Below, piece after piece: positions 1 through 42,987 of a stretch of DNA of 42,987 nucleotides. The position numbers and the translations under genes are program-made. The notes below the pieces were generated by a model. The model did not search any database, was not told the DNA's origin, and was given only the letters and a program-made list of their open reading frames with translations. Origin of the DNA: Desulfobacteraceae bacterium (GTDB lineage Bacteria; Desulfobacterota; DSM-4660; Desulfatiglandales; B25-G16); NCBI GenBank assembly GCA_030615105.1, contig JAUWZV010000006.1, forward strand, positions 1 to 42,987, written 5' to 3'. Numbering within the stretch: the stretch's first letter is position 1; every line of letters starts with the position of its first letter.

Positions 1-521
1 TTTCTTTCCTCCGAAGGATGTATTTACGCAGGAGTATAATTAGAAGAGGAACAGCGAGAAAAAATATATCATCAGCCCTTCCAGGTGAAAAATCGGGCAT
101 GAAGTAATAGGTCACGCCTCCAAGAAAAAGGCTCCCACGAAAGGACCGGCCGTATCCCATAAAGGTAAAGACTCTGAAGAAGGTCATGAAGCAGAGGGAC
201 CAAAAGAGAAATAAGAATAGATCCGCCAGAGAGCGGTATCGAGTAGGAATCAAACCGAAAACACCTCGGAGCGCTCTCTCATAGATGGATCTCTCCTTTC
301 TAATACGAATACGTAGTACCTCACCAATCGTAATTTTTTCATCGAGATAGGTGCCGCTAGGTATAAGAAAATCGAGATTAAAGGCAGATCCTCTTTTATG
401 GAGGGCATCATTGGTGGGTCTGAATGGAAGCCCAAGGAGATGCCTTACAAGTAAGAATCCGCTGAGACAGAGGGAGGCCAAAAGAAGTAGAATTATGAAC
501 TGAAAGATCGTCCTTTGCATT
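1..521 (-). CDS. Membrane protein of unknown function, cut by the left window edge
   Basis: An uninterrupted minus-strand frame runs from an ATG at 521 to the window edge, giving about 173 residues with no stop. The start is preceded by a purine-rich AGGAG about 12 bases upstream. The protein begins with a strongly hydrophobic segment (residues about 5-27, signal anchor). A polar stretch follows, and then two more hydrophobic segments at about 112-130 and 150-168, separated by a short charged loop. I do not recognise the family. The layout (N-terminal anchor, outer domain, further helices) would suit the sensor half of a signalling protein, but nothing in the visible part shows that. Calling the frame real rests on its length, coherent hydrophobic pattern and ribosome binding site. 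Confidence 0.6.
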
Positions 522-1015
522 GTATGAAAGCTCTCCTCGTAAGATCAATAGTATCTTTTATCATGAATGGCAGAATAAATCAAACCAGAGCCCTTATTGG
601 GGAAGCTGTGCCCATTTTTGTAGATTCAGCAGTGTAGTGGCTGCTAAATGGACAGAAAAAGAGTCTCTCAAGTCAGGGAAAATCCCTCCTTAGGTAGGCG
701 GCTTAAGGTAGAAGATTTCAGTTTGATGAAGGGAGAAACAATACTTTCATCAATATCTTGTGGTTTGTGCCAGTATATGCAAGGTTTTGATTTCTTGCCA
801 AATGAGTTAATTGAATTCTATCTGATTTTATTGAAGATTACAAATAAAAACATTTACCATAGATTGCTGTGATTTGTCTCTCTATAATGCAGTCTCCCTT
901 TAAACACTTAATGCTTTGATCTTATATCTAAAAGTAGTACTATTTATCTGTACTTTAATTATGAAGGAATCATATTATCAGTTATAGGTTGTAAAGGTTT
1001 TGTGCAATCAATGAC
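522..1015. other. AT-rich spacer between divergent genes
   Basis: This spacer separates the divergent membrane-protein gene and mnmG. It is AT-rich with no recognised gene. A 74-codon plus-strand frame at 648-872 has no family resemblance and a low-complexity tail, so I do not call it. A weak sigma70-like pair (TTGATC near 917, TACTAT near 939, spacer about 16) could serve mnmG. It is only a pattern match. Confidence 0.4.
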
Positions 1016-2887
1016 ATGAATTATTATCCTAAGAAATACGACATCATTGTTGTCGGGGCAGGTCATGCCGGCTGTGAGGCAGCCCTGGCCGCCGCCCGGA
1101 TGGGATGCAGTGTCTTGATTATGACCATAGACCTTGATGGAATAGCAAAAATGCCATGCAGCCCTTCTATTGGAGGGGTAGCCAAAGGACAGTTGGTAAA
1201 AGAGATCGATGCCCTTGGAGGTGAGATGGCCAAGGTAACAGATAAAACTGCAATACAGTACCGCACCCTGAATACTAAAAAGGGCCCGGCTGTTCAATCT
1301 TCCCGCACCCAGAATGATAAGATCAGATATCATATCGCCATGAAGGAGGTACTGGAAAAGGAGCCTAACACAGACATTAAACAGGCCATGGTTGAAAGAT
1401 TGGTTGTGGAGAATAACCATATTGTCGGGATTGAGGATCAGACAGGGTTCGGGTATCAGGCCCCGGCAGTGATTTTAGCCACTGGAACCTTTTTAAGTGG
1501 CTTGATCCATATCGGGTTTACATCTTTTCAGGCCGGCAGAGCAGGGGAGTTTGCATCTTACGGATTGCCGGAAAATTTAAAAGAATTAGGCTTTAAACTC
1601 GGAAGGATGAAAACAGGCACTCCTGCACGGTTAAAAAAATCAACCATAGACTTTACCAGATTTGAAAGGCAAGAAGGAGACGCGAACCCCAGACCATTTT
1701 CCCTTTTTACCAAAGAGATAAACATAATTCAGATCCCCTGCTATATAGGTCATACAAATAAGAAAAGCCATCAGATCGTAAGGGATAATTTAGAACGCTC
1801 AGCCCTGTATGGAGGGAAGATTTCCGGGGTTCCTGCACGTTATTGTCCCTCTATCGAAGATAAGATAGTAAGGTTTTCCGGCAGGGACAAACACCAGATC
1901 GTACTCGAACCCGAGGGGATAGACACAGATGAGGTTTATGCAAGTGGTCTGGGAAATAGCTTACCTATGGATATACAGATCCCCTTTGTGAGATCTGTTG
2001 ATGGGTTGGAAGAGGCCGAAATCATGAGGCCAGCTTATGCGATTGAATATGATTATGTAGACCCTGTGCAATTGTTTCCCACCCTTGAGACCAAACGAAT
2101 AAAAGGGTTATATATGGCTGGTCAGATCAATGGAACAAGTGGATATGAGGAGGCAGCCGGTCAAGGTATTTGGGCAGGGATTAATGCGGCATCAAAGATT
2201 CAAAAGAGACCACCCTTTCTCCTGGATCGATCAGAGGCATATCTGGCAGTTATGGTTGATGATCTGATTACCAGAGGAACACAAGAGCCTTACAGGATGT
2301 TTACCTCCAGGGCAGAATACAGGCTCATCTTAAGAGAAGATAATGCAGGGCAGAGATTAATGGAAAAAGGTAATGAATTAGGCCTCATTAATGATGAAAC
2401 AGTTCATGGGATGAAAGAACGACTGCAGGAGATCTCAGCCGAGGTTCAAAGGCTAAAGAACACCGTAATAACTCCCTCAAAGGGGGTAAATGACTATCTT
2501 GTGAAGGTTGGATCAAGTCCGATAAAAAATGCAACTCCCTTGGGTCAAATCCTTAAAAGGCCGGAATTAAGTTTTGAAAATCTGGAGGCCCTGGATGGGG
2601 GCCATAAAAAAATAGATGAAAGCATTGCACATAAAGTTGAGATTGAGATAAAATATGAGGGATATATTCAGCGGCAACTAAAAGAGGTTGAGAAATTCAA
2701 GAATCTGGAAAAGATAAAGATTCCACGGGACTTTGATTACACAAAAGTTCATGGTCTTTCTAATGAGCTAAGAGAAAAACTTCTCCTTATAAGCCCTATC
2801 TCCTTAGGGCAGGCATCAAGGATACCAGGCATTACCCCTGCTGCAATCTCTATAATTATGATCTACCTCAAGAAGGGTGGATCGTGA
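1016..2887 (+). CDS. mnmG: tRNA uridine-5-carboxymethylaminomethyl modification enzyme MnmG (GidA)
   Basis: MnmG works with MnmE to install the carboxymethylaminomethyl group on U34 of certain tRNAs in the cytoplasm, using FAD, NADH and methylene-tetrahydrofolate. The 623-residue length is normal for the long form. Visible signatures are the N-terminal dinucleotide fold VVGAGHAGCEAALAAARMG (residues about 11-29), CSPSIGG, the FAD-contacting LYMAGQINGTSGYEEAAGQG about 100 codons past the middle, and the C-terminal helical domain with GYIQRQ and GLSNELREKL. The upstream ribosome site is weak. Its 3' end converges on pyrG across a palindromic repeat. No partner mnmE or rsmG is in the window. Confidence 0.97.
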   Translation: MNYYPKKYDIIVVGAGHAGCEAALAAARMGCSVLIMTIDLDGIAKMPCSPSIGGVAKGQLVKEIDALGGEMAKVTDKTAIQYRTLNTKKGPAVQSSRTQNDKIRYHIAMKEVLEKEPNTDIKQAMVERLVVENNHIVGIEDQTGFGYQAPAVILATGTFLSGLIHIGFTSFQAGRAGEFASYGLPENLKELGFKLGRMKTGTPARLKKSTIDFTRFERQEGDANPRPFSLFTKEINIIQIPCYIGHTNKKSHQIVRDNLERSALYGGKISGVPARYCPSIEDKIVRFSGRDKHQIVLEPEGIDTDEVYASGLGNSLPMDIQIPFVRSVDGLEEAEIMRPAYAIEYDYVDPVQLFPTLETKRIKGLYMAGQINGTSGYEEAAGQGIWAGINAASKIQKRPPFLLDRSEAYLAVMVDDLITRGTQEPYRMFTSRAEYRLILREDNAGQRLMEKGNELGLINDETVHGMKERLQEISAEVQRLKNTVITPSKGVNDYLVKVGSSPIKNATPLGQILKRPELSFENLEALDGGHKKIDESIAHKVEIEIKYEGYIQRQLKEVEKFKNLEKIKIPRDFDYTKVHGLSNELREKLLLISPISLGQASRIPGITPAAISIIMIYLKKGGS

Positions 2888-3080
2888 CTACTCAGGTTAT
2901 CAGGTTCAAGGTTGGCTACTTTACGCTCTTCATATTTTTTGATCCTGTCAAGCCTCAATGCGCCAGACGGCAGGCGGATCAATATCTTCAAACCGTTCAA
3001 TCTTCATCGCTCTCTAACCTTGAACCCCGCCTGCCGTCCGGCGGGCAGGCGTGAACCCCGGAACTTGGAACCTGAGTAGT
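2887..3080. repeat. Nested inverted repeat between convergent mnmG and pyrG
   Basis: The ends form an exact 12-base inverted pair, ACTACTCAGGTT at 2887-2898 and AACCTGAGTAGT at 3069-3080. Inside, CGCCAGACGGCAGGCGG (2961-2977) is the reverse complement, with one mismatch, of 3027-3043. That second arm is itself part of a GC-rich palindrome (to 3051). Short imperfect copies of AACCTTGAACC also occur on both sides. The element overlaps the mnmG stop and fills the convergent spacer, so it can fold in transcripts from both genes and may act as a two-way terminator. No coding capacity was seen. It resembles a non-autonomous palindromic element rather than a simple terminator. Confidence 0.7.
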
Positions 3081-3089
3081 TACGTTGGA

Positions 3090-4685
3090 TCAATGTAAGC
3101 TGGCCTGGACAAAGCCATAAAAGAGGGGAGATGGTTCCTTCATCCTTGATTTTAATTCCGGGTGCGCCTGGGTAGCTACAAAATATTCCAAACGAGGAAG
3201 CTCAATAAACTCGACCAGCCTTTCGTCCCTGGAGGTTCCTGAAAAGACAAGCCCATTATCAGTGAGGATCTTATGATACTCAGGGTTAACCTCATAGCGG
3301 TGCCTGTGCCTTTCTGAAGCAACATGAGATTTGTAGAGTTTACTAACTTGTGTTCCTTCCTTTAAAATAGCCTCATATGCCCCGAGTCTCATGGTGCCAC
3401 CCTTTTCCTTAATATCTCTTTGTTCCGGCAGTATATCTATCACAGGGAAAGGTGTGTCTGGATCAAACTCGGTGCTATTAGCCCCTTTTAGGTTACAGAC
3501 GTTTCGTGCATACTCTACAACTGCTAATTGAAGCCCAAGGCACAGACCAAGAAATGGGATGTTCTCTTCCCTGGCCCTCCTAATAATCTCAATCTTGCCC
3601 TCTGTCCCCCTGGTGCCAAAACCACCAGGAACAATCACCCCATCTATGCCATCTAAAACCTTAGCATCTGTAAGATCTGTTGTCTCTATCCATTTAAGGT
3701 TTATCTTGCATTTTAGGTGGGCTGAGCAGTGATTCAATGATTCAATGATGGAGGCATAAGAGTCTTCTAATTTTGTGTACTTTCCACACATAGCCACTGT
3801 TATTTCTTTTTTAGGATTCTTTATATTTTCAATCAGTTCCTTCCATTTTCTCAGGTCCGGGGGAGAGTAGATATTTAGCTTTTTATGGAGGATCTCAGCT
3901 ATTCCCTCTTTTTCAAATACAACCGGTATCTCATAGATATCATCAACATCAAGGCCGGTAATTACAGCCTCAGGGTTCACGTCACAAAAGTTAGAGATCT
4001 TCAATTTTATCTCTTTGGTTAAAAACTCCGAGCATCTACCTATTATAATATCCGGGAAAATTCCCCTCTGTTTTAGAAGATTCACACTCTGCTGGGTTGG
4101 CTTTGACTTCTGCTCGCCTACCCCATGGGGGATAGGGACATAGGTCAAATGAATGTAGACAATATTCCCCCTGCCAACATCCTCCTTCATCTGCCTCATT
4201 GCCTCCAGAAAGAGCTCATTTTCAATATCCCCTACTGTGCCCCCTGTTTCCACAATAAGGAGATCAGCCGATTCTTCCCTGGCAATTTCATAGATGTTTT
4301 CTTTAATGATATCAGTAACATGGGGAATGTATTGAACGGTCTTTCCCAAGTAATCCCCTCTTCTTTCTTTTTCTCTTACCATGTGAAATACCTTACCCAT
4401 GGTAAGGTTCCACTTGGACTTGCACCTAATAGCCAGGAACCGCTCGTAGTGTCCAAAATCCATATCTACCTCTCCCCCGTCATCCAGGACAAATACCTCC
4501 CCATGCTCAAATGGATTCATTGTTCCTGGATCAACATTGAGGTAGCCGTCACATTTGATAGGGATAATTTTCATTCTTGAAGATAGAAGATGACCTATGG
4601 AGGCAGCAGCAATTCCCTTCCCCAGCCCGGAAAGAACCCCTCCAGTTACTATGATGTATTTGGTAGTAGGCATTTTATTTTTCAT
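3090..4685 (-). CDS. pyrG: CTP synthase (glutamine-hydrolysing)
   Basis: This cytoplasmic enzyme makes CTP from UTP, ATP and glutamine, the last step of de novo pyrimidine nucleotide synthesis. At 531 residues it has the usual two-domain layout. The N-terminal amidoligase domain has the P-loop GGVLSGLGKGIAAAS (about 15-29), the CDGYLNVDPGTMNPFEHGEVFVLDDGGEVDMD region and the HVTDIIKENI segment. The C-terminal class I glutaminase domain has PGGFGTRG, the nucleophile cysteine in GLCLGLQ and the His/Glu pair in HPELKSR. The start ATG at 4685 lacks a clear Shine-Dalgarno, and a second ATG four codons later is equally possible. It is convergent with mnmG. Confidence 0.97.
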   Translation of the reverse strand: MKNKMPTTKYIIVTGGVLSGLGKGIAAASIGHLLSSRMKIIPIKCDGYLNVDPGTMNPFEHGEVFVLDDGGEVDMDFGHYERFLAIRCKSKWNLTMGKVFHMVREKERRGDYLGKTVQYIPHVTDIIKENIYEIAREESADLLIVETGGTVGDIENELFLEAMRQMKEDVGRGNIVYIHLTYVPIPHGVGEQKSKPTQQSVNLLKQRGIFPDIIIGRCSEFLTKEIKLKISNFCDVNPEAVITGLDVDDIYEIPVVFEKEGIAEILHKKLNIYSPPDLRKWKELIENIKNPKKEITVAMCGKYTKLEDSYASIIESLNHCSAHLKCKINLKWIETTDLTDAKVLDGIDGVIVPGGFGTRGTEGKIEIIRRAREENIPFLGLCLGLQLAVVEYARNVCNLKGANSTEFDPDTPFPVIDILPEQRDIKEKGGTMRLGAYEAILKEGTQVSKLYKSHVASERHRHRYEVNPEYHKILTDNGLVFSGTSRDERLVEFIELPRLEYFVATQAHPELKSRMKEPSPLFYGFVQASLH

Positions 4686-4862
4686 TGAGACTTAATGAAA
4701 AATTTATAGGTAATTACTATTGCGGTCAAGCTAAAATGTTCCTTTAACAATTTTCTTTTCTCCGGGCAATCTTCCTGCTTTCCTCGACACTGTATTTGTT
4801 ATATTATTCTCAATCCTGTCTATTACTTTAGCAAGACCCTTGAGATGATAAAATCTTATTAA

Positions 4863-5141
4863 ACCAAACTGACCATACACTGCGGAGATCTGATTGCCCC
4901 TTTTATCCTAAAAGAATTGGCAAAGTTTGAGGGAGAAGTTTATGAGGAGATGGATTACGCATTAGCCCACACTGGTAAATATGACTTGGTCTGCTGTGGT
5001 CACACCCATGACCACAGGCTAGAGAGAATCAACAATAGAACATTGCTTAACCCAGGGGATGTTATGGGCAAGGATGGGCCGGGCAGTTTTTACCTCTTTG
5101 ATACATTGAAAAGAGAGTCTAAATTGTTAAAGATATCCTAA
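4863..5141 (+). pseudogene. Remnant of a YfcE/MJ0936-type metallophosphoesterase
   Basis: The plus frame after a TAA at 4860 reads TKLTIHCGDLIAPFILKELAKFEGEVY and then directly EEMDYALAHTGKYDLVCCGHTHDHRLERINNRTLLNPGDVMG. The first stretch matches the metal-binding GD motif of small calcineurin-like phosphoesterases. The second matches their C-terminal GHTH motif and LLNPG strand. Missing are the N-terminal ISDTH motif and the central GN(V/N)D region, so the piece lacks its start and carries an internal deletion. A TTG at 4917 could open a 74-codon product, but it would lack the first metal ligands. I judge it a decayed gene. Confidence 0.75.
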
Positions 5142-5155
5142 AAGCAATCTTTGTA

Positions 5156-6499
5156 CTATCTATTCAATTCATTTCTAACAGCAAGCCCAATTTTTTCTAA
5201 GATATATGGTTTCTTAACATATTCTCCTGCACCCAATCTTTGAGCCTCTTTGGCACGGTCTGTTTCTGAGAAGCCACTTGCAATTATTGCCTTTTGGTTT
5301 GGGTGTAATTTGAGAATCCTTTTGTATGTATCAAGTCCATCAATTCCAGGGTCCATAATCATATCTAATACCAAAAGATCTGCTGAATTGTTTTTCATGT
5401 ACTCAACCGCCTCTTCGCCGCTTGGTACTGATGTGACAGAATACCCCAGTTTTTTTAGTACCCGAGAGGCTATTTCTCGTTGTTCTTCCACATCATCTAC
5501 TACTAAAATTGACTCTCCCTTTCCCATATAATCTTCAATAGATACTAAAGATTTGTCTTTGGATATTTCCTTTCTACTTATCGGAAAATAAAGTGTAAAT
5601 GTAGTTCCTTTTCCTTCCATGCTTTGAATATCAATATATCCTTTATGGTCTTTTACTGTTCCCCATACAACTGCCATACCTAATCCTGTTCCACTTCTTC
5701 CCATCTTTTTTTTGGTATAAAATGGCTCAAATATCTTTTCCATATCCTCTTTTGATATACCTACTCCAGTATCAGCAATTGTAAAGGTAACATAATCACC
5801 CTCCTTCACATTGTCATAACCTCTTATAGGTTTATCAATATATCGATTTTCTGTGGATATAAGTATCTCTTCTCCATCATCCATGGCCTCAGCTGCATTG
5901 GAGACTAAATTCATAATAGACTTGGATAGATGAACAGGGGAGCCTACAATATTTAATAGATTTGTTTCAAGATTGGTCTCCACTTGAACTTTAGGATGGA
6001 ATGATCTTAGCTTTTCATATTCAGGGCTTTTTATATATTCAGAAATGATATGATTTAAATTAACCACCTCTGTAACAGCAACTCCTCTCCTTGCCAGTGT
6101 TAATAAATCCTGCACGATAGCAGCAGCTCTTTCTCCTGACTTTTGTATTGTTAAAATCGGTTTTCGTAGAGGGCTTTCTTCGGGCATATCCATTAATAAC
6201 AACTCGGGATAACTTATAATTCCACTCAAAATATTATTGAGATCATGAGCCACCCCACCTGCAAGGGTTCCGATTGCCTCCATTTTTTGGGCTCGTTGGA
6301 GCTGGGCTTGGAGCTTCTTTTGTTCTCTGATGTCTCGTAAAGTAACGACAATTCCCACAGGCTTGCCATCCGAATTCCGATAAATGGACCCACTTATACT
6401 GACAGGGATAATTTCTCCTTTCTTGGTGTATCGGCAGGTTTCAATGCCAGAGAAAGTTTCTCCAACTAACTCTCCAGCTAATATACTATCAATCATCAT
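5156..6499 (-). CDS. PAS-histidine kinase-receiver portion of a hybrid sensor kinase
   Basis: This is the catalytic half of a hybrid two-component kinase. Residues 1-60 are the C-terminal half of a PAS/PAC domain ending VVTLRDIREQKKL. The H-box KMEAIGTLAGGVAHDLNN places the phosphorylated His at 85, followed by the ATP-binding domain with N-box MNLVSNAAEAM, DTGVGI and GTGLGMAVVWG. A receiver domain (about 330-447) has VVDD, LVLDMIMD and the KKP lysine. The only thing separating it from the upstream sensor frame is an in-frame TAG at 6512-6514, since both frames are in register. The double ATG at 6494-6499 lies 12 bases past that stop and has no good ribosome site. The gene's own terminal stop is also TAG. 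Confidence 0.85.
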   Translation of the reverse strand: MMIDSILAGELVGETFSGIETCRYTKKGEIIPVSISGSIYRNSDGKPVGIVVTLRDIREQKKLQAQLQRAQKMEAIGTLAGGVAHDLNNILSGIISYPELLLMDMPEESPLRKPILTIQKSGERAAAIVQDLLTLARRGVAVTEVVNLNHIISEYIKSPEYEKLRSFHPKVQVETNLETNLLNIVGSPVHLSKSIMNLVSNAAEAMDDGEEILISTENRYIDKPIRGYDNVKEGDYVTFTIADTGVGISKEDMEKIFEPFYTKKKMGRSGTGLGMAVVWGTVKDHKGYIDIQSMEGKGTTFTLYFPISRKEISKDKSLVSIEDYMGKGESILVVDDVEEQREIASRVLKKLGYSVTSVPSGEEAVEYMKNNSADLLVLDMIMDPGIDGLDTYKRILKLHPNQKAIIASGFSETDRAKEAQRLGAGEYVKKPYILEKIGLAVRNELNR

Positions 6500-6511
6500 T
6501 TTAGTTTCAGG

Positions 6512-8017
6512 CTAAATCTCATCAGGCACAAACATATCCATTTTTTTACCTAAACGCTCCTCTATGGACCAGCCGAAAACACTTGTAAATGCAGGATTAA
6601 AATACTGTACACTTCCTTCCATATCATAGACAACAACAGGGTCAGGATTTGATTCCAGAACTGTGCGATATCTCTCCTCGCTCTCCTGAAGTTTCTGAAA
6701 AGACATGGCATTCATAATACTGACAGCAATTTGTGAGCCAACCCCCGCTAAAAGACTCATGTCGCTCTGAGTAAGGGGCCTTTTAGAAAGGAGATTATCT
6801 ACTAATAATACCCCTAATGATTCCCCTTCATAAACAATAGGCACACAGATAAAGGATTGGGCGCCGATCCGTTTTATAAATTCCAGACTCCTCTCGGAAA
6901 TATCTTTCTCAATATCGGCAATATCATTTACTAAATAGGGTTTTTGCTTTTTAAATGCCCAGACTACTACTCCCCTGGAGCGAGGACGGTCCAGATGAAA
7001 ATCAGTATTTCTTAAAAGTTCCTCAATTTCCGGGTCGTATCCATAGCCAACTTTATAAATGAGCTGAGTCTTTTCCTTGTTGGCAAGCCATATACCGCCG
7101 CGGTCAAAATCCAATCGTTTTTCCATGGCATCCGTGACAGATTTGAGCAGCTTCTTTATCTCCAAAAGCATAGAGGTAGCCTTACCAATCTCCTGAATAA
7201 GCAGTGCGTTGTTGTAGCGGATATTGATCTCTTCTATATGGCCCTTGGCTGCATCGCCTTGAGTTTCAATGGTTTTTGTCAGATCCCCTTTTTCAAGATG
7301 CTTGGAATATAATGAAAATATCGATGTTAGAAAAGCACATAGGAAGACAAGAGAAACCCAAGGCATAATCGGCAAGACAAAGAATAGCGCCAGAGCAACC
7401 AAGATGCTGAGTAAAAGAGAATAATTGCGTATCATTTTCCAGATAAGGGAAGGGGTCTTCTCCCAGGTAATGATATAACGGCAACAATCATCACCCCTAT
7501 GAAAGCATGAAGGATGTTCAATCGTGGCAAACCTGTCAGTGAACAATTTTGCCACGGATTCAAAGGTGCCTATCCGATTTTCACATTGAAAGAGCTTTTC
7601 ATTGATTCCCGGTTTAGGGATAGAGACAATTTCAACCCTGTTTGGGCCCAATTTTTTTGCCTTGATAGTAGCTCCGCGACTCATGATTGGATAGATCTTC
7701 TCCATCAAAAGGTAAACTGATGTCGGGCTCATGAATCCCAATGTGTATTGTTTTATAGGGCCTAATCCCTCGGTTGATGCTACAAAGCGTCCTGCATCTC
7801 CGGAGATATTTGGATTACCTGTCTTTTTAACCAGGATTTCGTAAAAGCGATCAGCCTGATGCTGACTAAACCAGTAACCGGTGTCCTCCACCTCATATCG
7901 GTTCATTTCTGAATACTTTAGGATAGAATCAACATCTATATCGGGATAATATTTACCAAGGTATTCTAAATAAGTCTTCGCGATTCGACTATTGAAAACG
8001 GGTGTTTTATCATCCAT
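6512..8017 (-). CDS. Sensor portion (V4R-like, two membrane helices, GAF, partial PAS) of the same kinase
   Basis: This 501-codon frame starts at ATG 8017 behind GAAGGAA. Its N-terminal about 170 residues resemble the 4-vinyl-reductase/heme-NO-associated type of ligand domain, ending with HPSCFHRGDDCCRYIITW. Two membrane helices follow at about 195-235, then a coiled-coil linker, a GAF domain (about 290-440, with CVPIVYEGESLGVLLVDN) and the first half of a PAS domain (ERYRTVLESNPDPVVVYD to MDMFVPDEI). The frame stops at TAG inside the PAS domain, and the same frame continues at once as PETKMMID, the normal PAS continuation. It is therefore either one gene with a nonsense mutation or assembly error, or a recently split sensor and kinase. 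Confidence 0.85.
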   Translation of the reverse strand: MDDKTPVFNSRIAKTYLEYLGKYYPDIDVDSILKYSEMNRYEVEDTGYWFSQHQADRFYEILVKKTGNPNISGDAGRFVASTEGLGPIKQYTLGFMSPTSVYLLMEKIYPIMSRGATIKAKKLGPNRVEIVSIPKPGINEKLFQCENRIGTFESVAKLFTDRFATIEHPSCFHRGDDCCRYIITWEKTPSLIWKMIRNYSLLLSILVALALFFVLPIMPWVSLVFLCAFLTSIFSLYSKHLEKGDLTKTIETQGDAAKGHIEEINIRYNNALLIQEIGKATSMLLEIKKLLKSVTDAMEKRLDFDRGGIWLANKEKTQLIYKVGYGYDPEIEELLRNTDFHLDRPRSRGVVVWAFKKQKPYLVNDIADIEKDISERSLEFIKRIGAQSFICVPIVYEGESLGVLLVDNLLSKRPLTQSDMSLLAGVGSQIAVSIMNAMSFQKLQESEERYRTVLESNPDPVVVYDMEGSVQYFNPAFTSVFGWSIEERLGKKMDMFVPDEI

Positions 8018-8076
8018 TTTTCCAAATTCCTTCTTTTAGCTACATGTTATATCCGAATAGATTTTACTGTCTTTAA

Positions 8077-8325
8077 TCATAATGTCAATTGCTTATTGTA
8101 ACTTATAAAGCTCGAAATCGAATATATAATTATCGCCACCCAAACAAAACCAAACGAAATCGCATGTGTTCTGGTAAACAGTTCTTTGTAAAGAAGCATG
8201 CCCACGAGCAATTGACTGGTGGGGGCAATATATTGTAAAATGCCAACTGTCGAATACTGAATTCTCCGTGCACCATTGGTAAAGAGAAGTAAGGGTATTA
8301 GTGATGACTTTATGCGAGAGGTGAT
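8077..8325 (-). pseudogene. C-terminal remnant of a RarD-type EamA transporter
   Basis: The minus frame ending at 8077 reads IPLLLFTNGARRIQYSTVGILQYIAPTSQLLVGMLLYKELFTRTHAISFGFVWVAIIIYS. This matches the last three helices of the RarD branch of the drug/metabolite (EamA) permeases: ARRI(P)LSTLG(L)LQYIAPT, LLGV, F(T)xAHxxSFGFIW. The remaining roughly 200 N-terminal residues are absent. The homology stops where the divergent D-cysteine desulfhydrase-like gene begins at 8328. The frame could formally extend to 8406, but those codons overlap that gene and show no resemblance. An inactive truncated gene is the simplest reading. Confidence 0.8.
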
Positions 8326-8327
8326 AT

Positions 8328-9317
8328 ATGGAAAAAAAGTTGCGCTATCTTGAGAAAAGACTGAGATCATTTCCACGGGAACCCCTTTCACTGGCTCCCA
8401 CCCCATGCCACCGTCTGAATTCTTTATCCCAGATCTATGGTGTGGAAGTCTATTGCAAAAGGGACGACCTGACCGGTTTTGGATTTGGAGGGAACAAAAC
8501 GCGCAAACTGGAATTTCTGATTGGCGAGGCCCGTGAGCATGGCTGCGACACCCTGGTGACCAGTGGCGGAATACAGTCCAATTTTTGCCGTCTCACGGCA
8601 GCAGCCGGGGCCGCGACAGGCATGACCGTACATCTGGTTCTTGGAGGCCGCAGGCCTAAAGAAGCCACAGGTAATCTTTTATTGAATGAGATGCTGGGAG
8701 CACAGATTTACTATGTTGATTCAACTGACTGGAATGCATTGGAAGCTGAAAGCGAAAGGATTGCCAGGGAGCTTAAAGGGAAAGGGCGAAAAGTATTCAG
8801 GATTCCCATCGGGGGTTCAGTACCTGTTGGGATTGCGGGATATGTCTCAGCTTTCATAGAGGTATTGGAGGATGAAATCAGGTTGAAGAAATCTTTTGAT
8901 CACATAATCCATGCCTCGGGCTCAGGCGGAACCCAAGCGGGTCTTGTGGTGGGTAAAGATATGACAGGTTGGAAAGGGAGTATAACCGGGATATCTGTTG
9001 CCATGGAAAGGGGAAGCCTGGAGAGAAAGGTCTTTGAACTTGCAATGGAGACCGCAACTCTATTAGGAGGGAGAGTTAGCCGCAAATCCGTTTTGGTGGA
9101 TGACAATTTCCTTGGTGCTGGGTATGCCATAAAGACAGACAGGGCTGAAAAGGCCATTGAGCTTTTTGCCCGAAAGGAAGGTATCTTTCTGGACCATGTC
9201 TATACAGGCAAGGCAGCCAGTGCCCTTTTAGAGTGGCTTTCCAGGGGAAATCTGGACGGCCAGAGGATATTATTTCTTCACACAGGAGGGCAGGTGGAGC
9301 TCTTTGCCAGAGGGTAA
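8328..9317 (+). CDS. D-cysteine desulfhydrase / ACC deaminase family PLP enzyme
   Basis: This 329-residue enzyme belongs to the tryptophan-synthase-beta fold group that includes D-cysteine desulfhydrase, ACC deaminase and L-cysteate sulfo-lyase. The PLP lysine sits in FGGNKTRKLEFL (about residue 56). The substrate-side motif is SGGIQSNFCRLTAAAGA, where family members usually have SNH, so His is replaced by Phe. The phosphate-binding loop is SGSGGTQAGL, and HTGG closes the C-terminal part. GAGGTGAT just before ATG 8328 supports the start. The substrate cannot be fixed from sequence. D-cysteine to pyruvate, sulfide and ammonia is the commonest annotation. Its TAA overlaps the left flank of the 9319-9637 repeat. 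Confidence 0.85.
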   Translation: MEKKLRYLEKRLRSFPREPLSLAPTPCHRLNSLSQIYGVEVYCKRDDLTGFGFGGNKTRKLEFLIGEAREHGCDTLVTSGGIQSNFCRLTAAAGAATGMTVHLVLGGRRPKEATGNLLLNEMLGAQIYYVDSTDWNALEAESERIARELKGKGRKVFRIPIGGSVPVGIAGYVSAFIEVLEDEIRLKKSFDHIIHASGSGGTQAGLVVGKDMTGWKGSITGISVAMERGSLERKVFELAMETATLLGGRVSRKSVLVDDNFLGAGYAIKTDRAEKAIELFARKEGIFLDHVYTGKAASALLEWLSRGNLDGQRILFLHTGGQVELFARG

Positions 9318-9318
9318 A

Positions 9319-9637
9319 CCCTGTTAGATTTCACACTGGGCATTATACCCCGTGTTGACCCCGTTGAATAGGGTTCCCATTGGGAAATTTAACGGGGTAA
9401 AAAAGGGGAAGGCTATTTTGGATACCATCCCCATGCTTTTCACCCTCCTAAGTAACTCCCGCATCAAAGGAGTTACTTCCATCAATAACTCGGGCGCAAC
9501 AGGGGCCGGTTCAGATCCTGTGAAATAAGTGGCTTTGCTCCCATATTATTGCCTATATATGTCTTTTAGGTGTATTGCTTAAAACCAGACTACTCCCAAG
9601 AAAGCATTTAACAGGTCAAGCGGGCATTCTAACAGGG
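9319..9637. repeat. MITE-like element, copy 1 (CCCTGTTAGA ends, TAAA flanks)
   Basis: The element begins CCCTGTTAGATTTCACAC and ends TCTAACAGGG, so its ends are 10-base perfect inverted repeats. Both outer flanks read TAAA, as expected for a target duplication or a fixed target. A second copy with the same ends, the same TTTCACAC and ACCCCGT start, and the same TAAA flanks lies at 40869-40969. Copy 1 is longer (319 against 101 bases). It contains an internal hairpin, CCCCGTT at about 9360 with AACGGGG at about 9392, around TTCCCATTGGGAA. No transposase frame is present. It fills the whole dcyD-like/recG spacer, and its right end supplies the AGGG in front of recG. Confidence 0.75.
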
Positions 9638-9644
9638 TAAACAG

Positions 9645-11738
9645 ATGATGGAAAAATATCATCCCTCAGCCACGGATTCAGATAAGGATAGTCCATACAG
9701 GAAGATTCTCAGCCCTGTCAGTTCCCTTAAAGGCGTGGGGAAGGTTATTGCCAGGGAGCTCCAGAAGAGGGGAATCCAGACTGTATATGATCTTTTCTAT
9801 TTCCTTCCCCGCTCCTTTCAGGACCGCAGAAAATTCGTTCCGATTAACGAGATCATCCCTGGCCAGAGTGCCCTCATCAAGGGCAAGATACTCAAACTCG
9901 GGAGAGTCAGGCTTAGATACCGGGCAATACTTGAAATGTTAATAGGAAATAAAAATGGGATCATATCCGCCAGATGGATGGGAGCACCCCGGTATCTCTT
10001 CAGGTTTAGAAAGGGAGAGGATATTATCCTCTTTGGCCGGTTTCGCAGATCCTTTGAAATGCTTGAGACCTACCACCCTGAGATCATAGAGGATGGAGAT
10101 GAGCACGAAATAGGGAGTTTAATACCTGTTTATCCTGAAATTGAGGGAATCTCACAGCGAAGGATAAGGCGGATTGTGAGAGACGCTATAACCCGATTTA
10201 CTCAGAACCTCGAAGATCCACTGCCCACTAAGATAAGGCAGGCAAGAAAGCTCCCTGAGCTGGGCGATGCAATAAAAGAGGCACACTTCCCGTCTGAATC
10301 AAGACCAGAGGAGCTTCATATCTGGAGATCACCGGCGCAGAGGAGGCTCATATTTGATGAGTTCTTCATGCTCCAGCTCACCCTTGCACTCAAAAGGAGC
10401 AAGGCATCCCGGCAGAAAGGGATAGCCTTTGGGACACACGGTATGGAGGAGATTTATCGCTCCCTTCCTTTTAAGCTCACAGGATCGCAAAAAAGGGTAA
10501 TTCACGAGATTATCACGGACATGAGCAGGCCATTTCCCATGAACAGGCTTCTCCAGGGTGATGTGGGCTGTGGCAAGACTGTGGTTGCACTTATTGCTGC
10601 ATGGGCGGTAGTGAGGAATGGCTATCAGGTTGCATTTATGGCACCCACCCAGCTTTTAGCTGAACAGCACTATCTCAGCACCCTTGAGCTCACCAGAAGG
10701 ATGAATCTCAAGGCAGCACTTCTCACAAGCGGGATGGGGACCCTTGCTGACGAAGTGAGGAATAGGGTCAAACAAGGTGATATAGATATACTTATAGGCA
10801 CACATGCCCTTATTCAAGAGAGTGTAAGATTTCACAGGCTCGGGCTCGTGATCATAGATGAGCAGCACAGATTCGGAGTAGAACAGAGGGCTATTCTCAA
10901 GCAGAAGGCAACAAGCCCTGATGTACTCACCATGACAGCTACACCTATCCCGAGAACACTGGGGCTCACCCTGTACGGGGATCTTGACATATCTGTGATA
11001 GATGAGCTTCCTCCTGGGAGAAAGCCTATTCAGACCAGGCTCTTCCATGAAAGGGATCGAACAAAGGTCTATGCAATCCTGACAGAAGAGATAAAGAAGG
11101 GAAGACAGGCCTATATGGTTTATCCACTAATCGAGGGATCAGAAAAGATGGACCTTAAAGACGCCACACAGATGGCTGAGGAACTCAGGGGTATACTTCC
11201 AGATTTCCATATAGGCATGATCCATGGAAGGATGCCTTTAGATCAAAGAGAAGGGATAATGGAGGCATTCAAAAAAGGGGCCATAGATATCCTGGTCTCC
11301 ACCACGGTTATCGAGGTGGGTATAAACATCCCCAATGCCACCATTATGGTGATCGAGAATGCCGAGAGGTTTGGCCTCTCGCAAATCCACCAGCTCAGGG
11401 GAAGGGTAGGAAGAAGTGTTTACCCGTCAAAGTGTCTGCTTTTGGCCTCTTACAGAAAAACCGGTGAGGCCAGGAGGAGGCTTGGAGTCATAGAGAAGAC
11501 CACAGACGGATTCAGGATTGCCGAGGAAGACCTTGCCATAAGAGGACCAGGAGAATTGCTGGGTGTAAGGCAATCAGGATTCTACAACTTCAGAGTAGCG
11601 AACATCATGAGAGATGCAGAGATACTATCCGAGGCAAGGGAGGAGGCATTCAGGCTGGTAGATGGTGATGCTGAGCTTGCCCATGGGATCTACAACATCC
11701 TCTCCTCCCTCTCCCATTCCTCCAATTTCAACCTATAA
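9645..11738 (+). CDS. recG: ATP-dependent DNA helicase RecG
   Basis: RecG is a monomeric double-strand DNA translocase that remodels stalled replication forks and Holliday junctions. The 697 residues are standard. An N-terminal wedge/OB region starts with the SLKGVGKVIARELQKRGI helix-hairpin-helix (about 28-45). The Walker A is GDVGCGKT (305-312; most homologues have GSGKT), followed by the DEQH box IIDEQHRFGVEQR, TMTATPIPRTL, and the C-terminal helicase lobe with STTVIEVGINIPNA and QLRGRVGRS. Two consecutive ATGs (9645, 9648) follow AGGG contributed by the repeat end. Its last 49 bases overlap the 3' end of the convergent peptidase gene. Confidence 0.97.
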   Translation: MMEKYHPSATDSDKDSPYRKILSPVSSLKGVGKVIARELQKRGIQTVYDLFYFLPRSFQDRRKFVPINEIIPGQSALIKGKILKLGRVRLRYRAILEMLIGNKNGIISARWMGAPRYLFRFRKGEDIILFGRFRRSFEMLETYHPEIIEDGDEHEIGSLIPVYPEIEGISQRRIRRIVRDAITRFTQNLEDPLPTKIRQARKLPELGDAIKEAHFPSESRPEELHIWRSPAQRRLIFDEFFMLQLTLALKRSKASRQKGIAFGTHGMEEIYRSLPFKLTGSQKRVIHEIITDMSRPFPMNRLLQGDVGCGKTVVALIAAWAVVRNGYQVAFMAPTQLLAEQHYLSTLELTRRMNLKAALLTSGMGTLADEVRNRVKQGDIDILIGTHALIQESVRFHRLGLVIIDEQHRFGVEQRAILKQKATSPDVLTMTATPIPRTLGLTLYGDLDISVIDELPPGRKPIQTRLFHERDRTKVYAILTEEIKKGRQAYMVYPLIEGSEKMDLKDATQMAEELRGILPDFHIGMIHGRMPLDQREGIMEAFKKGAIDILVSTTVIEVGINIPNATIMVIENAERFGLSQIHQLRGRVGRSVYPSKCLLLASYRKTGEARRRLGVIEKTTDGFRIAEEDLAIRGPGELLGVRQSGFYNFRVANIMRDAEILSEAREEAFRLVDGDAELAHGIYNILSSLSHSSNFNL

Positions 11739-12616
11739 GCCTTCTTCCTTTTCAAATAAACAAGGATGAAGACGATTGTGACCAAAAACCATAGGGTTGT
11801 GGCGCTGGTAATTATAGGGATCCAGCTGAATCTCAATTTGAGGTAATTCCTCCACCTTTCCTCGAGTTCCTCCCACCTAATACCATAAACCTCCATCAGA
11901 ACCTCTTTCAATCCTTTACCTCCACTATATTCCTTTATAAATTCATGGAAACTCTCTCTCCCATATTGGCTTATCAAGAAAGAAATAAGATAAAAACTTT
12001 CCGAGTAGGCAAGCTCTGCCCTACCCGCCTCTAAGGGAAAGTAATGGGTTATCTCCGAAAGGGGGATAAGTGAATCAGTGAGGACTGCCCGGGTCATGGT
12101 AGAAACCCTGGAGAGGTCCCATTCTCTGGACTCATACATGGCCAATCCCTCATCCAACCACCGGGGGACCTTTTCCCTCCCCTTAAAGGCTCTACCCAGG
12201 GCGATGTGGGTGAATTCGTGTTTAAAGACCTTTATCAAATCAATATGTCCCCTCTTAATAGCCCTGGGGGATTTTATGATTATCAGGTTTAAGCTGGGGT
12301 AAGCCACCCCTATTGCCCAAGAGGGTATTTCTCTCCCGGGTTGGATTTCTTGGAATTTCCTGAATGAGGGGGCGAGGTAGACCTTAGTTTTCTCCTCAAA
12401 GTCAATGCCCAGATCATCCACAATTTCCCTTCTCAATCCCTCAGCCTGATCAATTAAGGATCTCATTAACCTTTCATCCTGGGAATGAAAATAGAAGGCA
12501 AAGTGAGGGGTGCTGATCCCTATATAATCTGAAGCAGAACTCACTATGGGGATAAAAAAGTGCAGGACAATTATGGCAAGCCAGTATCTCATCCCTGGTA
12601 AAACAAATAGTGACAT
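11690..12616 (-). CDS. Secreted membrane-anchored peptidase MA-like (gluzincin) protein
   Basis: The ATG at 12616 is chosen because AGGAAAAGG lies just upstream. The longer frame to 12670 runs into a palindromic repeat. The 308-residue product has a signal peptide (about 8-28), a mature part with the zinc-protease motif HEFTH (133-137) and the downstream glutamate in WLDEGLAMYE (Glu156). This HExxH plus E arrangement is that of the peptidase MA (gluzincin) superfamily. A C-terminal membrane helix (about 272-290) is followed by a basic tail. The active domain should thus face the periplasm or outside. The substrate is unknown. The gene converges on recG with a 49-base coding overlap, which is unusual but leaves both proteins intact. 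Confidence 0.85.
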   Translation of the reverse strand: MSLFVLPGMRYWLAIIVLHFFIPIVSSASDYIGISTPHFAFYFHSQDERLMRSLIDQAEGLRREIVDDLGIDFEEKTKVYLAPSFRKFQEIQPGREIPSWAIGVAYPSLNLIIIKSPRAIKRGHIDLIKVFKHEFTHIALGRAFKGREKVPRWLDEGLAMYESREWDLSRVSTMTRAVLTDSLIPLSEITHYFPLEAGRAELAYSESFYLISFLISQYGRESFHEFIKEYSGGKGLKEVLMEVYGIRWEELEERWRNYLKLRFSWIPIITSATTLWFLVTIVFILVYLKRKKAYRLKLEEWEREERML

Positions 12617-12658
12617 TTCAACCTTTTCCTGGCTGAAACAGGACTCTATTAATGAACC

Positions 12659-12717
12659 ACCCTGCAGCAAGCTGCAGGGTATCCGATATCAATCGCCCCC
12701 TCCCTTGATGGGAGGGG
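12659..12717. repeat. Pair of perfect hairpins upstream of the peptidase gene
   Basis: A 10-base stem ACCCTGCAGC/GCTGCAGGGT with a two-base loop occupies 12659-12680. It is followed by GATATC and a second stem, CCCCTCCC with GGGAGGGG (12697-12717, loop TTGAT). Two tandem hairpins of this kind look like a dispersed intergenic palindrome rather than a terminator, as no T-run follows on either strand. It lies in the peptidase leader, between that gene and the phosphofructokinase gene upstream of it. Confidence 0.6.
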
Positions 12718-12842
12718 AACTTAAAGGATGTCATTCATCCTTGAGTTAAAAGTCGGGGCATTCTGGCATGTTTTCGTAAATTTGCAGGTGTGTAAATATA
12801 TCTTTATTGCAGCCTTCAGTCAACATGAAGAATATCTCCTCA

Positions 12843-14018
12843 CTAATATAAAAACATCGGCTTGCCACCAACATGTAGGACCTTGGCCCGATATTCCTCT
12901 ACATCATAGAGTTCTCTAACATCTACCCTTTTTTGGCCCGCAGTGATAGTGCTTAGAGTGATATCTGTATAGATTCCACGGCTTAGTGCGATAAGGCGAC
13001 CAAAGACACCTTTCAGAAAAAGATCAATAGCCATATTAGCATAATTAACAGCCACCATCAGATCTAAAGAATCAGGTGTACCACTTCTCATTAAATAAGA
13101 TAGTCGTTGATTGAGGACATCCTCCCCAGTTAGTTCCTTGAGAATAGCTCCGGTTTCCTCTCCAATCCCCCCCAATCTTCTATGACCATAGGCATCTGGC
13201 TGTCCAGATAAAAACATCTCGCTCCCTATCATTCTGGCCCCTTCTGAAATTGCAATCATGGCGTAATTTTTAGGATTGGCTCTTTTGTCTTTCATGATGA
13301 GCTCTGCGAGTCTTTTCGGGTCAAATGGAACTTCCGGAATAATGGCACGGTCCACCCCTGCCAGATATGCTGATATCAAGGACGTTTCACCGCAATACCT
13401 GCCGAATAGCTCAATGACCGCTATACGTTCATGTGAGCCGGTCGAGGTTCTTAATGCATGGATAAAACTGACGCTTCTGGTAACGGCCGTGGAAAAACCA
13501 ATACAATAGTCGGTTCCAAAAACGTCATTATCCATTGTTTTGGGGATGGCAATTACAGGGAATCCTTCCCTGTGTAATCTTTCAGCAAAACTTAGGGTAT
13601 CATCACCTCCTATGGGAATAATGGCATCGATTTTCAGATATTCCAGATTTTTTAAGACATGGGAGGTGAAATCTTTAACCTTTTCCCTTTTTTTGAACTG
13701 TTTCTTAAGAAAATCTGGGGCTTCCTTTTCCCTAACAGCACTTGGATTTGTTCGAGATGTATGCAGATAGGTTCCTCCAGAACGGTCGATGGTCCTGACC
13801 TCTGGCGGATTCAATTCCCAAATACAACGATTACTGATAGAGGGGTCATCCGGATTGTACTCTAAAAGGCCGGCCCAGCCCCGGCATATTCCCATAACCT
13901 TGATTCCTTCACTTTCTGCCCGGTAAACAAGGGTCTTAATACATGGATTAAGGCCAGGCACATCTCCACCACCGGTAAGTATGGCTATTATGGGTTTCCT
14001 CTCACTCTTCTTTTCCAT
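12843..14018 (-). CDS. 6-phosphofructokinase, probably pyrophosphate-dependent
   Basis: This is a PFKA-family kinase of 391 residues phosphorylating fructose 6-phosphate in glycolysis. The N-terminal loop is [12 protein letters not shown] (about 14-25). The phosphoryl-donor loop reads GGDDT (137-141) and the catalytic loop PKTMDND (159-165). In this family, Asp after GGD and Lys after P are the two changes that go with use of pyrophosphate instead of ATP (ATP enzymes have GGDGS/T and PGTIDND). Both are seen here. The [14 protein letters not shown] segment binds the sugar phosphate. The start follows AAGAGG. A PPi enzyme would make the step reversible and save ATP, which fits an anaerobic lifestyle. 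Donor preference is predicted, not proven. Confidence 0.9.
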
Positions 14019-14053
14019 CTATTATAACCTCTTCTTAAAAAACCACAATTTTC

Positions 14054-14190
14054 CAGTAATTCTCGGTGAAATTTAATAGCACTGAGATTGCTTCGCTGCG
14101 CTCGCAATGACAGCAAAAAATTTAGTAATGTCATTGCGAGGAACAATAGTGACGACGCAATCTCGCCGTGATTTTCACCGAGAATTGCTG
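14054..14190. repeat. 137-base MITE-like palindromic element
   Basis: The outer arms CAGTAATTCTCGGTGAAAT (14054-14072) and ATTTTCACCGAGAATTGCTG (14171-14190) are near-perfect inverted repeats. Inside them sits a second inverted pair, GAGATTGCTTCG...CTCGCAATGACA (14084-14112) and TGTCATTGCGAG...GCAATCTC (14129-14164). The inner text, of the type ATTGCTTCG...TCGCAATGACA, is one I know as a widespread intergenic repeat in unrelated bacteria. No coding frame. It lies just upstream of the phosphofructokinase start. Confidence 0.75.
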
Positions 14191-14313
14191 ACGATTTTCG
14201 AAAATTATATGAACAATTTTTATTAATGTAACCTAACTTGCATTATTAGGAAAGAGATTATTTCACGTGACATATGTGCTAAGCATACGTATCTGGAAAT
14301 GAAAATATGACAG

Positions 14314-14455
14314 AATCCCCACCTTCACCCTTCCCTCCCCCTGCTCGCTCGTGCCCCAGGCCGCCTCGCCTTGCTTGGCTGGCGGGCAAGCTTGCGATGG
14401 CAGGCGGGCTTCAAGGGATAGGGCTGGGGAGGAGGTGAGATTTCCACAGGTTATT
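14314..14455. repeat. Imperfect GC-rich inverted repeat
   Basis: The left arm (about 14314-14341, CCCCACCTTCACCC followed by TTCCCTCCCC) pairs imperfectly with the right arm (about 14424-14452, GGGCTGGGGAGGAGGTGAGA). Between them is a GC-rich core with GGCGGGCAAGC and GCAGGCGGGC that can fold on itself. The base composition differs sharply from the AT-rich sequence around it. The arms and core suggest another non-coding mobile palindrome. Boundaries are approximate. Confidence 0.5.
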
Positions 14456-14837
14456 TAACAAGCACCTCATTCTTGCCCATGCGTCTTCAGCGGGCGGCAG
14501 CCGCAAGGGCGAAGGATCAATCCTCGGGACGTTAGGCGATATGCTGGACGGAGATTAAGGAAGTTTCCAATAAAGTAATACTACTCCTAGTGATCCCCTG
14601 TTTGTATTATTATATTCGGAATGTGGGGGGTTGAATCTCTCATTGCCTGCCTGCTATCTTTTTGGACTGACAAGGTCTTTTATTGGGTGACACCTCTCTG
14701 ATCGGAGGACACTAGAAAACAACTACTCCCTTTTCATATAACACCATTTTTGCCTTGGTCACAGGATTTCTAATTCTCCATTTCTTTATATCCTTTACAC
14801 ACTTTTTTCAACTCAGAAGACAGTAATAAAGAGATTC
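14456..14837. other. Spacer with no recognised gene
   Basis: After the two palindromic elements this AT-rich stretch shows no convincing gene. A short minus-strand run (about 14720-14780) reads NPVTKAKMVLYEKGVVVF without a start and ends in TAG. It may be a scrap of a lost gene, but I could not assign it to a family. Confidence 0.35.
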
Positions 14838-16148
14838 TTAAAGCCCAGAAAATTGTTTTCCCAGCATGATTTTGAGAATGGTGCGGTCGGTTTCAATCAT
14901 GCCTTGAGTGCTCAGAGCGCCGATATTCTGCGTAGTCTGCTCCAACGAGGTTCCGATAATCCCGTCCGACTGGACATTGACACCTTGCAGGGAAAAAAGG
15001 GCCGCCTGCACGGCTGTACCTGCGGCGGTGGCGAGTTTTAATGCGCAGCCCGCCTTGGCTCCGTCGCATATAATCCCAGCCAAATCCTCTGTGAGGTTCG
15101 TTATGGCCCCGGCGATGTGCTGGACATCGCCACCGAGAAAATAGGTCACACCTGCGGTAGCTCCGGCTCCTGCGGCGATTGAGCAGCCGCATACGGCAGA
15201 AAGCCTTCCAGTGTGTGCCTTACATAGGCGGTAATGATGTAGCTTAAGCCTATAGCCTCAAGAATGCTCTTTTTTTCACATTCTATAAATTCCTTGACCG
15301 CCCATATGGGTAGAACAGCGGTCAGGCCATGGTTGCCGCTTCCCGCCGAAGACATGGCCGGAAGCTTGACCCCAGCCATGCGCGCGTCTGCCGCAGCCGA
15401 AGTAAGCATCCTCGCGGCCAGAACCATGTCCTTTTTAATGAGCTGTTGCCTGACAAGCTGTTCCAATGTCTTGCCAACGCCTAGACCTGGACCATGTTTG
15501 AGCCCATACTCAGTCAACCGCATGCTGTAGCGAACGCTCTCCTCAAGAAACTCCATGTCTTCTGAGTCCAGATCATCGATAAGCTCAAGGATTTTTTTAA
15601 GGGAAAGCTCTTTCAACCAGTCCTCTAGTTTGGCTAAATCGCTTTTTCCTCCCTCCTTTCCACATGAGAGCAACGGGCTGTCTGTGACACTATTGCCGTT
15701 TAAGACCAGGGAGACGATGTTGTCGTGCAGGTCGCAAATGATGGATTCAGCGGTATCCATTCTGCTTTGAATAAGGGTCTTAATGTATAGCCTCTTTTGG
15801 TCGGGGATAAGGTTGACCTTAACCTTGCCCGCACGAAGGAACTCCCGGGCTCGGGCTACAACTTCATCATCTATGGGCTCCAAGACCTCCAGGTTAAGCG
15901 CAGGATCGCCCCCCAGAGCCCCAGGCCGATGCCTTATCAAGGCCGTAGAGCCCACAGGTTCCGGGAATCACAGCCGCAAGTCCATTTTTGTAAATGTGCG
16001 GGTCCACCCAGACTTCAATGAACTCGACTTCTTTACCAGGCAAAACAGACGCAGCAGCAGCCGCCCCCAAAGCGATGGCCACCGGCTCGGTGCAACCCAA
16101 AGCCGGGGCCACTTCAATGTTCAGGATATCTTTGACTGTGAATGACAT
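14838..16148 (-). pseudogene. L-cysteine desulfidase / UPF0597 (SDH-alpha) family gene with two frameshifts
   Basis: Intact relatives (about 430 residues) are Fe-S enzymes that split L-cysteine to pyruvate, ammonia and sulfide. Here homology passes through three frames: 16148 to about 15922 (LGCTEPVAIALGAAAAAS to GLYGLDKASA), 15922 to about 15194 (GALGGDPALNLEVLE to HTLEGFLPY), and 15194 to 14838 (CGCSIAAGAGATAGVTYFLGGDVQ to MICDGAKAGCALK-like and ETDRTILKIML). The first junction needs a net two-base loss, in a C/G homopolymer area. The second needs a one-base loss. With these restored the protein is 437 residues, and the conserved cysteines (GCTEP, CGC, CDGAKAGC) are all there. AGGAGA precedes the start. 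It is either a fresh pseudogene or an assembly artefact. Confidence 0.85.
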
Positions 16149-16188
16149 GATTGATTATCTCCTAAATTTTTAGCATTTTGTTGATTCA

Positions 16189-16257
16189 TCACCGTAAAGC
16201 CACAATCGCTTCGATCTCCACCCTGACTCCTTTTGGCAAGTTTGTGACCTGAAAAGC
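16189..16257 (-). pseudogene. C-terminal scrap of a RidA (YjgF) family gene
   Basis: The minus frame reads AFQVTNLPKGVRVEIEAIVALR and then stops with TGA at 16189-16191. LPKGVRVEIEAIVAL is the characteristic C-terminal strand of RidA enamine/imine deaminases. An in-frame TAG lies directly upstream (16258-16260), so only about 22 codons survive. RidA enzymes detoxify 2-aminoacrylate made by PLP dehydratases and desulfhydrases, so its presence between a desulfidase-like gene and an amidohydrolase fits an amino-acid catabolic module that lost this member. Confidence 0.65.
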
Positions 16258-16275
16258 CTAACGTGAAAGCCGCAT

Positions 16276-17457
16276 TCAATGGTTCTTGAGGTACGCTAGC
16301 GCTACATGCGCCATCATCTCAGCCCCCACTACTAAGGCATCCTCGTCAAAATCAAACCGGGCATTATGGTGAGGCTGGTCAAAACCTTTTTCGGCACTGC
16401 CCGCCCCCACGAAGAAATAGCACCCGGAGACTTCCCTGAGAAAAAAGGCCATATCATCGCTTATCATAACTGGCGGGATCTCGATAACTTGTTCGGCCCC
16501 GACTACCTGAACACCCACGTCCTTGACTAGCCCGGTCATGGCAGCATCGTTGAAGACTGGGGGATAGCCAAACTGATAATCCAGTTTGTACGTCCCTCGA
16601 AGGGCCGTCGTCACGCCTTTGACGATACGGTCTATCCGCTCAGACATGGACTTTCGGAGGATCTCATCATGGGTCCTCACCGTCCCCTTAAGTTCCACAT
16701 GTTCGGCCACAATGTTGAAGGCGTTGCCACCGTGAATCGTACCAACGTGAACCACAAGGGGTATCATTGGGGAGACTTCTTTGCTAATGAGGCTCTGAAG
16801 CGTAGATATCACTTGAGCGCTCATAAGGATGGCGTCCGCGCCCTCCTCCGGCATAGCACCATGCGCGCCCTTTCCCTTGATCTTAATGGTGAAAGCGTCC
16901 ATACAAGCCATCAAGGGCCCGGCGCGTAGTGCCACAAAGCCAATGGGGAAACGCGTCATCAAATGTAGGGCAAAGACCGCATCCACCTGAGGGTCCTTCA
17001 ATACCCCATCCTCGATCATGAAGCGGGCGCCGGCCAAGCCCTCCTCACCCGGTTGAAAGACGAACTTGATCCGGCCTGAAAAGTCTTCATGATGAGCAGT
17101 CAAAATCTTGGCTACAGTCAGGAGAATGGCCATGTGCCCGTCGTGGCCACATGCATGCATAATCCCTTCGTTTCGCGAGCGATACGGCACATTGTTCTTT
17201 TCATGGATGGGCAAGGCGTCCATATCTGCACGAAGCAAAACCGTCTTGCCTGGATTTTTCCCCTTAAGCAATCCTACAACACCGGCTCTGCCTATGCTGG
17301 TGTTTACTTCCAGGCTGAGTTCGCCAAGTCGCCTTGCAATGTTTTCAGAGGTGCGTTTTTCCTCCATGCCTAGTTCGGGATACTGATGAAACCCCCGACG
17401 TATTTGAATCATTTCATCTTTGAGACTCAGGATTTCATCTTTAATAAAATCATCCAC
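16276..17457 (-). CDS. M20-family amidohydrolase (hippurate/N-acyl-amino-acid hydrolase type)
   Basis: This 393-residue cytoplasmic metallohydrolase cleaves an N-acyl or N-carbamoyl bond to free an amino acid. The N-terminal RRGFHQYPELGMEE motif, RADMDALPIHE (metal-bridging Asp), MHACGHDGHMA and FQPGEEGLAGARFMIEDG (catalytic Glu) are typical. The internal dimerisation domain has GKGAHGAMPEEGADAI, and HHNARFDFDEDAL supplies the last ligand. A GTG start at 17457 follows AGGAGG at proper spacing. It lies upstream of, and is probably co-transcribed with, the ridA scrap and the desulfidase-like gene, and seems more GC-rich than the ligase upstream. The substrate is open. An N-carbamoyl- or N-acyl-cysteine is possible from context only. 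Confidence 0.9.
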   Translation of the reverse strand: MDDFIKDEILSLKDEMIQIRRGFHQYPELGMEEKRTSENIARRLGELSLEVNTSIGRAGVVGLLKGKNPGKTVLLRADMDALPIHEKNNVPYRSRNEGIMHACGHDGHMAILLTVAKILTAHHEDFSGRIKFVFQPGEEGLAGARFMIEDGVLKDPQVDAVFALHLMTRFPIGFVALRAGPLMACMDAFTIKIKGKGAHGAMPEEGADAILMSAQVISTLQSLISKEVSPMIPLVVHVGTIHGGNAFNIVAEHVELKGTVRTHDEILRKSMSERIDRIVKGVTTALRGTYKLDYQFGYPPVFNDAAMTGLVKDVGVQVVGAEQVIEIPPVMISDDMAFFLREVSGCYFFVGAGSAEKGFDQPHHNARFDFDEDALVVGAEMMAHVALAYLKNH

Positions 17458-17498
17458 TGCGCCTCCTAATGAAGAATAATGGAAAATCTATTCTAAAG

Positions 17499-19022
17499 TT
17501 AAAATTTTCCACCATGGTTTTTCTTCACTTGATTTCGATCAATTTCACCGTCAGTAGTCTTAGGTAAGACATCAACGTAAACTACGTATTTCGGTTTCTT
17601 GTACCGTGCAATCTTTGATGCCACGAAATCTATCAATTTTTGGGGATCGAGGGATCTTCCTGGCTTTATCACACATACTGCTTTTATTGCCTCGCCCCAC
17701 TGGGTATCAGGAACACCAATTATACTCACCTCAGCCACAGCTTCGTGATCAAGGATTGCCTTCTCTACCTCGGTGGGGTAGACATTTTCTCCTCCCGGCT
17801 TAATAAGCTCTTTCTCGGCCTTCCTCTCCACATAATATAGATATCCATCCTCATCAAAACGCCCTATATCCCCTGTATGATGCCAGCCATTTCGAAATGT
17901 GTACGCGTTGTCATTCTCCCTACCCCAGTATCCCAGGAATACTACCGGGGAGCGTACGCAGATCTCACCTGGCGTGCCAACTGAAACCTCATTGTCATAA
18001 TCATCAAAGAGGGCAACCCTTGATAAATGGGAAGGTTTTCCTACACTGCCTGGTTTCTCGTTAAAAGGACATGCGGTTATGATCATTGCCTCTGTCTGCG
18101 CATATCCGTTCCAGTACCTGGCATTAGGTGCAATCTTAAGGAAGCGTCGTATACTTTCGGGGTGATCAAGACCCATAACGTTTCTAATAGAAGAAATATC
18201 GTAGGAACCCTCATCGTATTTGTCCATAATTGTCTTCAGAATGGGCGGGAAACTGAAAAAGATTGTGCCTCTTTCCTTCTCTATGAGTTGAAGGCTGATT
18301 TCAGGGTCAAAACGTTCAAGGATCACGTTTTTCCCGCCAGCTTGCATCACTGCCATAGCCATACCAAGCCCAGCGGTATGAAACAGCGGTAGCACACATA
18401 TGTGGGCATCATCAGGGCCGAGATAATACTGTTGAATCGACATTACATTAGCGAAAACAATGTTGGCCTGGCTTAACAGAGCACCTCTGGGGAGGGAGTC
18501 TGATGCGGCTGTATAAATGATAACAAACCCGGAATCGGCTGAGATATCAATCTCTTTATCGGCTTCATCCTGGGAATAAAGTCCCTCAAAAGGGAGGAAT
18601 CCTTCCGGAACCTCACCCCCTCCAATGGTATAACACGTTTCTATTGATTTCACCTTTCTTGCCGCTTCTGCAACCATTTGCAGGTAATCCGGCCCGGCAA
18701 AAATAACCTTTGGGGTACAGTCTTTGAGGATATGCTCCACATCATTCTGTTGAAAACGCCAGTTCACTGGAACCAGGATTGCACCGATCTTGGCAGCTGC
18801 TCCGTAAAGAACCATAAACTCATCGCAATTGTGAGTGACGATTCCGAGGCGATCTCCCTTTGAGATACCCAAATGAATTAGACCGGCAGCAAGCTTATCG
18901 CACCTCTCTTTGAACTCTTTATGGGTCAAATATATATCATCAAAAGAAATTGAATATCGATACGGAAAATTTCTCGCATTATTATAGATAAAGTCATATA
19001 TGGTATAATCGTGATGGCCCAT
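17499..19022 (-). CDS. Class I adenylate-forming enzyme (acyl-CoA ligase-like) with altered active-site motifs
   Basis: The protein aligns along its 507 residues with acyl/aryl-CoA ligases (GYAQTEAM about 327, HHTGDIGRFDEDGYLYYVERK, GGENVYPTEVE). Two catalytic motifs differ from the norm. The nucleotide loop reads YTAASDSLPRGALLSQ (170-185) where most enzymes have YTSGTTGxPKG. The C-terminal PKTTDGEIDR has Glu493 at the place of the adenylation lysine (normally GKI). I have seen a similar TAA...PRG / DGEIDR pair in a ligase-like subgroup, so this may be a conserved variant rather than decay. The frame is intact, and AGGAGGTAATGT precedes the ATG. It may not form acyl-adenylate in the normal way. 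It lies between an acyl-CoA dehydrogenase and an M20 amidohydrolase. Confidence 0.88.
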   Translation of the reverse strand: MGHHDYTIYDFIYNNARNFPYRYSISFDDIYLTHKEFKERCDKLAAGLIHLGISKGDRLGIVTHNCDEFMVLYGAAAKIGAILVPVNWRFQQNDVEHILKDCTPKVIFAGPDYLQMVAEAARKVKSIETCYTIGGGEVPEGFLPFEGLYSQDEADKEIDISADSGFVIIYTAASDSLPRGALLSQANIVFANVMSIQQYYLGPDDAHICVLPLFHTAGLGMAMAVMQAGGKNVILERFDPEISLQLIEKERGTIFFSFPPILKTIMDKYDEGSYDISSIRNVMGLDHPESIRRFLKIAPNARYWNGYAQTEAMIITACPFNEKPGSVGKPSHLSRVALFDDYDNEVSVGTPGEICVRSPVVFLGYWGRENDNAYTFRNGWHHTGDIGRFDEDGYLYYVERKAEKELIKPGGENVYPTEVEKAILDHEAVAEVSIIGVPDTQWGEAIKAVCVIKPGRSLDPQKLIDFVASKIARYKKPKYVVYVDVLPKTTDGEIDRNQVKKNHGGKF

Positions 19023-19149
19023 ACATTACCTCCTTTTTAAACAATCCTGGAGTTCCTAAGAAATGGATTTTACCCAACATAGCTGATTGATATTGACCGT
19101 TTAGCCTGAGGAATACTTCGAAAGCCATTTGTCATCGACCTCCTTCTTT

Positions 19150-20295
19150 CTAACCCAGTAGATTTCTGGCCATAACGAGTTTTTCAATCTCTGTTGTGGC
19201 CTCATAGATCTCTGTGATTTTTGCATCCCTATAGAGCCTCTGGACCTTGTATTCAGCCAGATAGCCATAGCCTCCATGCATCTGGAGGGCCATATCAGTG
19301 CATTTTACCGCCATCTGGCCACAAAATGATTTTGCAGCAGCAATGAGCTTGTGGTCAATATTTTTCTGATCAATTTTCCAGGCTGCTTCATAGACCAGGT
19401 TTCTGCCAGCCTGTATCCAGGTAAACATATCAGCAATCTTGAACTGGGTAGCCTGGAAAGAGGCCAAGGAGGCACCAAAGGCATGCCTCTTTTTCACATG
19501 CCTTATGCTTTCCTCCAGGGCAGATCGTGCTATTCCAACTGCCTGGGCAGCTATACCAGTCCTGTTAAGATTAAAGAGGTACATAGCCTCTTTAAAACCC
19601 TGTCCTAATTCTCCTATAAGATTAGTGCATGGGACCCTCACGTTATTAAAAGAAAGTTCAGCTGTATCAGATGCCCTAATGCCAAGCTTTCCAGTTAAAT
19701 GACTTGCCTCAAATCCTTCTCTGTCTGTCTCTACCATGATCATGCTGTGACGGTTATGTCTGTCTGGGTTATCCAGCTCTGTTACAACAAAACAAAGAAG
19801 ATAATCTGCCCGGTCTCCATTGGTGATAAACATCTTTGAGCCATTTATGATATAGTCACCGCCTTCCTTTATGGCCGTTGTAGATACAGCGCCTGCCAGA
19901 TCAGATCCAGCATCTGGATCAGTTATTGCACTACCCATAACTGCCTCACCTGTTACTAGTGGAGGGAGATACCTCTTTTTTTGTTCCTCAGAGCCAAAGG
20001 ACTGTATTATTTCCGCTCCAAAGGGTGAAGCCACAATTGCTATAGCTATGCCTGGATCAACAACAGTAAACTCTTCCATTATCAGGCAGTAATCCAACAT
20101 ACCCATGCCTAGCCCGCCATACTCCTCTTTAATCCATACCCCCACAAAACCAAGTTCAGCTGCCCTCTTAAAGATCTCCTCATCAAAAGACTCATCCCTG
20201 TCAAACTCTTCCGCCCTATCAGGAAACTCCCCTTCAGCAAATTCTCTGGCCGCCCTCTGGATGTCCCGCTGTTCTTTGGTGAGGTTAAAGTCCAT
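19150..20295 (-). CDS. Acyl-CoA dehydrogenase
   Basis: This FAD flavoprotein introduces the alpha-beta double bond into an acyl-CoA and passes electrons to ETF. The 381 residues show the N-terminal helical domain (EEYGGLGM), the ITDPDAGSDLAG FAD/substrate motif, NGSKMFITNGDRADY, and the C-terminal QMHGGYGYLAEYKVQRLYRDAKITEIYEATTE. Glu365 in YEAT is the expected catalytic base. GGAGG precedes the ATG. Substrate chain length or branching cannot be told from sequence. Its position beside the Liv operon and ligases suggests it serves the first oxidation step for an acid imported by that transporter. No etfAB in the window. Confidence 0.95.
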   Translation of the reverse strand: MDFNLTKEQRDIQRAAREFAEGEFPDRAEEFDRDESFDEEIFKRAAELGFVGVWIKEEYGGLGMGMLDYCLIMEEFTVVDPGIAIAIVASPFGAEIIQSFGSEEQKKRYLPPLVTGEAVMGSAITDPDAGSDLAGAVSTTAIKEGGDYIINGSKMFITNGDRADYLLCFVVTELDNPDRHNRHSMIMVETDREGFEASHLTGKLGIRASDTAELSFNNVRVPCTNLIGELGQGFKEAMYLFNLNRTGIAAQAVGIARSALEESIRHVKKRHAFGASLASFQATQFKIADMFTWIQAGRNLVYEAAWKIDQKNIDHKLIAAAKSFCGQMAVKCTDMALQMHGGYGYLAEYKVQRLYRDAKITEIYEATTEIEKLVMARNLLG

Positions 20296-20813
20296 ATTCC
20301 CTCCTCCTTTTCTATCAGTATCTTAGATATTTAGATATTCTTTGATATACTACTTTTTTTGGTGAAGATCTCTTAGAGTAAAGAATTTTTAAGTATTTTA
20401 AAAGATCAGTTCTCTATTTATGACCTCTTTTGATATTCTTTAAAATATTCTGTCTCTGGATTATAATGAGCCTTCATAAGAGAAAACAACCCCGCCGATC
20501 AAGACAGGGTCGCTTAATTTACAGAGCATTTTGATCTCAGGTGTTAACACTCTATTTTATTAATACCTGGATTTCTCTGCCATTAGTGTACGAATCAAGT
20601 AATATTGACTAATGCACTCCAAATCTTTTTAACCGTTTCAAACGATCTACACAAATCCATCTAAAATCGACACTTAGCCATAGGTGAACAGCAATGCTGT
20701 CGGCTTTTTTCAGCTAAACTAATTTCTTACACAGATCTTATCTCTATTTGTGAATATTATAATTTCACAATTTTACGGACCTGCCTAACATTTTGGCAAC
20801 ATACCAATCGGAT
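20296..20813. other. AT-rich spacer, no gene seen
   Basis: This long AT-rich spacer lies upstream of the acyl-CoA dehydrogenase. No frame resembles a known protein. A short stem ACAGC/GCTGT near 20690-20702 is followed closely by TTTTTT on the plus strand. It faces no plus-strand gene and is probably chance. Promoters for the dehydrogenase should lie here, but I cannot point to one with confidence. Confidence 0.4.
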
Positions 20814-21044
20814 CTATTCCCTTATTCTTTTTAGCTCTATCTTAGTGGCATTCGCTCTGTCCATACACTCCAGTTCGATAATGTCTTGATCTCCCCAATC
20901 TGGAGGGAATGCCCCACCAAACTGGAGCATAATAACATAAGGGAATAAATCATGGTAAAAGAAACCACACAGCCCTCCTGCGTTATAACCACTCAATTCT
21001 ATCTTTTTCTTCCATACTTGCCTCTCTATTTTATTTTGAAACAC
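20814..21044 (-). CDS. Small protein resembling TIGR04076 family, possibly truncated
   Basis: The 76-codon frame has a GTG start at 21044, and the frame is open without a start up to 21101. The segment GGLCGFFYHDLFPYVIMLQFGGAFP...DIIELECMDRANATKIELKRI follows the pattern I associate with TIGR04076 proteins (GxCxxAxxxLxPxxxxLxFGGxFP, later a Cys-containing strand, and a terminal (K/R)xxRI). The N-terminal strand region of that family is not visible. It could be a shortened or decayed copy, or a variant. The function of the family is unknown to me. It lies downstream of livF in the same direction, with a 126-base gap. Confidence 0.45.
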   Translation of the reverse strand: MFQNKIERQVWKKKIELSGYNAGGLCGFFYHDLFPYVIMLQFGGAFPPDWGDQDIIELECMDRANATKIELKRIRE

Positions 21045-21170
21045 TTCTAGGGTATGGAAAGAATCTAACCAGGCCCCCTCGGATAACCCGGGATATATCG
21101 TTTATGCTGAGTAATGTCTGAAATCCATTTATTGGCAAAAAAAAGAGTCTCGTAACACCCATAGGTGGCC

Positions 21171-21965
21171 TCAACCGAGCCATCTCTTTCTTCTCTTATA
21201 GTGCTTGACCTCCCTGTAGCTCTTTCTCTTTCCCAGTTCGCTAAGTCCCAAATAGAATTCCTTGATGTCCTCGTTTTCCTTGAGCTTGTCTGAGGGGCCA
21301 TCTATGACCACCCTGCCGTTCTCCATGACGTACCCGTATTCGGATAAACTCAGAGCTATCATTGCATTCTGCTCAACAAGGAAAATGGAGGTCTTCTCCT
21401 GAAGGTTGATCTCCTTAATGATCTGGAAAATTTCCTTAACCAGCATTGGACTCAGACCAATAGAGGGCTCATCGAGAAGCATAAGCTTGGGTCGGGCCAT
21501 CAAGGCCCGCCCCATCACAACCATCTGCCTCTCCCCCCCAGAGAGGTAACCGCTAATGCGGCCCTTCAGCTCGAGGAGAGCCGGGAAGTATTGGTAGATC
21601 CTCTCTATGTCCCTCCGGATTTCAGCCGCATCAGACCGGGAATAGGCCCCGACCTTCACGTTCTCATCCACTGTGAGGTGCTCGAAGAGCTTCCTGCCCT
21701 CCATAACCTGGACGATCCCAAGCCTTACGATATCCTCCGGGTCCATCCGACCGATCGTTCGGCCTTCGAACTCGATCCTTCCGTCCGTAACCTCCCCGAG
21801 CTCTGTATAGAGAACACCGGAGATCGCCTTCAGGGTAGTGGTCTTTCCCGCACCGTTGGCCCCGAGGAGAGAGACAATCTTTCCATCCGGTACCTGCATG
21901 GAGACCCCTTTCAGGACCAGGATAACATCATTGTATATAACCTCTACATTTTCTAAGCTAAGCAT
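21171..21965 (-). CDS. livF: Branched-chain amino acid-type ABC transporter ATP-binding protein LivF
   Basis: This is one of two ATPases of a Liv-type importer. Visible are Walker A GANGAGKT (35-42), the Q-loop region VQVMEGRKLFEHLTVDENV, the signature LSGGERQMVVMGRALM, Walker B LMLLDEPSIGLSP, and VEQN with the switch residue position. The LivF subtype is indicated by the GRKLFEHLTVxEN segment and short length. The 264 residues include a basic C-terminal tail of about 20 residues beyond the usual end (YREVKHYKRRKRWLG), which may reflect a lost stop. It starts 15 bases after the lipoprotein gene and is the last gene of the transporter operon. Confidence 0.94.
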   Translation of the reverse strand: MLSLENVEVIYNDVILVLKGVSMQVPDGKIVSLLGANGAGKTTTLKAISGVLYTELGEVTDGRIEFEGRTIGRMDPEDIVRLGIVQVMEGRKLFEHLTVDENVKVGAYSRSDAAEIRRDIERIYQYFPALLELKGRISGYLSGGERQMVVMGRALMARPKLMLLDEPSIGLSPMLVKEIFQIIKEINLQEKTSIFLVEQNAMIALSLSEYGYVMENGRVVIDGPSDKLKENEDIKEFYLGLSELGKRKSYREVKHYKRRKRWLG

Positions 21966-21980
21966 CGCCTCTTACCTGTC

Positions 21981-22487
21981 TCATTTCTTCTTAGGTGGGG
22001 CAAGGATCGTAAGGTTGCTCGACGCCTGTATTTCGGAATCCATACCAGTTGCCAGAATGGTATAAACCCCAGGTGGAAAAGGCTTCGCATTCTTGAAGTC
22101 GGGCTTTACACCTGTCTTCCTTAGAACCCATGGTACCTGTAGAAGCGTTTGCATGGTGGCCAGTGGCGCCATGGCGGCCTCGAAGTTCCCCTGTGAATCC
22201 GCCGTTGCAAGAGCCACTCCAACCGTATTCTCGCCCTCTTCTAGTCCTAGAATCCTCATGCCTTGAGGGAGCGCTATGTCCACCACTACCATTTCCTTTG
22301 GAGCAAATCCTGATCCCTTAAACTTAAGGGGTTTCTTGATGAGTGCTGGGGACACGATTGTCTTCTCAGGAATAGCCTGAAGCTGGGCCTTTGATTTGGC
22401 TTCTATACCCGCGCATCCTGTGAAGTGTAGGATTATCAGTCCCACAGCAAGAAAGATTCCTAAAACATTTCTTTGATATCCTCTCAT
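21981..22487 (-). CDS. Lipoprotein embedded in the Liv operon
   Basis: The 168-residue product has a basic N-terminus, a hydrophobic segment (8-20) and a lipobox-like HFTGC with Cys25, so it is likely a lipoprotein. The rest is beta-rich (LKFKGSGFAPKEMVVVDIALP, GVALATADSQGNFEAAM, FPPGVYTILATG), like an Ig/IPT-like sandwich. A strong GGAGG site precedes the ATG. It sits between livK and livF with short gaps. It may help capture or deliver substrate in the periplasm, but I know of no function and infer this from position only. Confidence 0.85.
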   Translation of the reverse strand: MRGYQRNVLGIFLAVGLIILHFTGCAGIEAKSKAQLQAIPEKTIVSPALIKKPLKFKGSGFAPKEMVVVDIALPQGMRILGLEEGENTVGVALATADSQGNFEAAMAPLATMQTLLQVPWVLRKTGVKPDFKNAKPFPPGVYTILATGMDSEIQASSNLTILAPPKKK

Positions 22488-22527
22488 GGCCTTTCCTCCT
22501 TTTTCACCTAAAACTTTAATTGATTAA

Positions 22528-23751
22528 TTACCACTTGTGCAAAGAAACGGTATCAGGACACCTCCGCCAGTCGGTAATAGGTACAATCTTTCCGCCTGTG
22601 ACTCTATAGAACTTGACATCTCTGGTTATCCGGCGAGATGTAGGGCTTAAATCAATCGGTCCCGTGATCCCTTTGGTATCCTCTCCTGTAATCTTTTGAA
22701 GGGCCCGGTAAACAGCCTCCCCGTTGAGCTTTTCATATCCCACGTCCTGCACAGCAACCTTGAGGGCCTTCTCAAACATTATCCCCAATGACATACCGAG
22801 CATGTAGGAGAATTGGACTGGGGGTTTACTTTTAGTGTAACGTTTCCATAGTTTGGCTAAGGGATGGGCCCTTGCGTCCACCCCTCGGATACCAGGGGAG
22901 CAGATCACCTCTCCTTCGAACTCTTCTGGATGAAACGCCACACCCGTTTCCATGGTGGTTCCCCAGACGCCGGAAATTAGCTGCACATCCTTCATCATGC
23001 CAAGGGCATAAGCATCCCGGACCACATTGCTATTTTCAGGGTCCGTCCCTGACACAAAGATGTACTTGGCCCCATAGTCTTTCAGGCGAGTCAGCCAAAG
23101 ATCGTGCTTGAGGGAGCCCACCGGGTAATACTCGGGTTTAAGGAGCTTTACCCCAATTTTTTCAGCATATTCCCTGCCACCAAGAAGGTTCTCCCTACCA
23201 AATGGGTTGTCCCATCCCATGTAACCCACAACTGGCTTTCCAGGATTTCCCTTTTTCTTCCAGTCATCAACCATCCAATCCATGCTGGCGCCAAACATGT
23301 CCTGGTATGGAGGAGCATAGGTGATTGCCCAACCAAGGAGGTTCTGAAAATAGCCAACTCCAGGGACCTGAATGGGTACCTTATCCCTCACCGTTAAGGG
23401 GTACAACGCCTTTCCGACGCCAGTGCTCGTTATCAAGATAAACACGAGCTTATGCTCTCTCCGGTACCTCTTGAAGGCCGATACCGCGCGGGACGTATCG
23501 TAACGGGTATCAAGTAAGATGGGTTTGATCTTCACGCCGTCAACCCCTCCTTGATCGTTCACGTAATTAATGTGATGACGTAAGCCCTCGTTAAAGGATA
23601 CAGTGATTCCAGCAATCGGTCCAGTGAAATCCTCTAAGCCCAGGTAGGTAACATACTTTTCTGCCCCTATACCCGAGGTCGGGTTAAACGCCATTGCCAT
23701 TGTCAAAAAAAGAGCGCCAAAAAACGCTAACAGCTTCTTCTTTTCCATCAT
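22528..23751 (-). CDS. livK: Liv-type ABC transporter periplasmic substrate-binding protein
   Basis: The protein has a signal peptide (MMEKKKLLAFFGALFLTMAMAF, cleavage probably near residue 29). The two-lobed type I periplasmic binding fold follows, opening with YVTYLGLEDFTGPIAGITVSFNEGLRHHINYVNDQGGVDG. That opening is standard for Leu/Ile/Val-binding-like proteins. The 407 residues fit the family. The ligand is not fixed by sequence: members near acyl-CoA ligases often bind aromatic or fatty-type carboxylates instead of amino acids (general knowledge). The gene follows livM with a 97-base gap, and the start has GGAGG. Confidence 0.93.
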   Translation of the reverse strand: MMEKKKLLAFFGALFLTMAMAFNPTSGIGAEKYVTYLGLEDFTGPIAGITVSFNEGLRHHINYVNDQGGVDGVKIKPILLDTRYDTSRAVSAFKRYRREHKLVFILITSTGVGKALYPLTVRDKVPIQVPGVGYFQNLLGWAITYAPPYQDMFGASMDWMVDDWKKKGNPGKPVVGYMGWDNPFGRENLLGGREYAEKIGVKLLKPEYYPVGSLKHDLWLTRLKDYGAKYIFVSGTDPENSNVVRDAYALGMMKDVQLISGVWGTTMETGVAFHPEEFEGEVICSPGIRGVDARAHPLAKLWKRYTKSKPPVQFSYMLGMSLGIMFEKALKVAVQDVGYEKLNGEAVYRALQKITGEDTKGITGPIDLSPTSRRITRDVKFYRVTGGKIVPITDWRRCPDTVSLHKW

Positions 23752-23848
23752 GCCCTCCTTTTCTCCTTCTGAGTTGTTGATTTAGATGATTACATAAAAA
23801 TAAATTGCGCATATTATGTTTTTCTCGATCACCTCCCTCCTTTTTCTG

Positions 23849-24895
23849 TTAATAGGCAAAGGGATAGAGCCTGTAGGATTCCTTGATGACCTCCCAGCGA
23901 TGTGCAAGCCCCCTTGGCTCAAAGATTATAAATAACAACAATGCCATCCCGAAGGCGCTTAGCCCGAGAGCAGCGCCTGGCCCAGGCCCTAGCCATGGAA
24001 ATAAACTTGAAAGCATAGGGGAGCTAAAAAGGACTATCTCGTCTAAAAGCCGCACGAAGAGAACCCCAAAGAATACGCCGGGAATACTCCCCATGCCTCC
24101 TATGATTACCATCCCCACATACCAAATCGCATGCATGAAAGTGAACTGCTCGGGATGAACGACCATATAATAATGAGCCCACAAAGACCCTCCCAGTCCT
24201 GCATATACGCAGGAGATGAAAAAGGCCAGGAGCTTATAATAATAGAGATTCACCCCCATGACCTCTGCTGCTAGATCGTTGTCATTGATGGCCACAAAGG
24301 CTCTCCCTACCTTGCTCCTAAACAGATTTCTGGCTGCAAAGGTCGAGATTACCATCATGGTTACGATTAGGTAGTACATTCTCTCTTCAGTATCCAAGAC
24401 TATATTTCCAATCTGCGGAGGCGGGGGATGGAGGCCTTGGATTCCCCCCGTGATTTTTAGATGCATAATAATCCACATGATCACGAAATGGGCGGCGAGG
24501 GTGGCCATTGCCAGGTAAAACCCCTTTATTCGCAGAGATGGGGCCCCGCTGATCATGCCGACGATCCCTGCTGAAAGACCAGAAAGGGGAAGGGCGATCC
24601 AGAAGCTAATACCATAAGTGGCCGTGAGAATAGCGGATGTATAGGCCCCCACTGCCATAAAGGCCGGCTGTCCCAAGGAAATCTGGCCACAGTAACCCAT
24701 CACTATTTGAAGGCCCAAGATCACGATAATGAGGATGCTCAATAAATTTATCAGGCTGATCAGGTAATAGGAGCCGTAGAAGGGAAAAGTGTAGAGAATT
24801 ACCAGGGCACCGATCAGGGCCAGCCAATGCTGCCAGGTTCTTACAATCGCTATATCCTGAATATACCGTTCGTCAAAGACTCCACATGGACGCAT
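23849..24895 (-). CDS. livM: Liv-type ABC transporter permease LivM
   Basis: A permease of 348 residues with eight or more hydrophobic helices. The family signature GYCGQISLGQPAFMAVGAYTSAIL (about 66-89) is present, as is the cytoplasmic coupling segment SKVGRAFVAINDNDLAAEVMGVNLYYYKLLAFFISCVYAGLGGSLW. The C-terminus has EPRGLAHRWE. The ATG follows the livH stop by three bases, so the two permeases are translationally close. It forms the membrane pore with LivH. Confidence 0.95.
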   Translation of the reverse strand: MRPCGVFDERYIQDIAIVRTWQHWLALIGALVILYTFPFYGSYYLISLINLLSILIIVILGLQIVMGYCGQISLGQPAFMAVGAYTSAILTATYGISFWIALPLSGLSAGIVGMISGAPSLRIKGFYLAMATLAAHFVIMWIIMHLKITGGIQGLHPPPPQIGNIVLDTEERMYYLIVTMMVISTFAARNLFRSKVGRAFVAINDNDLAAEVMGVNLYYYKLLAFFISCVYAGLGGSLWAHYYMVVHPEQFTFMHAIWYVGMVIIGGMGSIPGVFFGVLFVRLLDEIVLFSSPMLSSLFPWLGPGPGAALGLSAFGMALLLFIIFEPRGLAHRWEVIKESYRLYPFAY

Positions 24896-24898
24896 CTG

Positions 24899-25783
24899 TT
24901 AAATCCTTTCTATCCTTACAAGTCCAAATAAACCGTAGGGTTTCACCAGCAAGATCACGAGGAGCATAAAGTAAGCCGCTACCTCTTTTACTCCTCCGCC
25001 TACTATAGGATCCAGGTAACCCGCGCTGATATTTTCCAGTATCCCGAGGATAAGCCCCCCTAAAAGGGCACCGGGAAGTGACTCCAGCCCGCCCACGAGG
25101 GCCACGATCAACCCCTTAATCCCTAATAAAGGATAGGAATAATAGATGTCAATGACATGAGCCGTGGAGATGCCGGCGATCGCTGCCACCACGGAGGACA
25201 CAACCCATATTACTGAAAACATTTTCTTCACGCTAATACCAGTACTCTGAGCTAACTGATGGTCCTCAGCAGTGGCCCTCATGCCAAGACCAACCTTGCT
25301 ATACCGGAACATGAGCCCTATGATACCGAAAACCGCCATGCTAAGGACGAAGCTGATGGCCTGTCCTTCAGGGATTCTCAGCCCTCCAACCAATAGGCTT
25401 TCTCTCGGCAAAAACTTGGGAACGCCCAGGATCCCCCCCTTCAGGATTAAGAGGAACACCCCATCGAAAACCACGAATACAGCGAAGGTAACCAAAAAAG
25501 CGGCAAACAGGGGCTGGCCAATCATGGGCCTGAGAGCTAAGCGTTCTATCACAAAGCCCATAACGCCGATGGCAAGGAAGCACAGAAGTAAGGCAATGAT
25601 AATGGGCAGACCAAAATATCCAAAAAACAAATAGAAAAAAAAGGCCCCGAAAGCTAAAAGCTGACCATGGGCTATACTCACTGTTTTGGTCGCCTTGTAA
25701 ACGAGGACGATAGACACTCCGACCAGAGCGTAAACTCCCCCTTCCATTAAACCCAGAATTAAAAACTGCAAAAATGTGCTCAA
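24899..25783 (-). CDS. livH: Liv-type ABC transporter permease LivH
   Basis: This 294-residue polytopic protein begins with a TTG codon at 25783 behind a G-rich ribosome site. The helices start with FLQFLILGLMEGGVYALVGVSIVLVYKATKTVSIAHGQLLAFGAFF, a standard LivH opening. The coupling loop KVGLGMRATAEDHQLAQSTGISVKKMF is present, and GLESLPGALLGGLILGILENI closes the protein. It pairs with LivM. Position: downstream of the acyl-CoA ligase, upstream of livM. Confidence 0.94.
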   Translation of the reverse strand: MSTFLQFLILGLMEGGVYALVGVSIVLVYKATKTVSIAHGQLLAFGAFFFYLFFGYFGLPIIIALLLCFLAIGVMGFVIERLALRPMIGQPLFAAFLVTFAVFVVFDGVFLLILKGGILGVPKFLPRESLLVGGLRIPEGQAISFVLSMAVFGIIGLMFRYSKVGLGMRATAEDHQLAQSTGISVKKMFSVIWVVSSVVAAIAGISTAHVIDIYYSYPLLGIKGLIVALVGGLESLPGALLGGLILGILENISAGYLDPIVGGGVKEVAAYFMLLVILLVKPYGLFGLVRIERI

Positions 25784-25893
25784 TGATCTTCCCCCCTTCT
25801 TTCCCTACTCTAAGATGGTTTCTAAAAAGGTTAAAACAAACAACATTTAGCAACTAAGAGGGAGAGGCTATTGCTGTGTTAGCCCTCTCTAAA

Positions 25894-27852
25894 TTACGAC
25901 TCAAGTCTATTGAGCTTAATTGCCGTGGTGATTACGCCTTTCCTTCCGTCCCGATAGGTCACGGGTGACTCAACCTTTAACTCCTGGAGATCACTGTACA
26001 GGGCAGAAATCAGGTCTGCATAGCGCTCTTCTACGAAGGTCCGTCGAAGCTTCCGGGTCCTTGTCAACTCTGCCTCGTCTGCATCGAACTCCTTGTGGAG
26101 ATTCACAAACTTCTTTATGCGCGCGTGATTGGGAAGGGTCCGGTTGATTTTCTCGATCGCTTCCTTGATGATTTCGATCACCTCAGGTTTCTGGGAAAGG
26201 TCCGTGTAGGTGGTATAAGGGATCCAATGGGCCTCGGCATAGCGGCCCACATTATCAATATCGATATTGACCACGGCACTCACATAGGTTGTATGCTCTC
26301 CCCCAACAACGAGCACGTCCCTGATAAAGGGACTGAACCTCAACCTTGCCTCTGCGTACTGAGGGGAAAACTTTTTTCCCACGGCCAAAGGCTTCATATC
26401 ATCCATCCGGTCGATCACAATAAGATAACCTTCTTCATCAATGTAACCGTAATCGCCAGTATAATACCATCCGTCCTTGATCTTTTCCTGAGTAGCCTCT
26501 GGGTTCTTGTAGTATCCAGAGTACATTAAGTGGGTCTTCACCAGGATCTCTCCTTCGTCGGAAAGCTTTACATCGCACCAGGGAGTAGGCTTTCCCGAGG
26601 TCTCGGGACGGATTTCTCCGGACTTTGGAAGGGTAACCAGCCCTACTTCAGTGGTTCCGTAAAAGAGCGCAACGTCCAGACCAAGGACCTTGTAATACCG
26701 GATTATCTCGGGACTCATCGACGCCCCTCCAGTCAGGACCATTTTTACATTACTCAACCCCAATCTGTCCCGAAGCTGTCTGAAGACGGCATAATAGGCA
26801 ATTAAATAGAGAGCCCTCCAGAATAAGTTCGGCCTCCTTCTCTCGTAATAAAGGTCCGCAATCTTTAGGCCTACTGGAAGAAAGGTTTTGTAAATCAAGC
26901 GCCTAAAAAAAGTGGTGTCCAGCATCTTGGCCTGGACCATGCGATTCACGGACTCCCAGAGTCTGGCACCGTATAAGAGGATTTTGGGCCCAATCTCTCG
27001 AAGGTCCTCCTGCACCGTCTCAGGTTCCTCGGGAAAGTCGATGACCACATTTGTTACAACCCAGCCAGCAATCCCACACATCTGCTCCGAAAACCAGGCT
27101 GGTGGAGCAAAGGAGACGTAATTATATCCCTCCTTACCAAACCACCCCTGTAATTTGCTCATCTCCCTTTGACCCTCAGCCAGCATCAAATGACTGATCA
27201 AGGCTCCCTTGGGAACACCTGTGGTCCCTGAGGTGTAACAGATAGTGGCAATGTCTTCGCCCTTTCCCTGATCGAGCATCTCCTCGAAAAGCCCAGGATG
27301 GTCCTTTTCGTACGCCCGGCCGAGCTCGAGAACTTCCTCAAATCTCATCAAGATGGGATCCCTGTAAGTCCAAAGCCCTTTCGGCTCCCAGTAGATTGTC
27401 TTTTTGAGAAGAGGAAGCTGATCCTTGATCTCAAGGATCTTATCCACCTGCTCCTGGTCGTGGGCTATGACGAACTTCGATTCCGAATGTTCCGCGTAAA
27501 ACTTGACCTCAGAGGGAATACAATCGGTAAAAATACCAACAGCGATGCCTCCAGCGGCCTGCGTGGCCAACTCGGCCCAGTACCACTCTGGTTTGTTCTC
27601 ACCCAGGATAGAGACCTTGTCCTCTCGCTCCAGTCCGAGGCTTACCAGTCCCAGAGAGAAAAACTTAACCTTCTCGTAGCACTCCCTCCACGTATAACTC
27701 TGCCAGATGCCCCGGTCCTTGACCCTCATAGCAACCCGTTTGGGTTTATGGAGATAGCTCATATAAAGGTGCTTTGGCAGGGTATCATCCTCTGATGATA
27801 TTTCCCCACCCAAGTTGAATCGTATTTTTTCTTTCTGAATTTCAGAAGACAT
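25894..27852 (-). CDS. Long-chain-type acyl-CoA ligase (AMP-binding) inside the Liv operon
   Basis: The ATG at 27852 is chosen because it follows the livG TAG by one base and has GAGGAGGAA upstream. A longer frame to 27918 overlaps livG. The 652-residue protein is of the long FadD/FAA type: TICYTSGTTGVPKGALISH, FYGTTEVGLVTLP, YYTGDYGYIDEEGYLIVIDRMDD, and an extended C-terminal lid with TRTRKLRR in place of the compact PKTxxGK motif, usual in the long group. It activates a carboxylic acid to its CoA thioester at the expense of ATP. Being second gene of the transporter operon, it likely traps the imported acid. Confidence 0.93.
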   Translation of the reverse strand: MSSEIQKEKIRFNLGGEISSEDDTLPKHLYMSYLHKPKRVAMRVKDRGIWQSYTWRECYEKVKFFSLGLVSLGLEREDKVSILGENKPEWYWAELATQAAGGIAVGIFTDCIPSEVKFYAEHSESKFVIAHDQEQVDKILEIKDQLPLLKKTIYWEPKGLWTYRDPILMRFEEVLELGRAYEKDHPGLFEEMLDQGKGEDIATICYTSGTTGVPKGALISHLMLAEGQREMSKLQGWFGKEGYNYVSFAPPAWFSEQMCGIAGWVVTNVVIDFPEEPETVQEDLREIGPKILLYGARLWESVNRMVQAKMLDTTFFRRLIYKTFLPVGLKIADLYYERRRPNLFWRALYLIAYYAVFRQLRDRLGLSNVKMVLTGGASMSPEIIRYYKVLGLDVALFYGTTEVGLVTLPKSGEIRPETSGKPTPWCDVKLSDEGEILVKTHLMYSGYYKNPEATQEKIKDGWYYTGDYGYIDEEGYLIVIDRMDDMKPLAVGKKFSPQYAEARLRFSPFIRDVLVVGGEHTTYVSAVVNIDIDNVGRYAEAHWIPYTTYTDLSQKPEVIEIIKEAIEKINRTLPNHARIKKFVNLHKEFDADEAELTRTRKLRRTFVEERYADLISALYSDLQELKVESPVTYRDGRKGVITTAIKLNRLES

Positions 27853-27853
27853 C

Positions 27854-28642
27854 CTATTCCTCCTCTTCCTCCCCTGCTCCCAAGTATGCCCGGATAACCT
27901 CAGGGTTGTCTTTGACATCTTGGGGGAGCCCCTCGAGAAGCTTATGACCGAAGTCCAGAACCATGACCCGGTCGGAGATATCCATCACTACCTCCATATC
28001 ATGTTCTACCAGGATAATGGGGATCCCTTTCAGTTCGGATATATCTAGAACGAACCTGGCCATATCCTCCTTTTCCTCAACGTTCATCCCCGTCATTGGC
28101 TCATCGAGAAGGATCAGTCTCGGCTCCGCTGCAAGAGCCCTACCAAGCTCTACACGCTTTCGCTGACCATAGGGAAGAAGAGCAACTAGCTTTTTTCGAA
28201 TGGGCTCCAGCTCCAGAAGGTCGATAATATCTTCGACCACCTTCCGGTGTTCGATCTCCTCCCTGCGTGTCAGGCCAAAGAAGAGGCAGGCCGATAAAGC
28301 TCCCCGCTTCATGTGAATATGGCGGGCGGCCATAAGGTTATCCAAGCTGCTGAGCCCTGTATAGAGCTCGATATTCTGAAAGGTTCGAGAGATCCCAAGC
28401 TTCGCTATTTTGTAAGGAGGCATACGGGTGATCTGCTTTCCCTCAAAGACGATCTCTCCCTGTTGGGGCTTGTAAAATCCGCTAATGCAATTCATGAGGC
28501 AGGTCTTTCCAGCACCATTCGGACCAATGATAGAGAGGATCTCGCCGTCTTTGACGTGGAAACTCACACCATCCAGGGCCTTTAGCCCCCCGAATCTGAG
28601 GTAGAGGTCTCGAACTTCTAAGGGATGTCTGTTTTCCTCCAT
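27854..28642 (-). CDS. livG: Liv-type ABC transporter ATP-binding protein LivG
   Basis: First gene of the transporter operon, 262 residues. Walker A is GPNGAGKT (40-47). The LivG-type ISRTFQNIELYTGLSSLDNLMAARH precedes the signature segment, here LPYGQRKRVELGRALA in place of the canonical LSGGQ, as is normal for LivG. Walker B is LILLDEPMTGMN and the switch histidine is in LVEHDMEVV. The gene ends in TAG, and the ligase ATG follows after one base, indicating coupled translation. The promoter should be in the 226-base gap upstream, where nothing definite is seen. Confidence 0.95.
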   Translation of the reverse strand: MEENRHPLEVRDLYLRFGGLKALDGVSFHVKDGEILSIIGPNGAGKTCLMNCISGFYKPQQGEIVFEGKQITRMPPYKIAKLGISRTFQNIELYTGLSSLDNLMAARHIHMKRGALSACLFFGLTRREEIEHRKVVEDIIDLLELEPIRKKLVALLPYGQRKRVELGRALAAEPRLILLDEPMTGMNVEEKEDMARFVLDISELKGIPIILVEHDMEVVMDISDRVMVLDFGHKLLEGLPQDVKDNPEVIRAYLGAGEEEEE

Positions 28643-28890
28643 AGGTTTCCTCCCAAGATCAATCTATCCGTCCATAGCAGCATTAAAGGTCGTTCTCAAA
28701 CCACTGGCAGATGTTGGGTGCCCGAAGCATTTTAACCCTCCATAGCTATTAACAAGAAGTACACCCTCTAAGGCAAAAGTACCTCACGACTCAACCTCCA
28801 AAGAGGTATATAAGCTCCATAAGAAACAATACCAATCATCTTTTACGTCTTCCTTATAGTTTTTAAGCTCATTTCATGGTAATGCGAAAA

Positions 28891-29340
28891 TCACAAATTT
28901 CCTTTCCCTTCCATGATTGTTTGGGTTCGTGTAAGCTTCATTTTTGGGTTAAAACCCTCAATTATTTCAAAATTACGACCACATGACAATAAGCTTCCAA
29001 ATTCCAACATTCCTGTATCCCTGTACATTTCGGCATATCTGCAGCGTGTGACATTAAAGAAAAGTTTCCTATCGGTCTTTTCCAAAACTTCGATTTTTAA
29101 TGCATCATCCTTGGTCCAGACGTCCAGTCCCTTGGCGAAATCTGCAATGGTGTCTCCCTCCATAAGTTTAGCAAGTTGGGTGCCACTTTCCCGTGCCAAG
29201 CCTTTGATCACTCCTTCTGCTATCTGCAGTGTCTTTTCCTTTCCTAATTCCTTCATGAACGCCTTTATCAGGGGGGCTACAATGCGAGCTTCGATTTCTC
29301 TTCTCGAGAGAATATCTATTTTGCTGAGATCTTGGGTCAT
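28891..29340 (-). CDS. ATC-hydrolase-like protein (PF14196 type), C-terminus shifted by one extra base
   Basis: The 149-codon frame matches the second copy at 35330-35800 throughout: RREIEARI, APLIKAF, DFAKGLDVW, RCRYAEMYRDTGM, LLSCGRNFEIIEGFNPKMKLTRT and TIMEG. It then ends GKGNL-stop, while the paralogue continues HNHCDFRITLE. Removing one T from the TTT at about 28888 restores GKGNCDFRITMK and a stop at 28869, giving exactly 156 residues like the paralogue. The lost tail carries a conserved cysteine, so the protein as read is probably impaired. The family is named for L-2-amino-thiazoline-4-carboxylate hydrolase, which opens a thiazoline ring toward cysteine, but most members are untested. 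Start supported by GGGGG. Confidence 0.8.
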   Translation of the reverse strand: MTQDLSKIDILSRREIEARIVAPLIKAFMKELGKEKTLQIAEGVIKGLARESGTQLAKLMEGDTIADFAKGLDVWTKDDALKIEVLEKTDRKLFFNVTRCRYAEMYRDTGMLEFGSLLSCGRNFEIIEGFNPKMKLTRTQTIMEGKGNL

Positions 29341-29463
29341 TTTATACCCCCGAATCTTGGATGATTCAAATTATTCTAAAAGAAAATAGATATAGCTTCC
29401 GAAACTCATCTCGTCTAATAAATATATCCCTTAATGTAGCTTAAGCTTTCAAACCGCGGTACT

Positions 29464-30255
29464 TTAACGGCATTTAAATTTAGGCTCTCTCTTTTCTGCA
29501 AAAGCCCTTGGACCTTCTTGTGCGTCTTCGGTGCCAAGTAAAAAATTTGCATATGAAGATTCTAAAGCCAAAGCTTCATCTAGCGGAAGATCTAAACCCC
29601 GATAAATAGCTGCTTTGGCTGCCCTTACAGCAAGCGGGCCCATCTGACAGATTCTCTCAGCCAATTTTGTTGCTGTGTCCATAAGTTCGGTTGATGCCAC
29701 AACCTTGTTAACCAACCCAAGTCGATACGCCTCTTGCACATCGATCTGTTCGGCGCATAACATCATTTCTAGAGCTTTGCCGAGGGGAATCAAGCGGGGC
29801 AGTCTTTGAGTACCCCCTGCGCCAGGAATGAGCCCCCAACGGACTTCCATCAGCCCAAACTTAGCATTTTCAGCAGCTATCCTGATATCGCAAGCCAAGG
29901 CTATCTCAGTTCCACCAGCAAGGCAGATTCCGTTTATCGCTGCTATGATGGGTTTCCATATTTTAAAATTTTTTGTAATTCCACCAAAGCCAAGATTGTA
30001 ACTGTCCTCATCCATCTTCTCCCGTGCGGTTTGTTTTACCACTATAGGTATGAATTTTTTCAGGTCTGCTCCTGCGCAAAAGGCCTTCTCACCAGCTCCG
30101 GAAAGGATGGCTACCCATAAATCGGGGTCATCCCGAAAATCTGACCATGCCTCAGCCAGCTCTTTGCTTGTTTCCATATCTATGGCATTCATAGCCTCGG
30201 GCCGGTTAATGGTAATGTAGGCAATCTTTCCCTTCTTCTCATAAATGATAGCCAT
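29464..30255 (-). CDS. Enoyl-CoA hydratase/isomerase family protein
   Basis: A crotonase-fold enzyme of 263 residues that adds water to a trans-2-enoyl-CoA. The oxyanion-hole stretch is FCAGADLKKF (59-68). The second glycine-rich loop is LAGGTEIALACDIRIA. Both catalytic glutamates are present, Glu117 (GGTEIA) and Glu137 (GLMEVRWGLIPGAGGTQRL). GAGGAAT precedes the ATG. It works between the acyl-CoA dehydrogenase and the hydroxyacyl-CoA dehydrogenase encoded nearby. Confidence 0.95.
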   Translation of the reverse strand: MAIIYEKKGKIAYITINRPEAMNAIDMETSKELAEAWSDFRDDPDLWVAILSGAGEKAFCAGADLKKFIPIVVKQTAREKMDEDSYNLGFGGITKNFKIWKPIIAAINGICLAGGTEIALACDIRIAAENAKFGLMEVRWGLIPGAGGTQRLPRLIPLGKALEMMLCAEQIDVQEAYRLGLVNKVVASTELMDTATKLAERICQMGPLAVRAAKAAIYRGLDLPLDEALALESSYANFLLGTEDAQEGPRAFAEKREPKFKCR

Positions 30256-30404
30256 CAGGATTCCTCATGATCCTTAATTTTAAAAATTCCTCCAAAGGCT
30301 TTTTTAAAGCCGCTCATCTCCATGGTTTCCCACTTTACTGAATCCGCCTTTAAAATCTTTTAGAGGTGCTTGAACTAAAAAATTTAAATATTGAAAGTTT
30401 GAAT

Positions 30405-31259
30405 TTATTTCTTATAGTCATAAAATCCTTTGCTAGTCTTTCTCCCTAGATGACCTGCTGCTACCATTTTTTTTAGTAAAATGGGCGGGGCATATTTCTT
30501 GTCCTTGTACTCCTCATATAAGGCATTTGCAACGTCCAATGTCACATCTAATCCGCTGAAATCCATCAGGGTAAAAGGACCCATGGGTAACCCAACGCCC
30601 TGCATCATCGCCTTATCAATGTCCTCTACGGTTGCGACTCCCCCTTCGAGTGCCCGAATCGCCTCCAGCCAATAGGGAAACATCAAGCGGTTGACAATAA
30701 AGCCACACCTATCTAAGGATGAAACCGGTTCCTTACCAAGTAATTTACCAAAGGCAACAACGGTTTCAAAAGTTTCATCGTTTGTCACGATAGATCGGAT
30801 AATCTCTAATAATTTCATGGTCTGGGCAGGATTGAAAAAATGCATCCCGATGACCTTCTCAGGTCTCTTGGTAGCAACTGCTATATCTATGATTGATAAA
30901 ACAGATGTGTTGCTGGCCAAGATGGTTTCTGGAATACAGATCTCATCAAGCTTTTTAAAAATCTCTTTTTTGAGAGCTAAATTTTCAAAGACAGCCTCTA
31001 TTATGATCTGGCAATCCCCCAGATCTGCTAAATCGGTTGCCCCCTTTACATTAGACAGGATTTGATTCTTGTCCTCCTCGGTTAGTTTCCCCTTCTCAAT
31101 CCTCTTGGAAAGCCAGCGAGAAATAGAGTCAAGGCCTTTTTTGAGCAGCTCCTCAGAGGCTTCACTGACGACAGTTTCATATCCTGCCCGGGCAGATGCG
31201 ATCGCAATACCAGATCCCATTGTCCCGCTACCCACAACACCAACTTTCTTAATCTCCAT
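30405..31259 (-). CDS. 3-hydroxyacyl-CoA (3-hydroxybutyryl-CoA) dehydrogenase
   Basis: NAD(P)-dependent oxidation of a 3-hydroxyacyl-CoA. The 284 residues match the short monofunctional form. The Rossmann motif GVVGSGTMGSGIAIASARAGY is at 7-27. NTSVLSI and GMHFFNPAQTMKLLEII carry the catalytic His (about 138). GFIVNRLMFPYWLEAI and LPMGPFTLMDFSGLD belong to the helical dimer domain. GGAGG precedes ATG 31259. It follows the ligase at 31389-32918 in the same direction and precedes the hydratase. Confidence 0.95.
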   Translation of the reverse strand: MEIKKVGVVGSGTMGSGIAIASARAGYETVVSEASEELLKKGLDSISRWLSKRIEKGKLTEEDKNQILSNVKGATDLADLGDCQIIIEAVFENLALKKEIFKKLDEICIPETILASNTSVLSIIDIAVATKRPEKVIGMHFFNPAQTMKLLEIIRSIVTNDETFETVVAFGKLLGKEPVSSLDRCGFIVNRLMFPYWLEAIRALEGGVATVEDIDKAMMQGVGLPMGPFTLMDFSGLDVTLDVANALYEEYKDKKYAPPILLKKMVAAGHLGRKTSKGFYDYKK

Positions 31260-31388
31260 ATTCTTCCTCCTTAAATAATAATCTATCGGAATATCGCTTC
31301 TTTAAGGCTCTTCTTTCGTGGTAAAGAGAAAATCTCAAGAGCTTTTTCCATCTATGATTATTTAGGTTCGTTATAAGAAATTACCCTA

Positions 31389-32918
31389 TCAGTATTTATC
31401 CTTCAGCTCTCTTTTTAAGGTTTTTCCTGTAGTTGACTTAGGCAGGGTTTTCATGAACTGAACCTCTTTGGGCTTCTTATAACTCGCTAACTTTTCCTTG
31501 GTATAATCTATAATTTCTTGCTCAGTCGCTGTCTCACCCTCTTTCAGAACAACATACGCTTTAACCTTTTCTCCCCACTCGTCATCTGGCTTGCCTACAA
31601 CTGCTGCATCTGCCACCTTCGGATGAGTAAACAAAACTTCTTCAACCTCTCTAGGGAAAATATTGATCCCCCCGCTGACTATCATATCCTTCTTTCTATC
31701 TTTAATGTAAATATATCCATCCTCATCCAGTACAGCCATATCCCCAGTGTGCAGCCAGCCATCGGTGAATGCCTTTGCTGTTTCTTCCGGCATCCCGAAA
31801 TACTCTTTCATATTATGCTCACACTTAATAATTATCTCGCCTATCTCGGTGAGGTCTTGCTTAATATCTGTACCATCAGCCCTTACTACTCTTATCCAGG
31901 CGTTGGGTAGCTCGCGACCGCACGATCTTAGTCGCTGTAGTTCTTTCTCTGTGCCTTCCAGCTTATGGTCTTCAACTGGGAGACAGGTAACAGAAGCAGT
32001 TGATTCCGTCAGTCCATAGCCTTGAAAAAAAATATTTCCGAATCTCTTTATTGACTGCCTGATCACCTCCAGCGGCATAGGGGCTGAACCGTAGCCAATA
32101 TATCGCAGGCTGGAGAGGTCATATTTGTCAATATCTGGATGCTGAAGCAGCCGAAAAACCATAGTGGGTACTACAAATGTCCCAGTTACTCGTTCTTTTT
32201 CCACTGTTTGTAAAAATATCTCAGGAGAATATTGCTCGGTAATAACAACGGGGCAGGCAATATACATTGCCGGCACTACTGTGCAGTTGGTTGGAACGGT
32301 AAAATATAAGGGATGAAGTGTCATGAAAATTTCATTATGGTATCTATATCCGCTGCCAATCAGCTGATCCTCAGCTTCTTTTATTATGGCATCATTGGTT
32401 AGATATCCCCCTTTTGGCAGTCCTGTGGTTCCGCTCGTGTAATATAAAAGGAGGCCATCTTCGCCACTTACCTCTTCATGGGGATCATCCGCAGGGTATT
32501 TGGTAAGCAGTTCTTCATAGTTGTGCATGCCATCAGGAGAGCCGCCCACACAAATAACGTGCTTTACGGAGTCCCATTCTGGGAGTACCTTATTAGCATG
32601 ATTGTCACCTACTATGAGGGCTATAGACTGAGCGTTTCCGATCAAGTGGCTGAGTTCTTGTTTTAGAGCCGTGCTGAGAGGGCTCATGACGAAGCCACCC
32701 TTAGCTGCCGCCCCCAAAATCTCATAGTGTTGTTGACAGTTGTCAAGAATCACACTGATTCTATCGCCTTTTTTTATGCCCAATGCCTTTAGAGCATTCG
32801 TTAATCTGTTTACCCGCTCCTCATATTGTCTGAACGTAAAGCGGTTCTCTTTGAAAACGAAAGCAAGGTCATTAGGAAACCGCCTTGTATTTCTTCGTAT
32901 TATAGCGGCTAATAGCAT
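31389..32918 (-). CDS. Acyl-CoA ligase (AMP-binding), canonical motifs
   Basis: The 509-residue class I adenylate-forming enzyme has the full set of motifs: LYYTSGTTGLPKGGYLTNDA, GYGLTES, LHTGDMAVLDEDGYIYIKDRKKDMIVSGGINIFPREVEE, and PKSTTGKTLKREL with the catalytic lysine. It converts a carboxylic acid, ATP and CoA to acyl-CoA, AMP and PPi. Related enzymes handle fatty or aromatic acids, and the substrate cannot be chosen from sequence. AGAGGAAG precedes ATG 32918. It is the second gene of the thiolase-ligase-dehydrogenase-hydratase run. Confidence 0.94.
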   Translation of the reverse strand: MLLAAIIRRNTRRFPNDLAFVFKENRFTFRQYEERVNRLTNALKALGIKKGDRISVILDNCQQHYEILGAAAKGGFVMSPLSTALKQELSHLIGNAQSIALIVGDNHANKVLPEWDSVKHVICVGGSPDGMHNYEELLTKYPADDPHEEVSGEDGLLLYYTSGTTGLPKGGYLTNDAIIKEAEDQLIGSGYRYHNEIFMTLHPLYFTVPTNCTVVPAMYIACPVVITEQYSPEIFLQTVEKERVTGTFVVPTMVFRLLQHPDIDKYDLSSLRYIGYGSAPMPLEVIRQSIKRFGNIFFQGYGLTESTASVTCLPVEDHKLEGTEKELQRLRSCGRELPNAWIRVVRADGTDIKQDLTEIGEIIIKCEHNMKEYFGMPEETAKAFTDGWLHTGDMAVLDEDGYIYIKDRKKDMIVSGGINIFPREVEEVLFTHPKVADAAVVGKPDDEWGEKVKAYVVLKEGETATEQEIIDYTKEKLASYKKPKEVQFMKTLPKSTTGKTLKRELKDKY

Positions 32919-32987
32919 GCTCCATCTTCCTCTTGTTGTGTGAATTTTACAGATTTATTACTCTGATTATCTAGATTCTTTTTCAAT

Positions 32988-33023
32988 AAATTCATCAATC
33001 GGCATCAACCGATTGATGAATTT
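32988..33023. repeat. Perfect 15-base stem-loop between thiolase and ligase genes
   Basis: AAATTCATCAATCGG (32988-33002) pairs perfectly with CCGATTGATGAATTT (33009-33023) across a six-base loop. It lies 13 bases beyond the thiolase stop on the transcribed minus strand. Only TTTATTG follows, not a long T-run, so it may stabilise the 3' end or attenuate the transcript rather than stop it fully. Confidence 0.6.
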
Positions 33024-33035
33024 TGGAAGGCCCCA

Positions 33036-34253
33036 TTACAAATTAGTATTTTCTACAATCATAGCCATTCCCTGGCCTCCTCCAATGCACATGGTCACGA
33101 GTCCATATCGCCTTCTGCGTTTTTTCAGTTCAATTAAAATCGTAGTGATCATTCTTATGCCTGTAGCACCAAAGGGGTGACCCAGGGCAACGGCGCCACC
33201 ATTCACGTTTAATTTATCGCGAATGTCTTTCAGGCTTTTACCCCAAAGCTTTATAACTGCCAAAACCTGGGTTGAAAAAGCCTCGTTTATCTCTAAGAGG
33301 TCCAGATCATCAAGGGTTAACCCGGCTCGTTTCAGTGCTACCTCAGTTGATGGTACGGGACCAGTACCAAATAATAGGGGATCTACCCCGGCAGACCCCC
33401 ATGATACGACGCGACCCAAAATATCCAAACCATGCTCCTTTGCCTTATCTGCACTGGTTACGATACAGGCAGCTCCTCCATCCACTATCCCGGATGCATT
33501 CCCACCGGTCACAACACCATCCTTTGTCCATCCCGGCCTTAATTTTGCCAAACCCTCCACCGTGGTATCTGGCCTTATATGATTGTCTTTATCTACGATC
33601 GTTTTTTTCCCTCTTTTCTCGATTTCAATCGGCACGATCTCCTCTGTGAGCCTTCCACTTTCCATGGCCGCTTTAGCTAACATCTGGCTTTCATAGGCAA
33701 ACTGGTCGCTTTCCTCCCGGGAAATATTATACTTTTTGGCAAGTCTGTCTGCCATCTCTCCAGTGCCTGTCCCGCCGTAAGGGTCCTGCAATGTTTCCCA
33801 TACTGCATTCTCAAGCGTAAAATTCTGGTTGATACGAACACCGCCTCTAAGTCCTCTGAGAAGAAATGGGGCTTGACTGAGACTCTCAGCCCCGGCACAT
33901 AACACATACTCTGCTTCATCAAGTAAAATCATCTGCTTAGCACACACTACCGCCTGTACAGAAGAGGCACATATCTTGTTGATCGTAAATGCTGGAACTT
34001 CAATAGGTACACCTGCCCGGAGCCCGACAGCCCTTCCGGCTATCATTGAATCTGGGCTGTATTGGGCGCCCATGCCGAAAATTACATGATCGATCAGTTT
34101 TGGATCTACTTTCGCTCTTTCCAAGACCGTCTTGGAGGCTATGCCCCCAAGTTCAACTGCAGTAAAGTCCCTTAGCTGACCTCCCCACGATGTTCCATCG
34201 TATTCGGCAAAAGGGGTGCGAGTTCCTCCAACGATAACAACGTCTTTTTTCAT
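33036..34253 (-). CDS. Thiolase (acetyl-CoA C-acyltransferase)
   Basis: The final beta-oxidation step, cleaving a 3-ketoacyl-CoA with CoA. The 405 residues are normal. The acylated cysteine is Cys95 in INKICASSVQAV (usual CASGxxA has Gly in place of Ser97). The other catalytic features are LEINEAFSTQ, ALGHPFGATGIR (His) and the second cysteine in MCIGGGQGMAM. AAGGAT precedes ATG 34253. The gene heads the ligase, dehydrogenase and hydratase run, with gaps of about 120-150 bases between genes, which is loose for one operon. Confidence 0.95.
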   Translation of the reverse strand: MKKDVVIVGGTRTPFAEYDGTSWGGQLRDFTAVELGGIASKTVLERAKVDPKLIDHVIFGMGAQYSPDSMIAGRAVGLRAGVPIEVPAFTINKICASSVQAVVCAKQMILLDEAEYVLCAGAESLSQAPFLLRGLRGGVRINQNFTLENAVWETLQDPYGGTGTGEMADRLAKKYNISREESDQFAYESQMLAKAAMESGRLTEEIVPIEIEKRGKKTIVDKDNHIRPDTTVEGLAKLRPGWTKDGVVTGGNASGIVDGGAACIVTSADKAKEHGLDILGRVVSWGSAGVDPLLFGTGPVPSTEVALKRAGLTLDDLDLLEINEAFSTQVLAVIKLWGKSLKDIRDKLNVNGGAVALGHPFGATGIRMITTILIELKKRRRRYGLVTMCIGGGQGMAMIVENTNL

Positions 34254-34434
34254 TATTAGGTATCCTTTCCTTATTTAATCTATTATGCTGAGTGTATTTG
34301 TGGCCTCAGTTACAGTCATTTGGGTATGTAAAATACTCGTCATCTGTCATTACATTCTTTCTGTTACACAAACAGTAACCCTGGTTGTTTTTTCTAGATG
34401 CAGACACCTTTCCTTGTGGTTATACATCACCTTT

Positions 34435-35301
34435 TTACCTTGTGATCATCATCTCTGACAGGGGCATCCTCAGCGATTTGATCGAACCGATGGCCGTCCA
34501 GCCCACGGCAATGTGAAGGGCCTGGTTGATATACTCTGGCAGGCCGTATTTCTTTTTGAAAGTATTAGCCGTCTTTTCAGTGCAGGATAGCCAAACGGCG
34601 CCCAGCCCAAGGGCATGGGCCATCAGGCACATGTGGTCTGCAGCCGCGGCAGCATCGAAAAGCATGTTGTGAGGGACCAGCTTGTGGTGGCCGACGGTCT
34701 CATACACTCGCGTGTCGTAGCAGATGATGATCAGAGCACACTGATCCATGTGCGTTGGAATGTCGCTCCAGACCATCTTGGCCTCTTTGGTGTCTTTGAT
34801 AACGATGAAGCGGACAATATCCAGGTTGCAACCCGTGGGTGCGGCCCGGCCCGCCTCCAGAATCTGTTCGATCATTGCGTCCGGCACTGGTTTGTCCGGG
34901 ACCCAGTCACGGACCGAGCGACGCTCCCAGAATAACTTGCAGACGACGGCCATCTCCTCATCGGTGAAGGGGGTTGGCAGGGCTTCCTCTATCTCAACCT
35001 TTTCCCCGGCCCGCATTTTCGCGGCCAACTCCATATACTTCTTGCCCCACTGGAAGTCTTCTCCGTCATCAGCGAACCCCCTGGCTTTCCAAACATCCAG
35101 AATTAACTCCGTCTGGAGACCAAAGTTGGACGGCATCTTCTTTCGGCCCAGCAGGATGGGGTAGATCTCCACCTCAATTGTGTGATGAACCCTCTCCCGG
35201 AACAGGGCCCGTAAGCAGACCAGCTCCATCTTCATTAAGTCTGCCCTGGTGTAATCATCTCCCCCAATTCTAAAAACTGTGACCCTGTCAAGGTTAGCCA
35301 T
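34435..35301 (-). CDS. Nitroreductase-family FMN protein with N-terminal extension
   Basis: The nitroreductase core begins about residue 115: FWERRSVRDWVPDKPVPDAMIEQILEAGRAAPTGCNLDIVRFIVI, where RRSVR and the (S/T)xxN-type loop bind FMN. It continues with HNMLFDAAAAADHMCLMAHALGLGAVWLSC. About 110 residues precede this core with no family I recognise, longer than typical nitroreductases. Such flavoproteins reduce or oxidise conjugated nitrogen or enone groups with NAD(P)H. GGAGG precedes ATG 35301. It is the last gene of the GntR-cupin-aminotransferase-ATC-like run and, like its upstream neighbours, appears more GC-rich than the flanks. Confidence 0.9.
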   Translation of the reverse strand: MANLDRVTVFRIGGDDYTRADLMKMELVCLRALFRERVHHTIEVEIYPILLGRKKMPSNFGLQTELILDVWKARGFADDGEDFQWGKKYMELAAKMRAGEKVEIEEALPTPFTDEEMAVVCKLFWERRSVRDWVPDKPVPDAMIEQILEAGRAAPTGCNLDIVRFIVIKDTKEAKMVWSDIPTHMDQCALIIICYDTRVYETVGHHKLVPHNMLFDAAAAADHMCLMAHALGLGAVWLSCTEKTANTFKKKYGLPEYINQALHIAVGWTAIGSIKSLRMPLSEMMITR

Positions 35302-35329
35302 TGCTCTTCCTCCTTTCTCTAGATGATGA

Positions 35330-35800
35330 TTACTCTAATGTTATTCGAAAATCGCAGTGGTTATGGCCTTCCATGATCGTTTTGGTGCGAACGAGCTTCA
35401 TCCTTGGGTTAAAGCCTTCGACCAGTTCGAAATCCCGGCCGCAGGACAGGACAACGCCCAGGTCAGCCATGCCCAGTTCCTTGTACATGTCAGCATAGCG
35501 ACACTGCTTCATGATGAAAAAATAGTTGTGATCTGAAAGTTCCAAGACCTCCATCTCGTAAGCGTCGCCCGCCGCCCAAGCATTCAAACCCTTAGCGAAG
35601 TCGGCCATGCTGTTTCCGCCCATCTGTATAGCCAGTTGGGCGCCGCTTTCCTGCGCCAACGATCTGATTACCCGATTGACCACTGCGAGGGCCTTATCCC
35701 GGCCAAATTCCTCGATAAAGGCCTTGATTAAAGGTCCCGCTATGCGGGCCTCGATTTCTCGTCTAGTAAAAATGTTAATCTGGCTCAAATCTGCTCCCAT
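35330..35800 (-). CDS. ATC-hydrolase-like protein (PF14196 type), intact copy
   Basis: A 156-residue cytoplasmic protein resembling L-2-amino-thiazoline-4-carboxylate hydrolase family members. Conserved elements shared with the paralogue at 28891-29340 are RREIEARI, PLIKAF, DFAKGLNAW, QCRYADMYKELGM (Cys100), VVLSCGRDFELVEGFNP (Cys120) and TIMEGHNHCDFRI (Cys149). Cysteines and acidic or histidine residues at the C-terminus are plausible catalytic or metal-binding groups (inference). GGAGA precedes ATG 35800. It lies 28 bases upstream of the nitroreductase start and 50 bases past the aminotransferase end, so one transcript is likely. The true substrate is unknown. Confidence 0.88.
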   Translation of the reverse strand: MGADLSQINIFTRREIEARIAGPLIKAFIEEFGRDKALAVVNRVIRSLAQESGAQLAIQMGGNSMADFAKGLNAWAAGDAYEMEVLELSDHNYFFIMKQCRYADMYKELGMADLGVVLSCGRDFELVEGFNPRMKLVRTKTIMEGHNHCDFRITLE

Positions 35801-35850
35801 TAATCTGTCTCCAATCCAGTGTGTAGAGGATAAAACTACTGGGATCTTAC

Positions 35851-37017
35851 TTAGGACATGAACTTCTCAAGCCGCTCCATAGCCTCGGCAATGCGTTCTA
35901 CAGGCTGGGCATTGGCAATGCGCACATATCCCTCGCCCTTCTCCCCGTAGGCAGAGCCTGGGATCATCCACACATTACCATCTTCGAGGAACTTAAAAGA
36001 AAATTCCTGGGAGGTATAGCCTTGAGGGATTTCGCCCCAGCAGTAGAAAGTAGCTCTCGGGGTCAGCATCTCAAGCCCCATCTCCTTCCAGGCCTTCACT
36101 ACCACATCCCTTCTTTCTGCAAATCTCCTGTTACGTTCCTCCATCCAATCAATAGGTCCGGTAAGTGCCGCTATGGAAGCCACCTGAAGTGGATAGTACA
36201 ATCCCCGATCAGACTGGGATTTAATTTTTGCCATGCCGCTGATGATTTCTTTGTTCCCCAAGAGCATTCCTACCCGCCAGCCACAGCTATTGAAGGATTT
36301 AGACATGGAATTGAGCTCGACTCCAACCTCTTTGGCACCAGGGAATTTAAGAAAACTTGGCGGTCTGTACCCATCGAAACAGATATCCATATAGGGATTG
36401 TCACTTACCACCCACACATCAAATTCTTTTGCCCATTCGATGAGCTTTATGAAAAATGCATCATCGGCAGTAGCCGTTGTGGGGTTGTGGGGGATATTGA
36501 TCCAGATCATCTTTGCCTTTTTTGCTATGTCAGCCGGTATGGCATCCAGATCAGGAAGAAAGTTATTTTCTTTCAATAATGGATAAAACTCAACCATGCC
36601 TCCCGCAATTTTCACCCCTGCTTCATAAGAGGGGTAAGCCGGATCAGAGACCAGTGCTACATCACCAGGATCCAAAAGGCAGTTATGAATTTGGAAGATT
36701 GCTTCGGCAGCACCCAGGCAATATATCACCTCTGTTTCCGGGTCCATCTCCACACCGTGGCGACGCTTGTACCACTCAGCGATTGCATCATAAAAGGGTT
36801 TTATGGGATAACCGGATGGATAGTGATGGTTGTTTGGATTTGACACCGCCTCAGCGAGTGCTCTTAATTGGTGCTCTGTCGGTATTGTATCCGGATCACC
36901 CAGACCGAGGTTTATCACGTCTCTACCCTCAGCTCTCATGAGTGTTATCTTTTGGTTCATTGCTGGTCCAGCGTAGGCTTTGAAATTATTTAGTTTGCCT
37001 GCTGTCTTCATTTTCAT
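35851..37017 (-). CDS. PLP-dependent class I/II aminotransferase
   Basis: A fold-type I aminotransferase of 388 residues in the AspC/LL-DAP-like group. INLGLGDPDTIPTEHQ opens the protein, GAAEAIFQI binds the PLP phosphate, Tyr128 is in DPAYPSY, NIPHNPTTA holds the conserved Asn, Asp206 is in VVSDNPYMDI, and the Schiff-base Lys240 is in NSMSKSFNSCGWRVGM. The start has GGAGG. It follows the cupin gene by eight bases. Amino donor and acceptor cannot be told from sequence. In this cluster it could remove the amino group of an unusual amino acid after ring opening. Confidence 0.93.
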   Translation of the reverse strand: MKMKTAGKLNNFKAYAGPAMNQKITLMRAEGRDVINLGLGDPDTIPTEHQLRALAEAVSNPNNHHYPSGYPIKPFYDAIAEWYKRRHGVEMDPETEVIYCLGAAEAIFQIHNCLLDPGDVALVSDPAYPSYEAGVKIAGGMVEFYPLLKENNFLPDLDAIPADIAKKAKMIWINIPHNPTTATADDAFFIKLIEWAKEFDVWVVSDNPYMDICFDGYRPPSFLKFPGAKEVGVELNSMSKSFNSCGWRVGMLLGNKEIISGMAKIKSQSDRGLYYPLQVASIAALTGPIDWMEERNRRFAERRDVVVKAWKEMGLEMLTPRATFYCWGEIPQGYTSQEFSFKFLEDGNVWMIPGSAYGEKGEGYVRIANAQPVERIAEAMERLEKFMS

Positions 37018-37025
37018 CCTCCCTC

Positions 37026-37436
37026 CTAAAGGGTTTTATCTTCATAGACATTGCAAATGCAGCATAAAAAGGTTCCCGGCTCGGTCTCACTCATGTTCCT
37101 CATGCCGTGGGGCTCCATGCTGGGTATGTAGATAAATTCGCCCAGACCGCAGATCACCTTCTCAACCATCTCATCGGTCTCGGGATCGAAGCGCCAGCAC
37201 TCGAACTGACCGCTCATGATGTACATGGTTTGGACATAGAAATGGTTATGGATGGGGATCTCGGCGCCCGGCTGGGCGGTGAAAAATCTTAGGCCGTATT
37301 CGGGCTGACCATCTTTGTCTTTCCCGGTTTTAGACAGCCAGCGAATACTGATGCCCTTGACGTCGTTTAGCTTATCTCTGTAAGGGATCTTTCCCACCTT
37401 GACCTCATCAATATCCTTCCAGTTCAAGACTTCCAT
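37026..37436 (-). CDS. Single-domain cupin protein
   Basis: The 136-residue protein is a small beta-barrel cupin. The first metal motif is IPIHNHFYVQTMYIMSGQFE (His63, His65, with Gln69 where Glu is common), and the second supplies His110 in GEFIYIPSMEPHGMRN. Metal binding by three histidines is likely. Such proteins act as dioxygenases, isomerases or ligand sensors. The context of an anaerobic catabolic cluster argues for isomerase or binding roles, but this is inference. GGAGG precedes the ATG. Confidence 0.88.
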   Translation of the reverse strand: MEVLNWKDIDEVKVGKIPYRDKLNDVKGISIRWLSKTGKDKDGQPEYGLRFFTAQPGAEIPIHNHFYVQTMYIMSGQFECWRFDPETDEMVEKVICGLGEFIYIPSMEPHGMRNMSETEPGTFLCCICNVYEDKTL

Positions 37437-37548
37437 AGTCTCCTCCTTTCTTTGAAATAAGAGTCAATAGCGCCAAATCATCCGTTCTCACGCTTCGCCG
37501 CCTATTTCTTTTTTATTGACCGCTGCCGCTGGAGGCGTTCTTTTTCCT

Positions 37549-38196
37549 TTAAAATGTGCTCATGATCTCATCTACCGACTTCTTGATGTGCGCAGCACCG
37601 GCCGCCCGAAGTCTGGCCTCGTCTTTTGCCTTAATTGCCCGAATGATCTCAAGCGTCTCGGCAAAAAACGATTTTGGATTGATTTCACGCGGGATAGACA
37701 GCCAGAAGCGGAGATAATGGCTAAGTAACTGCTCGAGTAGTTGGGCCAACTGACTGTTTTTGGTCCCCTGAAAGAGTCTCCGATGGAACTTAACGTCGAG
37801 TTCGATCATTTGCCTGTTGCTTGCCATATCGTCCAGTTGCAGTATCTCTTTCTCCAGCTCGCCCAGGGCTGCCAGTTCCTCAGGAGTTATGCGATACATG
37901 GCCCAGATATTGCCCTGAACCTCCATTATGGAACGAATCTCGGTAGTCTCTCTAATCCGTTCCAGACTGAGTGGAGTGACCATGAAATGCGATCCTTGAC
38001 GCAAAAGCCATCCCTCGCCCTGGAGGATAATCAGCACTTCTTTGATCGGGGTGCGGCTGACTCCAAAGGATTTGGCCATCTCGCTCAGATTGAGGAGGCT
38101 TTCCGGCATTAGATCCAGCCAAATTATCTTTTCTTTCAGCAATTCATGAATCTTCTCAGACTCCATCCTTAATCTCGCCTCTTTCGCCAAAGCCAC
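37549..38196 (-). CDS. GntR-family transcriptional regulator (FadR/FCD type)
   Basis: An N-terminal winged helix (about 11-75) contains the recognition region LSEMAKSFGVSRTPIKEVLIILQGEGWLLRQGSHFMVTPL. A helical FCD ligand domain follows, with metal-type positions DVKFHRRLF and HIKKSVDEI. It has 215 residues from the GTG at 38196, or 205 from ATG 38166, where the HTH begins; I cannot decide between them. It is divergent in role from the enzymes but transcribed in the same direction, first in the run before the cupin. It probably controls that run and itself in response to a small carboxylate ligand. Confidence 0.9.
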   Translation of the reverse strand: MALAKEARLRMESEKIHELLKEKIIWLDLMPESLLNLSEMAKSFGVSRTPIKEVLIILQGEGWLLRQGSHFMVTPLSLERIRETTEIRSIMEVQGNIWAMYRITPEELAALGELEKEILQLDDMASNRQMIELDVKFHRRLFQGTKNSQLAQLLEQLLSHYLRFWLSIPREINPKSFFAETLEIIRAIKAKDEARLRAAGAAHIKKSVDEIMSTF

Positions 38197-38336
38197 ATTT
38201 CGCCCTGGCTGTTTACAAGCAGAAAGTCATCCACCCCTGAATTAAGAAGCCTTTTCTGAGTATGCCAAACTCTCTCAAATAGGTCAAAATGGCACTGACA
38301 CAAGTTCCGTATGCAAGCTATATTTATAATTAATTC

Positions 38337-38350
38337 ATTGTGCATACAAT
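38337..38350. promoter_or_regulatory. Candidate GntR operator overlapping a promoter
   Basis: ATTGTGCATACAAT is an inverted pair ATTGT/ACAAT with a four-base centre, close to the TTGTnnnnACAA pattern known for FadR/FCD-type GntR regulators. On the minus strand it overlaps a possible -35 (TTGTAT), followed about 17 bases later by a TA-rich -10 (TAAATA). It sits about 140 bases upstream of the regulator start. The placement suggests autoregulation of the cluster. Pattern match only. Confidence 0.4.
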
Positions 38351-38588
38351 ATAAATAGATATTTGATTCATGTCAATTAATTTTTTTATTTTTTTTTCGA
38401 GGAACTACCAGACCCGCATCTATTAATCCCTTGAAAAAGCTGAAAAGTTCTTAAACAGGAGGATTGGGAAAAACTAATGCTAACAGACGTGCTCCATTGG
38501 AAAATTGCATAGAGGAAGTAGGTTCTAAAAAACCTTATTATTTTCATTGTCTGACACCATATTGCTTATTATTTGAATTGAAAACGCC
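38351..38588. other. AT-rich spacer, nothing recognised
   Basis: With 38197-38336 this makes a 392-base gap between the regulator start and the end of the adenine-deaminase-like gene. No gene or RNA is recognised. It should hold the terminator of the deaminase gene (minus strand) and the promoter of the regulator. Confidence 0.35.
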
Positions 38589-40367
38589 TTAATCTAGAAT
38601 TAGGCCTAAGGTCTTTCCATCTTTTAAGTTCACAAGTCCTTCTTCACAAATCCTCAAAAAGGGTATGGCTGCAGTTGTAAGAGTATTAAGGGTCAGCAAG
38701 GGATCATCAAAAGGAAAACCTAAATCCTTTATAATTTTGGTAACTTCCTCCATCCTTTTTGCAAGCATGCTAATTGGCATATCACCTATGAGGCCAAATA
38801 CAGGCAAGGGAATTTCTGCCAGAATCTTACCTCCTGAATAGACAACAGCACCTCCCTGTAAAGCATAAATCCTGTTAACAGCACCTGCCATATCCTTATC
38901 ATTTTCACCTACAACAATGATATCCGATGTCTCCCAGGCTGTAGAGCATGCAATAGCCCCGCCCTTTAAGTGGAATCCCCTGATAAGCCCTACAAAGATC
39001 TTTCCTGGAAAATACTTTCTGTCAATGGCTGCTACCTTTAATATATCCTTGCTTACATCCTGTCTGATCTCACCGTCAATTACAGGTAGGGAAATTATTA
39101 GTTCCTTGGTCACCAAATCTGTAACCTGGTCTATTACCCTAACATTCACATGGATGGATTTCTTCTTGACTTGTATAGAAAAAACAGATGGTTCAATCTC
39201 TCTTAAAAGTTGAATACTATTCAGGCTATCCCTGGAAAAGACATGTTTTCTTGGAGATACCAGAAGATTTCCTTCTCTGGCAATGATTTTACCCTTGCTT
39301 ATTACATATTCTGCCTTAATGATTCGGGGATCGGGGATAATGAGCATATCCGCATATTTGCCAGGGGCAATCCCACCAACAATACCATCCAGAAAAAAAT
39401 GCTCTGCCACATTTATAGTGGCCATCTGAATAGCATCTACCGGATCAAAACCGCAATCAATGGCCTTCTGTACAACAAATTCCATGTATCCCTTCTCAAG
39501 CAAATCCCCTGGTCCTATTCCATCAGTAACCAATATGAGCCTTCTGAAGTCAACCCTGGCATCCTTTATTCTGGATATAGGGGCAAGATCCCTCCTTATG
39601 CTTCCCTCCCTTATCATAACATGCATGCCCAGCCTTAATCGTTCTAAAACCTCCTCTGAATTTATCGGCTCATGGCAAGAGGATATGCCAGGGACTATAT
39701 ACGCCATAAGTTTTTTACCTTTTGCTCCTGCGGAATGCCCCTCCAACCTTTTCCCAAATTTAAGGGTTTCCTTAAAAATTGGAAGAAACTCTTCTGGTTC
39801 CTGCATAACCACCTGCCAGTAGGACTCACCAAGCCCTAAAATATCATCCCTTGAAAGAAGTTTTTTTAGCGTGGCCTTTGAGATACCCAGTGCCTTTTTA
39901 CTTATGGAAACCATAGAGGGTGCGGTAGCAAAGATCTTGATAGGCTGATCCCTCAGAGAGGACAGAAAATCAACTACCCCTTCATAACCCATTATTGGAA
40001 AGATCTCGATGGTTTCAGTGATAATAGTTGTTGTGCCACCAACCATGGTATATTTCAGAAACTCGCTTACATTATAGAGCCAGACAAGATGGGCATGACC
40101 GTCAATAAGCCCTGGAATGATGGTTTTGCCCTTGGCATCTATTATCTTGGTATGGGGACCAATCGTATCTTCCGGATCATTCCCCACATAGGCTATCCAC
40201 TCTCCCTTTATACTCACCGAATAATGATCAAGCAGTTCACCTGTATAAACATTGAGGATAGTTGCATTTATAATAGTTAGATCGGCCTTTTCCTTCCCCA
40301 GGATAACATTAATTAATTCCTTCGCCCTATCTGTTCCCTCTATAGAGAGTAATCCATGTTTTGTCAT
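38589..40367 (-). CDS. Adenine deaminase-like amidohydrolase, divergent
   Basis: The ATG at 40367 follows AAGGAGAG and is preferred to 40403, which lacks a ribosome site. The 592-residue protein has the full adenine deaminase layout: metal motif LIDGHAHLVW, GTTTIITE, GLGE, GHSAGAKGKKLMAYIVPGISSCHE, VMIREGS, VTDGIGPGDLLEKGYME, ATINVAEHF and the C-terminal deaminase-type domain ending near LTLNTLTTAAIPFLRICEEGLV. Compared with the usual motifs, SSDHE has become SSCHE and TDD has become TDG, so metal ligands differ. The substrate may therefore not be adenine. It is divergent from panB. Confidence 0.82.
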   Translation of the reverse strand: MTKHGLLSIEGTDRAKELINVILGKEKADLTIINATILNVYTGELLDHYSVSIKGEWIAYVGNDPEDTIGPHTKIIDAKGKTIIPGLIDGHAHLVWLYNVSEFLKYTMVGGTTTIITETIEIFPIMGYEGVVDFLSSLRDQPIKIFATAPSMVSISKKALGISKATLKKLLSRDDILGLGESYWQVVMQEPEEFLPIFKETLKFGKRLEGHSAGAKGKKLMAYIVPGISSCHEPINSEEVLERLRLGMHVMIREGSIRRDLAPISRIKDARVDFRRLILVTDGIGPGDLLEKGYMEFVVQKAIDCGFDPVDAIQMATINVAEHFFLDGIVGGIAPGKYADMLIIPDPRIIKAEYVISKGKIIAREGNLLVSPRKHVFSRDSLNSIQLLREIEPSVFSIQVKKKSIHVNVRVIDQVTDLVTKELIISLPVIDGEIRQDVSKDILKVAAIDRKYFPGKIFVGLIRGFHLKGGAIACSTAWETSDIIVVGENDKDMAGAVNRIYALQGGAVVYSGGKILAEIPLPVFGLIGDMPISMLAKRMEEVTKIIKDLGFPFDDPLLTLNTLTTAAIPFLRICEEGLVNLKDGKTLGLILD

Positions 40368-40503
40368 GCTGAAGCTCTCCTTAAATCCTGAGATCTTAAC
40401 CATCTATGCATTTCTATTAATTGCTCAATATCCTGTGGACTTATTGTATGTTATAAAACCTGAACCAATCGTTCGACCTGGAGGCTCTCGACAGGCATAC
40501 AAA

Positions 40504-40671
40504 TGTAGGGTGGCATTTTATAAGCCTTAGGCTTATTTAAATGCCACCGGTTTACGGTCGGGTTTTAAACCCGACCCTACAAAGAATGATGCAGATATAC
40601 AATACCCAGAATTGTCGCGCCTCCCGATCCCGTACCGATCTCGGGACGGGGAGGGCTGGCCGACCCCTACA
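40504..40671. repeat. Composite palindromic element with TGTAGGG ends
   Basis: TGTAGGG (40504-40510) pairs with CCCTACA (40575-40581). Between them are a perfect nested hairpin with arms GGTGGCATTT and AAATGCCACC (40509-40548, inner ATAAGCC/GGCTTAT) and the palindrome GGTCGGGTTT-T-AAACCCGACC (40556-40576). A further hairpin, CTCCC..TCCCG with CGGGA..GGGAG (40621-40653), and a second CCCCTACA end (40664-40671) follow. This density of perfect stems has no coding meaning. It appears to be a non-coding repeat, perhaps two elements side by side, in the deaminase/panB spacer. Confidence 0.7.
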
Positions 40672-40868
40672 TTTTCCACGCTTTATTGAGCATGTTCCAT
40701 CTCTATTTAAAGTTGGTACAAATAAGTAGCCATATTACTTTTAGTAAAATCAGACCGTCAAGAAGAAATAACGATTGACTAACTTGAAATGATTATCTAT
40801 AAGGTCAAATAAGAGTCTGCCTGGATCTATTTCCTATTTGGACCGGGACAGAAATACTTTTTAATAAA

Positions 40869-40969
40869 CCCTGTTAGAATTTCACACGAGGAATTGTACC
40901 CCGTTTACAAAAGCGGGAGATCATTTTTTATATCTTTCCTATGCTCATGTCTGGGGATTTCTAACAGGG
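40869..40969. repeat. MITE-like element, copy 2 (CCCTGTTAGA ends, TAAA flanks)
   Basis: A 101-base element with CCCTGTTAGAATTTCACAC at the left and ATTTCTAACAGGG at the right, an 11-base inverted end pair. TAAA flanks both sides (40865-40868 and 40970-40973). Its left 36 bases closely match those of copy 1 at 9319 (TTTCACAC, ATTgTACCCCGT). Copy 2 probably represents the minimal unit. It lies 56 bases upstream of the panB start, so it was inserted into, or supplies, the panB leader. Confidence 0.75.
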
Positions 40970-40979
40970 TAAATAATAG

Positions 40980-41013
40980 AAAGGTCCTTCTGCCCAGGGA
41001 AGGACCTTTTTTT
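40980..41013 (+). terminator. Intrinsic-terminator-like hairpin directly before panB
   Basis: AAAGGTCCTT (40980-40989) and AAGGACCTTT (41000-41009) form a perfect 10-base stem with a 10-base loop, followed by seven T (41007-41013). The T-run ends three bases before the GGAGG of panB. No plus-strand gene lies upstream, so the structure either ends stray transcripts from the repeat region or acts as an attenuator in the panB leader. Confidence 0.65.
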
Positions 41014-41025
41014 ATGGAGGTGACT

Positions 41026-41859
41026 ATGGAAAGGAAAAAAGTAACCATTTCTGATCTTATGGATAAAAAGGAACAGGGAAGAAAAATAACAATGATGACT
41101 GCCTATGACTATCCGACTGCCCAGATGGTTGACCAAGCAGGGATTGACACAATATTAGTCGGGGATTCATTAGGAATGGTAGTTCTTGGATACTCCTCCA
41201 CCGTGCCTGTAAGCATGGAAGAGATGATTCATCACACAAAGACGGTAACCAGGGGTACTGCTTATGCCTTTGTGATAGGGGATATGCCTTTTATGTCCTA
41301 CCAGATAAGTATTGAGGCGGCCATTGAAAATGCCGGCCGTTTTATTAAAGAGGGGGGATGTGAGGCTGTGAAGCTTGAAGGTGGTACAGAGGTTGCCCAT
41401 GTAGTTAAGGCAATTGTTACCGCAGGTATTCCTGTGTGCGCCCATATTGGCCTCACTCCTCAAACAGCAACAATGCTAAGTGGTTTCAAGGTTCAGGGAA
41501 AGGATGCGGAAAGTGCAAGAAATTTAATCAACTCCGCTAAAGATTTGGAAAAGGCAGGTGCATTTATGATTGTTATGGAATGCATCCCGGACATATTGGC
41601 TTTAAGGATTACTAAGGAACTTAGCATACCTACAATAGGGATTGGTGCCGGCAAGGATTGCGATGGTCAGGTACTTGTCTATCATGACACTGTCGGCCTT
41701 TTTGAACGCTTTACCCCAAAATTCGTAAAGCAGTATATCAAATTAGGGCCAATGATAATTGATGCCTTGAAAGATTACAAAAGGGAGGTAGAAGAAGGTA
41801 TATTCCCTGGTGATGAACATATATTTAAAATGAGCAAGGAGGAGGTGGAAAAAATATGA
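41026..41859 (+). CDS. panB: 3-methyl-2-oxobutanoate hydroxymethyltransferase (ketopantoate hydroxymethyltransferase)
   Basis: PanB transfers a hydroxymethyl group from methylene-tetrahydrofolate to 3-methyl-2-oxobutanoate, the first step of pantothenate synthesis, in the cytoplasm. The ATG at 41026 is chosen because GGAGGTG stands just before it. The longer frame to 40894 would read through the repeat and the hairpin. The 277 residues are normal: MMTAYDYPTAQMVDQAGIDTILVGDSLGMVVLGYSSTVPVSMEEMIHHTKTVTRG, GDMPFMSYQ, CAHIGLTPQ, IPTIGIGAGKDCDGQVLVYHD. It overlaps panE by four bases (ATGA). Confidence 0.96.
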   Translation: MERKKVTISDLMDKKEQGRKITMMTAYDYPTAQMVDQAGIDTILVGDSLGMVVLGYSSTVPVSMEEMIHHTKTVTRGTAYAFVIGDMPFMSYQISIEAAIENAGRFIKEGGCEAVKLEGGTEVAHVVKAIVTAGIPVCAHIGLTPQTATMLSGFKVQGKDAESARNLINSAKDLEKAGAFMIVMECIPDILALRITKELSIPTIGIGAGKDCDGQVLVYHDTVGLFERFTPKFVKQYIKLGPMIIDALKDYKREVEEGIFPGDEHIFKMSKEEVEKI

Positions 41860-42779
41860 ACTTCCTTGTAGTCGGACCAGGAGCAATGGGATGTCTTTTT
41901 GCTGCAAGGTTAAAGACTGTCGGTTATGATGTTACCTTGCTGGATCACAATAAAAAAAGGGCAAGGCGGATTAACGAACAGGGGGTTAGTGTAAATGGGG
42001 TGTCAGGAAAATATAAGGTTCATATCCCAACCATGGCTGGAAATGTTCCCTTTAGCCCAGATTTTGTCTCTATCTGCGTTAAATCCAACGATACAAGGGA
42101 GGCTGGAGAAAGTGTTTCCTCTTCTATTGGACCAGATACAATAGTATTCACCCTTCAAAATGGTCTTGGAAATATAGAAACATTGGCAAAGATCTTTGGG
42201 AATGAAAAAATTCTGGGTGGAGTAACTTCCCAGGGCTCTACCCTATTGGGAGAGGGAAGTATTAGGCATGCTGGAGAGGGGGAAACTATAATTGGCCCAA
42301 AGGGAAAGGAAGAAGGTCCTGCTCAAAAACTTGCCTATATTATGAACAAAGCCGGTTTCAAGACACACCTAACAGATAATGTAGAAGACCTCATCTGGGG
42401 AAAACTTATCATCAATGTAGGCATAAATGCCCTGACAGCTATAACAAGGCTCAAAAATGGTAGAATCCCCATTACTAATGGAACAAGAAAGATTATGGAG
42501 GAGGCAGTTAGGGAGGCAGTTACTGTAGCAGAGGCAAAAGGGATAAATCTTCCATACAAAGAGCCATTAAGCAAGGCAATAAAAGTCTGTGAGGCAACTA
42601 AAGAAAATGTGGCCTCCATGCTCCAGGATGTGCTTAAGGAGAGAATAACAGAGGTGGAGATGATAAATGGGGCGATAGTAAGAGAGGGATATAAATTAGG
42701 GATACCTACCCCAGTTAACAGAACCCTCACAAATCTGGTTAAAGCAATTCAGGAGACATATCAGGAAAGATTACGCTAA
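41856..42779 (+). CDS. panE: 2-dehydropantoate 2-reductase (ketopantoate reductase)
   Basis: PanE reduces ketopantoate to pantoate with NADPH. The 307 residues begin with the Rossmann motif VVGPGAMGCLFAARL. SICVKSNDT, TLQNGLGNIETLA and the C-terminal helical domain with WGKLIINVGINALTAITRLKNGRI (catalytic Lys and Asn) follow, ending near EMINGAIVREGYKLGIPTPVNRTL. Its ATG overlaps the panB stop, so the two steps are translationally coupled. panC and panD are not in the window. After the stop, 208 bases to the window end show nothing recognisable. Confidence 0.95.
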   Translation: MNFLVVGPGAMGCLFAARLKTVGYDVTLLDHNKKRARRINEQGVSVNGVSGKYKVHIPTMAGNVPFSPDFVSICVKSNDTREAGESVSSSIGPDTIVFTLQNGLGNIETLAKIFGNEKILGGVTSQGSTLLGEGSIRHAGEGETIIGPKGKEEGPAQKLAYIMNKAGFKTHLTDNVEDLIWGKLIINVGINALTAITRLKNGRIPITNGTRKIMEEAVREAVTVAEAKGINLPYKEPLSKAIKVCEATKENVASMLQDVLKERITEVEMINGAIVREGYKLGIPTPVNRTLTNLVKAIQETYQERLR

Positions 42780-42987
42780 CCCCGTACCGCCATCTGCCTG
42801 ATTTATACTTGACACACAACTGTCCATTCCCTATAGCTCTTACCATAAAAAGGGAGTTCTTTATTATCTACTTTGCTTGAATAAATTCAATCAATTCAAT
42901 TTCTGAAAAAATGAGGATCACATGTTATAAGGATATTGCATAAGAACCTTTGGGAATTGTTCCAGAACCTACCTCTATTGCCAGCCC

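Follow-up and report, generated by a model that had tools for sequence, protein, structure and literature searches.

A widespread clade of acyl-CoA ligase relatives without adenylation motifs, predicted to act on acyl-adenylates made elsewhere

P0001, encoded in a 42,987-nt stretch of DNA from a Desulfobacteraceae bacterium (the window), is a relative of the acyl-CoA ligases that belongs to a conserved family, the 3IVR clade. Since the ATP-side parts of the ligase have been lost, P0001 probably performs only the second half-reaction, as reported for PtmA2. On balance, we favor a working non-adenylating ANL enzyme that would pass to CoA an acyl group from an acyl-adenylate made elsewhere. Judged from its sequences, the clade appears to add a new and widespread branch, one that serves catabolism, to a kind of enzyme that is known but rare. 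If it works like PtmA2, non-adenylating ligases would be common, and they would serve degradation rather than antibiotic synthesis. The labels long-chain-fatty-acid CoA ligase and AMP-binding protein would then be wrong for many genes, as would pathway predictions that count clade genes as activating enzymes. Moreover, the movement of acyl-adenylates between enzymes, an old question, would become testable in a simple operon.

The frame of P0001 is intact, as the initial annotation had stated, running from ATG to stop without internal stops. Its product is a member of the ANL superfamily, with the two-domain fold and with both Pfam domains above their gathering scores (PF00501, 243.5 bits, and PF13193, 66.8 bits, against cut-offs of 29.9 and 24.5). 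Among the 25 listed of the 106 NCBIfam models matched, P0001 scored below the curated cut-off of each. The A3 region (residues 168-184, IIYTAASDSLPRGALLS) departs from the canonical pattern [TS]SG[TS]TGxPKG, and the A10 motif reads LPKTTDGEIDR, with Glu493 aligned to the position of the catalytic lysine, which is absent. Both the altered P-loop and the glutamate in place of the A10 lysine had been pointed out from the DNA, and they are borne out by the motifs of P0001 and by a census of 94 clade members. Only part of the P-loop change is typical of the clade, namely Ala172-Ala173 (94/94), and Ser174 and Ser176 are peculiar to P0001, its relatives having Val or Ile at 174 (93/94) and Gly at 176 (93/94). 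The A7-A8 region keeps Arg400, Lys408, Gly410-411 and Asn413. However, the other motifs are not quite normal, as had been supposed, because two residues, Ala402-Glu403, are inserted at the hinge; this insertion (402-403) is absent from 30/30 canonical ligases, 25/25 ACSL-type ligases and 8/8 PtmA2-like proteins. P0001 shares the fold, the A5, A7 and A8 motifs and the two-domain architecture with canonical ligases (PRK06187, FadD, 4CL, CBL) and differs from them in the absence of Gly173 and of the A10 lysine and in the presence of the hinge insertion. Changed A3, lost A10 lysine and kept adenylate- and CoA-side residues are the combination that marks the PtmA2 kind, and P0001 has all three.

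Features of the window around P0001 (positions of the whole stretch)
Feature	Position	Strand	Evidence
P0001, 507-aa ANL-fold acyl-CoA ligase relative, adenylation motifs absent (3IVR clade)	17499..19022	-	ORF, Pfam and PDB matches
A3 / P-loop codons of P0001, residues 171-180, TAASDSLPRG	18483..18512	-	sequence, census
A7-A8 hinge and A8 loop of P0001, residues 400-413, RKAEKELIKPGGEN	17784..17825	-	census
Codon of Glu493 of P0001, A10 lysine position	17544..17546	-	sequence, census
M20-family amidohydrolase, directly downstream of P0001, 41-nt gap	16276..17457	-	profile matches
Acyl-CoA dehydrogenase, directly upstream of P0001, 127-nt gap	19150..20295	-	Acyl-CoA_dh domains
Liv-type ABC transporter: LivG, (ACSL-type ligase), LivH, LivM, LivK, small lipoprotein, LivF	21171..28642	-	gaps of 110 nt or less
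ACSL-type acyl-CoA synthetase, 674-aa ORF, true start probably later	25894..27918	-	intact A3 and A10
Upstream part of catabolic cluster, spanning the canonical ligase	28891..38196	-	Pfam/NCBIfam matches
Canonical 509-aa acyl-CoA ligase (TSGTTGLPKG, TTGK)	31389..32918	-	above PRK06187 cut-off

The best PDB relative of P0001 was 3IVR (475.6 bits); PtmA2 came next, at 249.7 bits, with identical alignments for 5E7Q and 5UPQ, which thus represent the same protein. 3IVR, a putative long-chain-fatty-acid CoA ligase from Rhodopseudomonas palustris CGA009, lies within the clade of P0001 (46% identity) and shares its hinge insertion. Its motifs are IIHTAAVGGRPRGALIS and AKGAIDR, so that A3 has VGG where P0001 has SDS, and residue 493 is Ala instead of Glu. 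A literature search for the function of 3IVR gave nothing relevant, and published activity of any clade member was not found in the literature searched. Similarly, no publication on the clade could be recognized from titles, abstract beginnings and passages of a mostly non-subscription literature.

Relatives of P0001 at E ≤ 1e-3 are encoded in 458 stretches of public genomes, not all of which are necessarily clade members; the best 80 of the 458 each contain one, at 458 bits or more. With the host included, clade members were present in 37 of 61 related genomes (E ≤ 1e-100) and in 31 of 247 genomes drawn across the phylum (E ≤ 1e-110). The named genomes that carry the nearest relatives of the gene are MAGs of Desulfobacterales and other 'Deltaproteobacteria', so that the host, an uncultured bacterium, is probably desulfobacterial. 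The host itself, a draft genome of 171 contigs and 81% completeness, encodes a second member, 46% identical and preceded by genes for a LivF-like protein and for a predicted lipoprotein of small size.

For the census, proteins scoring more than 400 bits to P0001 were taken as clade rows, ORFs shorter than 440 aa (including the partial members L087 and L090) were excluded beforehand, and 17 duplicates were dropped from 111 rows, leaving 94 distinct sequences. At A3, these have Thr171 in 93, Ala172 and Ala173 in all 94, and Arg179 in 89 or Lys179 in 4. At position 493, Lys occurs in two, Glu in 33, Ser in 22 and Ala in 19, the rest having other residues. Canonical ligases in the same alignment keep Gly173 and Lys493 in 19/19 cases each, and a larger canonical set keeps Gly173 and the A10 lysine in 30/30 each. 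Eleven residues are invariant in the clade (94/94): His215, Gln309, Glu311, Asp385, Arg400, Lys404, Lys408, Gly410, Gly411, Glu412 and Asn413. Furthermore, Trp442 is present in 93/94 members versus 6/19 canonical ligases. The census thus indicates that the ATP side has been changed and that the adenylate and CoA side is unusually conserved, several of the kept residues serving both half-reactions. A conserved clade with these motifs, whose absence had been named as a ground against a changed reaction, therefore exists.

The clade is under strong purifying selection. The proposed dN/dS check (Nei-Gojobori) was computable in five of seven close pairs and gave 0.036, 0.082, 0.091, 0.040 and 0.099, dS being saturated in the other two. 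For pairs involving P0001, dS was saturated in 16/16 and hence dN alone is usable; its low values (0.166-0.320) against saturated dS suggest purifying selection on P0001 itself. Decay of the window copy within an otherwise functional clade would agree with a P-loop whose Ser174 and Ser176 each set it apart from 93/94 rows and with the fragmentation of a nearby serine-dehydratase-like gene. However, such decay is highly improbable, because the frame is open and of clade-typical length, dN to relatives is this low while dS is saturated, and the second half-reaction does not need the P-loop.

Our first tree comprised 75 proteins (37 of 74 dereplicated clade rows, 8 PtmA2-like and 30 canonical, all 25 ACSL-type rows being excluded). 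With all columns, SH-aLRT supports were 100 for the clade, 100 for the PtmA2 group and 99 for the two joined. After removal of six long-branch canonical rows and of the A3, hinge/A8 and A10 columns, the corresponding values in the second tree were 99, 100 and 94, the last lying below the tool's mark of 95. The 3IVR clade is thus monophyletic and sister to the PtmA2 group, and their shared descent apart from canonical ligases appears well supported, if not certain. P0001 stands outside the PtmA2 subfamily proper, in a separate clade that keeps Arg400 and Gly411 and carries the hinge insertion. The simplest reading would be that adenylation was lost once, ahead of the split between the two clades, and that a lysine was regained at position 493 at least twice. 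The two lysine-bearing members, L072:2913-4427 (DGKTDR) and L102:10001-11518 (AGKTNR), sit on separate branches and retain TAA. Taken together, the existence of the clade, purifying selection in the computable pairs, the kept residues and the sisterhood to PtmA2 lend good support to the earlier suggestion of a changed reaction rather than a dead gene.

PtmA2 from Streptomyces platensis (5E7Q, 5UPQ, 5UPS, 5UPT) is reportedly a non-adenylating acyl-CoA ligase, and mutants of it are reported to regain some adenylation. Like P0001, it has the ANL fold and TAA in A3 and lacks the A10 lysine, and the two have Glu311, Asp385, His215, Lys408, Asn413 and Lys475 in common. All eight PtmA2-like proteins compared have TAA, and none has the A10 lysine (0/8). 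In passages of a review (PMC6594144), PtmA1 and PtmA2 appear to catalyze the two half-reactions separately, and in the parts of the literature searched a split acyl-CoA ligase reaction was found only in the platensimycin/platencin pathway. On the other hand, PtmA2 is only 31% identical to P0001, and neither Arg400 nor Gly411, both kept by the clade, survives in the PtmA2-like proteins (lost in 8/8); the mechanism may therefore differ. Furthermore, PtmA2 is biosynthetic, whereas the commonest ligase neighbor of the 3IVR clade is an ACSL-type enzyme in Liv operons.

Work on 4-chlorobenzoate:CoA ligase (CBL) allows the substitutions in P0001 to be weighed. In passages of one report (PMC8388817), P-loop mutants whose numbering fits CBL lost activity 1,000-fold at Gly163, 4-fold at Lys169 and 2,000-fold at Thr161. 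By motif position, these residues correspond to Ala173, Arg179 and Thr171 of P0001, so that the costliest position is kept. Passages of another report describe that K492A slows adenylation in CBL and that Lys492 faces solvent in the thioester conformation (PMC6122825). In that conformation CBL Asn411, which corresponds by motif position to Asn413 of P0001, touches the AMP phosphate (passages of PMC8388817).

A full ATP-dependent ligase with a rebuilt site, in which Lys404 or Lys408 (both 94/94) would replace the A10 lysine and the Ala-Ala P-loop would bind ATP, might explain why Asp385, Arg400, Glu311 and Thr171 are kept, as these also serve adenylation (the first three being residues of the first half-reaction as well as the second), and would accommodate the two members with Lys493. 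We consider it quite unlikely, since Gly173 and the A10 lysine, each found in 30/30 canonical ligases, are both lost, and since the sister protein PtmA2 has been reported not to adenylate. From homology and the residue pattern, thioesterification only, one of the two roles first suggested, appears to be the best reading.

If P0001 is non-adenylating, the following route may be envisaged. The acid would enter via the Liv-type transporter, and another ligase, perhaps the ACSL-type ligase of the window, would convert acid and ATP to acyl-AMP and PPi. P0001 would bind the acyl-AMP through its kept A5, A7, Arg400 and Asn413 sites and would keep or adopt the thioester-forming domain arrangement. CoA would then attack the acyl group on P0001 with release of AMP, which amounts to the second ligase half-reaction; these binding and transfer steps are drawn from PtmA2 and from the residues. 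Beside full ligases, such an enzyme could be of use in the rescue of adenylates leaving a slow ligase, in channeling, or with a partner that uses CoA poorly.

The AlphaFold2 model of P0001 (pLDDT 91.6, from 40 clade sequences) had 3IVR as its top Foldseek match, the coordinates of which cover only 393-394 residues, matching model residues 2-400. Over the full length, the model superposed on 5bsr (4CL with AMP and CoA) at 2.8 Å, 4g37 at 3.1, 5wm6 at 3.0, 5x8f at 3.5 and PtmA2 5ups at 4.0 Å, versus 10.6 Å for 4g36, 10.3 for 5bsm, 10.9 for 4fut and 11.7-11.8 for the other PtmA2 entries. When the canonical 509-aa ligase was modeled as a control (pLDDT 82.6, from 7 sequences), the reverse was seen, with 3.4 Å to 4g36, 4.1 to 5bsm and 4.0 to 4fut versus 10.6 to 5bsr and 10.7 to both 5wm6 and 5x8f. 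Partly from their titles, we take 5bsr, 4g37, 5wm6, 5x8f and 5ups to be in the thioester state and 4g36, 5bsm and 4fut to be in the adenylation state. With VIA-align 2, the P0001 model lay 2.6 Å from 5bsr and 3.0 Å from 5ups over about 490 residues, and 2.3-2.4 Å from benzoate-CoA ligases. The models would thus place P0001 in the thioester-forming arrangement and the canonical ligase in the adenylation one, which is suggestive only, with one best model each and 40 versus 7 aligned rows.

In the window, P0001 is one of a series of genes on the same strand, with a GntR-type regulator at one end and the M20 amidohydrolase at the other. The transporter genes carry Liv names that we presume from their sequences, and homologues of the Liv type recur next to 3IVR-clade genes in other loci. 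Between LivG and LivH sits the ligase which, from its motifs, we take to be of the ACSL type; its best NCBIfam model is FadD11, below the cut-off of that model. The canonical 509-aa ligase is a second candidate partner of P0001 and served here as control. Around it, the upstream part of the cluster also encodes a GntR-type regulator, a presumed cupin, an aminotransferase, two ATC-hydrolase-like proteins, a nitroreductase, a thiolase, a 3-hydroxyacyl-CoA dehydrogenase and an enoyl-CoA hydratase. No single substrate is indicated by this set of thiolase, dehydrogenases, hydratase, aminotransferase and M20 amidohydrolase. Homologues of the last above 60 bits were absent from the clade loci listed.

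The association with ACSL-type ligases extends beyond the window. In related genomes, such a ligase lies upstream on the same strand within 10 kb of 22/46 clade genes, about 1.2 being expected; as a control, 4/150 canonical ligase places in the same genomes lie within 10 kb of an ACSL-type ligase. These counts used 150 ACSL-type and 150 canonical places among the matches listed, the window's genes being in both and contig ends limiting both. From 120 of the 150 ACSL-type places taken with flanks, 119 complete ORFs were obtained, the window's own being excluded. As many as 113/119 adjoin at least two Liv genes, and 21/119 are linked to a clade gene at 1.2-6.5 kb. Conversely, no clade gene follows 43 ACSL-type ligases for which 7.5 kb or more of downstream sequence is available, and all of them (43/43) stand beside at least two Liv genes; the ACSL-type ligase therefore does not need a P0001-like protein. 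Of the 32 loci from named genomes with 9.3 kb on either side, 28 of them distinct, 14 include an ACSL-type ligase (on whichever strand) and 14 have at least two Liv genes. No other ligase lies within 10 kb in 16/32 of these fully flanked loci, including 5/6 from Rhodopseudomonas. Hence, over one large part of its range the clade goes together with Liv-ligase operons, and neither needs the other everywhere, as the 21 linked ORFs, the 43 without a clade gene and the 16/32 loci without another ligase indicate. An ACSL-type match (E ≤ 1e-90) occurs in 37/37 clade-bearing genomes versus 11/24 others (61 genomes), a comparison confounded by relatedness and genome size.

Whether the partner uses CoA poorly was approached through the otherwise conserved A8 glycine, a residue of the second half-reaction. 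Its loss was seen in 5/21 clade-linked ACSL-type ligases versus 1/43 unlinked ones whose downstream sequence spans 7.5 kb or more (Fisher p 0.012), and in 4 of 55 whose linkage is undecided on short contigs. This contrast is not independent, because four of the five linked cases are of one sequence type (ILNDxRPFAPQ) and three of the four undecided ones are much alike. The ligases of this or a similar type without the A8 glycine are L245, L246, L255 and L256, and also L200, L247 and L250; four of these seven adjoin a clade gene and three are on short contigs.

Since the cluster already has two ligases with intact motifs, an enzyme for the second half-reaction only looks redundant. This redundancy, together with the recurrent placement in Liv operons, would be explained by a non-catalytic binder or regulator (pseudoenzyme), which might for instance serve the Liv transporter or the ACSL-type ligase as sensor or scaffold. 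Such a role is improbable, because the invariance of His215, Lys408, Asn413 and Gly410-411 over 94 sequences goes beyond the need of a pure binder; the binding role offered initially as the other alternative is thus disfavored in its pure form.

Besides, clade genes sit in acyl-CoA catabolic clusters, at some loci together with thioesterases, hydratases and dehydrogenases, and such surroundings would also suit an ATP-independent acyltransferase that works in either direction between acyl-CoA (or acyl-AMP) and another thiol. AuaE of aurachin biosynthesis, which has the ANL fold and ligase ancestry, would be the precedent. In passages of a published account, this anthranilate-CoA:ACP acyltransferase also takes anthranilate-AMP, so that acyl-CoA or acyl-AMP serves as donor and a carrier protein as acceptor (PMC10295502). 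Against this reading, which we regard as unlikely, no carrier-protein gene was noticed in passing next to clade genes, and of the studied relatives that were compared (AuaE not among them) PtmA2 comes nearest.

Returning to the favored non-adenylating enzyme, one may tentatively imagine, with more doubt than confidence, that the ligase reaction is split in Liv-type uptake operons of desulfobacteria and proteobacteria, the ACSL-type enzyme making the acyl-adenylate and the sister of PtmA2 making the acyl-CoA. Such a split might serve to trap the substrate at its transporter, or else to rescue adenylates that leak or are slow. Titles and abstract beginnings of work on Liv operons that include ligases of this kind pointed to no pathway or substrate.

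Several further observations concern these loci. Within the window, two L-2-amino-thiazoline-4-carboxylate-hydrolase-like genes (PF14196; 28891-29340 and 35330-35800) lie in one catabolic cluster. The gap between LivF and the acyl-CoA dehydrogenase (20296-21170) is 875 nt long, AT-rich (36% GC) and free of long ORFs, the Liv genes being tightly spaced. A serine-dehydratase-alpha-like gene (PF03313; 14838-15955, upstream to ~16.1 kb, minus strand) is fragmented across frames, reflecting either a broken gene or a sequencing error. On a plasmid of Polaromonas sp. JS666, a clade gene (L128:10001-11518) is preceded by an alpha/beta hydrolase and followed, about 0.6 kb on, by a gene annotated as cyclohexanecarboxylate-CoA ligase; the Extensimonas locus L102 resembles it, and two ligases there group with the Polaromonas one. 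Finally, a PaaK-like ligase (431-451 aa) lies within 5 kb of PtmA2-like plasmid genes in 5/7 loci with 8-kb flanks (L134, L136, L138, L139, L142), the plasmids being actinobacterial and proteobacterial. The neighbor in L138 is annotated merely as AMP-binding protein, and the PaaK-like ligase is a possible adenylating partner of these plasmid-borne PtmA2-like proteins.
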